Position numbers and translations under genes: made by a program
Notes under the pieces: generated by a model
The model's database searches: none
What the model was told of the DNA's origin: nothing
Seen by the model: the letters and a program-made list of their open reading frames with translations, nothing else
Assembly: GCF_029266855.1 (NCBI RefSeq)
Contig: NZ_JAQSWB010000002.1
Coordinates: 124,001-188,000, forward strand
DNA length: 64,000 nucleotides
Source: Fluviicola sp.
GTDB taxonomy: Bacteria; Bacteroidota; Bacteroidia; Flavobacteriales_D; Crocinitomicaceae
Direction: 5' to 3'
Shown: in pieces, positions 1 to 64,000 of the stretch
Position numbering within the stretch: position 1 is the first letter of the stretch
Layout of the letters: every line of letters begins with the position of its first letter

Positions 1-1
1 C

Positions 2-244
2 ATTGTAAATGCAAAATTGATAAACACTTTCCGTGGACTGGGTATAGACGCGGATATGTATCTTACTGATTCTTCGGAGGTGATTTTTCGAATGCTTAAA
101 ATACAGAATCCCGAAGAAGAGTTGCTTGAAGGCTATTTTGAACTGCTACGATTAGGTGATAGAATCGACTTTTCCAATTCGAGGCATGAAGCAAGGAAGC
201 TAGCTAAAAGAATCTACTCACTAATTTGTCAGGATTCTTGTTGA
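2..244 (+). CDS. Hypothetical protein, 3' end only (cut by window edge)
   Basis: The reading frame is open from the left edge to a stop at 242-244, so this is the C-terminal part (about 80 residues) of a gene that starts before the window; a TTG at 17 is only the first possible internal start. The piece is soluble, rich in Leu/Glu/Arg, with a charged helix near the end (SRHEARKLAKRIYSLI). I recognise no family. Its last 16 bases overlap the end of the convergent gene on the minus strand. Confidence 0.45.
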   Translation: MVNAKLINTFRGLGIDADMYLTDSSEVIFRMLKIQNPEEELLEGYFELLRLGDRIDFSNSRHEARKLAKRIYSLICQDSC

Positions 245-789
245 ATCTTATTAGTTTTCAAGCTTTGAACGACAATCTTGTCGAGGTATGAAAATCTTAA
301 TAAAAGATCAGATGGAATTGTAGTAATCGCAAGTATCACATTACCTTCTATATAATCCAAAGCTGGAACGTTTAAGGGATGAGCGAAAATTACATCTTTA
401 ATAATGTCCTCTATATAAGGCATTATCATCATTTTTGGATTTGAGTCAAATTTTATAACTCTCTGGATAGTTTTGCAAATGGGTAATTCCGGATTTGTTG
501 TAAGTTGCATTTTGTTAATGGGATCGGTTGATCGATTAATGATTTTTAATCTTACGATAAGATACTGCTGATTATCCTCATTATGCAACCGACTTTCTTG
601 ATAATTGATGTTTACCAGTAGTTCTTTAGCTTTTTCTTCTTTTCTCTTAATTCTTTTTCTTCTTTGAAGAGCAAATACTCCGAGTATTATAGCTAAAGCA
701 ATTCCTGAAATTACAGGCCAAAAGAAACCAGAATTAATGTTTTCTTGGCTAAAAAGCGTTTGAGATGTATCCGAACTAAGTATAAACAT
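229..789 (-). CDS. Single-pass membrane protein of unknown function
   Basis: 186 aa. Residues about 22-41 form one transmembrane helix (WPVISGIALAIILGVFAL) followed directly by a strongly basic stretch (QRRKRIKRKEEKAK), so the positive-inside rule puts the remaining about 140 residues in the cytoplasm. That domain alternates beta-like segments (QYLIVRLKIINRS, GNVILAIT) and could be a small beta sandwich, but I recognise no family. The short N-terminus (MFILSSDTSQTLFSQENINSG) is not a convincing cleavable signal. The gene is convergent with the partial gene at the left edge and divergent from the replication-like gene at 920. Confidence 0.6.
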   Translation of the reverse strand: MFILSSDTSQTLFSQENINSGFFWPVISGIALAIILGVFALQRRKRIKRKEEKAKELLVNINYQESRLHNEDNQQYLIVRLKIINRSTDPINKMQLTTNPELPICKTIQRVIKFDSNPKMMIMPYIEDIIKDVIFAHPLNVPALDYIEGNVILAITTIPSDLLLRFSYLDKIVVQSLKTNKIQQES

Positions 790-919
790 GATTTTTTAAT
801 GTAAATATAGATCAAAAAGTAGCCCTTATATTGGTGTCTTCAAATGTTAATTATTGTTAATAAGCAATGTCGCTCATTCGTTTTTTAGTGGCTCGCGCCT
901 ATTACATATAGAAAAGGAA

Positions 920-1873
920 ATGGACAGCAGTAAATTATACATTGGGAATCTGAAAAACCTATCCTACAAAAATTTAAAACCAAAGAATCAAAAATATAGT
1001 CCTGGAGAAAAATATCTTTTGTACAGAACCGATAATCCCTCCGATAGGGACTGGCATATCTCGGTTTATGTAAAAGAGAAGAACGGAAAGACCAGTGTTA
1101 CCCTTTATGGAAGTATTCGGAAGTGGTTTTACGGTAAGTATACTTATCGAAATTTGACAAAAGAGGACTTTGTTGAATGTATTGATTTGATTTCTGAACG
1201 TCTGGGAGTTTCCGAAAATGAAATGTGGGGAGCAAGGACGATGCAAATTGAAATTAGCCTTAGCTTAATATTGAAACCCGACATGGCGTACTTCTTAAAT
1301 ACCTTTGTTGATTACAAGGGATTTGATGTAGTTCCTTATGGGCATAACTATCGTGCTTTTGTAGGAAGTAGTAAAGTATTAAAGTTCTACAATGCAGGAA
1401 GAAAAATTGGTAAAGGATTGGGGTTTTCTGAAAGTAAAATTGAACGGATCGAAAGCTATTTTCTTCGTTATCGAGTTGAAGTAAAGATTGATGATTTGTT
1501 ACATGTAGAAAGAAGGATGGGAGAAATATTAATTACTCCCGGAACCATTCTTAAAAATTGGAATGAAATTTACTCCTATCTCAGAATGTACATTGCAGAT
1601 ATTGAATGTTACGGAATACCAAGTAGTAAACGAATCCAGTTGAAAGAAGGTAGTAGAAGGGATTATGAGAATTATCTCATCGAAGCCGGAGTAATGTACA
1701 ATACAATACAGAAATGCTTTGAAGATATTCGACTGCTAAAAAGTGGAAAGCCGAGATTTGAAGCTAAAAAGCAACTAAAAAGAACTTTAGAAAATATGGG
1801 ATCGCATACTTCTGACAAAGATCGTTTTTTGGAATGTTTCGACCGCAAATGCGCCCAGATCTGCCCACCCTAA
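920..1873 (+). CDS. Filamentous-phage/plasmid-type replication initiation protein (gene II/X-like)
   Basis: 317 aa from the ATG at 920, which follows a purine-rich GAAAAGGA; an in-frame TTG at 854 would add 22 residues but has no ribosome-binding site. The order of segments resembles phage/plasmid replication proteins of the gene II/X group: a small-molecule-like beta region (HISVYVKEKNGKTSVTLYGSIRKWFYG), then Leu-rich helices with MQIEISLSL, then KVLKFYNAGRKIGKG and FLRYRVEVKIDDL, matching the family pattern of a Tyr near a Lys-rich turn followed by an R.E.K strand. Y and K of the FYN.G segment would be the candidate nicking residues. It stands alone, followed by about 390 bp without a gene. 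Family placement is by memory of motif order, so moderate. Confidence 0.5.
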   Translation: MDSSKLYIGNLKNLSYKNLKPKNQKYSPGEKYLLYRTDNPSDRDWHISVYVKEKNGKTSVTLYGSIRKWFYGKYTYRNLTKEDFVECIDLISERLGVSENEMWGARTMQIEISLSLILKPDMAYFLNTFVDYKGFDVVPYGHNYRAFVGSSKVLKFYNAGRKIGKGLGFSESKIERIESYFLRYRVEVKIDDLLHVERRMGEILITPGTILKNWNEIYSYLRMYIADIECYGIPSSKRIQLKEGSRRDYENYLIEAGVMYNTIQKCFEDIRLLKSGKPRFEAKKQLKRTLENMGSHTSDKDRFLECFDRKCAQICPP

Positions 1874-2264
1874 TAATAAGAGGGAAAGATACCCTAAAAA
1901 AGGAATAGAATAAAAATGATAAACAAGTAAATGAAGAAGGAAAAGCGAACTTGAGAATACAAGTAAAAACAAGTTTGATTATTCTAAACGAAATATGTTT
2001 GATTGCTTGATATGTTCTTAAAGATTAGAATAAAGAAAAATCTCTTTTAGAGAGGAAATTGGAAAGGAAAGAATGAAGTTCGTTCGAGAATGGTGACTTA
2101 CTGGCGAAAATTCGGCTTCTCCTACCTTTTGACGGTAAATCGGGACGAAAGGTTAGATTGCATTTTTGAAGTGGCGTTAAATGAGCCGAAATTGAGTTTG
2201 TAATTAACTACGTAAATAGATTACGTTCTTTGGTTCGAAATTCGCATGTTAAACGGAAAACGAT
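1874..2264. other. Gene-free 390 bp after the replication-like gene
   Basis: No open frame of useful length. It contains an inverted repeat ACCTTT...AAAGGT (2132-2154 region) around a GC-richer core, and a near-palindrome TACGTA..ATTACGT near 2210-2226 just before TTCTTTGG, which could be a -7-like box for the gene at 2265. An origin for the replication-like protein could lie here, but nothing diagnostic is visible. Confidence 0.3.
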
Positions 2265-2843
2265 ATGAAAGGAAAAAACATTGTAATTGTGGTTCTACTT
2301 GGACTTTTGCTTTTTCTTCTTGGTTGGACAATGAATGAAAGAGAAAGGGCAAGAAGAAAAGATAAAATGATGGATCGACTAAGAGAGGAAAACAAAGAAT
2401 TGAAAATGGCTTACCTCAGTTTGCTTGAAAAGTTCTTAAAAGCAAATGGGGTTGAGCCGAGTGTGCTTGAAGAACTACATAAATTGAAGTCGGAAATTGA
2501 TGAAATGGAAACGGAGATTCATGTAGAACTTGAATCTGTAATTAAACGCATTTCAGACGGAGAAGGAACCAAAGCTGTAAAGGATTTGGCTAAAATAGTT
2601 GAGAATACATTGAAGGAAAAGGCTAAAACTGATGAATCTTTTACAAATAGAAGACCTATGTTAAACGATCTTCTTTTGTATGCTAAAGAAAAGGGGCTTA
2701 TTTGTTCCAGATTGTATGAAAATGGTTTGAAGTTAAAGGAGCTTAGAAATTTGGAAAGTCATGAACTTGCTCCTTCTTGTTCGAAGTTGGAAATTGGAAT
2801 GTCTGTTTTTGCAGGAATTGAGATTATTAGTGCGGTTCGTTAA
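2265..2843 (+). CDS. Membrane-anchored coiled-coil protein with HEPN-type RNxxxH motif
   Basis: 192 aa. Residues 4-22 are a transmembrane anchor (IVIVVLLGLLLFLLGW) followed by ERERARRKDK, so the body is cytoplasmic. Residues 30-100 are a long charged coiled coil. The C-terminal part is all-alpha and ends with LKELRNLESHELAP: R161-N162-xxx-H166 fits the Rx4H catalytic signature of HEPN ribonucleases, including the polar residue just after Arg. It lies 77 bp before the ABC-3C operon and runs the same way. I infer a membrane-tethered RNA-cleaving or RNA-binding effector; a DUF4145-like scaffold domain without activity is the alternative. Confidence 0.55.
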   Translation: MKGKNIVIVVLLGLLLFLLGWTMNERERARRKDKMMDRLREENKELKMAYLSLLEKFLKANGVEPSVLEELHKLKSEIDEMETEIHVELESVIKRISDGEGTKAVKDLAKIVENTLKEKAKTDESFTNRRPMLNDLLLYAKEKGLICSRLYENGLKLKELRNLESHELAPSCSKLEIGMSVFAGIEIISAVR

Positions 2844-2920
2844 ATTCTAACATCGAGAAATCGCAAAAACACATTAGAATCCAATTTTGATGTTATTTTT
2901 GTTATGAAAATTTAACCATT

Positions 2921-3118
2921 ATGAATGATTTTTTAGCTTGGTCGGGTTGGGCTTTTGGACTTATATCTACCGTAATTGCTGTTTTCCAGTTTAGAAAGAA
3001 GGAAGAACTAAAGAAAGAGGTTAGAACTGCACAGGCTAACATCGATAAAGTTGTTATGGAAGCCAGAGATAAAGGTGTTGCGATTAACATTAATAATGGT
3101 GATATAACGATTAGTTAG
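2921..3118 (+). CDS. Small membrane protein of the ABC-3C operon
   Basis: 65 aa: one N-terminal transmembrane helix (DFLAWSGWAFGLISTVIAVFQF), a basic/acidic helix (RKKEELKKEVRTAQANIDKV) and a short tail VAININNGDITIS. The tail resembles the NNG-ITI strand often seen at the start of ABC-3C C-terminal-domain proteins, and the next gene begins with a similar strand (IEIKTNFGNIIL). Its stop TAG overlaps the next start GTG by one base (TAGTG), so translation is probably coupled. Probable effector or membrane anchor of the system. Confidence 0.6.
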   Translation: MNDFLAWSGWAFGLISTVIAVFQFRKKEELKKEVRTAQANIDKVVMEARDKGVAININNGDITIS

Positions 3119-3675
3119 TGGCTAAGAATAATATTGAAATAAAAACAAATTTTGGGAATATTATTCTAACCGATAATAATCCTGCTAAAACCAGTTTACT
3201 TGGTGATTTAATCGTCGAATTTTCAGGGTTAGCAAGTGAACTCGATTTTGAAGATTCTGATGTCGCTGTTCCTTTTGAGATTGAAGATAAAATCACCCAT
3301 AATTCCGTTGTTAAATATCTGTTTTTGTTCGAAAATTATATTTCTAATGAGGCACTATTAAGACGAGTTTACTCTATTGTTCATGAAACAAAGCCTTTAG
3401 CTAGAGCAATGATACTTAGGTTGGTGAATCAAGAATATCGTAAGTGGAAAGGGCACTTATTAAGAGAGACAAGTGATGTTGCTAAGACCGAAATTGAGCA
3501 TATAAGAGAAAAAAGTGATTTTCTAATTGAAAAAGTCTTGATGGATGTAAAGCAAAGACTTATCGGTATTGTGAGTATTACTAATGTTGAGGAAGAGTTT
3601 ATTAATGAATGTATATGCATTGTTATTGCTGACGCATTTTTTGAATGTAAAATTTTAGAGAACCCAAATACATGA
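3118..3675 (+). CDS. ABC-three-component system C-terminal-domain (CTD) type protein
   Basis: 185 aa, GTG start at 3118 overlapping the previous stop, and its own stop overlaps the next ATG (ATGA at 3672-3675). After a short N-terminal beta segment it is alpha-helical (residues about 60-180) with KPLARAMILRLVNQEYRKWKGH and a long helix EIEHIREKSDFLIEKVLMDVKQRL. Position directly before a small middle component and a DUF2326-like ATPase is the standard ABC-3C gene order, so I assign it as the CTD component by context more than by motif. Alternative: unrelated helical adaptor. Confidence 0.55.
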   Translation: MAKNNIEIKTNFGNIILTDNNPAKTSLLGDLIVEFSGLASELDFEDSDVAVPFEIEDKITHNSVVKYLFLFENYISNEALLRRVYSIVHETKPLARAMILRLVNQEYRKWKGHLLRETSDVAKTEIEHIREKSDFLIEKVLMDVKQRLIGIVSITNVEEEFINECICIVIADAFFECKILENPNT

Positions 3676-3899
3676 TTGTTACTTCGGACATATCCCCAGA
3701 AAGAAACCTATATTTTTTAGGTGGGAAGATATTGGAAAAACTTCCGAAGGATGAGCCAATGGATTCTCTTACTGTATTTGAATATTTGAGAGAAAAATTC
3801 GGGATTTCGTTCCCACTATTTATGTATGCTTTAGATTGGTTGTATCTAGCAGATTTAATTGATTTAACCCCAAACGGAGATATTAGAGTATGTTTTTGA
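3672..3899 (+). CDS. ABC-three-component system middle component (MC6-like)
   Basis: 75 aa, small wHTH-like protein. The pattern N-terminal PERNLYFLGGKILEKL, then a helix-rich DSLTVFEYLREKFGISFPLFMYALDWLYLADLIDL and a short wing NGDIRVCF is what I recall of the small middle components of ABC-3C systems (MC6 type), which link the ATPase to the CTD protein. It overlaps the previous gene by 4 bases and the ATPase gene by 10 bases (3890-3899), so the three products are probably made in fixed ratio. Confidence 0.7.
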   Translation: MIVTSDISPERNLYFLGGKILEKLPKDEPMDSLTVFEYLREKFGISFPLFMYALDWLYLADLIDLTPNGDIRVCF

Positions 3900-5599
3900 G
3901 AACTTTAAACATATACAAGGGAACTGAAATCCTTCGGTCTATATCTTTCAAAAAGGGTATGAACTTTATCGTTGATAATACTCCTGTAAATGATGTTAAG
4001 CAATCGGGCAATAGTGTTGGTAAAACTACTGTTTTACGTCTAATTGATTATTGTCTTGGATCAAATGGAGACAGTATTTGGAAAGACTCTGAATATAAAA
4101 CTAAAGAGAATACTGAGGTCAAAGTTTTTCTTGAAGAGAATAATGTTGAAGTTGAACTAGAAATAGTCGATTCTTTGGATGAAGCGAAAAAAATCACTTT
4201 GTTAAGGAGGAATTTCTTGAACGGTAGGGATAAGAAAATTTGGATCAATTCTGAAAAAAAATCGGATAACGAGCTAAAGTTATTCTTAAATAAGGAGTTT
4301 TTTGGAATCAATGGAGTAAATCCGAGTTTTAGATATATGATCGCAAAGTTCGTCCGAAACGATCATCATCGAATGTCGAATACTCTACGTTATTTGCATC
4401 AGGCTACTACTGACACTATTTACGAATCGATTCACCTAAAATTATTAGGGATCAACTTTGAACCAGAATTAATTAGCGAGAAAAGCCAACTTAATGAATC
4501 TCTTAAAACAGAAGGAAAAATAATCGATCGCTTAACTAAGGATTTTTCTGAAAATGCTTTAAAGCAAGCTTTAGCTGTAATTGAGCGTGATATAGAAAAA
4601 TTGAATACTTCTAAAAATGCTTATAAGATTAGTGGAACAGACCAAAATCTAATTGATGCCCTAAATGAAACTAAATACCAATTAAGCAAAAAGTCTGAGG
4701 AGATCGCTGAATTAGAGTTAAAATTGAAATTAATCGAAGAGTCTGTAAATGAGCTTAAAATCGGGATTAGTAAGACTGATTTAGGTGCCTTAAAGGCAAT
4801 TTACGAGAATGCTAAAATCTACCTTTCTGAACTGCATAAAAAATTTGAAGATGTAATTACTTTCCATAATTCTATGGTAGATAATAAGATTGCTTATCTA
4901 ACGAGAAATTTGGATTCTGATAAAAGGCATTTAGAAATTATTAAACTTGAACAAAGTAAGTTGTTAAGTGAAGAACGGAAACTGGTTCAAGAACTCAATT
5001 CGATTATATCTCTTGATATCTATAACGACTTGATTTTCGAATTAAATAGAAAATTTGAGGAGAAAGGAAGAAAAGAAAGTATGTTAAATCAAATTCAAGA
5101 AGTACAAAAATCGATCAATGAGAAAACAAACCGCTTGGAAGAGATCAATAATATCCTAGCATCTTATGAGGAAGAGTTAAATAGTAAAGAGTTAACTTTT
5201 AATCAGTTTTTTGCTGAAATTTCTAATGATTTGTATGGTGAACAATGTATCCTAACTCATAGTAAAGTGAATGAAAACTATAAGTTCGGAATACAGGATT
5301 TACAGGCGAATAAAGGGAGCGGTAAAAAGAAGGGGGAAATAGCTAGCTTTGATTTGGCTTATATCAAGTTTTCTGAACTAACTGGAATTAGAGCCCCAAA
5401 ATTTGTTTTACATGATAGTCCCGAAGACGTGTCTATTAACCAGCTTTTGACCTTGGTAAAAATTGCGAATGAAATTAATGGGCAATTTGTTGTATCTGTT
5501 TTAAAGGACAAATTCCTTAGTTCGGAAGATGCAAAGGCTGTTATTGATAACAACAAAATCGTTGAATTGTCGGAGTCAAATAAACTGTTTAAGTTTTGA
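3890..5599 (+). CDS. ABC-3C system ATPase (DUF2326/SMC-like)
   Basis: 569 aa. Residues 40-47 GNSVGKTT are the Walker A loop, preceded by an N-terminal strand typical of SMC/RecF-like ABC ATPases (GMNFIVDN). Residues about 180-430 are coiled coil (repeated Lys/Glu/Leu heptads). The C-terminal half contains GSGKKKGEIASFDLAYIKFSE (signature-like) and PKFVLHDSPEDVS (Walker B/D-loop-like, with His-Asp-Ser before the D-loop as in DUF2326). These ATPases are thought to sense DNA or nucleoprotein and switch on linked effectors. Last gene of the 2921-5599 operon. Confidence 0.85.
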   Translation: MFLRTLNIYKGTEILRSISFKKGMNFIVDNTPVNDVKQSGNSVGKTTVLRLIDYCLGSNGDSIWKDSEYKTKENTEVKVFLEENNVEVELEIVDSLDEAKKITLLRRNFLNGRDKKIWINSEKKSDNELKLFLNKEFFGINGVNPSFRYMIAKFVRNDHHRMSNTLRYLHQATTDTIYESIHLKLLGINFEPELISEKSQLNESLKTEGKIIDRLTKDFSENALKQALAVIERDIEKLNTSKNAYKISGTDQNLIDALNETKYQLSKKSEEIAELELKLKLIEESVNELKIGISKTDLGALKAIYENAKIYLSELHKKFEDVITFHNSMVDNKIAYLTRNLDSDKRHLEIIKLEQSKLLSEERKLVQELNSIISLDIYNDLIFELNRKFEEKGRKESMLNQIQEVQKSINEKTNRLEEINNILASYEEELNSKELTFNQFFAEISNDLYGEQCILTHSKVNENYKFGIQDLQANKGSGKKKGEIASFDLAYIKFSELTGIRAPKFVLHDSPEDVSINQLLTLVKIANEINGQFVVSVLKDKFLSSEDAKAVIDNNKIVELSESNKLFKF

Positions 5600-5730
5600 G
5601 TTTTCACTCCGATTCTAACTCCGATTACTCATATACGATTCTATATCCCTATATTTACAACGATACTAAAGGAAAGGATGTAGTCCCGTCCAGACCGCTA
5701 AAAAACGTTAGAAGAAAATAGCTTATATGG

Positions 5731-5782
5731 CTGTAAGCTTAGAAAACCCTAGAGTGTATCAAATGCTCTAGGGTTTTTGCTT
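5731..5782 (+). terminator. Rho-independent terminator and conserved leader (copy 1)
   Basis: A 15-nt segment CTGTAAGCTTAGAAA (5731-5745) leads into a hairpin with arms AACCCTAGAG (5745-5754) and CTCTAGGGTT (5766-5775) followed by a T-rich run. It would terminate the ABC-3C operon. The same 15-nt segment and the same layout recur at 16866-16945, where the island ends. Confidence 0.7.
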
Positions 5783-5804
5783 TTATGCAACTATTTACTT
5801 TCAA

Positions 5805-6338
5805 ATGAGACAACTGTTTTACTATTTAACGATTCTTTTATTGCTTTCCTCTTGTGGCCAGCCAACGAAGTATGTCGTTAAGAATAACCTTGTTTATTTT
5901 CAAGGTTGGAACGAAGCAAAAGGAAATTATGAAGTACTTTTGAAAGGAGTATCAGCAAAGTCTTTTAAGGTGATTGATACCGATTGCAACATGATTGTAG
6001 GGAAGGACAATAAAAGTGTTTTTATTGACTATTCTAAATTGGAAAATGCCGATGCGTCATCTTTTGAATATATTGGAAATTATTTTTTTAAAAGCAAAGA
6101 CTCCGTTTACTTTTTTGGTTTTTACAACTCCTTTGATGATTGTGAGGTTGTTGGAGTGAATCCGGCAACTTTCCAAATAGACAAGAAATATCCCTGGGCT
6201 TATGACAGACACCTTGTTATATATGGTCATACCGTTTTAGATTCAGTAGATTTTGAGTCATTCAAAGTGATTGATAAATTAAAAGCTCAAGATAAATATG
6301 CAAATTATGTTGATGGGAAAAGAGTCATCAGGAAATAG
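5805..6338 (+). CDS. DKNYY-type lipoprotein
   Basis: 177 aa with a lipoprotein signal (MRQLFYYLTILLLLSSCGQ, Cys at residue 17). The mature part repeats the DKNYY pattern: DTDCNMIVGKDNKSVFIDY, then ENADASSFEYIGNYFFKSKDSVYFFGF, then VVGVNPATFQIDKKYPWAYDRHLVIYG. Such proteins are small beta-repeat surface or periplasmic lipoproteins without known activity. It is a single gene between two terminator-like elements. Confidence 0.75.
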   Translation: MRQLFYYLTILLLLSSCGQPTKYVVKNNLVYFQGWNEAKGNYEVLLKGVSAKSFKVIDTDCNMIVGKDNKSVFIDYSKLENADASSFEYIGNYFFKSKDSVYFFGFYNSFDDCEVVGVNPATFQIDKKYPWAYDRHLVIYGHTVLDSVDFESFKVIDKLKAQDKYANYVDGKRVIRK

Positions 6339-6401
6339 AGAAAGAAACTTAAGATGTATCAAATGTCTTGAGGGTTTTGTCTTTTATGGAAATTGATTTT
6401 C
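6339..6401 (+). terminator. Degenerate terminator-like element (copy 2) ending in the 47-bp repeat
   Basis: AAACTTAAGA (6346-6355) faces TCTTGAGGGTTTTGTCTTTT (6365-6384), a weakened copy of the hairpin at 16878-16944. The right part belongs to the direct repeat that returns 10.56 kb downstream. Confidence 0.5.
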
Positions 6402-6403
6402 AT
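6357..6403 (+). repeat. 47-bp direct repeat, left copy (island boundary)
   Basis: Positions 6357-6403 are identical base for base to 16920-16966. The left copy continues into the start of a GIY-YIG reading frame; the right copy does not. The two copies enclose the whole WYL/RtcB/RlaP/tRNA-array/TerD-like gene set. Confidence 0.85.
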
Positions 6404-6548
6404 GGAAAGCTACTTCGTTTATATCAACTATTTTGAGAAGTTTGACAAGTATTATATTGGTCAAACAGAAAACTTTGAATCACGATTACGTCTTCATAAT
6501 TCGGGTTTAGTTAGATCTACAAGCTCTTTCGATAGGCCATTTATCTAG
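6402..6548 (+). pseudogene. Truncated GIY-YIG nuclease fragment
   Basis: A 48-codon frame reading MESYFVYINYFEKFDKYYIG then QTENFESRLRLHNSG is the N-terminal half of a UPF0213-type GIY-YIG protein: the GIY-like VYI and the YYIGQT motif, the catalytic Arg (SRLRLHN) and the following HNSG are all recognisable. It stops after DRPFI at the point where the family normally continues with PW.L and a catalytic Glu, and no frame downstream restores it. Complete members have about 85-100 residues, so this is a remnant, probably broken when the island inserted. Confidence 0.75.
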
Positions 6549-6636
6549 AAATTCAGACAGTTTTTGGTGTGGGTTGGAAGTGTTTAATTGTGACATAGTG
6601 ATTTTTGTTAAATGAAATAGTGTTGCTAAAATCTTA

Positions 6637-8361
6637 CTAAAAGGCCTCCCGTTCCAACCACTCCAATCCATTTGGTAAATCTAAAGAGCTAAACTCTAAA
6701 TGAATCACTCTTCTTCGTTTTTGATTCTGTGTTTTAGAGGATGAGTGTAAGAGAAGTGGTTTCATTAATTGAACACCTCCTTCTTTCACTTCCATTAGTG
6801 CCGGATGAGCGCCTGCTGTAATAGTTTTGATTTCATCATCAGTAAATCTTTTGGTGTGTGAGCCCGGAATTACTTTCAACGCTCCGTTTTGTTCAAGAGT
6901 AGTGTCTAAATGAATTCGAATCGTAAAGATGTTGTGGAGAAATTCTTCTGGTGGACAAACTGAATTGATCTCTTTCTTTTTGGTCCAGGATGTAAATCCA
7001 ACGGTCTCAATTTTCTTCTGAATATTAATTGGAATATCCTGATGCCAACTGACGAACCAATTAGAATCATCCGGCTTATCAAAATAAATCGACTTCACAA
7101 GAAAAGCATTCGGATCTATTGATTTTACTAAACGCTTTAAGTTTTCGTTAAAAATGAATTCTTTTAATGAAGGAATACCTTTGATTAAAGTTCTTTTCCC
7201 GAAAGTTGGTTCATCATTGTCAGTGAAATAATCATGGAGTTCTTTGCCTATTCTTCGAATTTCTTTCCTTGTATAAAGATCATTGAGAATTGAATAACCG
7301 TTTTTCACCAACTTCTTACTCGCAGTTAGGGCATCAGAAGCTGATAATTGTGAATTATACATATCCAACCCATTCTGAAACTTCTCTTGAATTCTGCGTT
7401 TCAATGAAATAGGCTTCAACACTTGCATAGCTTCTCCAAAACCAAGGATCAATCGTTCCAACTCAAAATTCTGATGAACTGAAAGTTCTATGATTACTGC
7501 TCCATTGTTGAAGGTCTCTCTTACCTTTTGCGTATGATGTAAAGGTTTTGTCAGAACATACGGAGCATTTTTCTCATCTACTTTTAAGACAATTCGATCC
7601 ACATGCTTCTCGTCTAAGACCGTTACACCAATCGTGTTCTTATAAAAGGTGTCGCCATCAAAATTTTCGTTGATATGATCAAGTTTCGTGTCGTAGTCAA
7701 TACTAATAATCCGGTCTAAAGCAAAAGTCAGTACATTACCCTTTTTGTTTTTTTTACCTACCAAAAACCATCTGTTGTTGAATTCTTTCAAAATAAAAGG
7801 GTGAATAGTAATCACTGAACTTTCATTGGCTTTAAATGACTGATAGCGAAGTTTTAGAACCATCTTTTTTAGAATCGCCTGATACAAGACATCCAAGTGT
7901 TCCAGCCCCTTCAATTGATCATTCTTATCCAAATGAATAATTGCCGGTCGATGTGTTTTTTCTGTATAAATCTTATCCTCCAACCGTTGAATGATTCCTC
8001 CTAACTCTGAGAATAATGAAAAATCTTTGAATTGCTTCAACATCTCCACAGTCTCTGAAAGTACATGCATGTCATTTTCGTTCAATGGAATATCTGTGAT
8101 TGTAAAATCCGGATCTTCGTAACGATAGAATTTCTTATCATATACTTCAATTGGAGCATTGTAGCCCAATTTATCACTTCGCATTAATTGAATATCGAGT
8201 TGAATGGTGCGTTTGCTAACGTTTGCATCTTTTCCTTCGTATTCATATAATGCGTCTGAACACGCTTCAATCAAATCTTCCAATGTCCAATTTCGATAAC
8301 TGTTTTGTAAACATTTATCAATTGTTCTATAACGAATTAGTGCATTTTTGTTTTGTGCCAT
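6637..8361 (-). CDS. WYL-domain transcription regulator fused to a PhyH-type Fe(II)/2OG dioxygenase
   Basis: 574 aa. Residues 10-65 form a winged HTH (YRTIDKCLQN...VSKRTIQLDIQLM); about 150-330 match a WYL sensor domain with its C-terminal extension (LRYQS, PFILKEFNNRWFLVG, FALDRI, RRIQEKFQNGL). From about 345 the protein continues as a phytanoyl-CoA-dioxygenase-like domain: SWHQDIP gives H440-x-D442, then GALKVIPGSH (493-502), then LLLHSS with H539 and Arg 549-551, i.e. a complete metal triad and a 2-oxoglutarate Arg. The gene is divergent from rtcB and its start lies 27 bp from the palindrome at 8389-8407. Regulator and enzyme in one chain is unusual. I infer that it controls the three operator sites of the island; what the oxygenase part acts on is unknown. 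Confidence 0.85.
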   Translation of the reverse strand: MAQNKNALIRYRTIDKCLQNSYRNWTLEDLIEACSDALYEYEGKDANVSKRTIQLDIQLMRSDKLGYNAPIEVYDKKFYRYEDPDFTITDIPLNENDMHVLSETVEMLKQFKDFSLFSELGGIIQRLEDKIYTEKTHRPAIIHLDKNDQLKGLEHLDVLYQAILKKMVLKLRYQSFKANESSVITIHPFILKEFNNRWFLVGKKNKKGNVLTFALDRIISIDYDTKLDHINENFDGDTFYKNTIGVTVLDEKHVDRIVLKVDEKNAPYVLTKPLHHTQKVRETFNNGAVIIELSVHQNFELERLILGFGEAMQVLKPISLKRRIQEKFQNGLDMYNSQLSASDALTASKKLVKNGYSILNDLYTRKEIRRIGKELHDYFTDNDEPTFGKRTLIKGIPSLKEFIFNENLKRLVKSIDPNAFLVKSIYFDKPDDSNWFVSWHQDIPINIQKKIETVGFTSWTKKKEINSVCPPEEFLHNIFTIRIHLDTTLEQNGALKVIPGSHTKRFTDDEIKTITAGAHPALMEVKEGGVQLMKPLLLHSSSKTQNQKRRRVIHLEFSSLDLPNGLEWLEREAF

Positions 8362-8388
8362 GAACTAAAATTAATTCTTTTTTAAATG

Positions 8389-8424
8389 TGCGCAGAATAA
8401 TTGCGCAGTTGAGTTAAATCTTTG
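8389..8424 (+). promoter_or_regulatory. Operator/promoter 1: TGCGCA-N7-TGCGCA upstream of rtcB
   Basis: The palindrome TGCGCAGAATAATTGCGCA (8389-8407) is followed after exactly 13 nt by TTTG (8421-8424), giving a Bacteroidota-like -7 element AATCTTTG. Two more copies with the same spacing stand at 10511 and 13991. It lies between the divergent WYL-PhyH gene and rtcB, the classic place for an autoregulated operator. Confidence 0.75.
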
Positions 8425-8483
8425 TATTGTTCTTAGAAACAAACATAGAAGAACCTCCGTCAATAATGGGATTGGCGGAGTAA

Positions 8484-9878
<1,395 letters not shown>

Positions 9879-9917
9879 AAATAGTAAGCGTTAGCGAAAA
9901 CGTAACAACAAGAAAAA

Positions 9918-10499
9918 ATGGAAACACTAAAGAAAATGTTATTTAAGTTAATGTCTCAAACTCTTTCAACGAAAGAGTTTGAGACTTGGCTTTATACTGA
10001 TGATTATATTAAAAGTCAATTATTGGAAAACGAAATGATATTTGAATTAGTGAGCATTAATCTAAGATCCAAGCATGCCTTTAAGGAATTAGAAAAGTTT
10101 TGCTTCAATCATTTTGATCAAGAAGAATGTTTAGTCCAAATCGTAAAATACAATTGTGAAGTGTATTTGGATACTAAAACGGATGAGGCAACTGAAAATT
10201 TCATTCGAAACATTTGTTGTTTCCACGATTGGAACAATGATTATTCACTGATTTCACAAATTTATTATTTGGCTGATGACTGGGACCTGGTACTTGATGG
10301 TTATACCGACAAACAACAGGTGAAAAACGAGCTTTACAGCTATGCAGAAATTTTCTTAGAGAGATTGCAAAAATTGGATGCAGAAGAATCAATTCAATTG
10401 CTCCGAAATGGAATAGAATTTAAGAAAGTAATTCCAGAACCACCAAAAACTGATGTGATTGAGACTAAAAGTAAAGGATGGTTTCAGTTTTGGAAATAA
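9918..10499 (+). CDS. Hypothetical protein co-transcribed with rtcB
   Basis: 193 aa, acidic and alpha-helical, no signal or membrane segment. Repeating helical pairs (KEFETWLYTDDYIKSQL, HAFKELEKFCFNHFD, SYAEIFLERLQKL) suggest a small helical-repeat scaffold. The C-terminus ends in KGWFQFWK, an aromatic tail like those that act as docking peptides. It starts 39 bp after rtcB and is the last gene before operator 2. I recognise no family; by position it may be a ligase accessory protein, in the place where archease or a kinase stands in other systems. Confidence 0.6.
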   Translation: METLKKMLFKLMSQTLSTKEFETWLYTDDYIKSQLLENEMIFELVSINLRSKHAFKELEKFCFNHFDQEECLVQIVKYNCEVYLDTKTDEATENFIRNICCFHDWNNDYSLISQIYYLADDWDLVLDGYTDKQQVKNELYSYAEIFLERLQKLDAEESIQLLRNGIEFKKVIPEPPKTDVIETKSKGWFQFWK

Positions 10500-10510
10500 A
10501 ACTTTTAACC

Positions 10511-10546
10511 TGCGCAAAATAACTGCGCAGGTTTGGTCTTCCTTTG
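10511..10546 (+). promoter_or_regulatory. Operator/promoter 2: TGCGCA-N7-TGCGCA upstream of the nucleotidyltransferase pair
   Basis: TGCGCAAAATAACTGCGCA (10511-10529) followed by 13 nt and TTTG (10543-10546). The half-sites and the distance to the TTTG box equal those of operator 1, while the bases between differ. It begins 12 bp after the 193-aa gene and drives the gene pair at 10614-12430. Confidence 0.75.
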
Positions 10547-10613
10547 TCTTATCGAAAAAACAACAGATTCTCTCATGCAATTTGGCGTGAGGGATTTATA
10601 ATAAAATGAATTT

Positions 10614-11360
10614 ATGAAAGATCAAATACTTAAGAAATTGCAAGAAGTTGAGCTTAACCATAGCATTGAAATTCTTTTTGCCGTGGAATCTGGAAGCAGA
10701 GCTTGGGGATTTGCTTCACCTGATTCAGATTATGATATTCGTTTTGTTTATAAGCGAAAAATGGAAAGTTATCTCAGTTTGTGGGATTCAAAAGATAGCA
10801 TCGAGTTCATGACGGAAGATGATTTAGATGGCTCAGGCTGGGATTTGAAAAAAGCAACTTTACTATTGGCAAAATCGAATGCTTCATTTTTGGGATGGTT
10901 GTTTTCACCAATTGTCTACATAGATCGTGGTGGAACACTGGATGCGATGAAACAGTTGGCAATCGAAAATTTCAATCCGATTGCAGGATTTTACCATTAT
11001 CATAGCATGAACAAAGGTTTCTATGAACAATTGGAATCAAAAGAACTCAAACTCAAAGCTTTTTTCTATGCAACTAGAACCGCTTTTTGTGCGAATTGGA
11101 TCTTAAAGAATGAAAAAATACCACCAGTTTTATTTCAGGATTTGTATTCTCTCATTGATGAAGAAAATGCCCAATCTTTAGATAAGCTTATCGCACGAAA
11201 AGCACAAACGAATGAATCCGGATTCTCTGCTATTGACGACAAATTAATCGCTTTAGTAAAAGAGATTGTTCTGGAAAATAATAACTTGAAAGACTCGATC
11301 AAGGCTAAAAAAGCAAATGTTGCTGATTTTGATCGGTTTTTCATCAATCAATTATCATGA
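10614..11360 (+). CDS. RlaP/YcgL-type nucleotidyltransferase, paralogue 1
   Basis: 248 aa. The polymerase-beta-like nucleotidyltransferase core is plain: FAVESGSRAWGFASPDSDYD followed by IRFVY, i.e. the GSRA/GF loop and the Asp pair D39/D41 type motif. The family (predicted nucleotidyltransferase YcgL, RlaP) is repeatedly found beside RNA ligases in RNA-repair loci and is thought to add or restore nucleotides at broken RNA ends. The stop overlaps the next start (ATGA), so the two paralogues are translationally coupled. This copy is shorter than its partner. Confidence 0.85.
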   Translation: MKDQILKKLQEVELNHSIEILFAVESGSRAWGFASPDSDYDIRFVYKRKMESYLSLWDSKDSIEFMTEDDLDGSGWDLKKATLLLAKSNASFLGWLFSPIVYIDRGGTLDAMKQLAIENFNPIAGFYHYHSMNKGFYEQLESKELKLKAFFYATRTAFCANWILKNEKIPPVLFQDLYSLIDEENAQSLDKLIARKAQTNESGFSAIDDKLIALVKEIVLENNNLKDSIKAKKANVADFDRFFINQLS

Positions 11361-12430
11361 CTATTGACGAGCTGAAAAAATCTGGATACATCATTTTTGA
11401 ATGTATCAGTGGTAGTAGAGCTTATGGATTAGATACGCCAAACTCTGATACAGATATTCGTGGTGTTTTTATCTTACCAGTAGATGATTTCTTTTCCTTG
11501 GAATACATTGGGCAAGTAAATAATGAATCCAATGATATTGTTTACTATGAATTGAGAAAGTTCATTGATTTGTGTGCGAACAACAATCCCAATATTTTGG
11601 AGATGTTAAATGTTCCGGAACGATGTGTTTTGTATGAACATCCACTTTTCAAAACAATCTCAATGAACATTTTTCTAAGTAAGCAATGTGAGTTATCATT
11701 TGCTAACTACGCTTATTCACAAATAAAAAAGGCACGTGGTTTAGAAAAGAAGATTGTGAATCCAATGGAAAAGGAACGGAAATCGATACTGGATTTTTGT
11801 TTTATACTCGATGATGGAAAGTCTGTGGAACTTAAAAAGTTTCTTGCAACTCAGAAATTAGATCAAACTAATTGTGGACTCAGCCGAATTCCGCACATGA
11901 GAGACTGTTACAACTTGTATGTTTCAAATGAATGGAGTTTTTCAGGAATTGCCAGGAATGAATTATCCAATGATGTTAACCTGAGTAACATTCCAAAAGG
12001 AGAAACCCCTATTGCAATGCTGTTTTTCAATAAAGATGGTTATTCTTCCTATTGCAGGAAGTACCGGGAATATTGGGATTGGGTAGAAAAACGAAATGAT
12101 GTACGTTATTCCAATACAATCGTCCATGGGAAAAATTATGATTCAAAAAATATGATGCACACCTTTCGCTTGTTGCACATGGCTAAGGAAATAGCGGTTG
12201 AAGGTAGGATCATTGTAGAACGTTCGGATCGTGAATACTTGCTTGAGATAAAAGATGGAAAGTATGGATATGAAGAATTGGTTGAAAAAGCTGAATTATT
12301 GAAAGCAGAACTTGTAGAGCTATATCGCCATTCATCGCTTCCAGATTTTCCGGATACCGATTTAATTAATATGCTTTTAATCCAAATTAGAAAAGAATTC
12401 TATTTGGAAGTAGAGCAACTATCAACTTGA
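11357..12430 (+). CDS. RlaP/YcgL-type nucleotidyltransferase, paralogue 2
   Basis: 357 aa. The N-terminal core FECISGSRAYGLDTPNSDTD followed by IRGVF has the same loop and Asp residues as the upstream gene, but the rest is longer, with a helical C-terminal half (residues 130-357) including KNMMHTFRLLHMAKEI, a conserved-looking His/Arg helix, and IRKEFYLEVEQL. Two divergent copies in one operon suggest different substrates or a heterodimer. A strong terminator follows at 12608. Confidence 0.85.
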   Translation: MTIDELKKSGYIIFECISGSRAYGLDTPNSDTDIRGVFILPVDDFFSLEYIGQVNNESNDIVYYELRKFIDLCANNNPNILEMLNVPERCVLYEHPLFKTISMNIFLSKQCELSFANYAYSQIKKARGLEKKIVNPMEKERKSILDFCFILDDGKSVELKKFLATQKLDQTNCGLSRIPHMRDCYNLYVSNEWSFSGIARNELSNDVNLSNIPKGETPIAMLFFNKDGYSSYCRKYREYWDWVEKRNDVRYSNTIVHGKNYDSKNMMHTFRLLHMAKEIAVEGRIIVERSDREYLLEIKDGKYGYEELVEKAELLKAELVELYRHSSLPDFPDTDLINMLLIQIRKEFYLEVEQLST

Positions 12431-12607
12431 TTCTACGTCAACTTGTGGATTATATGAAATAAAATGATTGAAAGAATGAAATATATGTCACAACCCTCGC
12501 TGTATTACAGTTTCTGTCCGAATTATTTTCAGGACATGGGGATACTTTGTGCAAATTTTTCAATCAGTATGAGTTAGAAATAAGGAATAATTGAAGATAA
12601 TAACACG

Positions 12608-12636
12608 AGCGTCCATAATTTGGACGCTTTTTTTTT
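12608..12636 (+). terminator. Rho-independent terminator after the nucleotidyltransferase pair
   Basis: Perfect 8-bp stem AGCGTCCA/TGGACGCT with loop TAATT, followed by nine T. Confidence 0.9.
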
Positions 12637-12820
12637 GATTTTTTTTTCAGAAATGAGAAGATAAATAATAGATATAGAAAAAGCGTAGTTGAAACATGAA
12701 TCAATTGGGAGACAGTCAATTGGAAAAAATGTACAATACTCACAACAAGTGGGGTGGAATTCTATTGCTCAAAAACACAGTTAACTAATTGATTTGCAGG
12801 TTGTTAAATTCATTTTTTAT

Positions 12821-12851
12821 TTGGTTTATTGAAAAGGAATACTAATATTTG
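12821..12851 (+). promoter_or_regulatory. Bacteroidota-type promoter before the small ORF and tRNA array
   Basis: TTG at 12821-12823, 19-nt spacer, then TAATATTTG (12843-12851), close to the TTG-N19-TAnnTTTG pattern. It has no TGCGCA operator, so this transcript should be constitutive or differently controlled. Confidence 0.6.
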
Positions 12852-12874
12852 CACCGTCGAATTGAAATGACAAA

Positions 12875-13006
12875 ATGATTAGAAAAATGACACATATAGA
12901 ATTACATATACAGTTTCAGCCATTATCGCTGCCGTGTTATCCAACACAACGATTTTGTAGTCCGAAGTCGCGCACTAATATTCGGGAGGATGTTTTAATA
13001 GAATAG
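12875..13006 (+). CDS. Putative 43-residue peptide between promoter and terminator
   Basis: A 43-codon frame from ATG 12875 to TAG 13004-13006, reading MIRKMTHIELHIQFQPLSLP and ending SRTNIREDVLIE. It starts about 24 bp after the -7 box at 12843-12851 and stops 28 bp before a strong terminator, which is why I list it. No ribosome-binding site and no known family. The same transcript could instead be a structured small RNA. Confidence 0.3.
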   Translation: MIRKMTHIELHIQFQPLSLPCYPTQRFCSPKSRTNIREDVLIE

Positions 13007-13034
13007 ATATATCATTAAAAAGACAATCTAATTC

Positions 13035-13063
13035 AAGCATCTCCTCCATGAGATGCTTTTTTT
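13035..13063 (+). terminator. Rho-independent terminator before the tRNA array
   Basis: 9-bp stem AAGCATCTC/GAGATGCTT with loop CTCCAT, then seven T. The tRNA array starts 20 bp later. Confidence 0.85.
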
Positions 13064-13082
13064 ATGCGCCAAAAACAGGAAG

Positions 13083-13169
13083 GGAGAATAGGTAAATATT
13101 GGTTTGTTACGCTCACCTGCTAAGTGAGTTCACGGCAACGTGATGAAGGTTCAATTCCTTTGTTCTCCG
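13083..13169 (+). tRNA. tRNA-Ser(GCT)
   Basis: Acceptor GGAGAAT/GTTCTCC; D stem GTA/TAC; anticodon stem CTCAC/GTGAG with loop CTGCTAA (anticodon GCT); long variable arm CACG-GCAA-CGTG as expected for Ser; T stem GAAGG/CCTTT. CCA is not encoded. The D arm departs from the usual sequence. Confidence 0.75.
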
Positions 13170-13174
13170 CAAAA

Positions 13175-13248
13175 GACAAGATGGCCGAATGGTTAAGGCA
13201 ACGGATTGCAAACCCGTTTTTTTATGAGTTCGAATCTCATTCTTGTCT
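13175..13248 (+). tRNA. tRNA-Cys(GCA), slightly degenerate
   Basis: Acceptor GACAAGA/TCTTGTC, D arm TGGCCGAATGGTTAAGGCA, loop TTGCAAA (anticodon GCA), T stem ATGAG/CTCAT. The anticodon stem ACGGA/CCCGT has an A-C mismatch next to the loop, and the variable loop is six T. Confidence 0.65.
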
Positions 13249-13255
13249 CTTTACT

Positions 13256-13331
13256 CGGGTAGTAGAGGAGTTAGGTTTATCTCGCCTCATTTGGGATGAG
13301 GAGCACGTAGGTTCGATTCCTACCTATCCGA
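13256..13331 (+). tRNA. tRNA-Pro(TGG)
   Basis: Acceptor CGGGTAG/CTATCCG, D stem GAG/CTC, anticodon stem CCTCA/TGAGG with the Pro-type loop TTTGGGA, T arm GTAGG-TTCGATT-CCTAC, discriminator A. No encoded CCA. Confidence 0.8.
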
Positions 13332-13337
13332 CTTAAT

Positions 13338-13428
13338 GGAAGTGTTGAGTCAGCCGCGGCTGAGTTGGCTCACCAGACTGTAAATCTGGTCTCTTAGGAG
13401 CGTGTAGGTTCGAATCCTGCCACTTCCA
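13338..13428 (+). tRNA. tRNA-Tyr(GTA) with enlarged D arm
   Basis: Acceptor GGAAGTG/CACTTCC, anticodon stem CCAGA/TCTGG with loop CTGTAAA (anticodon GTA), long variable arm, T arm GTAGG-TTCGAAT-CCTGC. The D region is 26 nt (13347-13372) and contains an extra self-complementary CAGCC-GC-GGCTG inside the GAG/CTC stem, which ordinary tRNA-Tyr does not have. Confidence 0.65.
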
Positions 13429-13431
13429 CAA

Positions 13432-13506
13432 TGGCACTGTGGCTTTAGCCAGAGCACTCGACTGTCTCTTGAGTTGTTCGTTTCGAATTCTCGGAATCAG
13501 TGCCAT
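13432..13506 (+). tRNA. tRNA-Asp(GTC)-like, degenerate
   Basis: Acceptor TGGCACT/AGTGCCA is perfect and the anticodon arm CTCGA-CTGTCTC-TTGAG carries GTC in an Asp-like loop, but no good T stem can be drawn around TTCGAAT. Probably a tRNA-like or decayed copy. Confidence 0.45.
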
Positions 13507-13510
13507 GAAA

Positions 13511-13582
13511 CTGGGAAGATAACGATGGTTGTTTACCCGCCTTGGACGCGGGAGGTTGCAGGTTCGAATCCTGCTTCTCAGA
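13511..13582 (+). tRNA. tRNA-Pro(TGG)-like
   Basis: Acceptor CTGGGAA/TTCTCAG, weak D stem TAA/TTA, anticodon arm CCCGC-CTTGGAC-GCGGG (positions 34-36 TGG; the loop otherwise resembles tRNA-Gln), T arm GCAGG-TTCGAAT-CCTGC, discriminator A. A second, different TGG tRNA in the same array. Confidence 0.6.
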
Positions 13583-13664
13583 CGAAGTAACCAAATCAAG
13601 TTTATTTGAGTTTGGTTCAAGCTGAGACACGCAGGAAAGACAAAGTCAATCCTGCTTCTCAGAC
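13583..13664 (+). ncRNA. Two-hairpin tRNA-like segment with repeated 3' end
   Basis: First hairpin AACCAAA-TCAA / TTGA-TTTGGTT (13589-13617), second hairpin CTGAG...GCAGGA / TCCTGC...CTCAG (13622-13662). Its last 17 nt (13648-13664) repeat 13567-13583, the T-stem/acceptor end of the preceding tRNA. It has no D or anticodon arm, so it is a reduced tRNA-like RNA or a rearranged copy. Confidence 0.45.
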
Positions 13665-13668
13665 AAAA

Positions 13669-13739
13669 TGCCCTGTAGTGTAAAGGCAACACACAAGAAT
13701 TTGATTCTTGGACTATAGGTTCGACTCTTGTCAGGGCAA
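13669..13739 (+). tRNA. tRNA-Gln(TTG)
   Basis: Acceptor TGCCCTG/CAGGGCA, D stem GTG/CAC, anticodon arm CAAGA-ATTTGAT-TCTTG (anticodon TTG), T arm ATAGG-TTCGACT-CTTGT with two wobble pairs, discriminator A. Confidence 0.7.
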
Positions 13740-13747
13740 CAATAAAT

Positions 13748-13820
13748 GCGGAGATGGCGGAATGGTATACGCGTCTGTTTTAGGAACAGAATTTTGAGAG
13801 TTCGAGTCTCTCTCTCCGTA
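13748..13820 (+). tRNA. tRNA-Leu(TAG)-like with short variable loop
   Basis: Acceptor GCGGAGA/TCTCCGT, D arm typical of Leu, anticodon arm TCTGT-TTTAGGA-ACAGA (anticodon TAG), T arm GAGAG-TTCGAGT-CTCTC. The variable loop is only about 7 nt (ATTTTGA); true tRNA-Leu needs a long variable arm, so this copy is suspect as a translation tRNA. Confidence 0.6.
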
Positions 13821-13825
13821 CAATT

Positions 13826-13898
13826 GGAACAGTAGCAAAGTTGGTCAATGCGCCGGATTGAAGATCCGAAGATACAGGTTCGAATCCTGTCTGTTCCA
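13826..13898 (+). tRNA. tRNA-Phe(GAA)
   Basis: Acceptor GGAACAG/CTGTTCC, D stem GCA/TGC, anticodon arm CCGGA-TTGAAGA-TCCGA (anticodon GAA, one C-A mismatch at the stem base), T arm ACAGG-TTCGAAT-CCTGT, discriminator A, no CCA. Confidence 0.7.
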
Positions 13899-13902
13899 CA
13901 AT

Positions 13903-13970
13903 TAGGAGTTTGAGGATAAAACGTTGGGATATGGTTCTAAAGATGCGAGTCCTAACCTTGATATTCCTAC
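13903..13970 (+). ncRNA. tRNA-like RNA with acceptor stem but no cloverleaf
   Basis: TAGGAGT (13903-13909) pairs over 7 bp with ATTCCTA (13963-13969), the right size for an acceptor stem, and the size (68 nt) and the 4-nt spacing to the previous tRNA fit the array. Inside, ATATGGTT and AACCTTGATAT form one long hairpin instead of D, anticodon and T arms. Confidence 0.4.
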
Positions 13971-13990
13971 AAAAAATAAAAGATTTTCTC

Positions 13991-14026
13991 TACGCAGAAT
14001 AATTGCGCAGCAGGTATTAATCTTTG
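13991..14026 (+). promoter_or_regulatory. Operator/promoter 3: TACGCA-N7-TGCGCA upstream of the second RNA array
   Basis: TACGCAGAATAATTGCGCA (13991-14009), 13 nt, then TTTG (14023-14026), the same plan as at 8389 and 10511 with one changed base in the left half-site. It would drive the modules at 14064-14502 together with the 747-aa gene at 14532. Confidence 0.75.
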
Positions 14027-14063
14027 TTGTGTCGAAAGACAAAACGTTCATTTAAATATTGCA

Positions 14064-14122
14064 GGTCAAGAATAAGTTACTTCAAAAACTACCCGTCACG
14101 TAAACTAACTTATTCAATTACC
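14064..14122 (+). ncRNA. Structured RNA module a (GGTCAA-N7-TTACTTC / N7'-AATTACC)
   Basis: GGTCAA 14064-14069, N7 GAATAAG 14070-14076, TTACTTC 14077-14083; the partner CTTATTC 14109-14115 is the perfect complement of N7 and is followed by AATTACC 14116-14122. GGT pairs with ACC and TTACTT with AACTAA apart from one mismatch, so the whole forms one hairpin of about 17 bp. No T arm inside. Confidence 0.65.
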
Positions 14123-14131
14123 TACTTAATT

Positions 14132-14245
14132 GAGGCAGTAGCTCAGTTGGTAGAGCAGGTTAGCTTTTAAATTACCCATGGTCAATAAAAGCTTACTTCA
14201 GCACTCCTAATGCCCAGGTCGTGGGTTCGAATCCCACCTGTCTCA
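14132..14245 (+). ncRNA. tRNA-Lys-like RNA with hairpin insert in the anticodon region (module b)
   Basis: Acceptor GAGGCAG/CTGTCTC, a normal D arm GCTC-AGTTGGTA-GAGC and a perfect T arm GTGGG-TTCGAAT-CCCAC. Where the anticodon arm should be, GCTTTTA (14163-14169) is followed by AATTACC, CAT, GGTCAA and its complement TAAAAGC (14186-14192), then TTACTTC. GCTTTTA looks like a Lys anticodon loop (TTT). Either an intron-like insert that could be cut and re-ligated, or an extended anticodon arm. 114 nt instead of about 76. Confidence 0.6.
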
Positions 14246-14252
14246 CTATTAA

Positions 14253-14320
14253 GGTCAAAACCAACTTACTACAGATTGGTCTTACGGTTCGAATCCGTCT
14301 TTGAGAGTTAGTTAATTACC
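14253..14320 (+). ncRNA. Structured RNA module c with T arm
   Basis: GGTCAA 14253-14258, N7 AACCAAC, TTACTAC 14266-14272; partner GTTAGTT 14307-14313 (six of seven pairs) and AATTACC 14314-14320. Inside is a tRNA-type T arm (ACGG-TTCGAAT-CCGT) and a tiny TCT-TTG-AGA hairpin in place of an acceptor stem. No D arm. Confidence 0.55.
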
Positions 14321-14333
14321 TTATAAAACAATG

Positions 14334-14419
14334 GGTCAACATGATCTTACTTCCATGTCCAGGTTCGAATCCTGGTCTCCGCAAGGAGGGCGACTGGTTG
14401 AATTAGATCATGAATTACC
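14334..14419 (+). ncRNA. Circularly permuted tRNA-like module d
   Basis: GGTCAA 14334-14339, N7 CATGATC, TTACTTC 14347-14353; partner GATCATG 14406-14412 (perfect) and AATTACC 14413-14419. Inside, in order: T arm CCAGG-TTCGAAT-CCTGG, then TCTCC-GCAA-GGAGG, i.e. a 3' acceptor strand joined to a 5' acceptor strand through a GCAA tetraloop, then a D-loop-like ACTGGTTGAA. This is the part order of a tRNA opened in the anticodon and closed at the acceptor end. Confidence 0.55.
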
Positions 14420-14433
14420 CCTAAAAATAATAT

Positions 14434-14502
14434 GGTCAATTGTTTCTTACTTCTTGGGTATAACCCATCACTTATAGGAAATGACAGAGAAACAAAATTA
14501 CC
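14434..14502 (+). ncRNA. Structured RNA module e, just before the 747-aa gene
   Basis: GGTCAA 14434-14439, N7 TTGTTTC, TTACTTC 14447-14453; partner GAAACAA 14489-14495 (perfect) and AATTACC 14496-14502. The interior holds a TGGGT-ATA-ACCCA hairpin and no T arm. It ends 29 bp before the start codon at 14532, so it is also in the 5' leader of that gene and could affect its expression. Confidence 0.6.
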
Positions 14503-14531
14503 TGATTATTAAAATTTAAAAAACTAGAATT

Positions 14532-16775
14532 ATGAAAACAGAATTATTAAAAGTATCAATCAGAAAAAATGCCATTGTGATTCCACAAGAGTGGATTGTA
14601 AGTGATGGCGCTAAACATATTAACGAGACAACAAGTGTACTTTTAGCGAATTGTTCTAAGTTGGGATATACTTTTTCTGAAGATTTACTAAACAAAGTGA
14701 ATAGAATTTCTCCAAAGACACAATTGGAGTTGTTTGAATTATTGAAAGGCGTCACAGGTGTGAACAAGAACTGGACACCTTTAGTAAAGCAATGGAATGT
14801 ACCAACCGGAGAATCTGTTATTGATCATATTATTACTTGGTTTGCCAATGTTTTTCAAACCAACAAAGGAACCAAACTCCCTTGTGGACACTTAATTCCG
14901 AATAATACGTTTCCAATTGAACGATACAATGGGTGTCCATTCTGTGGAACTCCATTTGAATTTGATAAGTTGGATTATGTTTCTGGAGCGAACAAATTGA
15001 AAACATTGGAGTTATGGACAGAAGATGATTTGAAAAAATACTTTATGAGTCTTTTGGAATCACCTGTTGCTTTAGATGCTACCCAAGTCGACGACCTTAA
15101 AGTCCTAGTGACTCATTTCGACATACCATCAGGTGTTGAAGTTAAGATAAAGGAAACGTTGATGGTTGTCATTGACGTTCTCGTTGAACAAGATCATTCA
15201 GAATTGGCAGGTCAGTTTTTCAAAACACCTAATGATGTATTGAGGTACTTATGGTATAATCATACTGGGTTTTTACAAATTATCGAACCAAAAACAATCG
15301 TGAACCGATTGGAGAAAAATGCAAAAAACTTGCACCCACAGCTTGACAAGAGTATGGAGACAAAGATTAAGTCATTGGCTGATTTGAAGTTAAAGTATAC
15401 TAGAAGTGAATGTCAACGATATGCGACGTGGTTAAACAATTTAACCTTAGACATTGTTGACCAATGTGAAATGATGCACCCGAAAAGAAGTATGTGGGTT
15501 CGAGTAATCAGAGCATTGAGATTAGCGGAATACAGTAAACGAAAAGGATTTGAAAACTTAGCTGAATTATTGGATACGTTCTACAACGAAAAATACGAGG
15601 TATGGCAAGGTAAAGTAAATGAGAACAAATTGAAATCAGATACTGAAGGTACTTTTGCTTTATTAAAGCAGAGACCAGGATTATTTACCAGATCATTGTT
15701 TTCTTCCATGTTATGGTTCGGGCCAGATGTGTCGATTAAACACTTCAAAGAAGTAATGGATAAAGTTCCATCAAGATTGATTTTTACATTGAATATGTAT
15801 GCTGAAATATATTTCGATAAAAGTTCATCTAGAACTGTAAAACCTTTGGGAGGAGTGAGTAAGAATATTCCTTCGAATAAATTACTTCAATTGTATACTG
15901 ATCAGGAATTGAAAAGAATGCAGTCATTAGTTCAGTCCTTGAGTTTAGAAGTCATCAAAAGTAACTTCAGTAAAGTGGGGAATACGAATAGCACGATCTA
16001 CATTGACAAAGGGTTATTTAATATTCCAATAGCTATTGGAGATAGAAGTGAACATCTTCAAGACTTACCAGGTGCTTTAATGGGAACCAAATTCAAGGTT
16101 GAAGGAGATACTGTTCGATTATTTTTACAATGGGGAGAGGGGCTTCCTGCTCAGCATCTTGATATGGATTTGAGTTGTAGAGTAGTCTATGAGAAAAAGA
16201 ATGAATTTTGCTCCTATTCACAACTTGTGATACCAGGTTGTAAGCATAGCGGAGATATTCAAAGTATTCCTGATAAAACAGGGACTGCTGAATACATTGA
16301 TGTTGATTTGAATGAATTAACTCGATCAGGAGCAAAGTATGTGAGTTTCGCTTGTAATGCTTATACGAATGGCAGCTTGGCACCAAACGTAGTAGTTGGT
16401 TGGATGAATAGTAACTCTCCAATGAAGATTTCTTCAAGTGGTGTAGCTTATGACCCTACAGCTGTTCAACACCAAGTAAGAATTAAACAAAGCCTTACAA
16501 AGGGTATGGTGTTTGGGGTTCTTGATGTAGAGAATAGAGAGATCGTTTGGTTAGAAATGAGCTTTGGAGGACAAGTAATTCAAGATTTCAATCTTTTGAC
16601 TTTAGAAGCATTATTGAACAAATTGGATGCTAAGTTAAAGATTGGAGATTTATTGAACATGAAAGCAGATGTACAAGGTTTAGCTATCATCGAAGATGCT
16701 GAAAAAGCAGATGAAGTGTATGACATGAATTGGGCTTTAAATACAGCTGAAGTTAGTAGGTTGTTCTTGGAATGA
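14532..16775 (+). CDS. Zinc-ribbon protein with C-terminal TerD-like domain, RNA-repair island
   Basis: 747 aa, no signal or membrane segment. Residues about 105-140 hold a zinc ribbon (LPCGHL then GCPFCGTPF). Residues 150-480 are alpha-helical. From about 500 the sequence follows the TerD beta-sandwich pattern: VRLFLQWGEGLPAQHLDMDL, then a HSGDI segment and EYIDVDLNEL, a region that in TerD binds calcium. It is the only protein gene of the third transcription unit, directly behind the RNA modules, as Ro60/TROVE proteins stand next to their Y RNAs; I infer an RNA-binding scaffold. It is not a TROVE protein by sequence. Zinc ribbon is clear, TerD assignment moderate, role inferred. Confidence 0.7.
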   Translation: MKTELLKVSIRKNAIVIPQEWIVSDGAKHINETTSVLLANCSKLGYTFSEDLLNKVNRISPKTQLELFELLKGVTGVNKNWTPLVKQWNVPTGESVIDHIITWFANVFQTNKGTKLPCGHLIPNNTFPIERYNGCPFCGTPFEFDKLDYVSGANKLKTLELWTEDDLKKYFMSLLESPVALDATQVDDLKVLVTHFDIPSGVEVKIKETLMVVIDVLVEQDHSELAGQFFKTPNDVLRYLWYNHTGFLQIIEPKTIVNRLEKNAKNLHPQLDKSMETKIKSLADLKLKYTRSECQRYATWLNNLTLDIVDQCEMMHPKRSMWVRVIRALRLAEYSKRKGFENLAELLDTFYNEKYEVWQGKVNENKLKSDTEGTFALLKQRPGLFTRSLFSSMLWFGPDVSIKHFKEVMDKVPSRLIFTLNMYAEIYFDKSSSRTVKPLGGVSKNIPSNKLLQLYTDQELKRMQSLVQSLSLEVIKSNFSKVGNTNSTIYIDKGLFNIPIAIGDRSEHLQDLPGALMGTKFKVEGDTVRLFLQWGEGLPAQHLDMDLSCRVVYEKKNEFCSYSQLVIPGCKHSGDIQSIPDKTGTAEYIDVDLNELTRSGAKYVSFACNAYTNGSLAPNVVVGWMNSNSPMKISSSGVAYDPTAVQHQVRIKQSLTKGMVFGVLDVENREIVWLEMSFGGQVIQDFNLLTLEALLNKLDAKLKIGDLLNMKADVQGLAIIEDAEKADEVYDMNWALNTAEVSRLFLE

Positions 16776-16865
16776 TGAAGTCAATTTGCTTCACCATTGC
16801 TTCGTGTTGATTTATTAATTGTCCAGAAGTCTTTAATGTCAAGCATTTTGAAATGCTACTCTGAA

Positions 16866-16945
16866 CTGTAAGCTTAGAAACCCTCAAGATGTTGGAAATT
16901 CCGACCTTTAGCGTCAGAATATCAAATGTCTTGAGGGTTTTGTCT
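16866..16945 (+). terminator. Long-stem terminator and conserved leader (copy 3)
   Basis: CTGTAAGCTTAGAAA (16866-16880) as at 5731, then a perfect 12-bp stem AAACCCTCAAGA (16878-16889) / TCTTGAGGGTTT (16929-16940) with a 39-nt loop and a T-rich tail. It closes the 747-aa gene transcript. Confidence 0.75.
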
Positions 16946-16966
16946 TTTATGGAAATTGATTTTCAT
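16920..16966 (+). repeat. 47-bp direct repeat, right copy (island boundary)
   Basis: Identical to 6357-6403. Downstream of this copy there is no GIY-YIG frame, only unrelated sequence leading to the gene at 17049. Confidence 0.85.
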
Positions 16967-17048
16967 TGAAATCCAGATTGTTTACTTTTACTATCGGATC
17001 AATCTCAAAATTTGGGACCAGACATAAACTTAAAACAAAAGTCACATC

Positions 17049-17432
17049 ATGATAAATCATAAACTTCAAGACAACATATTAAGTGTCTCAATTGCCAATA
17101 AGGATTTTTCGTATCGCATTTCTCTAAAGAAATTGGGAAATAGAATAGACTGGAAAATAGGCGGGAAGGATACGGAAGGTATTGTTATCAAAAGTGTTTC
17201 AACCTGGACGCTTCAATTGTTTACAAAAGCAATCACGGATTTCAAATATGTTGAACAGTTTAAGGCCTTGGTCCAGGAACACTGTCCAAATAACGCGATA
17301 CATTGGGATGACACATTCATGGCTGTGAAAATTCAAAACGAATACAATGCATTGACTAAAACCGATGATTCACTGGATAATCAAAACGAGATTATAGCGA
17401 TGCTGACTGAAAAGTATGATCTTGATTATTGA
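17049..17432 (+). CDS. Hypothetical small soluble protein
   Basis: 127 aa, ATG after an A-rich leader. N-terminal beta strands (NILSVSIANKDFSYRISLKKLGNRIDWKIGG) and a helical C-terminal half; acidic tail NEIIAMLTEKYDLDY. No motif that I recognise. It is a single gene just outside the right island repeat and convergent with the next gene. Confidence 0.55.
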   Translation: MINHKLQDNILSVSIANKDFSYRISLKKLGNRIDWKIGGKDTEGIVIKSVSTWTLQLFTKAITDFKYVEQFKALVQEHCPNNAIHWDDTFMAVKIQNEYNALTKTDDSLDNQNEIIAMLTEKYDLDY

Positions 17433-17508
17433 GTAATTTCGTTTTCGTGAGAGTAACTATCATTTCCAATAAGCCATGGAACAAGTATTCCGGATGCTAC
17501 AGGAAATT

Positions 17509-18183
17509 CTACTTCAATACATATCCTAGTGTCACAAACCAGGAAAGCCCGGATAGTCCGCCAATCTTATTCGAGTAGGGTGTTAAGTTGTTTTGATGTC
17601 CCGGGCCAAACCAGGTTTTACGCCATTTGTCCTTGGTGAGGTCAACTCCGTATTCCGCAAAAAGAGAGAGTGCCACAGGTCCCATTTTTACTTTGGGCTG
17701 AACAGACAATTTCGGGGCGAAATAGAGGTTTCGCTGATGCAGTCCGGGATTTGTCAGCAAAATTCTTCCTGCGTCAAAACCCAAATTGAAGATCAGATCG
17801 AAATTTTTGACTTGAGGAAAAGCATCCAAGCCCAGAAAGGTCAGCCCGACATTAAATCCACCTGATTTTGCTGTCACACTATCGTTTATAGAAATCCGCT
17901 GGGGCAGGTAGGCAACGATCTGTATATTCCCGATAAAGTATTTTCCACCGGTATCCAGAGAATCTCCCAAAACCGTGATTCCTGCTCCAAGAAACTGCAG
18001 AGGAGAGGACCATTTAAAATCAGAGAAGGTGCTGTATCTTTTTTCTACTGCAGAGCCGAACATTGGCTTATGTAACGTCCGGAAGCCATAGATCAGATCC
18101 ACAGAGGGGATATCCCGGCTGTTTCGCTGGCCAAAGGTCAGGAAGCAACTGAAACAAACTAAAATGGTTATTCCGATTCTCAC
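17509..18183 (-). CDS. Outer-membrane beta-barrel-like secreted protein
   Basis: 224 aa with a signal peptide (MRIGITILVCFSCFLTFGQ, cleavage after FGQ). The mature part alternates hydrophobic strands with turns (GKYFIGNIQIVAYLP, GGFNVGLTFLGL, FDLIFNLGFDAGRIL, VALSLFAEYGVDL) and ends in the aromatic strand LSWFVTLGYVLK, as in small outer-membrane barrels. Function unknown. Nothing in the neighbourhood forms an operon with it. Confidence 0.65.
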   Translation of the reverse strand: MRIGITILVCFSCFLTFGQRNSRDIPSVDLIYGFRTLHKPMFGSAVEKRYSTFSDFKWSSPLQFLGAGITVLGDSLDTGGKYFIGNIQIVAYLPQRISINDSVTAKSGGFNVGLTFLGLDAFPQVKNFDLIFNLGFDAGRILLTNPGLHQRNLYFAPKLSVQPKVKMGPVALSLFAEYGVDLTKDKWRKTWFGPGHQNNLTPYSNKIGGLSGLSWFVTLGYVLK

Positions 18184-18496
18184 AGCTTAAAATTAGGGAT
18201 ATTCCCGGATAAAGTATGAAGGGATTTACTTTTATCGGTACGAGAGCCAGCTTTGGGAGGTTGCGCAGTGAGTCAATAGCTTCTGATTTAACATTCGCGT
18301 GAACTGGGGATAGTTAACTATCCCCTAAACGCAATTTGTTTCAAAAAGTTATTAAATTGATTTTCATGTTGAAATCAGATTTTTCAAGTGTTACCAACAC
18401 AGCTGAAACATTACCCAAAATGCTGTACTGGGTTTTCAATAAATCTATTTTCTTAATACTTAGGTGCAGATTGCATTACCAATTGTTTTTTTTAAC
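18184..18496. other. Gene-free 313 bp with a perfect 20-bp palindrome
   Basis: Contains GGGGATAGTTAACTATCCCC at 18306-18325, perfect dyad symmetry without a T tract, and at 18414-18447 a copy of the sequence that forms the right side of the terminator at 19193-19222. Open frames here show no coding character. Confidence 0.5.
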
Positions 18497-18946
18497 TCAA
18501 TCATCTTTTGAAAACCACGTTTGTCTTAAGTGATCGTTTCCTGATTTATATGAGCTCCAATGAATAGAATTTTGAACTATTTCATTGGCTTTTGACAAAC
18601 TAAGGTTGTAAATCTTCATTACTATCTTAGTACATGTAATTTGAGTAGCACCCTTATTTTTAACAATATGGATAACATCTTCATAGTTCATATCTGAATT
18701 TACAAATTCTAAATACTCATTTTCATTTTGAATCATTACTTTAATTTTAGTTAGGTCAATAGTCCAGTCCAAAACCATTCCAGGGTTTGCGGAAGAACTA
18801 TTTTCTACACGTACTCCTTTATAGTTTAATTCAGTAAATCCTTGATCTTTAGCCCATCTATTTACAGAAGCTCTAAGCTCTAATAAATCTTTTCTTGATA
18901 AATCCCCAAGCTGGCGCGAGCATTTTTCTCGTGCTAAAATTAACAA
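18497..18946 (-). CDS. Hypothetical protein, possible orphan toxin/immunity remnant
   Basis: Up to 149 aa from a TTG; no ATG exists near the 5' end and the first codons overlap a GC-rich hairpin (18915-18935), so the true start is uncertain and the gene may be broken. The C-terminal half (MNYEDVIHIVKNKGATQITC and KANEIVQNSIHW) looks like a real folded helical protein of unknown family. It lies downstream of the RHS operon on the same strand and is followed by a copy of that operon's 3' end sequence, the typical position of an orphan module left by exchange of RHS tips. That reading is inference. Confidence 0.4.
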   Translation of the reverse strand: MLILAREKCSRQLGDLSRKDLLELRASVNRWAKDQGFTELNYKGVRVENSSSANPGMVLDWTIDLTKIKVMIQNENEYLEFVNSDMNYEDVIHIVKNKGATQITCTKIVMKIYNLSLSKANEIVQNSIHWSSYKSGNDHLRQTWFSKDD

Positions 18947-19192
18947 ACAATGGCATAAAGAATATCATTTTGTTTTCCTTTCCGAATACAAGGTTCATTA
19001 ATGTGTTTTGAGCTTGCAGAATGCATGAAAATGAAATAGGTGAAGAATAATCCTCACCTGTTTTTAAAATTTCACGATGATATTTTGCTTAATAATCAGT
19101 TAGTTATATATTTTGAATGGTCGAAAGTGATTATTGATAACACTACCTCTTTTTCTAATGGAGGTGCAATTTTGAGACAGCACCAAAACGAA

Positions 19193-19222
19193 AAACCCAG
19201 TACAAAATGCTGTACTGGGTTT
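19193..19222 (-). terminator. Perfect-stem terminator of the RHS operon
   Basis: AAACCCAGTAC / GTACTGGGTTT, 11-bp stem with loop AAAATGCT; A-rich on the left, so it gives a T run when read on the minus strand. A partial copy lies at 18414-18447. Confidence 0.8.
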
Positions 19223-19229
19223 AATAAAT

Positions 19230-19826
19230 CTATAATCTTTTATAATATTCATAGGTTTCACCTGTCTCCCTCAATTTAAATCTTACCAACCCATAAACTT
19301 TATTCCAATTAAAAAAATCAATAAGTGCACTTCTACCATTACTATAATTACCATTCGTAAAATACAGGGTTTCAATACTATCCTTAAAAGCTGGAATTTT
19401 AATTTTCTCAGTTTGAATTTTTTTATCCTGATCAATACTTTTAGTCACCCAATAGAGCCCAAATGCCCAAATAACTCTTTTGTTATAACCATATATGCTG
19501 TTTCCAGTAGTCCCCCTTATTCCAGCTGTAGCACTCTCGGTTTTGCTCATTTTTTGAGAGAGGAAAGTATAATGGCTAGATTCATATTGATTTGGCCCTA
19601 ATTCAAATCTATTACAAGGAGAAAATTCTTTTTTCTTTTCGATCAACTCCAATGTGTCGAAATTTCCCTTATCACCAGAGAATATAATTTTATCTGAGAC
19701 TTTATAACTCTTAACCCAATCAAAATCTCCTTTAGGAATACTTATTTTTTTACATGTATTCCCCGAATCACAACTAAAATTACTAATTATTAGTAACAGA
19801 ATAAACAGTACTTTGTTCTTATCCAT
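19230..19826 (-). CDS. Lipoprotein, candidate immunity protein for the RHS-lipase
   Basis: 198 aa with a lipoprotein signal (VLFILLLIISNFSCDSG, Cys at about residue 19). The mature part has beta-rich stretches (DKIIFSGDKGNFDTLELIEKK, YGLVRFKLRETGETYEYYKRL) and no known motif. It begins 11 bp after the stop of the RHS-lipase gene and ends at the operon terminator. Immunity proteins of phospholipase effectors are usually periplasmic or lipid-anchored, so position and export both fit; this is inferred from context only. Confidence 0.6.
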   Translation of the reverse strand: MDKNKVLFILLLIISNFSCDSGNTCKKISIPKGDFDWVKSYKVSDKIIFSGDKGNFDTLELIEKKKEFSPCNRFELGPNQYESSHYTFLSQKMSKTESATAGIRGTTGNSIYGYNKRVIWAFGLYWVTKSIDQDKKIQTEKIKIPAFKDSIETLYFTNGNYSNGRSALIDFFNWNKVYGLVRFKLRETGETYEYYKRL

Positions 19827-19837
19827 ATTTTTATATT

Positions 19838-22800
19838 TTAGCGAAATCCTAATGATTTAATCACTTCATTCATTCCATGAAGTTCCAATCTCCAATCAAA
19901 AAACTTTTTACTGGCAGACATTGTATTCAAATCTTCTCCTTTTTCAAAGGGTAACGGAAGCTTAGGAGCTAATGTATGTATTTTACCGTTAGCCCCGAGG
20001 TCTAGTGGTCCTAAAAGATAATTGAGAACTTCATATTCGATCACATAAGCTCTAATCGTGGATTGAGATTTACCTTCAACCCCATACCTTTTCATTGTCC
20101 TTGTTGATAGACCCGCAGCATTAAAAGTATAGGCCGTTTTACCAGAAACAAGGGATGCAAGGCTTGCTAGTCCACCTCCAAGTGAGTGGCCTACAAAAAT
20201 TGTGTTTTTCGTATCCTTATAAATGTTTCCAATTCGCGCCGCCATCTCATACTGCTCTTCTGATCCACCACCTCCTTGCTTCACGTTTGTCAACCAGTCT
20301 TTTCCCTGATTAGTTCCAGCAAAAACGACTCCATAAAAATCGATATCATCAATAGTTCGTTTGTAAATCCCAACTCTTAATCCACTTTTACCTGCGATAA
20401 TCTTCTGCAAATGATAACCACCAACAGTATTATTATCTTCTTCGCTTTCTTTTTGACTTAGTAGGGTTTCAACACCTTCAGTATAGTTGTTTTGAAGATA
20501 TATATTTTCCTCTAACATTGCCGATTCTCGGAGAGTTGGTCCAACATATTCATCGCCTTGATCCCAGTAGATGCCAGACTTATCATTGTTTTGTAGCAGT
20601 TTATAATAAAAAACTTGATCTTCTAGCCCGCTTGCTTGAGAACGTGATAAAAATGTTTTTCCAACATTTTCAGGTATCATTAAACCATTTTCAGGTTCAA
20701 GCCCTTCTAATTCAACCGTATGAATTACTTGATTTCCAGAAAAAGCATATGGAGTCCAATATGGGTATTTACCTGCCAACGGATCAATCGCAAAGAAACG
20801 ACCGATTCTCGGATCATGCATACGATACTCATAGTTCAATGAATTCCCCGCCCCTTTGATCTCATCATCTCGCTCTTGCCCCTGAAACCCATAGCGGTAG
20901 GTGTTGTCATTTCCATGTCTGCCGGCCAGTAATGTTCCGTATGGGCTGTAATCTGAGTAGGAAACAATATCTGCCGCATAGCGGGGAGAGGACTGGATCT
21001 TCAAACCATAGATGCTGCGGTTTACCTCGTAAAAGGCAAAGTCTATCAGCATCGGAACCGTCGGGTTCTGATCGGCACTGGTATGTTTCAGTACTCCGTT
21101 GTAATAATACTGGATGCTGTTATTGGACCGCGAGATCTTCAATACTCCGCCCGGGGCATAGGCACCGTGTGTTCCGTATGTTTGCCCGGAGACAAGCACC
21201 CCGTTTTCCAGTACGGTTAAACCGCTTGCGTGAGTATACCAGCCGTAATTGATGGTCGACGCCCCACTGCTTGCATTTATGTAGGACAAGCCAACATCAA
21301 TGTATTGATTCGCAGCTGCATTTGCGCCACCCAAAGTCCATTCGAAAGAATCTCCCTGTGACAGGGTTTCAACGGAAGCTCCGCCGCTTGGTCCCCAGCC
21401 GGTGCCTGCGGTTGTTCGGGTAATTATTCCTGAACTCACCGTAACACCTGCCATGTCCTTATATAGAGGCTGAAGCTGGGAGTTTGTTTCGGAAGGGGGG
21501 GCTTTTACTTTCCGGTCGCTGATCACTTCCAATACGTTTCCAAGGTGGTTGGAAAGTTCATAACGCTTATCTCCAACAATTCGTCTAGTGTAATCCGGGG
21601 AAGAAACTCCTCTTGGCGGAGTCACCATATTCCATCCACGAGCAATTTCCACGTCGGTAGATTCTGATGTTGACTGAGTGTATTTCTCATCAAATAAGAT
21701 CACATTTTCCAGTTCCGTTCCCAGCCTTTCAGCTCCATGGATGAAGTGGTCATTGATTTTATAATTGTCGGTATAATTGTTCACCGATCCGGAAGTATTT
21801 ACATAGGTGCGTGTACGCCCGTAAGTCGCCATGACATTCCCACCTGCATCGTAACTGTAATAAGTCCACTTAATGATCGTATGCAGGGCGTTCATGTACT
21901 CCATTTTGGCAATTCTGCGGTCCATCGGATCGTAGATGTATTTCAGGTCATGTGAGCCGTCAGATAAAAAATCAATCTTTTTGACTTTCCCGGTCACCGT
22001 CCACTCAATCTTTCCTATTCCTTCCTGGGCATCTGAAATGAGCTGCCCGTTGATATTGTACTTATAGTTTACGTTAGTTTGACCATTTTCAATATCCTCC
22101 GAATGAGGGTCGCCTGTTACTGCATCCAAGACCCCTCCGAGACGGTTTCCATTAGTCGGATTCAGAACTGAACTTCCGGACTGTGTATAATACATGTATG
22201 TGAAATCGTCCATTGGAAGACTTGCGGCGCCTCCTAATCCTTCACCGTTGCGCTTGAGAGAGGAAAGGTTTCCATTCTTGTCAAAAGTGTAACTTTCCTG
22301 AAAAGCACTTGAAGAACCTCCTCCGGAACGGTACAAAGCAGCCCCAGTGAAATCATTGTTCGTCTGAAGGTTTGTGGCATGATATACCTTCATTTCACGG
22401 ATGCGCTGCAACTGATCGTATTGATAATTGTTTGCCAGGATGTCGATCTTTGCCTCATTCAGATCCCGCAAGGCAGTCACCATGTGCGTAATATTTCCAT
22501 TGTACAGGCTGGCCATTGACAAGCCGAAAGCATGGGAGTCCGTGTTCAGGTTTTGATCTGTAACGGCACTTGTTCCTGCAAAGTAATCGTTGGTATAGAC
22601 CTGTGTACTTTCTGCAGCGTCTTTAATTGCCTGGTAATCCTTGTCAAAGTAACCCAAGGAGAAACCAACCGCATCTACTCCAAAGAATTGGTTATCCGCA
22701 TTGGAATTTCCGTCCTTTCCAATATCTCGTGTACGATCCAGGGTTGAGCTATTTGCTCCTTTCAGCCAGCCTTGCAGGTTGTAGGCGTAATCGGTACCCT

Positions 22801-25800
22801 GCACCTGGTCATGACCCAATTCCCTTCTTGCAAGCGAACCATGCAGGTAGTAGAAGTATTTCGCGTCCAGTTCCCAGAAATCACCGTTATGAGAAGTGTA
22901 GGACCTTACCAGTCGGTTATTTGCATCATAGTGGTACCGGTGGCGGTACTCATCGCTAGCTCCTTTTTGGTACTGCACTTCTTCCACATTTCCGGAAATC
23001 AGGTCGTAAATATAATTGGTGCGCTTGTGTTGCATACCGATGGATGCCAGGTGATTATTGGTAGCAATCATGGTTTTCACATTTTTGTGCACATCATAGC
23101 TATATGATAGGACCGAGATCACCTCCGTTCCTGTGGATACTGTCACATTTCCATTTCCGTCGAGCACATTGATCCCGTTTGCGTCTACAATATAATCTGC
23201 TTGCCGGTGCATAACAGCTCCAATGGTATTTCGCAGGTTCTCCTGTCCGTCGGTGCCGAAGGCCGAAGCCAATGTAACGTCAGGGGATGCATTAGAAGGA
23301 TAGAAGGCTGTTCCCGAAGGTGGATTATAACCAGTTTCGTAAAATGTATGCGTAAAATCCAGGATACGGGTTGTCGGGAAGTTCTGATTGGTTTCATCTG
23401 CCGCAATTGTCGCCAGGTTTTCGTTTGTCAACTTAACAAACTCACCTGCGTCGGTCACGCGTCCCAACTCATCGTATTTATTGAAGGTGGCCCGTCTTTT
23501 TGCCGATTGTTCGGCATTTTGTGAAAAGCGCACACGGTACAATTTATCCAGGAACAGATCAGATCTACCACCATCAGGAGTGTAACTACTTACTAGCGCA
23601 TTGAGTCCATTGTACACATACCGGGTTTCCATGTCGTGGGCCGGGAAGGAAGGGGTATTACTTGGCAGTAAACAGTTATCGATCTGAGTCTGGTTGAAGG
23701 GGTGAACTCCCTGCGGAGGAACCGTTTGGGTTAAATTACCAGCCAGGTCATAATAATAGAGTGTATACTGATATTCCATCAGTTTATAAGTCATTCTGAA
23801 ATCTTCGCGTGCATTCAGGCAGGATTTCATTTGTTCGTAGAACTGGCTCCACAAGTTTTCTATTACCTGGTTGTAGAGCACCTGTGCATCGGCAGTTGCC
23901 TGCTGGATTTGGGATTGGATACAATCCGTTTCCAATTGAGAAGCCATATCCGGGATCAGGTCATTGATTGTTTCAAAGGAACTTCCAAGGTCACCGGAAG
24001 GATCTCCGGCGCCGGCGCCGCATTTATAGTCAATAGGTTGTGAACATCCATACCCAGGAGCGTTATACATACAACGGGTATAGAGCGCGGAAATTACTCC
24101 ATTCGGACTTGGATCAAGCGGTGCTGTTCCCGGAATAAGAGATACAGTCAGGTTCAGGCTGGAATTACTATTGCCGTAAAAAGGCGTCTCATTGTAATTT
24201 GAAACGTTGTGAGTATATGTGAAGGGATCTAGTTCCAATGCTCCGTCGATGTAATTCTCGCAGAAGTAAACTCCATTCGTGGGGTCTTTCAAAGGAATAT
24301 CAAAATCTTTTGAAGAGTAGGTACAACTCCCATCTGTGATCTCAAATTGAAGGTAATGTTTCCTATATGGTCCATGCTGGTATGTGGGTGTACATTGAAA
24401 TGCAAGCATTGAGTTATTGGAAATAACCACATTCGTATTCGGATAAATATATCTGACAGAACCGATCGTTCCGTTAGGCAAGGTAACATTTGTCAATGTT
24501 TTGACATACCACATCGGGATATTTTGTACAGGTACGTTCTGAACTCCGACAGTGGGACAGGTGGTACAGGTAATAACCGATTGAATCAGGGTGTTCAGAT
24601 CCTGGTTCATTGCAGTGAAGTTTGTTGTTCCAGCGTTTCCGCCACCTGTGCCTGAAGAGGTAGGAGGATCAACTTCGAAAGGTAAATTCGAAGTTGTACT
24701 GTAACTGCATCCGGTCGTTGTCAATAAACTTTTAATCGCATCGTATTGAACTTCTCCTGGCGCATTCGTAATGGTGTTTGCCGGATCCGGATCATAGAAC
24801 AGACCCAGGACATTCTCATTTACAGGACTTGGTGCTGTTGTAGCTTCACAAACCGATCGTGAATAATTGTAGAATAACTGGACCAGTCCGCCACTTGTTG
24901 AAGAGGAGGAATAAGCAGACTGCAAAGCAAGGGCAGCAGTCGAATTGTAAGGAGTGATTGTCGTAAAGCTGCTGATGCCAATTGCCGATAAACATGTTGG
25001 AGATAAAGAAGTCATCCAGATATTGACGTTGTCGATCGCTTTTTCGTGGCAGGTTTTTGTATTCAGTGTTCCATTGATAGCAGCATCTGCAATTGCATCT
25101 ATTGACGCATAAGTCATTGGCGGGATCATGAAAATGGCATTCTGATCATCGTAGAACGTACAGCCAGCCAATTGTTTCACCAACTGCCATTTCACCTTTA
25201 AATACAAGCCTAAAAACAGCTGTTTCTTTAAATCGGTAATTTCATCCGTTGTCATCGGATCCCCTTCACACGCTGATAGAGATGCAATACGCGCTGCCAT
25301 TGCAGTAACCACTGCGTAAAGATTCCCGCTGTTTACCAGGGGCCAATTGGTCGAACAATCGCTATATGCCGGCAGGTTATTCGCCGCACCAAAATTATTG
25401 ATCTGGGAAGTCAGTGAAGCCAGCATTCCAAATGTATTGTTTGCGTGGTCATAAGCTGCATCATATGGCTGGTAAAATACACCGCTGGTAGGGGTCGTTG
25501 CCGGCCAGGGAGTACTCATAATAATTGCCGTAATATCCAGGCTGGCATTCTGAACATCGATCCATTTCTCACATCTGCCGTTCAAAAGCATACAATATTC
25601 TCTGTGTACCGGTAAGAGTGCTGTTGCCATTGCAGAAGTATAGATCAATGGATCTTGAAGTTGAGCAATGGTATAAGAAGTTCCATTGATGGTCACAGGA
25701 CCAGCTCCTAAAGATGTCCAGAAAGAACTGGAATGATTTTCATACAGTACCCCACCGACTGAGATCTGGTGAATGAGCCTTTGGCGCTGTGCTTCGCAAC

Positions 25801-28111
25801 CCTGTACTTCATCTACTGCGATTGGTTCTGTGTCCGAGTTATGGTTTTCAATACCACACTCATTGAGAACGCATGCATCGATCAAAGCTGTTTGCCCGGA
25901 TTTTCCCAACCCAACCCAGGCTGCCTCACCATGTTGCTGGATGTAGTCCAAGCGAACAGAGTATGCACATAAGTCTTCACAATCTGTGAAACAGGCTGTT
26001 ATATCTACCGTTGACAAATAACTTTGTAAAAAAGAATCAAAAGAACTGGTTCCCTGTGCGTCCAATTGTGCCTGGAAAGAAGCGATCATCGACTCTTCGT
26101 CGACAGTAAGCGTTTTTATAATGCGGTATTCACCAACTTCGGGTAGGGTTACCACATAAGCCGAACTTGTATAGGCAACCAGCTGACAAACCGAAGAAGG
26201 AGTGATCGATTCCTGGATAGGAGTTCCGATCGTTTGCCCGAATTGATCTTTTACTTCGATGCGTAATTTATAGGCACAATCCGGACAAAACTCACCAAGG
26301 GATAACTCGTGTCCTTCAATAACCAGTATTTGCGATGAAATATGCTGTGCGATGGTGGTCAATGAATAATTCAATGTAATGTTTGATCCCGGGATCGTAT
26401 TCAGGTAGGTATGTTCCGAAATCATCGAATTTCCTATCTGCACATTATTGTCATTCAGTGGCGTCGTAATGATTTCTTCCGTATAATCCAGTTTGCGTAA
26501 AGCTTCCGGGGCATCACCTGCCAATGCAGTTGCGATGGTGTTTCCCCGCTTATCGTAATAGGTCACACTCAACTGATCATTTGCATCTTCCACCATATCT
26601 TTGCGGTAGCCCTGCGGGAAATCACTCACATTGTCACCGAATAAGCGTTTCAACTCAGCCACATTGGTACTTCCATACCAGGTCCGGGCAGCGTGAATTC
26701 CGTTTGCCTGGAACTCTTCACCGATCCCTCCGACACGTTCAATCCGTCCGGTTCCGTCGTTGCGGAAAATCGTCTGACTAAAGACATAACCATTCGCATT
26801 GGGAATGGCATCGCGGAACAGATCCCCGAAAAAATCATTGTTCTGACTGAAGTATTTTGCAGAACCTGAAGTATTCAATAAAGGAGGAATAACTGACTGT
26901 TCAATTTCCTCTTCATCAAAAACACTTCCGGAAGCCAGGTTAAAATTGTTTTTAAACAAGAGGTTACGCCCCGCAACCGGTGCAGGTATCACACTAACTG
27001 TCTGACGGCCTTCATTATCATACTTGGACTCACCAACCAGGGTAACGTTATCCGAAGTGTTATAAGTCAAATTCTGACGTCCGCGGTTGCTCCCATCGAA
27101 GTAGGTGAGTGTGCTCACACTTTTCCCATCATCTGCATAAGATATTCCATACAGCCAGGTCTTCGTTGAATCAAATTCGGATAGATTTGTAATCTCATAT
27201 TTACAAATTGATAGCTGTACACTGGAAGTAAGATAACCCCATTTTCCGGTCCGGATATCATCTGAAATTCCATTCGTCTGATCGGCAAAAGTGCTTACTG
27301 GCCTTACGCGGAAATAGAGTTTTCCCTCCGGATATGTTTTATCCAGTTGGTAGCTGTTCCCCCATACACGTACGCGAGTCGGTTCTAATAATTCGAAGGG
27401 TAAGGAAAAACCCGTTAATTCATTTGGAGATGTCGGTTCAGCAAGAATGACCTGTGCATATTCCGGACTGTACTTATCGATAAAAACCCATTCCAGGTCA
27501 TATTCTTCCGCACCCTGCAGGTAATTCCAATACAATTTATATTCTGCAGGGACAAAATTGATCCTGCTGATATCTTCCACAACTGCTGAGGTATTCAGAT
27601 TATAAACACGTTCAGGTCTTAGTTCCATGATCAGATCAATATCTGACGGAATCGTATTACTTCCCTGCGGATTAGATACTGCGGTTGTTGCCCCTGCATT
27701 CAGATTGCCATAATTTCCTGTCACACTTGTGATCTTGATAGCATATCCGAGTGCGGAAGCAGGGAGAGGGATCTCAAGATAATCCTCGTATACCCTGCTA
27801 CTTGCTTCATTACTGATTTGCAAATTGCCAGGAGTAGTGACTCCGTTTAGCAAATAAGTGAAATTAACCTGCATATTCCAATCGTAGTTATGAGAAACAT
27901 CCGATTGCATATGTCGGGTATAACTCAGACGAACGAAGGCTCGCATTTTATTAAACGATCGCGTATCTTCCCCTGATATGCGCTGGGGTTCAAATAAATT
28001 ATACTGGGTTACCAGTAAATCTTTTTTAGCTACCTTTCTTAGCCAGGTACCATCACCTGCGTAGGATAAAAAGACAAAGAAAGAACATAAGGTGAGGAGG
28101 ATAGCTTTCAT
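19838..28111 (-). CDS. Giant secreted RHS protein with C-terminal class-3 lipase domain
   Basis: 2757 aa with an N-terminal signal peptide (MKAILLTLCSFFVFLSYAG). The N-terminal about 1500 residues are beta-rich and Cys-containing; YD/RHS-type repeats fill about 1520-2440; the core closes with DPRIGRFFAIDPLAGKYPYW near 2433 and the usual AFSGNQVIHTVELEGLEP boundary. The tip (about 2570-2757) is a class-3 lipase: VVFAGTNQGKDW, then VGHSLGGG with Ser 2643, an Asp in LDLGANG and His 2745 in LELHGM as probable triad. It is a polymorphic toxin architecture; no autoproteolysis test was possible. ATG overlaps the preceding stop by 4 bases. Confidence 0.85.
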   Translation of the reverse strand: MKAILLTLCSFFVFLSYAGDGTWLRKVAKKDLLVTQYNLFEPQRISGEDTRSFNKMRAFVRLSYTRHMQSDVSHNYDWNMQVNFTYLLNGVTTPGNLQISNEASSRVYEDYLEIPLPASALGYAIKITSVTGNYGNLNAGATTAVSNPQGSNTIPSDIDLIMELRPERVYNLNTSAVVEDISRINFVPAEYKLYWNYLQGAEEYDLEWVFIDKYSPEYAQVILAEPTSPNELTGFSLPFELLEPTRVRVWGNSYQLDKTYPEGKLYFRVRPVSTFADQTNGISDDIRTGKWGYLTSSVQLSICKYEITNLSEFDSTKTWLYGISYADDGKSVSTLTYFDGSNRGRQNLTYNTSDNVTLVGESKYDNEGRQTVSVIPAPVAGRNLLFKNNFNLASGSVFDEEEIEQSVIPPLLNTSGSAKYFSQNNDFFGDLFRDAIPNANGYVFSQTIFRNDGTGRIERVGGIGEEFQANGIHAARTWYGSTNVAELKRLFGDNVSDFPQGYRKDMVEDANDQLSVTYYDKRGNTIATALAGDAPEALRKLDYTEEIITTPLNDNNVQIGNSMISEHTYLNTIPGSNITLNYSLTTIAQHISSQILVIEGHELSLGEFCPDCAYKLRIEVKDQFGQTIGTPIQESITPSSVCQLVAYTSSAYVVTLPEVGEYRIIKTLTVDEESMIASFQAQLDAQGTSSFDSFLQSYLSTVDITACFTDCEDLCAYSVRLDYIQQHGEAAWVGLGKSGQTALIDACVLNECGIENHNSDTEPIAVDEVQGCEAQRQRLIHQISVGGVLYENHSSSFWTSLGAGPVTINGTSYTIAQLQDPLIYTSAMATALLPVHREYCMLLNGRCEKWIDVQNASLDITAIIMSTPWPATTPTSGVFYQPYDAAYDHANNTFGMLASLTSQINNFGAANNLPAYSDCSTNWPLVNSGNLYAVVTAMAARIASLSACEGDPMTTDEITDLKKQLFLGLYLKVKWQLVKQLAGCTFYDDQNAIFMIPPMTYASIDAIADAAINGTLNTKTCHEKAIDNVNIWMTSLSPTCLSAIGISSFTTITPYNSTAALALQSAYSSSSTSGGLVQLFYNYSRSVCEATTAPSPVNENVLGLFYDPDPANTITNAPGEVQYDAIKSLLTTTGCSYSTTSNLPFEVDPPTSSGTGGGNAGTTNFTAMNQDLNTLIQSVITCTTCPTVGVQNVPVQNIPMWYVKTLTNVTLPNGTIGSVRYIYPNTNVVISNNSMLAFQCTPTYQHGPYRKHYLQFEITDGSCTYSSKDFDIPLKDPTNGVYFCENYIDGALELDPFTYTHNVSNYNETPFYGNSNSSLNLTVSLIPGTAPLDPSPNGVISALYTRCMYNAPGYGCSQPIDYKCGAGAGDPSGDLGSSFETINDLIPDMASQLETDCIQSQIQQATADAQVLYNQVIENLWSQFYEQMKSCLNAREDFRMTYKLMEYQYTLYYYDLAGNLTQTVPPQGVHPFNQTQIDNCLLPSNTPSFPAHDMETRYVYNGLNALVSSYTPDGGRSDLFLDKLYRVRFSQNAEQSAKRRATFNKYDELGRVTDAGEFVKLTNENLATIAADETNQNFPTTRILDFTHTFYETGYNPPSGTAFYPSNASPDVTLASAFGTDGQENLRNTIGAVMHRQADYIVDANGINVLDGNGNVTVSTGTEVISVLSYSYDVHKNVKTMIATNNHLASIGMQHKRTNYIYDLISGNVEEVQYQKGASDEYRHRYHYDANNRLVRSYTSHNGDFWELDAKYFYYLHGSLARRELGHDQVQGTDYAYNLQGWLKGANSSTLDRTRDIGKDGNSNADNQFFGVDAVGFSLGYFDKDYQAIKDAAESTQVYTNDYFAGTSAVTDQNLNTDSHAFGLSMASLYNGNITHMVTALRDLNEAKIDILANNYQYDQLQRIREMKVYHATNLQTNNDFTGAALYRSGGGSSSAFQESYTFDKNGNLSSLKRNGEGLGGAASLPMDDFTYMYYTQSGSSVLNPTNGNRLGGVLDAVTGDPHSEDIENGQTNVNYKYNINGQLISDAQEGIGKIEWTVTGKVKKIDFLSDGSHDLKYIYDPMDRRIAKMEYMNALHTIIKWTYYSYDAGGNVMATYGRTRTYVNTSGSVNNYTDNYKINDHFIHGAERLGTELENVILFDEKYTQSTSESTDVEIARGWNMVTPPRGVSSPDYTRRIVGDKRYELSNHLGNVLEVISDRKVKAPPSETNSQLQPLYKDMAGVTVSSGIITRTTAGTGWGPSGGASVETLSQGDSFEWTLGGANAAANQYIDVGLSYINASSGASTINYGWYTHASGLTVLENGVLVSGQTYGTHGAYAPGGVLKISRSNNSIQYYYNGVLKHTSADQNPTVPMLIDFAFYEVNRSIYGLKIQSSPRYAADIVSYSDYSPYGTLLAGRHGNDNTYRYGFQGQERDDEIKGAGNSLNYEYRMHDPRIGRFFAIDPLAGKYPYWTPYAFSGNQVIHTVELEGLEPENGLMIPENVGKTFLSRSQASGLEDQVFYYKLLQNNDKSGIYWDQGDEYVGPTLRESAMLEENIYLQNNYTEGVETLLSQKESEEDNNTVGGYHLQKIIAGKSGLRVGIYKRTIDDIDFYGVVFAGTNQGKDWLTNVKQGGGGSEEQYEMAARIGNIYKDTKNTIFVGHSLGGGLASLASLVSGKTAYTFNAAGLSTRTMKRYGVEGKSQSTIRAYVIEYEVLNYLLGPLDLGANGKIHTLAPKLPLPFEKGEDLNTMSASKKFFDWRLELHGMNEVIKSLGFR

Positions 28112-28809
28112 AAATCGGTGGAAATAGAATAGGATTTATACTTATTCCCGGGAAGAAATTTCCCGGATTGCTGGATATAATAATCTTTTTGGTCCAGGTC
28201 AATTTCTTTGGAATTGATCAGGAATTTGGTGTAGTCCAATAAAATATAATGTTGTTTTTGCTGACTTGATTCTACATATTCATAACTGATTTTTTCAATC
28301 GTGTGATTCGTTACATTTATAGAAACTATTAACTCTTTTAAATCATCTAAACTCGTGACCGAATAAGACCGGATCCCAGCTTCTTCGGAAATTAAAACAG
28401 GTTTGAAGTCTACTTTGGTTTGCTGTTTTTTCATCCAGGAAACGAACTCGTTCATATGTTTATCTCCCATGGAATTCAAGCGTGCGGCATGTTTGCTTTT
28501 GGAAACAACCATAATGGATTCATTTTCCTTGTCCACATATACACCATATTTTTCATTGGTGAAAATTTCCAGGTTATCAAAAAGGGAAACTGACATTTTC
28601 CCTTTTTTAGTAATCCCGGTATTTATCGAACTGACCAAATCACCTCCCTTTTTTGAATAAACTTTACAGACAACCTGAATTTTAACGGACTTCGCCGTAT
28701 CCAAGACGGAAGAGACCGCTTTCAGATCATCGATCAAACTTTGAGCCTGTGATGAATATGAGAACAGGAATAAACCAGCTATAATCGTGCAAAACTGTTT
28801 CATAGACAT
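28108..28809 (-). CDS. Periplasmic LolA-like/DUF2092-like protein of the RHS operon
   Basis: 233 aa with a signal peptide (FCTIIAGLFLFSYSSQAQ). The rest is a row of antiparallel strands (VKIQVVCKVYSK, KKGKMSVSLFDNLEIFTNEKYGVYVDKENESIMVV, IRSYSVT, HTIEKISYEYVES) as in half-barrel lipoprotein carriers. It sits between the two giant genes, with no gap to the first and 4 bases overlap with the second, so a chaperone or export helper for the RHS proteins is possible. Family call is tentative. Confidence 0.55.
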   Translation of the reverse strand: MSMKQFCTIIAGLFLFSYSSQAQSLIDDLKAVSSVLDTAKSVKIQVVCKVYSKKGGDLVSSINTGITKKGKMSVSLFDNLEIFTNEKYGVYVDKENESIMVVSKSKHAARLNSMGDKHMNEFVSWMKKQQTKVDFKPVLISEEAGIRSYSVTSLDDLKELIVSINVTNHTIEKISYEYVESSQQKQHYILLDYTKFLINSKEIDLDQKDYYIQQSGKFLPGNKYKSYSISTDL

Positions 28810-31800
28810 TTATTTTTTTAATCTGCTTCTGCTTTCCGAAACACTGAAAATTCCTTTTTCCGTTTCCTGCTTCGTTAAAGTCAATGCACCCTGTTCGTTG
28901 TAATGATAAAAAGTCGCATAATTATCTACATTCAGAGTAGCTTTTAGCCAGAAAGTAATCGGATCGTAAACAAAGGTTTTCATTCCCCCGGTTTTCGGAG
29001 ATAAGCGTACATCGTCTACATATAATGGCGTACTCCCGGTATTGAAGCGGATGGCAAAAATATTATTATCAAATACGCCATCATTGCCAATGTTAAATTC
29101 AATATCCACTTTTTGCCAGCCTTCGATTATTTTACCATAAGTATATTTCACGGTAGTAGTTGCCGAAGGTGCTGGCGGTAACACCCAGGCCAAAGTGCTT
29201 TGGTTAATCATAATAGGCTGCACCAAATTGGATGTCTGATAGGTTTTGACGTCCTGATTTGTACGGGATACCCACATGGAAAGAACATATGTTTTATTCT
29301 TTTCAAAACAGAATTTTTGCTGTTCAAACATCAGTGAGCCGTTTACCTTCATCATTTTCTTTCCTGAATGTGCTTTCATTCCGTCGGTGCCGCTTGCAGG
29401 AAAGGTTGTTGTCGCTACTACGGAACTTTCCACATTCGCAACAGAACGTTTTTTCAGCATGGTGATTTTCCCGTAATAGTAACTGTTGTTTGGAAGGAAT
29501 TTATCCGCGTCACCAGGTTTACATACATAAGGTTTAAACGTACACTTCACTTCATAAGATCCCACAGCAACACTGCCCTGGAGCCTTCCGTTTAAGGAGA
29601 GTGATTGGTTTCCTTTTTTGTTCGCGGAAGCTTTGCTCACCAAAGTGATTCCAAAGGTATTCTCCAGCTTACTTGATTTGTTTTGATATGTCTCCAGTGT
29701 CGGAGTATTATTCCCCATATTGTAATTACTTGCATCAACCAAAGCTGCAAAGGCAGTGGCTTCATCCGGTGTTTTAAACTTAAAGGTGATCTCCACCACA
29801 TCATTGTTAGCGGTATACAATGCATTTGAGAAATTCACTATTTCCGTAACAAGTAATTTCTTAGGAGCATTGACGGTATTGTTATAGAAATTCAAACCAT
29901 TTTCTCTCAATGATTGTCCGAAAGGAACGCTAGCAGTTGAAAAGGTTTCAAAATCCATTACACCCAATTCATGCAAGGAGGCATTTCCACCAACTCCAAT
30001 AGATAGAGAATTATCATATCCGTACAGAGCAGAAGAATAAATTCCCAAACGGTTTACATTTTCCGTTTCATAAGCTTCCGTATTGAAGCGGGTGATTTCA
30101 TTGGTCCATTCCCAGTCTTTATAAGTATACGGGCCTCCAACACCATTTGTATAATCTTCGGGAAGCCCCAGGTTCCAGTCAAACATCGGAACTGCTTCGT
30201 CAAAGACGCCGTCATCGTACAATTTCGGATCTGTATCTGTTGCATTGTATGACAACAAAGCAGAAGATTTGCGTTTACCAACATAGGTATAGGATTTATA
30301 GGATCTCCAGATCCCGGCGTTTCCTGTTAAGTAAGGATTCACCTGATCATCTCCAATAAATGTTTCGCCATACATAATAATAGGGTTTCCTCTTTCATCG
30401 AGCATGGTATTTCCCAGACGGTCTTTCATTGGGAAATCTAAGGTTTGGTAGGTTCCGGGGATCTCATCTCTCCAGCTGTCCATGAATAGGCTGGCAGTTG
30501 CAGAAAGTACGTTTGCGTTTATTTTCTTCGCGGTATACGCAGTTCCATCTCCCAATGTCAATGAGATATTGCTTAAGCCATTGTTTTCAATACTTCCTTT
30601 CGTCAGGTAATTACCGGCCATCGTAGCATAATGGTTTCTTCTTCCGGAACGGATAACACGCAATGACGCATCTGTAAGACTCCCTGGGATAGATCCGAAT
30701 GGAGCATGAATCATTCCCGATGCTTTTAAATCCCCATTGTAAGTCCAGCCCAGGAAATAACATTTCACACCATTCACAAGCAATTCATCTCCCCGAACCA
30801 ACTCATTTGTGCGATCAACCGGAGTTGTGGCGTTAAATGTATAATAGCAATTGCCGGAAGCTAAATTTAAGGTTGTTTTGAAGCAGTAGTCAATGTTCCT
30901 GGAAGCATGCCCCATTAAATCGTACTGATAATACGCAGGAATACTATAACTGTAGAAATCATCTCCAAATTCATTTTTGGTTTTTACCAGGATCGGATTC
31001 CCGGAAATTTCATCGTATGCCATAATTTCAGATTCATTGCTGCTTTGCAAATCCCTTGAAATTGTTTTCTTTAAGATTCCGGCACGATGAATCACCTTAT
31101 TAGTCACATAGGTTCTGAAAAGCTGTTTTGTGTTGCTATACGAAGGCCATACACTTGGTAAAGGGAAAGGGAGAGGAGCAACGTCGAGGTTAAATGCCGC
31201 ACCGGCACTTACATGGAACGACTTGGATTCCCGCTGATCGGTAAACAGATCAACTTCCACGCCCAGTAATTTCGTGCTTGACGGGGTGTGTGAATTGTCA
31301 TTCGGTATAACCGATACTTCGTTGTTCAGTTTCCAAACCTGTTCCCCCATATATGAAATGGGGTCGCATTGGTATTCATAACTTGTTTCGGTGATCGGAC
31401 TGATATTTTTTACGTAATTATTAATCTCATAGGTCTTGATTCCTTTCGGTTTCCCATGCATGTCATTCAACTCAATTTTGAAGGCTTGAGTACCATGATA
31501 GTAATTGTATTTCAGGGAACCGATCAATGGAATCGGGATCAACAAATTATAACTATCCAGTGTACTGTTCTCTTCCTTCAGCTGACTTGCTTCCACCATC
31601 GTGGGGAATTCCTTTGCAGTGTAGAAATAGTGCTCCGTAATTCCACCGGTGCGGCCAACAGGAGGAGCCCCCCCAGGAGCTGCATTTTTTATTTGGTTAT
31701 CTGTATTGATAGAAGAAACTGTTACTTTCCGATATCCGACATTTGCCCCCGGGAAAAGCGCTTCGTTGAAGGGAGCCTCTGTAAATAAATTATTCTTGCT

Positions 31801-34800
31801 GAAATAGTTTTGCTTTTCCGCATAAAAGTACGGGTATTTTAAGGCGTTCTCATCGCCACCGGCTTGTGGTTCATAAGCAGCTACACCGCTGGAAATCAGC
31901 TTTCCGTTTTCTTCGATCGTATATTCGTAACGCTGACCGTATGTCCGGTTATCCGCTGTTCCACCACCTGTAGAAGTTCCCCAGTCATCCGTAATGGAAA
32001 TTTCCTTAACACGGTGCCCGCCTCCGAATTTAATTTTATCCGGGCTTGCCAAACGAATACAGGAAAGATTCAGATTGATATCACTGCAGAATTTCTTACC
32101 TGCGCAATAATTTTTAACACCACCCCAATTTATGAGCATTTCGGGCAGGATATTCATGAATGCCCCGATTTTGCCCATGAAATTACTTTCATTCACATCA
32201 TCAGAAAAACCGGCCTGATCCTGGAACAATTCCGTGGCGCTTGTTTGAAGATAGGTCCACCCGGCAATAGCCATCGGGTGGTAAGTATATTTCTGAGAAG
32301 GTTTACGAATCTTGGAGGTTGATTTGACCGTAACATATCCGTAAGTGTAACAGGATATTCCGTCAACAGATGCAATATGTGAATTGTTCTCCAGGTCTAC
32401 TTCAGCAACTCCGTATGTGCGTACGTCAAGGACTTTCGGACCATTTTCCATAGGCAGGTATCCGGACACATAGTCATGTACACCGGAGGTCAATTTCATT
32501 TTGGTCTTAAAATAGAGGTAACGCTCACCATTTTCCTGGTGAATAGGTTTGACATAATCATTAAAAACGATTGCGGCACACTCATCCAGGGTATTAGAAG
32601 TTGGGATAGGCTTCTCCAATTTAAAGTAAACCCGTTTTTTTTCCGGATCCGTTTCAAAATTTTCTTGCTTGTCTTCGTAAATGCGTCCCGGGTTATTCGT
32701 ATTCCCTAAAGAAGCTATTTTGAACATCTGATTGGCGGTTTTATGCTGTACATACCCGTAATCGTCCGCCTCGTATTTGACATTGATCTCTCCTTTACTC
32801 GGTAAGATGATTTTGCTTAAACTCCAGGCAGAAGCAAGTCCGTCCTGGGTAGATTTTGTAATCTCCCTGGTGGCCTGATCTTCAACAGAATGCGTGTATG
32901 GCGGTTTCCAGGTGATTAAGTCATCCCAATGTTGGTTAAACTGATTTACATAAGGGAAGTTGTTTGCAAATTCATGATCAATCCTGGGTTTGTACATTCC
33001 CCAGGAATCGTAAGCACCCGTTTGAAAGTAGGGATTGGCATACGTTGTTCCGGCCGGACCGTCAGCAGCTGCTTGGTATTGGAAACTATAACTGTTATTT
33101 AAGCCCCTCGTCGAGCCATTGCTCATAAAAGAAAGTTTAGTGAGCATCAGTTTTCCATGACTATTGATTGTGTTTTTTGAATTAGGAATTCCCCTGCATA
33201 ATTTATACTCATAATCAAAAACGATCTTTTGCAAGAAACGTGCGTTCTCTCCCAGGTCTTCGAATGATTTTTTATCATAGATAACAATAGCATCTAATTT
33301 CAAAGGAACTTGCTGGTCCGATAAATCCGTATCCGTTGTAGTTCCGATTTCCGCAGATGCTTCCACCATGTCTTCCCGTTCGCTCATCTTGAAGATAGCC
33401 ACGTGAGTCTTGGTTTCCATCCGACCCATATACCACAATTCTTTTTCTCCGTAGCTGTAAGACGCTTTATCGTCTTCATCCGTATAAGACGCTCCCTGGC
33501 TAAAGAAGGCCTTGGAACGGTCATAAGGAGCTCTCCATTTGTAATTCGTTGCTTTGTTTACATAAGAGAATTTCACCCAATAACCCAAATCATCATTCGA
33601 AGGGCCGTTATTGGTAATATCTACATAATCCGCTCCCTGAACCGAAGTCAATAAATAGGAGTGTGCAAAGGGTGATTTTTTTACTTTTTTGATATACTGA
33701 TGGCCTTTAGCATATTGCTTGTAATCCACTTCATTGTTTTTGAGATCGATATTTGTCAGATAGGTTCCGTTTTGGATCCCACCTTCTGTGGAAAATAAAT
33801 TTTCAACTTCTGCATTGTTATAAGCCGGAAGTGCATACACATAGTGCGCTCCTTCTTCGTTCAAAACCTTGAACCCGGCATAATGAGAACCGATATTTAC
33901 ACCATTTCGCGTACTTCTGTTAAAGCTTACGGATGGCTGCTGTGTGAGGTCAAGTGAACTCCAGTTATAATGTTTAACCTGGTATTCTCCCAAATTGGTT
34001 ACATCCGAATTTTTTAAATTGCTGATCGTGGTATTTCTTTTTGAGCGGGGCTTTCCTATAGTTTTTTTTCCAGTAGAAAAGGTCGGGAAATCTGCATCTT
34101 TCATGTGGCGTTTCCCACCATACATCGTTGTACCACTTCCCGAAGTTCCCTTTGGTGCAAACTTCAATTTCGGAAGAGATAGGTCAAACTGGTAATCGAT
34201 ATCTGAATTCTCCAGGATAGCGGGTTCACCGTGAGCTTTGTAATATACGTTTTCGTCTAAGGTGGTTGTGGTAGAGGATGAAGGATGTGAAGCTCCGAAT
34301 TCATTGTTCAATTCGTTGTTCTCATCCCAGGCCCCCTGGGAAGTATATCCATAATTCAAATTTATCTGGATTCCTGCCTCAGCAACTCCACCGGCGCCAA
34401 CTTCTACATTCAAACTACCGCCGTAAATATCGTTTCGCAATTTTGGATCGTGTACCCTTCCCACATCATTGCGGTGCGGACGGAAGTAACCGCTCAATCC
34501 CTGACCTGATGAAGCGTATGTATCATAGGTATAGTTTGAAACAGGAAGATAGGGAGCCGTAGCAGTTATTTGCCCGTCGCGCTCCCTGGAGAAGTCCTTT
34601 GAGTATTTTTCTCCCGATCCTGCACTTGTATTACCAAAATTATCGTAACCGAGAACCAGGTGCTTGCGCCCACTTTTGTTCTCATCATTCATGTCTTCCG
34701 TATTGAAAAAGACTGACCCCCCATAACCTGCATAGACATAAGTAGTTTGCACACCTCCGTATAATCCGAAAGAAGCATTCCATTTGTTCATTTTAAAGGC

Positions 34801-35682
34801 AAGAGACGGGGAAAAAGCACTTCGGGCAAAGGTCATAGAAGAACCTGCATGTGATTGTTTGTTTTTAAGTGTTATCCCAAATGTCGCAGCAACCAATCTC
34901 ACCAACGCACTCGGTTTTTTTGTCCTGGTAAGGGAATAATCCATAGATAGTTTTCCATCAAACGTAAGTTTGAACTCATGATCCATCTGGTTGCGTTTGT
35001 AATTATCCTTAAAACCTAACTGAGTACTTACACCCACTCCATTGTCCGAATCCAAAGACAAACCTGTTCCACCTTGCACATCACCTATTCCCGCAGAGAT
35101 ACTCTTATCCATCGAAATTCCAAGTCCGCGATAATTGTTATAGTATATAGAAGTAGAATAACTTGACGAAGCTGTAAAATCCGCACCAACCAATTCAAGC
35201 TTGGTGTTGAATGAAGAACCGACTGTCATGTTTTGTTTCATATCGGATTTCACTTCCAGGTAATCCCCGGTGGCAGCAGCATTATCACCGGATTCCGTAC
35301 TTTTGAATTCATCCGGTAAACCGCGCATATTGCGGACCAAACTTCCGGGATTGATATTCCAGCCCAATCCAACCCAGGATGCTTCATCATCAACGGAAGC
35401 CCCTGCGTGATAAGCCAGGTTAATCGGATAGCCACCGTTTGGACCGGGCAAGTTAAACAGGGGAATGTTGTAGTTGAAATCACCGCTGAAAACATCTACC
35501 ATGTCTGTTGTTCCGATCGGTTCAAATGACTGAACCTCCGGTTGCGACGGACCCTCCGTAAGTGCCAGTGAAACCGTTGGCTGAACGATCTCGAAAAAGA
35601 TACTCAGCATTAAAAGTGTGCAAAGACCTTTAAATCCTCTGGAGGATCTGATCCGGGTTAACAATCCTTTATTTTTTAACAT
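28810..35682 (-). CDS. Giant secreted RHS-operon partner protein
   Basis: About 2290 aa from the ATG at 35682, which gives a hydrophobic signal-like segment (GLCTLLMLSIFFEIVQPTVSLA); a TTG at 35709 would add nine residues and lengthen the overlap with the upstream gene. The first 100 mature residues are the conserved Bacteroidota start seen in RHS-associated giants (PIGTTDMVDVFSGDFNYNIP, AYHAGASVDDEASWVGLGWN). The remainder is beta-rich, with a carbohydrate-binding-like region near 2000-2200 and a YD-like C-terminus (FYHYNEQGALTLTKQETEKG). No toxin tip. It probably forms a surface shell or delivery partner for the RHS-lipase. Confidence 0.7.
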   Translation of the reverse strand: MLKNKGLLTRIRSSRGFKGLCTLLMLSIFFEIVQPTVSLALTEGPSQPEVQSFEPIGTTDMVDVFSGDFNYNIPLFNLPGPNGGYPINLAYHAGASVDDEASWVGLGWNINPGSLVRNMRGLPDEFKSTESGDNAAATGDYLEVKSDMKQNMTVGSSFNTKLELVGADFTASSSYSTSIYYNNYRGLGISMDKSISAGIGDVQGGTGLSLDSDNGVGVSTQLGFKDNYKRNQMDHEFKLTFDGKLSMDYSLTRTKKPSALVRLVAATFGITLKNKQSHAGSSMTFARSAFSPSLAFKMNKWNASFGLYGGVQTTYVYAGYGGSVFFNTEDMNDENKSGRKHLVLGYDNFGNTSAGSGEKYSKDFSRERDGQITATAPYLPVSNYTYDTYASSGQGLSGYFRPHRNDVGRVHDPKLRNDIYGGSLNVEVGAGGVAEAGIQINLNYGYTSQGAWDENNELNNEFGASHPSSSTTTTLDENVYYKAHGEPAILENSDIDYQFDLSLPKLKFAPKGTSGSGTTMYGGKRHMKDADFPTFSTGKKTIGKPRSKRNTTISNLKNSDVTNLGEYQVKHYNWSSLDLTQQPSVSFNRSTRNGVNIGSHYAGFKVLNEEGAHYVYALPAYNNAEVENLFSTEGGIQNGTYLTNIDLKNNEVDYKQYAKGHQYIKKVKKSPFAHSYLLTSVQGADYVDITNNGPSNDDLGYWVKFSYVNKATNYKWRAPYDRSKAFFSQGASYTDEDDKASYSYGEKELWYMGRMETKTHVAIFKMSEREDMVEASAEIGTTTDTDLSDQQVPLKLDAIVIYDKKSFEDLGENARFLQKIVFDYEYKLCRGIPNSKNTINSHGKLMLTKLSFMSNGSTRGLNNSYSFQYQAAADGPAGTTYANPYFQTGAYDSWGMYKPRIDHEFANNFPYVNQFNQHWDDLITWKPPYTHSVEDQATREITKSTQDGLASAWSLSKIILPSKGEINVKYEADDYGYVQHKTANQMFKIASLGNTNNPGRIYEDKQENFETDPEKKRVYFKLEKPIPTSNTLDECAAIVFNDYVKPIHQENGERYLYFKTKMKLTSGVHDYVSGYLPMENGPKVLDVRTYGVAEVDLENNSHIASVDGISCYTYGYVTVKSTSKIRKPSQKYTYHPMAIAGWTYLQTSATELFQDQAGFSDDVNESNFMGKIGAFMNILPEMLINWGGVKNYCAGKKFCSDINLNLSCIRLASPDKIKFGGGHRVKEISITDDWGTSTGGGTADNRTYGQRYEYTIEENGKLISSGVAAYEPQAGGDENALKYPYFYAEKQNYFSKNNLFTEAPFNEALFPGANVGYRKVTVSSINTDNQIKNAAPGGAPPVGRTGGITEHYFYTAKEFPTMVEASQLKEENSTLDSYNLLIPIPLIGSLKYNYYHGTQAFKIELNDMHGKPKGIKTYEINNYVKNISPITETSYEYQCDPISYMGEQVWKLNNEVSVIPNDNSHTPSSTKLLGVEVDLFTDQRESKSFHVSAGAAFNLDVAPLPFPLPSVWPSYSNTKQLFRTYVTNKVIHRAGILKKTISRDLQSSNESEIMAYDEISGNPILVKTKNEFGDDFYSYSIPAYYQYDLMGHASRNIDYCFKTTLNLASGNCYYTFNATTPVDRTNELVRGDELLVNGVKCYFLGWTYNGDLKASGMIHAPFGSIPGSLTDASLRVIRSGRRNHYATMAGNYLTKGSIENNGLSNISLTLGDGTAYTAKKINANVLSATASLFMDSWRDEIPGTYQTLDFPMKDRLGNTMLDERGNPIIMYGETFIGDDQVNPYLTGNAGIWRSYKSYTYVGKRKSSALLSYNATDTDPKLYDDGVFDEAVPMFDWNLGLPEDYTNGVGGPYTYKDWEWTNEITRFNTEAYETENVNRLGIYSSALYGYDNSLSIGVGGNASLHELGVMDFETFSTASVPFGQSLRENGLNFYNNTVNAPKKLLVTEIVNFSNALYTANNDVVEITFKFKTPDEATAFAALVDASNYNMGNNTPTLETYQNKSSKLENTFGITLVSKASANKKGNQSLSLNGRLQGSVAVGSYEVKCTFKPYVCKPGDADKFLPNNSYYYGKITMLKKRSVANVESSVVATTTFPASGTDGMKAHSGKKMMKVNGSLMFEQQKFCFEKNKTYVLSMWVSRTNQDVKTYQTSNLVQPIMINQSTLAWVLPPAPSATTTVKYTYGKIIEGWQKVDIEFNIGNDGVFDNNIFAIRFNTGSTPLYVDDVRLSPKTGGMKTFVYDPITFWLKATLNVDNYATFYHYNEQGALTLTKQETEKGIFSVSESRSRLKK

Positions 35683-36205
35683 AACAAGTGGTAAATAATT
35701 CTTTATCAAATTCTATTTTAATCAATCCTTCTCCGAATTGCTGATCCCTGTAAAGGAACACCGGGTTTTCCTTCGGATCCTCCAAGGCAGGAAACTGGAA
35801 GAATACATCGATGGAAGGTTTTAAACCGTAATTGCGCTCGTAATGATGGAAGACACAAGCGACTGCCTTACCGTCATACTCAACGGAAACGTCTTTGGCC
35901 AAATCAAATGAAAGGTAGCCTTCGCGTTCCAGAACTTCTGATTTGGAAGTGGTATTTGTTTCCAAAACAGGTTTTCTATCCAATCTGCTAATGCGCATTT
36001 GAATCGTAAACTGCGGATGGGGATCATCCGCTAAAGGCGGATTCAGTTTTGCTTCAAACAACAGGTCTCCTGCTTCATCGCTTTGGATATAGCCATTGTC
36101 CACATCATTGATATATGCTTCGAATTCCTCTCTGGATTCAAAATCCTTTTTGGAGGAAGAACAGGCAGCAACAAGGAAGAGTAAAACAGGAAGTAAGAAG
36201 CGCAT
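35669..36205 (-). CDS. Lipoprotein of the RHS operon
   Basis: 178 aa with lipobox LLFLVAACSSS (Cys 15). The mature domain is beta-rich (FTIQMRISRLDRKPVLETN, YLSFDLAKDVSVEYDGKAVACVFHHYERN, IEFDKELFTTCYVKK). It overlaps the start of the giant partner gene by 14 bp and follows the OmpH-like gene by 2 bp, so it belongs to the same operon. No family recognised; an outer-membrane anchor for the giants is a guess. Confidence 0.6.
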   Translation of the reverse strand: MRFLLPVLLFLVAACSSSKKDFESREEFEAYINDVDNGYIQSDEAGDLLFEAKLNPPLADDPHPQFTIQMRISRLDRKPVLETNTTSKSEVLEREGYLSFDLAKDVSVEYDGKAVACVFHHYERNYGLKPSIDVFFQFPALEDPKENPVFLYRDQQFGEGLIKIEFDKELFTTCYVKK

Positions 36206-36207
36206 GG

Positions 36208-36714
36208 TTATTTATCTATAAATTCCTGGAATTCTTTCGTCACATCATTTTTATCAGAAGCATACATGATGGTCCCGTCACCCATTGCGGCAAATAAATA
36301 AGTATACCCTTTCTTCTCTGCAAACAAGCGTGCTTTATCATTAATTTCTTTGCGGATCTGAGCAGTATATGTATCCTTCAGACGCATATTTTCCTGTTCG
36401 TAATTCTCCTGGAGTGTCAAAAAGCGTGTTTTCGTATCTTCAAATTTCTGAAGTTCCAAACCGGACGCATTCTTTGATTCGATCTTACCTGAAATTAAGG
36501 AAAGCTCCAACTGCAAAGAGTCTAACTCACTTTTGCGTGCGCTAAAGACTTTTTCCAAGTCAGTTTCCAACTTTTTCTTCAATGAACAGTCATTGTAAAC
36601 TTTGTTGAACTCAAAATATGCGGTGTTATCACTTTTTCCAAAAAAGTAAAGACCGATCAGTACCAGATTGGTAATAATTAGCACTGAAAAACCGATGTAA
36701 TTGATTTTTTTCAA
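36208..36714 (-). CDS. OmpH/Skp-family periplasmic chaperone-like protein
   Basis: 168 aa. An N-terminal helix (YIGFSVLIITNLVLIGLYFFG) acts as signal or anchor, then AYFEFNKVYNDCSLKKKLETD resembles the start of Skp (a strand with a Val-x-x-Val/Tyr pattern), a long coiled coil follows (residues 45-125), and the end returns to the base of the tentacle (KARLFAEKKGYTYLFAAMGDGTIMYAS and D-x-T-x-E-F). Skp-type chaperones carry unfolded outer-membrane proteins; one inside the RHS operon may serve the giant products. Confidence 0.75.
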   Translation of the reverse strand: MKKINYIGFSVLIITNLVLIGLYFFGKSDNTAYFEFNKVYNDCSLKKKLETDLEKVFSARKSELDSLQLELSLISGKIESKNASGLELQKFEDTKTRFLTLQENYEQENMRLKDTYTAQIRKEINDKARLFAEKKGYTYLFAAMGDGTIMYASDKNDVTKEFQEFIDK

Positions 36715-36744
36715 AATTATTTGTTTTAGTTATTATATTATGAA

Positions 36745-38034
36745 TTATCCGCCAATTCCTCCCGGGGCACCTTCCCCTTCAGGTGTACACGAATTATACT
36801 CATTGTAAAAACGGAGGACCATTTTCTCTTTTTTATCACTGATCACTTCAAGGATAAAGAAACCCTGACCAATACAGCCGTTTGTTGTAGTTAAGTCGAG
36901 TGTAAGGTAATTCTCTCCATAAATCACCTGAACCGCTGGAAAGCTGGTCTGTGTTTTCATTAGAAGTCCTTTTTGATCGTAAATATTGAACTTCATGTTG
37001 TTTTGAGTGTCGTAATTTTGATTGAATACAAAACGTAGTTTCCCGTTTTTCATCGTATAGTAATAACCATCCAATTCATGAAAAAGCGTTGCATAAACAT
37101 CACCGGATGAATTACACTTAAGGGAGGTAGCGATATTTACCCCATCGTTAATAACCGTTGTAAAAGGAGTTAAGACAAGCTGGGTACTAAGGCTTGCTAT
37201 ATATGGACTAGTGGCACCCGATGCCAAAGCTGTGACAGTGTGATCTTTGTAAAAAAGCAGGTTTGAACCAAATTTGACCACCCGTATCTTGTCGGTATAA
37301 GTCACTCCAGTGAGTTTAAATGTACCGGAAGTACTTTTGTAATAAACTCCATCGCCTGTAGCAGGGTCGGAGCCTGCTTTCCGAAATTCCAGGTACCCAT
37401 TTTGAGTAAGTGGGTTGAATGAAACTAAAGCCGCTGTATTTACCAATGACACATAAACACTGCGATTTGTTGCGTTCCCCGAATTAAAAAAAGGAGTTGC
37501 CAAAACCCAACAGTCGCCAATATCTGTATTAGAAGCACGGGCACCGGCGTAGGTGGAGGTTGGTGTGGTTACATTTTGAAGAACGGTTGAGCTAAGGGTT
37601 TGGATTGCCATTTCCTTTGTTTCGGACCATATTGCTTGATAACCGATGAAAAAAGAGAGAGTAGCGACCGAATGAATATTCACCGCCATTGTTGATGTGT
37701 TGTACCCATTGATAGTCCCTGATAATGTATAACTTCCTACAGGTAAATTGGATATGGGGAGAATCAATGATGTGGAACCTTGTATGACACTGCTTGTGAA
37801 CGTTGAATAATAAGCACCATCCTTGTTAAGCACTAAAGTATATCCGCCGATAACTGTAGAAGCGGGAGGATTAATCAGCAGCAAATTAATATTCGCATCT
37901 CCCATGGAACCATAACAAGTTGTTTGATTCACTGAATTTAATAATATCGCGGCTGATGGACGAAGTTGGGCCCTACTTTTAAAGGCAAATGCCAAAAGTA
38001 TGACCAATAGAAATAATCTTTTAATTAGATTCAT
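36745..38034 (-). CDS. Secreted hypothetical protein opening the RHS operon
   Basis: 429 aa from the ATG at 38034, which begins a good signal peptide (MNLIKRLFLLVILLAFAFKS then RAQ); earlier ATGs at 38064 and 38079 lie inside the previous gene. The body is beta-rich (VGSYTLSGTINGYNTSTMAVNIH; FKLTGVTYTDKIRVVKFGSNLLFYKDHTV) and ends in a Gly/Pro-rich tail (EGEGAPGGIGG). Repeated-domain secreted protein; possible adhesin. No family recognised. Confidence 0.6.
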   Translation of the reverse strand: MNLIKRLFLLVILLAFAFKSRAQLRPSAAILLNSVNQTTCYGSMGDANINLLLINPPASTVIGGYTLVLNKDGAYYSTFTSSVIQGSTSLILPISNLPVGSYTLSGTINGYNTSTMAVNIHSVATLSFFIGYQAIWSETKEMAIQTLSSTVLQNVTTPTSTYAGARASNTDIGDCWVLATPFFNSGNATNRSVYVSLVNTAALVSFNPLTQNGYLEFRKAGSDPATGDGVYYKSTSGTFKLTGVTYTDKIRVVKFGSNLLFYKDHTVTALASGATSPYIASLSTQLVLTPFTTVINDGVNIATSLKCNSSGDVYATLFHELDGYYYTMKNGKLRFVFNQNYDTQNNMKFNIYDQKGLLMKTQTSFPAVQVIYGENYLTLDLTTTNGCIGQGFFILEVISDKKEKMVLRFYNEYNSCTPEGEGAPGGIGG

Positions 38035-38044
38035 AACACCGATG

Positions 38045-38428
38045 TTATTTGTAATACGTTTCATAGATCTTTTCCTCATCCCTGAAAAGTGTTAAGCGAA
38101 ACATCAGGTCAGAATTATTGAATACCCCGCATTGAATTGAAAATTCATTTGTTGCGGAATCAAATTGAAGTTGACTGTTGGTAGTATGAAGATTTTGATC
38201 AAATCCGGATTGCATGGAAAAAACGGTAGATAATGAATCAGGATAAATTTGAACCAGTTCTATTTGAATATCAAGTGAATCGTTTATTTCGAGATAACCA
38301 CTGATTGAATAGGAAATGGAATCGCTTGCTATTGAATCCTTTACCATTGGATTGAAAACAACAGATTGGGAATATATTACTCCATTAAAAAAAAATAATG
38401 TAAGACACGCAAGGAATAATTTAGGCAT
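38045..38428 (-). CDS. Small secreted hypothetical protein, first gene of the RHS operon
   Basis: 127 aa with a signal peptide (MPKLFLACLTLFFFNGVIYS). The mature part is a single beta domain (ISYSISGYLEINDSLDIQIELVQIYPD; LMFRLTLFRDEEKIYETYYK). It stands 52-59 bp after a TAATTTTG -7 box on the minus strand and 10 bp before the next gene. Unknown role. Confidence 0.6.
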   Translation of the reverse strand: MPKLFLACLTLFFFNGVIYSQSVVFNPMVKDSIASDSISYSISGYLEINDSLDIQIELVQIYPDSLSTVFSMQSGFDQNLHTTNSQLQFDSATNEFSIQCGVFNNSDLMFRLTLFRDEEKIYETYYK

Positions 38429-38486
38429 AAAGGTTTAAATTAAGTTGAGTTGTTACTCCAAATTTGGTTAGAATCAGTTTCTGTTA

Positions 38487-38524
38487 CAAAATTAGAAATC
38501 CTACTGTAATAAATACTAATTTTG
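38487..38524. promoter_or_regulatory. Divergent promoters with two TAATTTTG boxes
   Basis: TAATTTTG reads on the minus strand at 38487-38494 (towards the RHS operon) and on the plus strand at 38517-38524 (towards the secretion operon). Both match TAnnTTTG exactly and stand 22 bp apart. The plus-strand box covers the TTG at 38522, which rules that codon out as start. Confidence 0.65.
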
Positions 38525-38557
38525 TCAAAAAAATATAAAACCAAATCAACTAAATCT

Positions 38558-39412
38558 ATGGTTGCCAATTTGTTTAAAACGATTTTTTTACTGGGACTTA
38601 TATTATCTCATTCATTTACAGGTTTTTCTCAAAAGATCGAAATCGAAAATAAGTTCCACATCAAGCAAGATGATAAGTCCATTATTTTTCACGTGCTGGA
38701 TACTGATGAAAGCCGGTTAAAAAAATATAACCCGAACAAAAGTTATTATTGGTTCAAGTCTCAAAAAGTTTTGATTACCCAGGGGGGAAGTTCGGGAAGT
38801 TTATTGAATGGTGATTATGAATCTTTTTACAAGAACAATCAGTTAGCAGAAAAAGGACTTTTCAAAAAAGGATTGAAGCATGGTGTCTGGAAGCATTGGG
38901 CTCCCAACGGGATCTTAATTCACCAGGAAAACTGGTCGAAAGGAATTCAGATCGGCAAGCAGTTATATTACAACCGGGAAGGGATCATTCAAAAGACAAT
39001 TGTTTATAAATCCAGCGAGGTTCAGATTATTTCGAGAGACACAACGATCCTGAAAAATAAGAAGATGGTCCTGACAACTGTCAATGATTCCACGGGTAAG
39101 CTAATTTCCCAGAGCCGTTATTCGAATTTTAAATTGGATGGTACTCAGATTTCCAGGGATCAAAACGACAGTTTGATTAAAACAAACTACAAAAAAGGGG
39201 TTCTGGTTACAGAGAAAGTTAAGGCAGGGAAACAAAAAAACGAACATTCCGGTTCTGAAAAGAAATCCTTCAAGGAGAAAATGAGCAACTTTTGGGGAAA
39301 ACTGAAATTCTGGAAAAAGAAAGAGAAGTCAAAGGAACCAAAACCTAAAAAGAACAAAAGTACTGACCGGGAAGAGACACAACCTAAAGAAAAGAAAAAG
39401 CGAAACAAATGA
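38558..39412 (+). CDS. MORN-repeat-like secreted protein leading the secretion operon
   Basis: 284 aa from ATG 38558, giving a signal-like segment (FKTIFLLGLILSHSFTGFSQ). Residues about 80-150 have MORN/YwqK-type repeats (GDYESFYKNNQLAEKGLFKK, GLKHGVWKHWAPNGILIHQE). The last 70 residues are extremely rich in Lys and Glu (KKEKSKEPKPKKNKSTDREE). Its stop overlaps the next start (ATGA). Usually such proteins are surface or toxin-antitoxin accessory proteins; a role in the secretion machine is inferred from the operon only. Confidence 0.65.
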   Translation: MVANLFKTIFLLGLILSHSFTGFSQKIEIENKFHIKQDDKSIIFHVLDTDESRLKKYNPNKSYYWFKSQKVLITQGGSSGSLLNGDYESFYKNNQLAEKGLFKKGLKHGVWKHWAPNGILIHQENWSKGIQIGKQLYYNREGIIQKTIVYKSSEVQIISRDTTILKNKKMVLTTVNDSTGKLISQSRYSNFKLDGTQISRDQNDSLIKTNYKKGVLVTEKVKAGKQKNEHSGSEKKSFKEKMSNFWGKLKFWKKKEKSKEPKPKKNKSTDREETQPKEKKKRNK

Positions 39413-40644
39413 TTCGCGCTTCAGCCATATCTTACGCCATCGTTTTCGCGTTGTTTATCGGACTCCTTGCTTCAAGTGTATTCTTCATTTTCAGTGCTCA
39501 AAAACGCATCGAGTTTGTACATACAAGCCAGGAGCACTTATTACTTGATTCGTACCAGGGAATTCAATTGGGTTTGCAGCAGGTTAAGGTAAACGACTCA
39601 CTTCAGTTTGTTCATGAAAGCGGGGATACCAGCATCATTCATAAATCAATTTGGGGATCTTATTACCTGGTGACGAGCCAAACGTTTAAAAATGAGCGGT
39701 CGGTTAACAGGTCAGCACTTATTGGAAGTGAATTTGAAGGATCACTACCGGCTCTTGTGATAAGATCCGGTTCGGACGGATTGCGCATCTGCGGAGAAAC
39801 GTTCATTGAAGGAGCTGTTTATTTACCCAATAAACGGGTTGAACTGGCATATATCGGCGGAAAGAACTATTCCAATCCCGAATTGGTTTACGGTGAAATA
39901 AACGACTCAAAGGATTTGAAACTCAATTTGTCAACCCATTTCGGAAACGTTTCCCCGAAAGATTTCGTAGGAAACCTGAATCCAACAGCTTATAGCTGGA
40001 AAGATACCAGCATTAGCTTCCTGGAAAACGGGGCCTACTATCAATCACTGGATCCGATTCAAATCCGGTCGAAATTCCGCGGAAAGATTATTATTCAAAG
40101 CTTCGATTCATTAGTGGTTTACAAAGAAGCCCAATTAACTAATGTGATTTTGATTGCTCCTAAAATTTATATTAAGCAGGGGTTCTCGGGAAATCTTCAG
40201 GCCTTAGCATCGGAGTCAATCGTTCTGGAAGATTCAGTGACCTTGAGTTATCCGAGTACATTGATCCTTAATGAGCACGCAGCGAGTACGAATTACAAAC
40301 CTCACTCGGTATACTTAGGAGCTAACAGTTCTGTATTGGGCGGAGTATTACTGACCACCCAACAGTATGATTTCAGAAAACAACCCAAATTGACCATTCA
40401 AAAAAACAGCGTAATTGCAGGAGTTGTTTTCAATTGCGGGATCTCCGAAGTCTACGGATCAATCATCGGAAGTTTGAATACGGGCGAAACACTGACTTTG
40501 GCAGGAGGAGGCTCTTATACGAACCATTTACTGGACGCGATCATTTCAACCAAACGGCTCCCGCAAGATTTTGTTTGTCCTGCCTGGTTTGAATTCTCAG
40601 GTTATTCACGAAAAAAGATCATTTCATGCGAGTTAGAAAGTTAA
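39409..40644 (+). CDS. Pseudopilus-associated membrane protein (PilX-like position)
   Basis: 411 aa. An N-terminal membrane helix (SYAIVFALFIGLLASSVFFIFS) without cleavage Gly/Glu, followed by a largely beta extracytoplasmic domain with repeated strand/turn segments (RGKIIIQSFDSLVVY, NVILIAPKIYIKQGF, SVYLGANSSVLGGVLL), suggesting a beta-helix-like fold. Overlaps both neighbours, so it is part of the machine, perhaps in the place of a large minor pseudopilin. Confidence 0.55.
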   Translation: MIRASAISYAIVFALFIGLLASSVFFIFSAQKRIEFVHTSQEHLLLDSYQGIQLGLQQVKVNDSLQFVHESGDTSIIHKSIWGSYYLVTSQTFKNERSVNRSALIGSEFEGSLPALVIRSGSDGLRICGETFIEGAVYLPNKRVELAYIGGKNYSNPELVYGEINDSKDLKLNLSTHFGNVSPKDFVGNLNPTAYSWKDTSISFLENGAYYQSLDPIQIRSKFRGKIIIQSFDSLVVYKEAQLTNVILIAPKIYIKQGFSGNLQALASESIVLEDSVTLSYPSTLILNEHAASTNYKPHSVYLGANSSVLGGVLLTTQQYDFRKQPKLTIQKNSVIAGVVFNCGISEVYGSIIGSLNTGETLTLAGGGSYTNHLLDAIISTKRLPQDFVCPAWFEFSGYSRKKIISCELES

Positions 40645-40967
40645 AAGCTTCCAGCATCGCTGAAATCGCGATCGCGCTGTCAATCATTGCTATTTGTTTT
40701 GCACTGGCTTCGCGGCTCTTTATCCAAAGTGCGCGCTCTACGGTTCAATTCCAGGAAACAATAGAACAGAGCGAGTTCCAGTCGGTTTTGTTTACGAGTT
40801 ATTCCCTGGATTCGAATGTTTATAATCCCAAGTTGTGGGAAGACAAATTAACGACGATCGAAACAGTCATTACTGAAAAGGATTCTGTCAGAACAGAACA
40901 ATTATTATTGAAAAACAGTGTTAAAACAAATTGGATGCAGGAATTTACCTGGCCGAAAGAACGATGA
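40626..40967 (+). CDS. Minor pseudopilin-like protein
   Basis: 113 aa. Short basic leader MRVRKLKAS then SIAEIAIALSIIAICFALA, the prepilin N-terminal helix with Glu at position 4-5 after the cleavage site; the site itself is A-S rather than G-F/M. Overlaps the previous gene by 19 bp and the next by 4 bp. Confidence 0.6.
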   Translation: MRVRKLKASSIAEIAIALSIIAICFALASRLFIQSARSTVQFQETIEQSEFQSVLFTSYSLDSNVYNPKLWEDKLTTIETVITEKDSVRTEQLLLKNSVKTNWMQEFTWPKER

Positions 40968-41446
40968 GGAGAGAAATTCATATAGCAGCATTTTCCATTT
41001 TGGAACTGGCAATAGTGCTTTCCCTTACCGGGTTGTTTATCTCCTTGTTTTTCCTTTCCGTAAACAGTTTCAATAAAGCACTGCAACAGGAGATTGTCAT
41101 CAAAAATGAATTGAATTCCTTTTTCCAGTTTCGATCGAATTTTTGGCTGGACATGGAAAAGTCGGACTCGTTTCAACTGGATAAAAACAAACTAAGCTGT
41201 TTTCATGCGGCTGACCCGGTCATTTATGAAATAATTGATGAAAAACTAAGCCGCTCGCACATGGAACATCAAACTGTATTTGATATCGGAGCGATTGCAA
41301 TCGAAAAAAACCTTATCGGTAAGAGGGATATAGTAGAATTTAAATTGGAATGGAAAAATACAGGGTTCTCACTGTCCTATCCGCTTCAGAAACAAAATCA
41401 AAACCAGATAAACACATATTTTAAGAGAGGATTATGGAAGAGGTAG
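40964..41446 (+). CDS. Minor pseudopilin-like protein
   Basis: 160 aa from ATG 40964, which overlaps the previous stop (ATGA); the TTG at 40931 would add an unlikely leader. Leader MRREIHIAA then FSILELAIVLSLTGLFISLF, a type-IV-prepilin helix with Phe+1 and Glu+5. The globular part is short and beta-rich. Stop overlaps the gspF start by 13 bp. Confidence 0.7.
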   Translation: MRREIHIAAFSILELAIVLSLTGLFISLFFLSVNSFNKALQQEIVIKNELNSFFQFRSNFWLDMEKSDSFQLDKNKLSCFHAADPVIYEIIDEKLSRSHMEHQTVFDIGAIAIEKNLIGKRDIVEFKLEWKNTGFSLSYPLQKQNQNQINTYFKRGLWKR

Positions 41447-42519
41447 CCAAAACGAGTTTTTTAAAAAAAGAGATCGTTTTAGGTAAGCCTTTAAACGATA
41501 AGTTCAAGGAGCATTTCTACGGCGAATTTGCTACACTCATTGAAAGTGGGATCGATATGCGCCGCGCTTTGCAATTGATCATAGATGAACAGGAGAAGAA
41601 AAACATACGCGGACATATTGAAACATTGCTGGATGATTTGGTAAAAGGAAATTCACTTTCCGAATCCATGCAAAAATCTACACACTTCACTCCTTATGAA
41701 TACCAGAGTATTCGCATCGGGGAAGAATCCGGGAGGCTGAAGAATGTGCTTTTTTCCTTGTCAAATTACTTTGCCTCGAAGGTAAAACTGAAAAGGCAGC
41801 TGGTGAGTGTTTTCACTTACCCGGCATTTGTATTTTCAATTACAGTCGGGGTACTTTATTTTATGCTGAACTTTGTGGTTCCGATGTTCAAAGATGTTTT
41901 CAAACAGTTCGGACAAGAATTGCCCTGGCTCACACTGAAGATAGTTTGGCTGTCTGAAAATTTCGGATCCTTCGTGTTCTATTTCCTTCTGATCGGCCTT
42001 GGAACCGGATTTTATCTTTTCTCACAGAAGAATGAAGAATGGTTCCGGAAATTTAGCGGGAATTTCATTCTTAAAATCCCGATTTTCGGCAAACTCATTC
42101 AGAAGATTTATATTGCGCGTTTTTGTCAGAGTATGGCGTTATTGCTGGAAGCCAGGACACCCCTGGTAAAAGCCCTGGACCTGGTTTCGGAAATGATCCG
42201 TTTTTACCCGATGCAACAAACGATCCTGGCTGCAAAAGAAGAAATTTTAGCAGGAAATTCACTGCATGAAGGACTAAGTAAGTTCGATATTCTGGATAAA
42301 AGATTAATTTCGCTTATTAAAATCGCCGAGGAAATCAATCAGTTAGATCAAACTTTCCACCGATTAACCATTCAGTACAACGAAGAAATTGAATATCGGA
42401 CAAAGATGATAGGAACGATAATCGAGCCAGCCATCATTGTAATCATCGGTGTAATTGTCGGAGTAATCATGGTATCCATGTACTTGCCAATGTTTAACTT
42501 AAGTAATGTCATTAAATGA
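41434..42519 (+). CDS. gspF: Type II secretion/type IV pilus inner-membrane platform protein GspF
   Basis: 361 aa, normal length. Two GspF repeats: residues 25-150 (FATLIESGIDMRRALQLI, then IGEESGRL) and 225-345 (FCQSMALLLEARTPLVKALD, then IKIAEE), with three membrane helices (LVSVFTYPAFVFSITVGVLYF; FVFYFLLIGLGTGFYLF; IIVIIGVIVGVIMVSMY). GspF/PilC sits under the pseudopilus and meets the GspE ATPase. Confidence 0.9.
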   Translation: MEEVAKTSFLKKEIVLGKPLNDKFKEHFYGEFATLIESGIDMRRALQLIIDEQEKKNIRGHIETLLDDLVKGNSLSESMQKSTHFTPYEYQSIRIGEESGRLKNVLFSLSNYFASKVKLKRQLVSVFTYPAFVFSITVGVLYFMLNFVVPMFKDVFKQFGQELPWLTLKIVWLSENFGSFVFYFLLIGLGTGFYLFSQKNEEWFRKFSGNFILKIPIFGKLIQKIYIARFCQSMALLLEARTPLVKALDLVSEMIRFYPMQQTILAAKEEILAGNSLHEGLSKFDILDKRLISLIKIAEEINQLDQTFHRLTIQYNEEIEYRTKMIGTIIEPAIIVIIGVIVGVIMVSMYLPMFNLSNVIK

Positions 42520-42929
42520 TGAAATTGAATAAACATAGAAAACTAAAAGCATTCTCACTTGCAGAAATCCTGATCGTTCTTGCAATCATGGGAATTCTAT
42601 TGATGTTGGTTATTCCAAATCAAAGTGGTATTGCTACACGGACCAAAAGTATGGAAGCCCAGCAGGAATTACGCATGATCCACAATTTACAATATGCCTA
42701 TTTTTTACAGTATTCCAAGTATTCAATGGATGGTAAGGAGATCAATTACATTCCACATAAATTAATTACCGAAGGGGGCACTGCACTTTACAGAATAAGT
42801 ATAATCGAAGCATCACCTTCCGGATTCAAGGCAAAAGCAGAAGCCGTACAGGATTTCAACGGTGACGGGAAGTACAATATTTGGGAAATCGACCAGGAAG
42901 GCCAACCAAAAGAGACACAAGTAGATTAA
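42516..42929 (+). CDS. gspG: Major pseudopilin GspG-like
   Basis: 137 aa. Leader MMKLNKHRKLKA, then FSLAEILIVLAIMGILLMLV, a canonical prepilin helix with Phe+1 and Glu+5 (here after Ala instead of Gly). The C-terminal DFNGDGKYNIWEID is a calcium-type Asp loop as in GspG. Overlaps gspF by 4 bp. Confidence 0.8.
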   Translation: MMKLNKHRKLKAFSLAEILIVLAIMGILLMLVIPNQSGIATRTKSMEAQQELRMIHNLQYAYFLQYSKYSMDGKEINYIPHKLITEGGTALYRISIIEASPSGFKAKAEAVQDFNGDGKYNIWEIDQEGQPKETQVD

Positions 42930-43396
42930 TGATTTTAATCGCAATCATATCCCTTTTAATAACGATCCTTTACCAGGATTTCCGCTACCGTGAGATTTGG
43001 TGGTTCACTCCTCCTTTGCTTTTGATCAGCGGTTTTTGGTACAAATGGGACATCATCAACTGGGAATACTTCCTGTATAATTTTCTGTTTATCGGTGTGC
43101 TTATCGGTTTTTTGGTCATTTACGTCCGGATTCGTTTTGGCTCAACCAATTTATTCAAAGACTATTTTGGGCTGGGGGATGTGTTGGTTTTATTGGCAAT
43201 TACGCCCTTATTCGGATTCCCGTTTTTCATCTACTTTTTCACATTCAGCACAATTGTCAGCTTGATCGGATATGTGTTGATGTCGCTTTTCAAAGCTCAG
43301 AAGTCGATTCCTTATGCAGGTTATATTTCCTTATGCACGATTATATTTCTGGTATTTGTTCACTATAAAATAACTTCATTCATCGACGGAATATGA
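42929..43396 (+). CDS. Prepilin peptidase (A24 type, no methylase domain)
   Basis: 155 aa from ATG 42929, which shares one base with the gspG stop (TAATG). Six or so hydrophobic helices. LYQDFRYREIWW holds the first catalytic Asp and FGLGDVLVLLAI the GxGD motif with the second Asp, the aspartic protease pair that cuts prepilin leaders. The N-terminal cytoplasmic methylase part of PilD/GspO is missing, as is usual in short A24 enzymes. Confidence 0.8.
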   Translation: MILIAIISLLITILYQDFRYREIWWFTPPLLLISGFWYKWDIINWEYFLYNFLFIGVLIGFLVIYVRIRFGSTNLFKDYFGLGDVLVLLAITPLFGFPFFIYFFTFSTIVSLIGYVLMSLFKAQKSIPYAGYISLCTIIFLVFVHYKITSFIDGI

Positions 43397-44802
43397 GTGA
43401 TTTGAACAACATACAGGTTTCTGCAGAATTGCAACAGTTGATTCCATCTGATTTGGCATGGCATTACCGGGTAATTCCGGAAGAAATCACAGACGAAGCA
43501 GCAAAATTTTATGTGGACGGGGCTCAAAACCTGGCAACCGTAGAAGAGGAACTAAGTGCATTATTGGGAAAAAAAGTTGAATTAACAGCTGGTAAAACCG
43601 AAATTATTCAACGTGCGCTCGGTAAGTTTTTCAGAAGGGCAAACCAGGAAAAACAATTGGTCTTTAATTCCAATATTGATTTCGTAGACCGGATTATACA
43701 GGACGCGAATCACCTGGGAAGCAGTGATATTCATATTGAGATCTATGAAGATCGTGCACGTGTCAGAATCCGTATCGACGGGCATCTGATCGAGCGTTTT
43801 TCCATCGATAAATCAGAATATTCTGAATTGATCAACAAGGTAAAAATACGTTCCAACCTCGATATTTCCGAAAAAAGATTGCCTCAGGACGGACGCATTC
43901 AATACGAGAACTTTGATATCCGGGTTTCCATATTACCCACACTGCACGGCGAGAAAATCGTAATGCGTATTTTGGGAAAAGATGCGTCTTCGATCAATAT
44001 TGCCCAACTAGGATTAACTGAAAATGACCTGCGTAATTACCTCGAAGGAATTAAGAAACCACACGGTATTGTACTCATCAGCGGACCAACCGGTTCAGGT
44101 AAGACAACCACTCTGTATGCTACCCTGAAACAACTGAACGATGAGAAGCGGAACATCGTAACCGTCGAAGATCCGATCGAATACACATTGGAAGGGATCA
44201 ACCAGGTCCAGCTTAAAGAACAGATCGGCTTGACCTTTGCAAGTGCCTTGCGTTCGTTTTTAAGACAAGATCCGGATGTAATTATGCTTGGAGAGATCCG
44301 GGACGGTGAAACAGCACAAATGGCAATCCGGGCTGCATTGACAGGACATCTTGTTTTGTCTACGATTCACACCAATTCTGCCTGGGGAACCATTTCACGT
44401 TTGATCGATATGGGGGTTCCTTCGTTTTTGATAGCGAGTACAATTAACACCTCTGTTGCTCAGCGACTGCTAAGAAAGTTATGTGTCGATTGCAAACAGG
44501 AAGTAATTACTTCTCCGCTAGACTGGCCGCGAAGTTTTGACGAGAGTAATATTCCCGAGAAGGTATTTGAAGCTGTTGGCTGTGATAGTTGTCATTTTAC
44601 AGGCTACAAAGGAAGAACAGCAATTTACGAGGTAATTCCGATCGACTTTGAACTCTCGGAAAGTATTAAAAACAATGAATCCACTGTTGAGCAACAACTG
44701 ATTGACAGGAACATTATAACATTGAATAAACAAGCACTTGAATTAATTAAATCCGGAATAACTTCTTTGGAAGAAGCCTACCCGATATTAACTGAAATCT
44801 AA
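43393..44802 (+). CDS. gspE: Secretion ATPase GspE
   Basis: 469 aa. Walker A GPTGSGKTTT at residues 231-240, Asp box/Walker B PDVIMLGEIRDGETAQMA, His box HLVLSTIHTNSA, and a C-terminal four-Cys zinc motif (CVDC...CDSC), followed by FTGYKGRTAIYEVI. It powers pseudopilus growth from the cytoplasm. N-terminal GspE domain is shorter than in proteobacteria. Overlaps the peptidase gene by 4 bp. Confidence 0.95.
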   Translation: MSDLNNIQVSAELQQLIPSDLAWHYRVIPEEITDEAAKFYVDGAQNLATVEEELSALLGKKVELTAGKTEIIQRALGKFFRRANQEKQLVFNSNIDFVDRIIQDANHLGSSDIHIEIYEDRARVRIRIDGHLIERFSIDKSEYSELINKVKIRSNLDISEKRLPQDGRIQYENFDIRVSILPTLHGEKIVMRILGKDASSINIAQLGLTENDLRNYLEGIKKPHGIVLISGPTGSGKTTTLYATLKQLNDEKRNIVTVEDPIEYTLEGINQVQLKEQIGLTFASALRSFLRQDPDVIMLGEIRDGETAQMAIRAALTGHLVLSTIHTNSAWGTISRLIDMGVPSFLIASTINTSVAQRLLRKLCVDCKQEVITSPLDWPRSFDESNIPEKVFEAVGCDSCHFTGYKGRTAIYEVIPIDFELSESIKNNESTVEQQLIDRNIITLNKQALELIKSGITSLEEAYPILTEI

Positions 44803-46713
44803 ATGAAACAAACCCTTTTTATTTTCTTCCTGCTTTCTATAATCAGCATTCCGCTGGGAACGAAAGCGCAGAATTTTACCGAGCCATTACTGAGGGCAAG
44901 ACTCGACAGTTTGAGTAACACCTCAAAAGGTTTGAACAATACCTTCCAGCTGAATGTTTCAGGATTGCCGCTTTCTGAATTGGTAAATTCCATTGCACTC
45001 GAAAATAATCTGAATATCAGCATCGACCCTGTGCTTAACAATGCCGTCTCATATAACTTCTTTGATGCAAGGGTGAAAGACGTACTGGTATTTCTTTACG
45101 AGCATTTCGATATCGAATACCGGTTTGTGGGAAATATCCTGGCGATTACCAAACGCGAGTTAAGAAAAGAAATTCCGCAGCCAAAGATCGAAAAGAAGAT
45201 AGACGTCAAATACAATCCCTCCAACGAATTTTTATCTGTTGACCTGAAGAATGACAGTCTTTACAAAGTGATGAAGGAAATCAGTTCTTTAAGTGGAAAA
45301 AACATCGTTATTTCTCCGGATGTCCGCGACAAACCGATTACAGGATACTTTTTGAACCGTCCATACGACCAGGTGATTCAAATGACTGCAAAAGCAAATG
45401 GCCTGGAAAGTTCTATCGACGAAAGTGGGATCACCTATATTTTCGCAGCGAAACCTGAAAAAAACAACACCGCTCAAGGTGGTGGAGCCGGATTTAAGCC
45501 CACAACAGATTTTGAGCAAACAGGTGTTCAAATCAAGAAAAATGAATTTGGAACCTTGGACCTGATAGCAAACAATGCGGAAATGTCTGATATTATCAAA
45601 TATGCCTCACATGAACTCCTGACTCCTTATTTTTTCTACAACAAACCGGAGGGAAAGGCAAGTTTTCAGCTCCAGAATGTGACTTTCCCGGAAATTCTGA
45701 ATCTATTGTTTGTGGGAACTAAATATGCTTACAGGGAGGACAATAAACTGTTCCTTATCGGAGAGAACAAATCCGAAGGTATTCGTGTAACAGAGGTAAT
45801 TCGAATGGAGAACAGGACGATCGAAAATGTAAAAGCATCTATTCCGAAAGAATTAATTCAGGACCTGGACGTCAATGAATTTACGGAACTCAATGCCCTG
45901 ATCGTTACGGGACCTGCAAGAAAAGCAAGTGAATTACGTGCGTTTCTTTCGTCCATAGACATTGTTGTTCCTTTAGTTCAAATCGATGTAATGATCCTGA
46001 TCTCGGAACGTTCCAGCACGATTAAATCAGGAGTTAAAATGGGATTGGGGGATAAGCCTACTGTAACCAGCGGAACTGTTTTTCCAACCTTGGATGTGAA
46101 CCTGGGAGCGAGCACACTGAATAGCATCCTGAATACGATCAATGGCTTTGGTATTGTGAATTTGGGGGCTGTAACGCAAAACTTCTATATGTCACTTCAG
46201 CTTCTTGAATCCAATGGAATGATCGATGTAGAAAGCACACCAAAGATCACAACTTTGAGCAGCCATCAGGCAACAGTTTCCATCGGGCAAACAACTTATT
46301 ACCAGGAACAACAGGTCAACTTCCAGAATACGGTTGTGAACCAGGGAGTATTGACCTCCAAAATCTGGAAATCAGTAGACGCAAACCTGACAGTAAAAAT
46401 TAAACCTTTCGTTTCTTCGGATGGAAATGTTACAATGGATATAACGCTGACCAATGACGATTTCGACGGCAGTAAGGTAGATCCGACAGCACCGCCAAAT
46501 GCCACAAAACAAACCTTCGAATCGGTTATCCGGGTTCAAAATGGAGATGTGGTATTGTTGGGTGGTTTGGATAAAAAACAAAACAATAACAGCGGAGAGG
46601 GAGTTCCTTTATTGTCCCGTGTTCCGGTAATTAAATGGTTGTTCAGCAGCCGCAATAAAGTAAAGCGTAAATACAAACTGCATATCATTATTCGACCAAC
46701 GGTAACTTATTAA
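44803..46713 (+). CDS. gspD: Outer-membrane secretin GspD
   Basis: 636 aa with a signal peptide (FIFFLLSIISIPLGTKAQ). N domains: residues about 40-110 (secretin short domain, ENNLNISIDPVLNN), 130-210 and 270-330, 340-385; the secretin C domain occupies about 395-636, with the VESTPKITTLSSHQATVSIG motif and the final VPLLSRVPVIKWLFSS. It begins immediately after the gspE stop. Forms the gated outer-membrane channel. Confidence 0.92.
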   Translation: MKQTLFIFFLLSIISIPLGTKAQNFTEPLLRARLDSLSNTSKGLNNTFQLNVSGLPLSELVNSIALENNLNISIDPVLNNAVSYNFFDARVKDVLVFLYEHFDIEYRFVGNILAITKRELRKEIPQPKIEKKIDVKYNPSNEFLSVDLKNDSLYKVMKEISSLSGKNIVISPDVRDKPITGYFLNRPYDQVIQMTAKANGLESSIDESGITYIFAAKPEKNNTAQGGGAGFKPTTDFEQTGVQIKKNEFGTLDLIANNAEMSDIIKYASHELLTPYFFYNKPEGKASFQLQNVTFPEILNLLFVGTKYAYREDNKLFLIGENKSEGIRVTEVIRMENRTIENVKASIPKELIQDLDVNEFTELNALIVTGPARKASELRAFLSSIDIVVPLVQIDVMILISERSSTIKSGVKMGLGDKPTVTSGTVFPTLDVNLGASTLNSILNTINGFGIVNLGAVTQNFYMSLQLLESNGMIDVESTPKITTLSSHQATVSIGQTTYYQEQQVNFQNTVVNQGVLTSKIWKSVDANLTVKIKPFVSSDGNVTMDITLTNDDFDGSKVDPTAPPNATKQTFESVIRVQNGDVVLLGGLDKKQNNNSGEGVPLLSRVPVIKWLFSSRNKVKRKYKLHIIIRPTVTY

Positions 46714-47867
46714 TGAAAATCCCTTTCCAAAATAGCGTCCCCAAAAAATATAACCTGATTCTGATTCACAATCAATCAGGGGAATTGCTGTTTCATTATA
46801 CCTGCATGCATGAGCGAACCACGGTTCATGATCTGACTTCCTTTGAATCGATCGAACAAATACTAAAGAAGGCAGATAAAGGCATTCCGTTTATTATTCA
46901 CGTAAGGGGTGCAGGAATTCTGGCAAGGAGTGTTGAAAATGCTCCCAACTACAAAGAACGCTTATTGGTTTCGGGAAGAGAAGACGAATTTTACTTCAAT
47001 AGCTATCAACGGTCAGGGTCTGTTTTGGTGTCTTTTGCGCGAAAGAATATACTCGACGAATTTTTGAATCCCGTCAGGGCTGTCAAAGGATTCATTTGGG
47101 CTTTGTACATTGGCCCGTCCTTGCTTCCGTTCAAATCGGAAAATCCGGTTACCATTCAATCTGATTATGTGCTTTCGTTTCCATCTTCGGACCAGGTAAT
47201 CATTTTAAAGAACGAAGAGGAACTCTCAGAAAAACAAGTCCTGAATTCTTACCTGGAAGCAATCGTCAATTATACCTTCGCCAAGAATAACAATCCGGAT
47301 CAATTCCACCAGGGAATCGACGAGGAAACTTTCAGGCAAACGAAGAGTAACTACAAAGATTATAAGCTTTTCAGAACGATAGGAGTCAGTATTTTGGCCT
47401 TTTTCCTGATTGCGCTTACAATCAATTACTTTGTGGTGAATCATTTGAACCAGCTAGCTGCAGATTATGAACAGGAAATTGCCGGATACCAGGATAATTT
47501 TGCTGTCAGGGATCGCACCAAACAGGAAAAGCAACGCAAACTGGTCTTGTTTCAAAACTCAGGGATGCAATCGGGTAATCTGCTTTCTTATTATGCGGAT
47601 GAGACCGGAGCCACTGTACCTAAAGGGATTCAGTTCACAGAAATGCAATTATTCCCGCTTGTGCAGCCACTCAAACCGAAACACAAAGTAGAAACTGATA
47701 ATTCAAAAATCATTATCAAAGGAATTACCGTCAATAGTAAAGTTTTAGATGACTGGATGGAGGATCTGGAAAAGAAGGAATGGACTCAAAGTGTGGAGGT
47801 TATTAATTATTCCAGAGTGGATGACCAGCACGCAATCTTTCACATTATAATACATATCCGGGAATGA
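46713..47867 (+). CDS. GspL/PilM-PilN-like membrane protein
   Basis: 384 aa. A cytoplasmic domain of about 215 residues, one membrane helix (GVSILAFFLIALTINYF, about 224-240), then a coiled coil (HLNQLAADYEQEIAGY) and a periplasmic ferredoxin-like domain. This is the layout of GspL or of fused PilM/PilN, which links the ATPase to the inner-membrane ring. The cytoplasmic part has no clear actin motifs. Start overlaps the gspD stop by one base. Confidence 0.65.
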   Translation: MKIPFQNSVPKKYNLILIHNQSGELLFHYTCMHERTTVHDLTSFESIEQILKKADKGIPFIIHVRGAGILARSVENAPNYKERLLVSGREDEFYFNSYQRSGSVLVSFARKNILDEFLNPVRAVKGFIWALYIGPSLLPFKSENPVTIQSDYVLSFPSSDQVIILKNEEELSEKQVLNSYLEAIVNYTFAKNNNPDQFHQGIDEETFRQTKSNYKDYKLFRTIGVSILAFFLIALTINYFVVNHLNQLAADYEQEIAGYQDNFAVRDRTKQEKQRKLVLFQNSGMQSGNLLSYYADETGATVPKGIQFTEMQLFPLVQPLKPKHKVETDNSKIIIKGITVNSKVLDDWMEDLEKKEWTQSVEVINYSRVDDQHAIFHIIIHIRE

Positions 47868-48403
47868 CGCTTTTTGAAAAATATAGCTACAAACAAAAGA
47901 ACCTGGCATTGCTTATTATAGCTGTGCTACTTTTTGCTGTATCCTATAAAAGAGCTTTCAGTAAAACGATTGAAACGAATAGCTATATCAATGAGTTGGA
48001 AATTAAAAAACTGGAAGCATTAAACTCCCAAAAAGAAATTCAAATCCTTCAGAAACAAGTTGCTCAACTAAATAAATTGCTTGGAAAGGAAAACGTTTCG
48101 GTTGAAGAAGTTCAACAAGGTTTTTTAAACTTTCTGGCCCGTAAATCACCCAGAATTTCAGTGAAACAAATCGATGAAGTTTATGGATTTGAGCATCCAG
48201 ATTTTAAGATCAATACGTTTAAGATTGAATTAAAAGGAGACTTCATTTCCATATTGAAATTTATAAACACATTAGAACAGTCCTTCGATGATGCACGTTT
48301 GATCCATTTTCAAATGAGCTCTGAAAAAGACCCGGTTACAGGTAAAATAGATTTAACAACAACCTTATTAATTCAGAATTATGTCCAGAAAGTATATCAA
48401 TAG
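47864..48403 (+). CDS. GspM/PilO-like protein
   Basis: 179 aa: one N-terminal membrane helix (LALLIIAVLLFAVSY), a coiled coil (residues 40-85) and a C-terminal ferredoxin-like domain with the PilO-type segment FIKFINTLEQSFDDARL (here GDFISILKFINTLEQS). Overlaps its upstream neighbour by 4 bp. Partner of the GspL-like protein. Confidence 0.7.
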   Translation: MTLFEKYSYKQKNLALLIIAVLLFAVSYKRAFSKTIETNSYINELEIKKLEALNSQKEIQILQKQVAQLNKLLGKENVSVEEVQQGFLNFLARKSPRISVKQIDEVYGFEHPDFKINTFKIELKGDFISILKFINTLEQSFDDARLIHFQMSSEKDPVTGKIDLTTTLLIQNYVQKVYQ

Positions 48404-49373
48404 ACTTTTAGTGCTTTTCATTTCTTTTAGTCTTTTCGGCTGTAAAGATTTCATTGAGAAGAACATTTCCGAAGATACTCCGATATTAGTTCTTCCGTCA
48501 AATAATGCAACCATTAATGCAAACCCTGTTCACATCAAATGGGAAGAACTGGAAGGGGCAACCAAGTATCGAATCGAAATCGTAAGTCCCGAATTCGGGA
48601 ATATTCAAAGCTTTCCTTTGGATTCAATCGTGACCGGAACCAATTTTTACTTCGGATTGGATTCAGCGCAGTACGAAATCAGAATCACAGCAATGAATGC
48701 CGGATTCAGTTCAAAACCTTCTGCCATCAAGCGTTTTTGGGTCGGAACATCACAGGGAGGAGGAAATTCTGTTGTGCTGCTAAGTCCAAATGGGAATGCA
48801 TACGATAACGAGGATTTTAACGGGAATTTTTCCTGGGGTATTGTGGCAAATGCAGAAAGCTACACTTTTGAACTTCACGAATCGAATACCTTTGCCGGTC
48901 CGAATGTCATTCCTCCTATAGATCAAATTGGTATAACAGGAATAAACGCTGGTATTACCGGAAACGATTTGGCAGAAGGAACCTATTGTTGGGGTGTAAA
49001 AGCATACCTTATCGGTGGCGGTGAAACTAATTTCTCCAAACGTATTTTCTATATTGACAAAACAAATTCCCCGTTGGCAAGTCTCAGCTCTCCTTCAAAT
49101 AACTCAGCTATCAGTACCGGGACAATTACTTTTACCTGGAGTTTACCTGCAGACATTGGAGTTGTTCAATCTCCCCGAACAAGCAAAATCCAAGTGGCAC
49201 ATGATACCGGGTTTACAGATCTGGTGGAAATAACTCCAGATGTTTTCGATGATGAGAACACAAAAGAAATAGAATTACTTACTCCAGGAACCTATTATTG
49301 GCGAGTTATTGTAATGGATGAAGCTGGAAATATAACTACTCCGACAACTTATTTTACCTTGACATTGTCTTGA
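48381..49373 (+). CDS. Lipoprotein with Fn3-like repeats in the secretion operon
   Basis: 330 aa with lipobox LVLFISFSLFGCKD (Cys 21). Three Fn3/Ig-like repeats, each with WEELEGATKYRIEI-, FSWGIVANAESYTFEL- and FTWSLPADIGV-type strand openings and an ITAMN/WGVKAYLI/YWRVIVMDEAGN edge. Overlaps the GspM-like gene by 23 bp. It could be a secretin-binding pilotin or an outer-membrane anchor; known cargo is not ruled out. Confidence 0.65.
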   Translation: MSRKYINRLLVLFISFSLFGCKDFIEKNISEDTPILVLPSNNATINANPVHIKWEELEGATKYRIEIVSPEFGNIQSFPLDSIVTGTNFYFGLDSAQYEIRITAMNAGFSSKPSAIKRFWVGTSQGGGNSVVLLSPNGNAYDNEDFNGNFSWGIVANAESYTFELHESNTFAGPNVIPPIDQIGITGINAGITGNDLAEGTYCWGVKAYLIGGGETNFSKRIFYIDKTNSPLASLSSPSNNSAISTGTITFTWSLPADIGVVQSPRTSKIQVAHDTGFTDLVEITPDVFDDENTKEIELLTPGTYYWRVIVMDEAGNITTPTTYFTLTLS

Positions 49374-49858
49374 AAAACAAACGATTCACATATATTTTAC
49401 TGCTTGTTGTAGGATTTATCTACTTCAAACTCTTTGTACGCATCAGTTCCAATATTTCCGAGGAATCTAATTTACCTGTTGCCCAGATTAATGAGATGCA
49501 AATTGAAAACATCCGCTCCAAAAAAAGCTTCCGTCTGAAAGCAAATTACCCGGACCCGTTTTTAAAGAATTCAGGAATAGTTCAAAAAACTGCTGCAAAC
49601 CTGGATCCTAACGCTCCTCCGCCTTTACCTAAACCCAAAAAGGAAAAACCGATTGTTTACTGGCCGAGCATTAAATACTATGGAATAGTCCAGAAAAGCA
49701 GTTCAAAAAAACCACGGGCACTCATTTCTGTTGATGGGACAATGTATAAGATTTATCCCAATGAAGAGATCTTTGACGGTTTAGTGGTAAAATCAATTAA
49801 GCGGGAAAGCATTGAATTCTATTTCCAAAGGGAAACAAAAACGATTCAATTGAATTGA
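49370..49858 (+). CDS. GspC/PilP-like protein, last gene of the secretion operon
   Basis: 162 aa starting at TTG 49370 (overlapping TTGA of the previous gene). Membrane anchor FTYILLLVVGFIYFKLFV, a Pro-rich spacer (NAPPPLPKPKKEKP) and a small beta domain (KYYGIVQKSSSKKPRALISV followed by DGTMYKIYPNEEIFDGL) like the homology region of GspC/PilP, which touches the secretin N domains. Confidence 0.7.
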   Translation: MKNKRFTYILLLVVGFIYFKLFVRISSNISEESNLPVAQINEMQIENIRSKKSFRLKANYPDPFLKNSGIVQKTAANLDPNAPPPLPKPKKEKPIVYWPSIKYYGIVQKSSSKKPRALISVDGTMYKIYPNEEIFDGLVVKSIKRESIEFYFQRETKTIQLN

Positions 49859-50199
49859 TAGGTTTGGGTTTCCTCCTTTAGATCATTTCTTTATCTTTCG
49901 TTTTGCGTAAAGCCACATCAGTCAGGGTAAAGCAGATACATTACCTAAGGGGATAAATCCGAAGATTATTTCAAAAGAATAAAAAGCCCAAAATCAGGAA
50001 ATCCTGCATACAGTGAGAACCAGCTTAAGCGCAGTGTCAGGGAGAATCAGCGCAGCGGAATAACAATTTATTCCTGATTTACAATGATTTACCGGTTGCA
50101 AAAGCTGATTGTAATTCAATATTTACTCCGGGCCTTAAATAAATTGTATGTACCTTAATCAATATTATTCACGAATCAGAAATTAAAACAAAAATTATT
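49859..50199. other. Gene-free 341 bp with a long-range inverted repeat
   Basis: AAATCAGGA (49991-49999) faces TCCTGATTT (50072-50080) around a GC-richer 72 bp that itself has short hairpins. No protein frame. A leader or small RNA is possible. Confidence 0.3.
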
Positions 50200-50703
50200 A
50201 TGAAGAAGATCGGAACAATCATGCTTGGCTTATTGGTAGTAACCACCTTTTTGGGTGCATGTAAAAAAAAGGAAGTCGTTGGTCCAACTGGTCCGGCAGG
50301 TGCAGCAGGAAATGCGAATGTTAAAAGTTTTACAGTTGCAACAGTTGCGGCGGATTGGACGGGTGACCAGGTAGCGGGATATTCGATCACTTTAAGTGTT
50401 CCGATCATTACTGCTGATATCGTTGCGACCGGTGCCGTGATGTGCTATCTGGAATACGGTGGAACAACTTATGCACTTCCATATTCTTATTTGTATGGAG
50501 GAGGTTATACCAGACATATGTTATTTAACTATGAATTAGGAACTTTAACGGTAGACCGGGTAGATGATGACGGATTAACCGTTAATCCCGGAAGTTCTTC
50601 TACAAAAATCAAAGTAGTAGCAATTTCATCTACCGGATTAATTCAACATCCAAATGTAGATTTAACAAACTATGAGGAGGTAAAGCAGGCATTTAATTTA
50701 TAA
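50200..50703 (+). CDS. Lipoprotein with short collagen-like segment
   Basis: 167 aa with lipobox LVVTTFLGACKKK (Cys 21) and a short Gly-x-y tract (GPTGPAGAAG) before a beta-rich domain (ADIVATGAVMCYLEYGGTTYALPYSYL). Typical Bacteroidota surface lipoprotein; related proteins occur singly or in families and have no known function. Followed by a strong bidirectional terminator. Confidence 0.7.
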   Translation: MKKIGTIMLGLLVVTTFLGACKKKEVVGPTGPAGAAGNANVKSFTVATVAADWTGDQVAGYSITLSVPIITADIVATGAVMCYLEYGGTTYALPYSYLYGGGYTRHMLFNYELGTLTVDRVDDDGLTVNPGSSSTKIKVVAISSTGLIQHPNVDLTNYEEVKQAFNL

Positions 50704-50720
50704 TTCAAACAAACCGAATA

Positions 50721-50753
50721 AAAAAACGAGGACATAATCATCCTCGTTTTTTT
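50721..50753. terminator. Bidirectional terminator
   Basis: AAAAAACGAGGA / TCCTCGTTTTTT around loop CATAATCA, between convergent genes. Confidence 0.9.
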
Positions 50754-50781
50754 ATTGAATTTTTTTACACTTATGAGTTAA

Positions 50782-51822
50782 TTAAAACCGGCGTACCGCT
50801 CTTATTTCAAAAGCTGCAGCTTTGTTAATTGTGAAAAGATTTGTTCCGATAGGAGTGATATTCACTGCGATTGCATCCGAATTGTTTGCTTCTTTTGAAC
50901 TCCAGTAGGGAGATGTCAGTAAATTGGTTCCGCCGTTCGCTGTTGCAGTTGCATCAACAATAGCATAGTTAAGCCCAAGACGTTCTAATTCTGCAGGTGT
51001 TGGAAGGTACCAATCGGAATAGGTGGTCGTTCCTTCGGTAATTTGCAGTTCATTACAGGTTGCCGCTGCATACGGGCTGCCATCATCACCTATAGCCAGG
51101 TGTGCTGCAATGATGATCACATTGTTAGCCGCACCTGCATAAATACCATTTCCATCAGCACGTGTTTTACCATAAGTACCGGCGAACCATTTTATAGCAG
51201 GCAAATCGTTTTTAGTAACTGCCAAACCATGCTGTCCGGTCTCATCTACGTAAAATACGATCCCACCTTGTGCAAAATCACCTACTTCATATTTCACCAG
51301 GCCGGCAACATATCCCATGCCGGCAATGTCTGTGGAATCAGTGTGATTGTTCCAGTTTGCAGTATCTGCAGCTGTAATTCCTGCTGCAACAGATGCATCA
51401 AAAATAGGGTCGTTCTCATTCGCACTGTTTGCGTGCAAAGCATACGGAACGCTTAATAACTGTGTGGTTCCGCTGATCGTATAATTCGTTCCGCCTGCAG
51501 GGTCTGATTCCGTTTTTACAAAATAGGGTCCGGCCGACCAGTCAATTGCCGAAAAAGTTCCCGAAATAACTGTTCCGGCTCCGATCTCAATACTCACTAA
51601 ACCATTGATATTGGACACTGGTACTTGTGTTTCCTGGTAAACTGCACTTCCGCCGGGGCTTCCCTGTAAAATACTCACTCGCATACCAATGCTTTGGTTT
51701 GTTACCAGGGTATTGGATGCGTTGCGGATTACAGCCTGATAGCTCATTTTTTGAGGTGCCTGTGCAAATAGGTTAAAGGCAAGCAAAAGCAAGATTGCGG
51801 TATTTAAAATGTGTTTGTTCAT
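50782..51822 (-). CDS. Secreted protein with C-terminal DUF1566/Lcl-like domain
   Basis: 346 aa, signal peptide MNKHILNTAILLLLAFNLFA. The first half has the common Bacteroidota opening (APQKMSYQAVIRNASNTLV and ISGTTQLLSVPYALHANSA) also found in phage-tail-like adhesins. The second half (GGIVFYVDETGQHGLAV ... SDWYLPTPAELERL ... YWSSKEANNSDAIAVN ... IRAVRRF) is a DUF1566-like C-type-lectin fold. Likely surface-exposed carbohydrate or ligand binding. It begins 3 bp after the next gene upstream, so the pair is an operon. Confidence 0.75.
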   Translation of the reverse strand: MNKHILNTAILLLLAFNLFAQAPQKMSYQAVIRNASNTLVTNQSIGMRVSILQGSPGGSAVYQETQVPVSNINGLVSIEIGAGTVISGTFSAIDWSAGPYFVKTESDPAGGTNYTISGTTQLLSVPYALHANSANENDPIFDASVAAGITAADTANWNNHTDSTDIAGMGYVAGLVKYEVGDFAQGGIVFYVDETGQHGLAVTKNDLPAIKWFAGTYGKTRADGNGIYAGAANNVIIIAAHLAIGDDGSPYAAATCNELQITEGTTTYSDWYLPTPAELERLGLNYAIVDATATANGGTNLLTSPYWSSKEANNSDAIAVNITPIGTNLFTINKAAAFEIRAVRRF

Positions 51823-51825
51823 GTG

Positions 51826-52308
51826 TTAGTTTTTAATGATTTTGAATTCTTTTACTAACTGACCATTATCAGTTATTTTTAATAAATAAGAGGCCGGAGC
51901 TAAGCGGTCCATCGAAACGGTGGTTTCGTTTTGGATGATCTCTTTTTCCTGAACAAGTTTTCCCCCGATATCAAACAAGTGATACGAAAGTTTTCCCTGT
52001 GTGTGCTCACTTACCGAAATAGTCATTGATCCGCTGGTTGGATTTGGAAAAGCAAATAGTTCCAAAGTGATGTTCTGATCTTCTATTCCGGCTGTGGTGA
52101 CGATTTCATAGGGTTGTTGAACTCCCTGGTTCACTTCTCCGCTTGTTCCGGAATTGGATGTGTAAGCAACCTGTCCGATGGTGTAGCTGCATGTTCCTCC
52201 GGTCCCGCTGGCTTCATTGCCTGCAGCCGCAACAGTTTCCTGTGCCTGCAGTCTGCCCGAGCCGGCGACAATGAGTAATACGGCAACAATTAGTTTTTTT
52301 TGATCCAT
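51826..52308 (-). CDS. Small secreted protein with T9SS type A sorting domain
   Basis: 160 aa with a signal peptide (LIVAVLLIVAGSGRLQAQ). The C-terminal 75 residues (LELFAFPNPTSGSMTISV, YHLFDIGGKLVQEKEI, MDRLAPASYLLKI, LVKEFKIIKN) are a Por secretion-system sorting domain. The middle CSYTIGQVAYTSNSGTSGEVNQGVQQPYEI is a known companion motif of such small proteins. Exported by the type IX system and attached to the surface. Confidence 0.8.
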   Translation of the reverse strand: MDQKKLIVAVLLIVAGSGRLQAQETVAAAGNEASGTGGTCSYTIGQVAYTSNSGTSGEVNQGVQQPYEIVTTAGIEDQNITLELFAFPNPTSGSMTISVSEHTQGKLSYHLFDIGGKLVQEKEIIQNETTVSMDRLAPASYLLKITDNGQLVKEFKIIKN

Positions 52309-52454
52309 ACTTTTACATTCATTTGATTTATGTGATGAATAATGTGTTACGATTTAAGACGGACGGATAGTTTCGGAGTTGCATGGATTTTTATTACTAA
52401 CGTTTTAATAATTTATCGTTGAATTTTTGATGCTATGAGATGATGGTAATGAAT

Positions 52455-52486
52455 AAAAAAAGCGCAGGATTTGCTAATCCTGCGCT
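52455..52486 (-). terminator. Terminator of the FG-GAP gene
   Basis: AGCGCAGGATT / AATCCTGCGCT, perfect 11-bp stem with loop TGCT and an A run on the left (a T run on the minus strand). Confidence 0.85.
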
Positions 52487-52565
52487 GCTATTCAATGACT
52501 TGTCACATAAAACTATTTAATAAAGCGCATTCAGAGACTTATCATGCGTTTTTAGGATTCAAATT

Positions 52566-55500
52566 TTATTGCTTATAAAACTTACCGGACTGGGTTAATG
52601 TCTTCAATAAGTAAATACCGGCAGGGAGCTGGGAAACGTCTATTTTTAGGCTATTTTTGCTGCTTTCAATGATTTTGGTCTGCGAACTGATTTCCTGTCC
52701 CTGACAATTATAGAGCAGGTAGGAGTCAGTTTCTGAACCTGCTGACTCAATACTTATTTCATTCATTGCAGGATTCGGATAAATGATTACCTGCCTGCCT
52801 GAGTAACCGTCAATAGTTATTGCTGCCAACTCCGAATAGGAAGTATGTCCATTAAAATCCACTTGTTTTAAGCGGTAATACGAAATCCCCGAATAGGGAT
52901 TTTCGTCCAGTGAAGCGTAACTAATAAGCCCGGATGAATTTCCGCTTCCGTCCACTTTACTTATTTCTTCCCAATGATAGCCGTCTGTGGAACGGGTAAC
53001 CACGAAATAATCATTATTTGTTTCGCTGGCGGTTTGCCACAGAATCACCACCTCTTTTTTGTCATTTAATTCGGCACTGAATGAAAGTAGGGTAACCGGC
53101 AGCGGCGTAGCGTTCATTCCCTGGGTGCCAAAATACAATTGCGGGTAAATCCACTGGCTGTAAACCTGTCCGTCTTGAGAAGTTGCCGGATCGTATTGGA
53201 TACGGGCGCGTACTTTTGTCTGGAACCCGGGTTTTGTAATATCATTTGTTAATTGTGTTCCTGTAATTCCCAGGTTGCTGTAGTTGGTTTGCTTTGCCGT
53301 AAACAGTGTGCTTTTGGTGATGGTTGAAGAACTGGTGAAAGGTTGACCTTCTTTTTTAACTTCCCATACTAATTTTCCTTTGGTCCGCCCCTCTGGATTT
53401 TTAGCAAATAATCCGGCAGCAAACTGTACGGATAAAATGTTTGATTGCATGATAGGGGTAGTAGTACTTGTATTGTATAAAACCATATTCCTGCGGAGTC
53501 CGCCGCCTGCATTTCCTTTAAATGTAAACAAGGCTCCTTCCCCTGTCTGCACATTGGTATATGTGGTAGCTCCTACCAGGATATCACTGTAACCATCTCC
53601 GTTTATATCGCCAGCACTGGCAACGCTGATCCCAAAACTGGAGTTTGCCTGGTTGCTTTCAAGAAACGTGGATCCTGAAGTACTGATCCCGGAAGAAGAT
53701 CCGTGATAAACAAAAACGACACCCTCATTTGTTTGACCGTTATCGTATTGATATGCCCCCACAACCACGTCACTATAACCGTCGCCATTTACATCACCGG
53801 CCCCGTGTACGCTGAAACCGAATAAAGAACTCGCTTGATTCGACTCCAGTGAGGTAGCCGGTGTGCTGTTGATCCCGCTTGCGGAACCGTGGAATACAAA
53901 TGCTCCTCCCTCATCGGTTTCACCATTGTCATAATATTGTGCTCCTACGATAATATCGCTGTAACCATCTGCATTGACATCTCCTGCCGGGAATAAATTC
54001 CTGGCAAACCAGGCGCCTGCCGAATTCACTTCCAGCATGGTTGAATACGTGGTATTGATCCCGGCCACTGAACCGTGGTATACGAAAGCTGCTCCTTCAT
54101 CGGTTTGCCCGTTGTCGTAATATTGTGCTCCTGCAATGATATCATCGTATCCGTCACCGTTTACATCGCCGGCCCCGGAAGAACGTCCAAGTTTAGCGCC
54201 GGCCTGGTTGCTTTCAAGAAGTGCGGTCGCAGTGGCAGCAATTCCTGTGGAAGACCCGTGATATACAAAAACAACTCCTTCATCTGTTTGTCCATTGTCG
54301 TATTGGAATGCTCCTACTACGATATCACTGTATCCGTCTCCGTTGATGTCTCCCGCGGAAGCAACACTATTTCCCATTAAGGCACTGGCCTGGTTGCATT
54401 CAAGCATTATTGCGGCGGTGGTATTCAACCCGGAAGAAGAGCCATGAAAAACAAAAGCTGCTCCTTCATCCGTTTGCCCGTTGTCATATTGATGAGCACT
54501 TATGATCGCATCCGAATATCCATCACCGTTTACATCACCGCAACTGGAAACACAATACCCAAAATTCGCACTTATCTGGTTAGATTCTAATATCGATGTA
54601 GCCGTTGAACTCAACCCGGACGAAGAACCTAAATATACAAAGGCAGCGCCTTCGTCAGTCTGTCCGTTGTCGTAGAGCCAGACACCGACAATTACATCGC
54701 TGTAACCGTCTGCATTCACATCCCCAATGCTGGAAACGGAAAAGCCCAATTGTGCATTTGCCTGGTTGCTTTCAGCAATTACGGCCACAGTTGTGCTCAC
54801 ACTGCTTGCAGAACCATGAAACAGGTATACGGTTCCTTCATCGGTTTGCCCGTTGTCATAATTATAAGCGCCTATTGCGATGTCGCTGTATCCGTCTCCG
54901 TTTACATCGCCCGCTCCCGAAACGCTGTAACCCAGATAAGCTGATGTCTGGTTACTCTCGATCGTAGAACCGGCTGTTGTGTTAATCCCGCCTGATGATC
55001 CGTGATATACAAATGCAGCACCTTCATCGGTCTGTCCGTTATCGTATAAATATGCCCCTGCAACGATATCACTGTAACCGTCTCCGTTTACATCACCGCC
55101 GCCTGAAACACTGCTGCCCATAAATGCCGAAGCTTGGTTGGATTCTATTGTTGCTGCAGCAGTGGAATTAATACCGCCTGATGAGCCATGGTAAACAACT
55201 ACTGCTCCTTCATCCGTTTGTCCGTTATCGTATTGATATGCTCCAACGATGACATCGCTGTAACCATCTCCGTTGACGTCACCCGCACCCGATACGCTGA
55301 AACCAAACGAAGAGCTTACCTGGTTATTTTCCAGTGTGACAGCGGCTGTGGTATTGATTCCTCCTGAAGAGCCATGATAAATAAAAGCGCGACCTTCGTC
55401 TGTCTGTCCATTGTCGTATTGATAAGCACCTACAATCACATCGCTGTATCCGTCACCATTCACATCACCGGCTCCTGATACACTGAAGCCCATAAATGCG

Positions 55501-56855
55501 CCTGCCTGGTTACTTTCGATCGTGCTTGTTGCCGCAGTGTTCACTCCACCCGAAGAACCATGAAATACAAAGATCCTTCCTTCATCAGTTTCCCCATTCG
55601 TACAGGTATGCGCTCCAATAATCACATCGCTGTATCCATCCGCATTTACATCACCTGCTACGGATACGCTTCTTCCGAAATTGGCGGAGGCAACATTGCC
55701 TTCCAACACAGATGAAGCCGTACTGCTGATTCCCGTTAATGAACCATGATAAACAAAGGCAGCACCTTCGTCGCTTTGACCGTTATCGTATTGTCTTGCT
55801 CCAACGATTACATCGTTATAACCATCTCCGTTTACATCACCGGCATTTGAAACACTGGTGCCAAAAAAAGCATTTGCCTGATTGCTTTCCAAAGTGGTGA
55901 TTGCGCTTGTACCGATACCACCGGAAGACCCGTGGTAAATAAAGGCAGCACCTTCGTCAGTTTGTCCGTTATCGTATTGGTGAGCACCTACGATCACGTC
56001 ACTGTAACCATCTCCATTCACATCACCGGCACCGGAAACACTGTAGCCCAAGCCTGCAGAAGCCTGATTGCTTTCCAATGCGGTATTCGCATTGGTGGGA
56101 CTCCCACTTGCAACAATAGGATCTATCGTAACAGGATAGGATGCATTTTCTGCGTCAACGACCAAAGCAAGCTCCTGTCCATTAATTTCTATATGTGCGT
56201 TTAAGGTTCTTTTTTCTGCGTCCCACACTTTTAAGTCCGAATAGGTAAGTGTTTGATTTTCGTTGCTAAATTCCACTGAAGCAGACGATATTGGTTTTAC
56301 AGTGACCCCTTTAACTTGTAAGGATATGCTTAGTGTTTTACTTCCTGCCGGGGCACTTTCCACAATAAAGTTCTGTCTTACTCCTTCCGTATTGTTGATG
56401 TATTGTTCGGTAAAACCTTCGTGCTTATATTCTATCACATTGTTGTTATGCGCAACTCCTGCCTGTTCCTGTGGAGCAGCGATCAGTTTGTCGTCCGCAT
56501 ATACACCGATTGTTTTTAATGTTGCCTGCCAGTTGTGATTTAAGCTATCTTTCCTGTTTTGAAGTTCCAGTTTACCGGGTGAATAATAACTCCGGATATT
56601 TTGACTACGATTGGGACTTTGAAAAAGTTTCTTTTCAGTATCGTAAGTTATAAAGTACTCTCTCTCCGAAAGGTCTTTTTGAATGGCAGCATACCAGTCA
56701 CCGGAAATGTCTGTCTTTATCTTTGAGTCCGGAACTTGAATATCGGAAAAAGAGTCGACAGTTTGTTTCTCAGCTTTCGCATTTTTGATGTTTATTGTAA
56801 AATACCCCACAGCAAGGATACAAACCAAAAACGAGACAATTAAATTACTTTTCAT
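52566..56855 (-). CDS. FG-GAP (integrin-alpha-like) repeat protein, T9SS cargo
   Basis: 1429 aa, signal peptide at the start (VSFLVCILAVGYFTINIKNA). After a 240-residue N-terminal domain come 14 tandem repeats of about 62 residues, each with an SNQA opening, a GDVNGDGYSD calcium loop and a YDNGQTDEGAAFVYHGS segment (about residues 255-1130). A beta domain (TPLPVTLLSFSAELNDKKEV) and a type A sorting domain (VIIYPNPAMNEISI ... GIYLLKTLTQSGKFYK) end the protein. The repeats are calcium-binding beta propeller blades; 14 would make two propellers of seven blades. Confidence 0.9.
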   Translation of the reverse strand: MKSNLIVSFLVCILAVGYFTINIKNAKAEKQTVDSFSDIQVPDSKIKTDISGDWYAAIQKDLSEREYFITYDTEKKLFQSPNRSQNIRSYYSPGKLELQNRKDSLNHNWQATLKTIGVYADDKLIAAPQEQAGVAHNNNVIEYKHEGFTEQYINNTEGVRQNFIVESAPAGSKTLSISLQVKGVTVKPISSASVEFSNENQTLTYSDLKVWDAEKRTLNAHIEINGQELALVVDAENASYPVTIDPIVASGSPTNANTALESNQASAGLGYSVSGAGDVNGDGYSDVIVGAHQYDNGQTDEGAAFIYHGSSGGIGTSAITTLESNQANAFFGTSVSNAGDVNGDGYNDVIVGARQYDNGQSDEGAAFVYHGSLTGISSTASSVLEGNVASANFGRSVSVAGDVNADGYSDVIIGAHTCTNGETDEGRIFVFHGSSGGVNTAATSTIESNQAGAFMGFSVSGAGDVNGDGYSDVIVGAYQYDNGQTDEGRAFIYHGSSGGINTTAAVTLENNQVSSSFGFSVSGAGDVNGDGYSDVIVGAYQYDNGQTDEGAVVVYHGSSGGINSTAAATIESNQASAFMGSSVSGGGDVNGDGYSDIVAGAYLYDNGQTDEGAAFVYHGSSGGINTTAGSTIESNQTSAYLGYSVSGAGDVNGDGYSDIAIGAYNYDNGQTDEGTVYLFHGSASSVSTTVAVIAESNQANAQLGFSVSSIGDVNADGYSDVIVGVWLYDNGQTDEGAAFVYLGSSSGLSSTATSILESNQISANFGYCVSSCGDVNGDGYSDAIISAHQYDNGQTDEGAAFVFHGSSSGLNTTAAIMLECNQASALMGNSVASAGDINGDGYSDIVVGAFQYDNGQTDEGVVFVYHGSSTGIAATATALLESNQAGAKLGRSSGAGDVNGDGYDDIIAGAQYYDNGQTDEGAAFVYHGSVAGINTTYSTMLEVNSAGAWFARNLFPAGDVNADGYSDIIVGAQYYDNGETDEGGAFVFHGSASGINSTPATSLESNQASSLFGFSVHGAGDVNGDGYSDVVVGAYQYDNGQTNEGVVFVYHGSSSGISTSGSTFLESNQANSSFGISVASAGDINGDGYSDILVGATTYTNVQTGEGALFTFKGNAGGGLRRNMVLYNTSTTTPIMQSNILSVQFAAGLFAKNPEGRTKGKLVWEVKKEGQPFTSSSTITKSTLFTAKQTNYSNLGITGTQLTNDITKPGFQTKVRARIQYDPATSQDGQVYSQWIYPQLYFGTQGMNATPLPVTLLSFSAELNDKKEVVILWQTASETNNDYFVVTRSTDGYHWEEISKVDGSGNSSGLISYASLDENPYSGISYYRLKQVDFNGHTSYSELAAITIDGYSGRQVIIYPNPAMNEISIESAGSETDSYLLYNCQGQEISSQTKIIESSKNSLKIDVSQLPAGIYLLKTLTQSGKFYKQ

Positions 56856-57132
56856 CTATTTAGATTAAATGGCATCCACCATCTTTTTTAGTGGAATGAT
56901 TCCAATTTTAACTCGTTAGGTTTGATAAATAAACAGGCCCCGAAGGGAAAAATAGCGTGCAAACTTAAAAAATTCATTAAAATAATTGTCAGTTAATTTT
57001 GCTTTTCCTTGATGTTGAAGCTATGTCAAATCAACCTTTTCCTGGAATGATGGCTTGAATAAAATGGGGTAAAGGAATTGTTGGGAAGCTGTTTTTGTCT
57101 TATTCTCAGTGGAATAGTGTTTTGATAATAAT
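56856..57132. other. Gene-free stretch between the FG-GAP and Hsp20 genes
   Basis: 277 bp, AT-rich, no open frame with coding character. It should hold the promoter of the FG-GAP gene, but no clear TAnnTTTG box was found. Confidence 0.3.
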
Positions 57133-57163
57133 AAAAAAGCCGGTATTAAGCCGGCTTTTTTTT
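57133..57163. terminator. Terminator next to hsp20
   Basis: AAGCCGG / CCGGCTT with loop TATTAAG, A run on the left and T run on the right; works in both directions. Confidence 0.85.
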
Positions 57164-57185
57164 ATAGTCTAAGATGAATGTCAAC

Positions 57186-57635
57186 TTATGATATTTCAAT
57201 CATCTTTGGCGCTTGCTTTTTCGCTTCCTCTTTTTTAGGAATTGTCAGACACAACAGTCCGTTTTCATAGCGGGCGTTGATGTTCTCCTGGTCGACCACA
57301 TCCTTAGGAAGCTGAAAACTTCTCTGGAAGGACTGATAGCTGAACTCTCTGCGTGTATAACGATCTTCGGTTTCCTCGCTGCTTTGCTGTTTTGAAGAAG
57401 AGATCGTTAACAGGTTGCCGTCGAGCGTGATCTGAAAGTCCTTTTTGTCCATGCCCGGAGCCGCAACCTCGACTTCAAAATTGTCGCCTGTCTCGCGGAT
57501 GTTTACTGACGGCATGGTAGTACTTGTTGACGAATAATTGTTGTTTCCCCAGTTAAAAAGTTCGCGGCCAAAAAAATCGTCGAACAGCGGGGAAAATGCG
57601 GGAAATCTGTTCCCATTTCTTTTTGCTGGATTCAT
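57186..57635 (-). CDS. Hsp20/alpha-crystallin small heat-shock protein
   Basis: 149 aa. The alpha-crystallin domain runs from about 42 to 138 (MPSVNIRETGDNFEVEVAAP, GMDKKDFQITLDGNLLTISS, SFQRSFQLPKDV, ARYENGLLCLTIPKKE) with the conserved A-x-x-x-N-G-L-L-x-L-x-I-P signature; short N-terminal arm with aromatic residues and C-terminal I-x-I tail (MIEIS). ATP-independent holdase against aggregation. Single gene with own terminator. Confidence 0.93.
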   Translation of the reverse strand: MNPAKRNGNRFPAFSPLFDDFFGRELFNWGNNNYSSTSTTMPSVNIRETGDNFEVEVAAPGMDKKDFQITLDGNLLTISSSKQQSSEETEDRYTRREFSYQSFQRSFQLPKDVVDQENINARYENGLLCLTIPKKEEAKKQAPKMIEIS

Positions 57636-57850
57636 AACCTACTTTTTTAAGTTAAACAATATTATAAAGAACATAAGGCAATAGCCTTGTAATGAGATCT
57701 GTACAAATAAAATGCCACTCCGGATTAACTGATATTTTTTCAGGATTTGTGACAAAATTTCTGGTTTCATGAAATTTTTGCAGGATTTACAATGCTAAAA
57801 TGACCTGCAAAATAAGAACAAGCAAGAAAAAATTGTTTGAATCCGGACAC

Positions 57851-57881
57851 AAAAAAATAGGCCATCTTGGAGACGGCCTAT
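57851..57881 (-). terminator. Terminator of the T9SS-cargo gene
   Basis: ATAGGCC / GGCCTAT with an 11-nt loop and seven A on the left (T run on the minus strand). Confidence 0.75.
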
Positions 57882-57906
57882 GTATCTCGGTTCTTCTTTT
57901 TTTCGA

Positions 57907-59271
57907 TCAGTTGCGTGAAATAACGACCTTTTCATGAAAGGTTCCTCTTGCGGTATCTATCCGGATAAAATAAACTCCGTTCGGCATTTCGTTGAAATCT
58001 ATTTGTTGAAGCTGAAGGTCAACCGGAGTTCCGATCACTTTTCCTTCCGGGTTCATTACGGTTATTCCTGTCACTTTTGCTTCCGTAAGAATGTTTACGA
58101 TACGCTTTGCAGGATTAGGGTAAACGCTGACGCTGTTTTCCGGAAACGAGCAATTCTCGAGATAATCGATATCATGAATAATCGTTTGACCGTTATTGTC
58201 GGTTTGAGATAAACGATAATACATGCTTCTCCCCGGGTTTGAGGCATCGATCCAGGAATAATTCGTCAGCGTTGTTGTAGTTCCCTCACCGTTAACTGTT
58301 GCTACGGCCTTCCAATCTGCGGCATCAAGACTGCTTTCGATTGTGAAAAAATCATTATTAAATTCACTGTCAGTACTCCAGCGGAGAACAACCTCTTCGT
58401 TTTCACATGTTGCGGAAAAAGCTAAAAGTTCTACCGGTAAAGGATTGGATGAACTAATAGATGCAAGGGTGAAAGGACCGAAGTCTGTAACCGCAGCGCC
58501 CGAGACAACTGTTCCGGAAGCAGTGGTTCCTGTTGTACCCCCATTTCCTTTATCGGTCCATTGTGTACCGTCCCAGCGAGCAACACGCAGATCACTTAGA
58601 ATAGTGACCCCGCAGCTGCGCGTATCCCAGCTCAGGGTTGTTGCTGCATTCGAAGTACCCGTTGTCCGATCGAGCATCCAGTATTCACAATCTGACACAT
58701 GGTGCAGCGTTGGTTCCAGGCTTGAAGTGCTGTAAAGCGCATTCGGTGATGTCTGGAAATATTCGGCTCTGAACTGGTCCGTGATAACTCCGGGTGCAGA
58801 AATAGCAATCGGTGCGTAAACCACGTTTTTCCCAACCGGGAAAACAAAGGCGGTATTTCCTGTTTTCACTGCCGGACCCGAAACAAAACTGTTGTTGCTG
58901 GTACCCGTAACAGCTGATGTAGCTGTCAGTGTCAATATGTTTGTCGTTGTCGTATTCAGGTATCCGTCCGTAAAGGTCAACAATCCGCGAACGTTCAGTG
59001 CCTGGGCAAGTGTAACTCCTGTTGCATTGGTATTGTTCAGCCGCAGGTTGTTTAATGTGGTGACTGAGCTTCCGCCGAAGGTTTGCAGGTTAGAACCCGC
59101 AAGCGTAACGAGCGTCCCCGAATCGGAAATGGTTCCGTTGTTGGTAACGTCGCCGTATATGGTCACATTTGCCCCGGTGAATGTCCGGAGATTCCCCGAA
59201 TTCGTTAGTTGCGCCCGGATTTCCAGAGAGCCGGTGAACAATACAAAACCGATAATAATGAACTTTTTCAT
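57907..59271 (-). CDS. Secreted protein with T9SS type A sorting domain
   Basis: 454 aa with a signal peptide (FIIIGFVLFTGSLEIRAQ). N-terminal Gly/Asn/Thr-rich parallel beta part (LRTFTGANVTIYGDVTNNGT, LNNLRLNNTNATG), middle domain 140-270, then NPLPVELLAFSATCENEEVV and a type A sorting domain (VSVYPNPAKRIVNI ... NGVYFIRIDTARGTFHEKVV). Outer-surface protein delivered by the type IX system. Begins 14 bp after the next gene, so an operon of two. Confidence 0.82.
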   Translation of the reverse strand: MKKFIIIGFVLFTGSLEIRAQLTNSGNLRTFTGANVTIYGDVTNNGTISDSGTLVTLAGSNLQTFGGSSVTTLNNLRLNNTNATGVTLAQALNVRGLLTFTDGYLNTTTTNILTLTATSAVTGTSNNSFVSGPAVKTGNTAFVFPVGKNVVYAPIAISAPGVITDQFRAEYFQTSPNALYSTSSLEPTLHHVSDCEYWMLDRTTGTSNAATTLSWDTRSCGVTILSDLRVARWDGTQWTDKGNGGTTGTTASGTVVSGAAVTDFGPFTLASISSSNPLPVELLAFSATCENEEVVLRWSTDSEFNNDFFTIESSLDAADWKAVATVNGEGTTTTLTNYSWIDASNPGRSMYYRLSQTDNNGQTIIHDIDYLENCSFPENSVSVYPNPAKRIVNILTEAKVTGITVMNPEGKVIGTPVDLQLQQIDFNEMPNGVYFIRIDTARGTFHEKVVISRN

Positions 59272-59285
59272 AATAACTCGGGTTT

Positions 59286-60689
59286 TTATTGGATCGAAAG
59301 GTTTAGCGTCTGAACGGTAATATCAGTTATAGCCGTTTGATTCGCTACCCAAACTTCAATGTAGTCACCAGGTGCAAGCGATACACGACAGGAGATCGGC
59401 AATGACACCTGGTCTGTGCTGTTTACCACTTTAATATCTTGCCGGGATTCCGGGATAATAACTCCGTTCTTCGCAATATAGAATGAGAAAAATCGGTTAC
59501 TGTTCGGCTGAGAAATACTCATTGCACCTGATACAAAGAACGAACGCGTTTTACTTCCACCATAGGTAAGCCGGTTATTTACAGGACTGGTCATCCGGAA
59601 CAGACTCGTTGAAGTTGTTGTGCCCAGAACTTTTACAGGAGTATTCATGGTGGTAAATGTTGTTGCAGTTGGGGTGCTGATATAGATGTTCCCACCTGCG
59701 ACATCATCTTTCTGAGTATTCAAACCATTGGCTTCGACCTCCCATGCGTTGGAGAAGGATCCGGTTACGTAAGTTCCTGTTCCCACAAACATGATCACTT
59801 TGGCAGCTCCTGCGTTGAGACTGGTAATTCCACTAATGTGAAGTGCAGTTGCGGTGTTTGCTGAACTTGTCAGGCGGTCACCACCAAGAATCTGGATCAC
59901 GTTAAAAGTACCGATAAAGCGTTCGTAAATATTGGAGTTAGAGATATCCCAAAGGGTATTGTTTAACACCACGTTATTATCATTCTGAAAAGTGATCCCG
60001 TTTGTGTTTACAAAATAGGCCGTTGTTGCGAAGAAAACAGTTCCGCCCACTCCTGCGATTGTTCCGATACTGTTACAACCGAGGAAAAAACAGTTCTGTA
60101 CGACCAGATTCTGATTGGCGCCCAATGCGTCTATATTGAAAACGCTTCCTGCGTTTGCTGTTATTGAAAGAAAACGGAGGTTTCCTGTTGTGTTACCTGA
60201 AAACATCGCGCCTCCCCCGGTATAGATAAGTTTATCGTTCGCGGAATCCTCACCCTTTATGGTACAGCCATTCAGGGCGATAGAGTTCGTTAGAATAATT
60301 GTCCCGTTGATCTCGTATTCAACCCCGGCAGTAAGGGTGATCACACCGGCTACGGGAGCAGGAAAATCTGCAGCTGATCTTACACGTACATAATTATCGC
60401 GTGCACTGCTCAGTAGGATCCATCTGGTTGAATTCCAGTAATAAAAGCCGTCAGGAAGTGTTCCTCCATCACTGTACACAACTGTTCCTTCCGCAATTGC
60501 TGCAGTCATCGGAGCAGAGCTTGTAAGACTGTTCAGAGGAACTCGTGGAGGCAAAAACCCCTTGTTGGTGCTTTCCAATTCAAGCATGGAATTGGCGTTA
60601 ATCGTATTCGGATTATCACCGATCTTCACCTGGGCTGTCAGGTTTGTTATACCGGCAGCAATAGTAATTAAAAGAAATAGTTTTTTCAT
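59286..60689 (-). CDS. Secreted beta-helix-like protein
   Basis: 467 aa with a signal peptide (LFLLITIAAGITNLTAQ). The opening (KIGDNPNTINANSMLELEST, NKGFLPPRVPLNSL) is a recurrent Bacteroidota surface-protein start. Residues 100-300 form a right-handed beta-helix-like row of short strands (LTAGVEYEINGTIILTNSIA, SNIYERFIGTFNVIQILGG), as in phage tail spikes and pectate-lyase folds, without recognisable catalytic residues. Upstream member of the pair with the sorting-domain gene. No sorting domain of its own. Confidence 0.65.
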   Translation of the reverse strand: MKKLFLLITIAAGITNLTAQVKIGDNPNTINANSMLELESTNKGFLPPRVPLNSLTSSAPMTAAIAEGTVVYSDGGTLPDGFYYWNSTRWILLSSARDNYVRVRSAADFPAPVAGVITLTAGVEYEINGTIILTNSIALNGCTIKGEDSANDKLIYTGGGAMFSGNTTGNLRFLSITANAGSVFNIDALGANQNLVVQNCFFLGCNSIGTIAGVGGTVFFATTAYFVNTNGITFQNDNNVVLNNTLWDISNSNIYERFIGTFNVIQILGGDRLTSSANTATALHISGITSLNAGAAKVIMFVGTGTYVTGSFSNAWEVEANGLNTQKDDVAGGNIYISTPTATTFTTMNTPVKVLGTTTSTSLFRMTSPVNNRLTYGGSKTRSFFVSGAMSISQPNSNRFFSFYIAKNGVIIPESRQDIKVVNSTDQVSLPISCRVSLAPGDYIEVWVANQTAITDITVQTLNLSIQ

Positions 60690-60846
60690 AACTCTTATTT
60701 ATGATTCATTTTAAACACTCTTTCCCTGGTTACCCAAGACAATACGCAGTAGTTATGAAGTGATATAGTATTGAATAGTAAGTTACAATAAGTAATCGGA
60801 ACTTCCAAATATTAACAGGTAGTTAATTTTTTCATATTATTTGTAT

Positions 60847-60884
60847 ATAAAAAAGCCCCGTCTCCTTTGGAGACAGGGCTATAT
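60847..60884 (-). terminator. Terminator of the 135-aa gene
   Basis: AGCCCCGTCTCC / GGAGACAGGGCT, 12-position stem with one mismatch, loop TTT, A run on the left. Confidence 0.8.
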
Positions 60885-60900
60885 GCTGGCCAATAATTTC

Positions 60901-61308
60901 CTAAGACACTTCTTGATCTTCCGGAGGTACGTCTGCCGGTGGATTAGTATTGGCCTTTTGTATCTCTTCAACCTGTTGTACAAATTCCGACACTTTCTGA
61001 TCGGTATAAACACCGTAAGCATCAGTAAGTGTACCTTTTTCACCTGTACTGGTTTCAATTACATAAAGAATTGCATTGTCAGAGGGATCAGATTCTCCTT
61101 CAAAACGGTAAAAATTAATGATCTTTACCTGGGCAGGTTCGAATACCTCATGAGTTTCAAGTGATTCCAGCCCGTTCTTCAATGCTTTGAACTGTGTGGA
61201 ATAACCCTCCCGCGATAGTTTGATTGTGGTTGAAGACAGCGTTTTCATCGAATCGTGATCGCTTCCTTCTCCTTTATCAGGTCTGTCCTTGAATTCCTCT
61301 GTTTCCAT
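60901..61308 (-). CDS. Hypothetical protein of the family misnamed phosphoribosylpyrophosphate synthetase
   Basis: 135 aa, acidic, soluble. The core (MKTLSSTTIKLSREGYSTQF, VFEPAQVKIINFYRFEGESD, PSDNAILYVIETSTGEKGTL, TDAYGVYTD) matches a small Bacteroidota family that databases often label phosphoribosylpyrophosphate synthetase although it has no PRPP motifs. Some members are annotated next to stress genes. Start at the ATG of METEEFKDRPD is weak; a second ATG at MKTLSST would be the family start. Confidence 0.65.
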   Translation of the reverse strand: METEEFKDRPDKGEGSDHDSMKTLSSTTIKLSREGYSTQFKALKNGLESLETHEVFEPAQVKIINFYRFEGESDPSDNAILYVIETSTGEKGTLTDAYGVYTDQKVSEFVQQVEEIQKANTNPPADVPPEDQEVS

Positions 61309-61677
61309 CCTTTATGATTTAATTAACACTCTATTTTCCTTATTCTCTCTTACCCTCATTCTGATTTTTAGAGAGCTGTCCTTCTAATTTAAGACATTCA
61401 ATGCTGGGGAAAAAACGATATAAGATCATTTAAGATAATTTGGCGACTCATATTTAGGCTGAAAAGATTTTTACCTTGACCGTATTAAAACAGGAATCCA
61501 TGATCCGATGGTGAGTATTTGAGCAATGGTGTCGATGAGGTAAACTTTACTTATAACGTCGTTTAAACTATAGTACAGATCAATTCCCATAAGTCCTACC
61601 GCGGAACTTATCGAAAGGCAAGTAACTGCCGAAGAGTTTTCCCTGTTAAACAGTTCGACTATGAATGCTGCTGCTGT
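61309..61677. other. Gene-free 369 bp containing a 69-codon frame in phase with the upstream gene
   Basis: On the minus strand 61471-61677 is open for 68 codons directly after the TAG of the DUF3606 gene and in the same frame. The translation is hydrophobic (SAVTCLSISSAVGLMGIDLY, LIDTIAQILTIGSWIPVLI), two membrane-like segments, but only one internal ATG exists. Confidence 0.35.
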
Positions 61678-61869
61678 CTACTTAAACATATTATCAGCGT
61701 CGAGATGTTTTCTGAACGTTTCGGCAGAATTTCCAACTTCCCGGACAGCTTCTTTAAATTCTGATTCTGTACAACCAAATTTTCTTGTCCAATAAGCAAT
61801 TTTTCTCTCTTCGTTTAAATTGATCCGGTTTCTGTCCTGAATTCCGCGATCCTCTAAATTGTCTGCCAT
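61678..61869 (-). CDS. DUF3606 small protein
   Basis: 63 aa. RGIQDRNRINLNEERKIAYW, TRKFGCTESEFKEAVREVGN and TFRKHL are the DUF3606 pattern (a short helical protein common in Bacteroidota and proteobacteria with stress-related context). No membrane segment. Function unknown. Confidence 0.85.
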   Translation of the reverse strand: MADNLEDRGIQDRNRINLNEERKIAYWTRKFGCTESEFKEAVREVGNSAETFRKHLDADNMFK

Positions 61870-62050
61870 AATTCGTTTATATTAGGGAATACATGACCAT
61901 TATCTTCGATAATTAATCTGGGCAAAGTTCTCTAAATCAGTTAAAAGGGATGTTACATGCAAATACTGTAAATGTTACATAATTCACACCCAGTAGAAGG
62001 TTGCAATCTCCATTTGTTGCAAATGTTTTGGATTTTTGGTTTTGGTAAAA

Positions 62051-62404
62051 ATGACTCTTATATTTCAGAATATGGAATTTGAAGTAAATGCGGTACAGTG
62101 GATAGGGATCTGTCTGATGGTTGTCGGTTTAATGCTGAATACAGCCATTTTTATATTTTCTTATTATAAGATCGTTGCTGTTATTCATCAGCAGCAGGAA
62201 GACAACGAGAAAGAACACGAAAAGAAAAGTTTCCCGGTGATCCGGTTTATCTTTCGGTTCAGAAAAGTGCTCAAGGAGATCTCGGAAGGTGAAAAAGGCG
62301 AGAATTTTGAACTGATTATTGCTTTTTTGAAATGGACCTTATTACTGGCAGTAGTTATGATCATTCTTGGTTTACTGCTGTTCTTGGTCGGACTCTTATT
62401 TTAA
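62051..62404 (+). CDS. Small two-helix membrane protein
   Basis: 117 aa from ATG 62051 (an ATG at 62072 is also possible). Helix 1 WIGICLMVVGLMLNTAIFIF, a charged cytoplasmic loop (HQQQEDNEKEHEKKSF, RKVLKEISEGEKGENFE), helix 2 LLAVVMIILGLLLFLVGLLF. No family recognised. Confidence 0.6.
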   Translation: MTLIFQNMEFEVNAVQWIGICLMVVGLMLNTAIFIFSYYKIVAVIHQQQEDNEKEHEKKSFPVIRFIFRFRKVLKEISEGEKGENFELIIAFLKWTLLLAVVMIILGLLLFLVGLLF

Positions 62405-62456
62405 CATCCCGAAGTCCTAACATCCTAATATCATAACATCTTAAAATCTTACAGTT

Positions 62457-62639
62457 ATGGCAAAATATGGGGAAAAGGCTGGCGAGAAAGTGGAAAAAGC
62501 CATGCATGAAATGAAAGAAGGCAAGTTGAAAACAGGCTCAGGGAAAAAAGTAACAAGCAAAAAACAGGCAGTAGCTATCGGACTCTCCGAAGCCCGCAAA
62601 GAGGGCGGGAAAGTTCCGAAAAAGAAAGATAAATCCTGA
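62457..62639 (+). CDS. DUF6496 small basic protein
   Basis: 60 aa, Lys/Gly-rich: AKYGEKAGEKVEKAMHEMKE, GKLKTGSGKKVTSKKQAVAI and GLSEARKEGGKVPKKK match the DUF6496 pattern, with the typical KQAVAIGLSEAR motif. Perhaps nucleic-acid binding; function not known. Stands 52 bp after the small membrane protein. Confidence 0.85.
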   Translation: MAKYGEKAGEKVEKAMHEMKEGKLKTGSGKKVTSKKQAVAIGLSEARKEGGKVPKKKDKS

Positions 62640-62688
62640 ACGGAAATTATTATTGGTTTATAATGGATCATCAGGTCCTTGTGTTCTT

Positions 62689-62732
62689 CGTGTGCTTTGC
62701 AGTCGAACTATACTGCAAAGTGCACAAAGAGC
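62689..62732. terminator. Hairpin between convergent genes
   Basis: CTTTGCAGT (62695-62703) pairs with ACTGCAAAG (62712-62720); the arms extend imperfectly. No T tract, so terminator strength is uncertain. Confidence 0.4.
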
Positions 62733-62752
62733 ATGAAGAAAATTGAGAACAC

Positions 62753-64000
62753 CTATTTTTCTTTGTACAGCTTGTAATAAGAAAAAGCCGCCACTCCTCC
62801 TATAAGTGAAAACACTCCAAGCATCCAAAAGACGTGTTGATACCCGGCTATTCCTTTCGTATCATCCAATAAAAATCCCATAACCGGCCCGGCAAAAATA
62901 TCGGGGGTGAAACCAATAAGAGAAATCAGGCCAACTGCCGTTCCCGTTAGCTCCAAAGGAATCCGTCCTTTTCCCATCACTGCAAAATACAAACAGCGCG
63001 CTGCATAAACTCCGCAGGCAACAATTAAAATAGAGATCAGGAACAGGGCAGGAGCGGAAGCTGTAACCAATCCGAAGGCAAATAGCAGCGATCCCGAGAA
63101 TGTAATGACAAAACTCACAAACAATAAAGCAGTAGTTTGCCAGCGGTCAGCCAGTAGCCCGATAATGATCCCCACGATCGGTCGGATAAACAGCAGGAAA
63201 GTACCTGTTTTGGCAGATTGCACCTGGTCGTAATGCATCACATCCTGTGCATACAAGGAAAAGATGTCTGTGATTTTGTATCCGACATAAGCACAAAGGA
63301 TGATGGTCATAAGCAGCCAAACCGAAGGCAGCTTTAAGACTGCGCGAATTTGTGAAAAGGTGATTTTGTCGACTTTCAGTTCCGCTTCCGCTTTGGGATC
63401 CAGTTTCATGAAAAGCCATACCAGGATTCCCACAAGAATAACAATAACAGAAGAGATCAGGATGACTTGTTTAAATGCGGTTTTACTTTCGTGGATCGTT
63501 GCCTGTGAAATCTCAGAAGTAAGGAAGAGTGAAAAAACAAGTACGCCCATCGTAGCGAATAAAGCTCCGACCAATCCGCGCCCGCCATCTAAAAAACCAA
63601 AAGCTTTCCCCTGGGAAGTGGATCCGCCCCAGGCACGGGTAGCCTTGATCATCGGTGCCCAGAACAGGAAGATCGTTGTAAATCCCCAGTAACCGTAAAG
63701 AATTTTCAGAAGGGTGAAATTCGGGAATGCTGCGTAAACAAAACCACCGAGCGCTGTCATCCATAAGGCTATGGCAATTAATTTCCTCGGGGCAAATTTG
63801 TCGGCCAGCGGACCTCCGGAAATATATGAGAACAAAGCAACAATGCCGTAAATCGAAAAGCAGACCCCGAGTTGAAAGTTGTCCAGGTCAAAAGCTTCCA
63901 ATACGATAGGGCGAAAGACACGTGAAAGCACAAAGGGAAGAATGAAAACCGATTCACCTGCAAGGATAAGCAGCAACAGAAAATACCAGGGAGCCTTTTT
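62753..64000 (-). CDS. MFS transporter, N-terminus cut by window edge
   Basis: 415 residues are visible; the frame stays open to position 64000 (KKAPWYFLLLLILAGES at the edge), so the true start lies outside and the TTG at 63976 is not it. About 12 membrane helices; loop 2-3 GPLADKFAPRKLIAI is the MFS motif A and the central loop (WLFMKLDPKAEAELKVDKIT) splits two six-helix halves. Second half GLLADRWQTT repeats motif A. Substrate not predictable; a sugar-phosphate/nucleoside type permease is conceivable. Confidence 0.88.
   Translation of the reverse strand, partial: KKAPWYFLLLLILAGESVFILPFVLSRVFRPIVLEAFDLDNFQLGVCFSIYGIVALFSYISGGPLADKFAPRKLIAIALWMTALGGFVYAAFPNFTLLKILYGYWGFTTIFLFWAPMIKATRAWGGSTSQGKAFGFLDGGRGLVGALFATMGVLVFSLFLTSEISQATIHESKTAFKQVILISSVIVILVGILVWLFMKLDPKAEAELKVDKITFSQIRAVLKLPSVWLLMTIILCAYVGYKITDIFSLYAQDVMHYDQVQSAKTGTFLLFIRPIVGIIIGLLADRWQTTALLFVSFVITFSGSLLFAFGLVTASAPALFLISILIVACGVYAARCLYFAVMGKGRIPLELTGTAVGLISLIGFTPDIFAGPVMGFLLDDTKGIAGYQHVFWMLGVFSLIGGVAAFSYYKLYKEK

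Follow-up and report, generated by a model that had tools for sequence, protein, structure and literature searches.

In two published accounts, the Y RNAs encoded in RNA-repair operons form a stem from their two ends, to which Ro60 binds, and also contain a tRNA-like domain (PMC8394870, PMC7790460), which one of these accounts suggests to be a competitive inhibitor of a nuclease (PMC7790460). YrlA with Rsr/Ro60 in rtc operons appears to resemble the locus studied here in its end-to-end stem, its tRNA-like cargo with T-arm and acceptor parts and its RNA-repair setting (PMC8394870, PMC7790460). In a predicted model, the helical domain of the partner protein, here called Y, also appears to resemble Ro60. 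The present system differs in the sequence of the stem (YrlA model RF02553, 15.9 bits against a cut-off of 69), in its arrays of up to seven modules with the stem also inserted into a tRNA, and in Y itself, which, unlike Rsr/Ro60, contains a RING-like and a TerD part and gives no signal for TROVE at the sequence level.

RtcB RNA-repair operons, as treated by Burroughs and Aravind in 2016, are said to combine RtcB, nucleotidyltransferases and non-coding RNAs in one locus, as is the case here. They reportedly include a novel tRNA-like RNA that is associated with SPFH/Band-7 proteins; this sets that RNA apart from the modules here, although the two may overlap. Among open-licence papers, judged by title or the start of the abstract, we found no description of the module RNAs.

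We consider it probable, at roughly 60%, that the RNAs of the array described below act as scaffolds for Y in the manner of Y RNAs, because its permuted modules appear to share the Y-RNA plan, the locus is one of RNA repair and the protein has a helical domain predicted to resemble Ro60. The array together with Y, with its possibly Ro60-like core, looks like a counterpart of the Ro60/Y-RNA system, and we take it to work like the known Y-RNA family rather than to be a demonstrated member of it.

The RNA-repair locus and its five modules

All coordinates are positions in the window, the 64,000-nt stretch of Fluviicola sp. contig NZ_JAQSWB010000002.1 that was analysed. Its RNA-repair cluster consists of a WYL-PhyH regulator, RtcB, two RlaP nucleotidyltransferases, a tRNA array, the modules and the 747-aa protein Y. 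The WYL-WCX regulator fused to a PhyH domain (6637..8361, minus strand; Pfam WYL, WCX, PhyH) likely regulates the locus, and clustering revealed its relatives in 60 of 80 Y loci (the best 80 of 388 stretches with Y relatives). The plus strand encodes a divergent RtcB-type RNA ligase (8499..9878; Pfam RtcB, E=1.9e-34, under the NCBIfam cut-offs), so that the expected proximity of the array to rtcB holds at this locus, followed by an RlaP nucleotidyltransferase of RNA repair (10614..11360; Pfam RlaP, E=8e-63), a second RlaP-like nucleotidyltransferase (11357..12430; Pfam RlaP, E=1.5e-25) and an array of uninterrupted tRNA genes (13083..13899), of which ARAGORN reports six and Rfam seven in the same stretch. 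A 193-aa ORF between rtcB and rlaP (9918-10499) has no Pfam, NCBIfam or PADLOC match. At 13584-13592, between tRNA genes, lies GAAGTAACC, the complement of GGTTACTTC; TTACTTC could pair with GAAGTAACC. Further along, a 2757-aa ORF on the minus strand (19838-28111) shows RHS-like repeats by eye.

An operator-like palindrome, TRCGCA-N7-TGCGCA, precedes rtcB (8389..8407, as TGCGCA-N7-TGCGCA), rlaP (10511..10529) and the module array (13991..14009). The array therefore probably has its own regulated promoter, with a putative start site, and probably constitutes the leader of Y. Of 79 related loci, 65 have such a motif no more than 700 nt 5' of their first module; the background, 30 of 79 for the sequence 3' of Y, is not a clean control because rtcB starts there in many Flavobacterium loci. 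A leader hairpin, TGTC-GAAA-GACA, was read from the sequence at 14030..14041 (plus strand), and look-alike stretches are seen by eye in several relatives.

Consistent with the original prediction, GGTCAA-N7-TTACT(T/A)C occurs at 14064, 14180, 14253, 14334 and 14434 and nowhere else in the window on either strand, and its partner boxes, N7'-AATTACC, lie at 14109, 14163, 14307, 14406 and 14489. N7 and N7' pair at 7 of 7 positions in modules a, b, d and e and at 6 of 7 in c, whereas each N7 pairs with the partners of other modules at just 1-5 of 7. AATTACC by itself is frequent (25 copies in the window), and the signal therefore rests on pairing and order. The swapped box order seen earlier in b amounts to a circular permutation.

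All five modules lie on the plus strand. Module a (14064..14122) is a permuted element with a 25-nt loop without evident tRNA parts, c (14253..14320) is permuted around a T-arm, TACGGTTCGAATCCGT, and d (14334..14419) around a V-loop, a T-arm, a closed acceptor hairpin with a GCAA loop and a short D-like part. The last permuted element, e (14434..14502), ends 29 nt 5' of the Y start codon. Module b (14132..14246) is a tRNA interrupted in the 5' strand of the anticodon stem (Rfam tRNA, RF00005, 49.2 bits over 14132-14245, cut-off 29). Its 41-nt insert (14160..14200) holds the element, with N7' at 14163-14169, AATTACC at 14170-14176, GGTCAA at 14180-14185, N7 at 14186-14192 and TTACTTC at 14193-14199. 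The initial description of all five modules as tRNA-like was too broad, since evident tRNA parts are found in b, c and d only, and none by eye in a and e. The accompanying idea that N7' forms anticodon loops is ruled out by the misfit of a and e and by the anticodon loop of b, which lies 3' of the insert. Folding of single modules recovers the helix, in c only partly, and four of the five modules fold better than shuffled sequences (z -2.4 to -2.9) while c does not (z 0.0). For b, the predicted structure joins the AGGU that precedes the insert to ACUU from the TTACTTC box, an interaction that competes with the anticodon stem.

Distribution and covariation of the handle

A genome scan with Y yielded 388 stretches with Y relatives, of which the best 80 loci were kept; these are from Bacteroidota by title, save one Chlorobi MAG. 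Homologous arrays are indeed present elsewhere: a finder that requires pairing located 341 modules (271 permuted and 70 of the insert type) at most 1500 nt 5' of the Y gene in 79 of the 80 loci, the exception being a locus that begins inside Y at a contig edge. The controls gave one module downstream of Y, none within Y and none in shuffled upstream DNA. Among 240 genomes of the family, clustered boxes were detected in seven, all encoding Y, and a further genome with Y has one box just 5' of the gene; the other 49 box matches are close to the 41 of a reversed-pattern control (hand count). Across the phylum, 11 of 395 genomes encode Y and 13 contain the strict pattern, including all 11, whereas the two extra genomes have single matches and the reversed-pattern control likewise hits two. 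This co-occurrence ties Y to the modules as a genetic association, in a sample that is not broad, with 10 of the 11 Y genomes belonging to one genus. By eye, module forms are present in Hymenobacter, Segatella and Prevotella, and none was seen in the two leaders of distant Y relatives that were inspected, those in Deinococcus and Variovorax. With 388 Y-relative stretches in the scan, the best 80 of them examined, the RNA family is likely widespread in Bacteroidota. A phage origin was considered and rejected: the exact pattern occurs at 19 viral-contig loci, but the finder gives a weak pair in just 3 of them, and the best viral candidate is coding sequence by eye, with no tRNA found there.

Every module carries the same two-junction stem, which we call the handle. 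Its consensus was derived from 334 modules (341 minus 7 over-long ones) together with 283 box pairs picked without a pairing rule; the finder behind the former selects for pairing, while the 283-pair set and a 40-row alignment do not. The core consists of GGU, a C opposite U, an A-U pair, an A opposite A, a free base, an 8-bp helix and then a nearly invariant UACUUC. The helix thus has 8 bp rather than the 7 first reported, N7 being closed by a conserved U-A pair, which is A-U in five cases of the 283. Beyond what had been described, the outer helix also covaries. Outside GGU/AYC, observed against expected pairing is 0.89 to 0.51 at step 1, only 0.51 to 0.39 at step 2, 0.86 to 0.44 at step 3 and 0.75 to 0.43 at step 4, and is near background past the fourth step. 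Genome G289 has GCC/GGC in place of ACC/GGU, as read from its sequence.

When the box pairs were picked without a pairing rule, 266 of the 283 paired at 6 or more of 7 positions and 17 did not; with shuffled partners, 46 did so on average and never more than 63. In 40 deliberately diverse rows, 82% of cells are paired (60.5% shuffled), the covariation score is 0.552 (0.180 shuffled, at most 0.183 slid), and 149 two-sided changes are found against 59.6 shuffled, which upholds the original claim of a conserved RNA structure with compensatory changes; one of five measures, the number of pairs with any two-sided change, showed no difference (12 against 11.2). A chance repeat is ruled out by the upstream-only modules in relatives, the unforced pairing and the covariation relative to shuffles. 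In the window and seven related loci, only tRNA reaches an Rfam cut-off, in line with the earlier remark that no described family of this kind was known to its author. The modules represent an RNA family whose structure is backed by covariation.

About 20 conserved bases in two junctions and a fixed helix length, together with the circular permutations and the nearby RtcB, would also fit a self-cleaving ribozyme: the array would then fall into fragments ending in 2',3'-cyclic phosphate and 5'-OH, which RtcB would circularise or repair. We consider this highly improbable: a cut within the element would disrupt the tRNA of b for no apparent gain, none of the Rfam ribozymes attains its cut-off in the window and the seven related loci, and a ribozyme would not need the tie to Y.

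Interrupted tRNAs and the cargo of permuted modules

Module b retains the acceptor, D- and T-arms of a tRNA, and its anticodon arm is interrupted by the insert between positions 28 and 29; ARAGORN leaves it unreported. The joined tRNA has 74 nt and the anticodon arm GGGCA-CTCCTAA-TGCCC. Its earlier designation as tRNA-Lys-like stands as to tRNA and falls as to lysine by anticodon, since the loop CTCCTAA carries the anticodon CCT (Arg). The body is closest to native tRNA-Lys and tRNA-Gly, with 56 matches each (natives from 30 of 40 matches plus the window), and its D-loop is without the additional base found in native tRNA-Arg(TCT). That base is an Arg identity element in E. coli. A Lys/Gly-like body, an Arg anticodon and the missing D-loop base therefore speak against an ordinary decoding role of b, as judged from sequence.

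Across the related loci, 82 candidate interrupted tRNAs were reduced to 77 by dropping four whose T-arm belongs to a nested module and one spurious case. Upon removal of the insert, with the split and V-loop chosen favourably and no shuffled baseline, the anticodon stem is fully paired in 70 of 77, U33 is present in 72 and a purine at position 37 in 75, with all three in 66 and 15 different stems. The anticodons are TTT (35), TCT (17), TCC (4), GTT (3) and 13 other kinds in 18 tRNAs. The junction follows position 28 in 59 of 70 and shifts between 28/29 and 31/32. Some pairs of tRNAs whose bodies are identical over 55 positions bear different anticodons, for example TCT in L125 and TTT in L112, and TAT in L122 and TTT in L106; body likeness between TTT and TCT tRNAs is 0.77, against 0.78 and 0.80 within each kind. 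In loci L055 to L134 with junction 28/29, most loops read YUNNUAA by eye, with positions 34-35 varying and U36-A37-A38 constant, as in tRNAs for ANN codons.

One alternative raised by these interrupted tRNAs takes the element for a small intron of a tRNA: both its ends would be cut by a nuclease, RtcB would join the tRNA parts of b, and the same cuts in permuted modules would give circular RNAs, a permuted intron-exon layout. Such an intron would be in accordance with the 5-bp anticodon stem, U33 and purine 37 rebuilt in the 66 of 77 favourably split tRNAs, and with an RtcB encoded in the locus, an enzyme that joins ends of the kind needed. As in intron-holding and circularly permuted tRNA genes of archaea and algae, a single paired motif at the anticodon arm is present in both circular permutations and the ligase is of the RtcB type, the permutation being the same as in permuted tRNA genes; in addition, one of the 37 Y proteins matches a tRNA intron endonuclease domain, though not significantly (E=0.18). 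However, the distance from element to exon varies (about 2-7 nt on the 5' side and 0-3 nt on the 3' side, hand-read in a dozen cases), and fixed cuts would therefore not yield canonical tRNAs. The junction wanders from 28/29 to 31/32 and is not at 37/38 as in the known genes, different anticodons sit on identical bodies, modules a and e lack any evidently useful exon, and no splicing nuclease is among the eight window proteins scanned with Pfam. The archaeal bulge-helix-bulge has two 3-nt bulges around a 4-bp helix and fixed cut sites, whereas in the modules an 8-bp helix is flanked by a CAA/NAUU junction at one end and by UACUUC at the other, with variable spacing; the acceptor loop closed in module d likewise departs from the permuted genes as generally described. 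Since these stem pairs can arise whether or not splicing occurs, they do not decide between the two cases. On balance, we regard the intron as rather unlikely.

In the scaffold reading, which we prefer, the handle holds a cargo, tRNA-like in some modules (a T-arm or a closed acceptor hairpin) and a whole tRNA body in b. The permuted modules appear to follow the Y-RNA plan, as their two ends, as read from DNA, pair with each other. The 264 permuted modules shorter than 110 nt enclose 14-58 nt, and a T-arm is present in 56 of them; module d additionally has the acceptor hairpin closed by a short loop. At five loci, a permuted module is nested in the outer loop of an interrupted tRNA, as read from the sequence in four and from box order in the fifth (L069, as opposed to L066, L068, L129 and L132).

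The last module is nearly fixed in its N7, often GTGTTTC, TTGTTTC or GTGCTTC; its end lies 17-196 nt (median 23) upstream of the Y start codon. In the scaffold reading, module e may let Y control its own mRNA. The nearly fixed N7, the position of the last module and the presence of modules in the Y leader in 79 of the best 80 of 388 loci, might suggest that they serve as a cis-acting leader only, for autoregulation of Y mRNA or damage-sensing attenuation with no function in trans. We judge this very unlikely, since b has normal acceptor and T-arms and should be excised by RNase P and Z, and the many diverse, nested modules exceed the needs of a leader.

Protein Y and the proposed scaffold

Protein Y (14532..16775, plus strand; 747 aa) comprises a RING-like zinc part, a helical domain (about residues 154-484) and a C-terminal domain with a TerD fold in the predicted structure. 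It matches the MXAN_6230/SCO0854 RING family, NF041916, over residues 11-683 (E=1.3e-41) with 142.7 bits, below the 600-bit family cut-off. Modules were seen with Y of Bacteroidota and of one MAG titled Chlorobi, the comparison with distant relatives covering two leaders. Prok-RING_4 matches weakly in 37 of 37 Y proteins. NFACT_N also appears weakly in 10 of 37 (residues 253-368 of the window Y; best E 0.00097, below the Pfam cut-off).

The modelled helical domain appears to resemble Ro60; in fold searches with the whole of Y, TerD alone was clear and no Ro60 was among the matches listed. By sequence, a link between Y and TROVE was rejected: TROVE (PF05731) is absent at E<=1 from the 20 families that a profile scan of 37 Y proteins listed, and hhalign of Y with nine Bacteroidota TROVE proteins gave a probability of 0.1. 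No sequence relative of Y was found in the PDB.

Taken together, Y might bind the handle as Ro60 binds the Y RNA stem, and b might be released by RNase P and Z. The tRNA-like cargo could dock tRNA-handling enzymes or tRNA-cutting toxins, b could display its anticodon loop as a bait or sensor, and the complex might steer damaged tRNA to repair by RtcB and RlaP. More tentatively, we suggest a second, so far unrecognised particle of the Ro60/Y-RNA type, in which the stem is grafted into a real tRNA whose exchangeable anticodon loop serves as bait or sensor for tRNA-cutting toxins, damage being handed over to RtcB repair. The findings suggest that Ro60/Y-RNA-like scaffolds had more than one origin, or diverged repeatedly, in RNA repair. 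The interrupted tRNA, in which the body is constant and the anticodon changes, could reveal the toxins encountered by these systems, and it makes the roles of RtcB and of a proposed anticodon bait testable in culturable Flavobacterium.

In genome G289, the reverse strand of locus L053 encodes an RtcB-like ORF, next an ORF that resembles release factors, has a GGQ motif and by eye is like PrfH, and then modules and Y. A distant relative on a Variovorax plasmid (L177, 1642-6848) stands at a distance of three small genes from rtcR, the gene of the RNA-repair activator, and another, in Rhodococcus phage Weasels2 (L176, 4197-6275), is part of a phage tRNA cluster, with an annotated RtcB about 3 kb further on.
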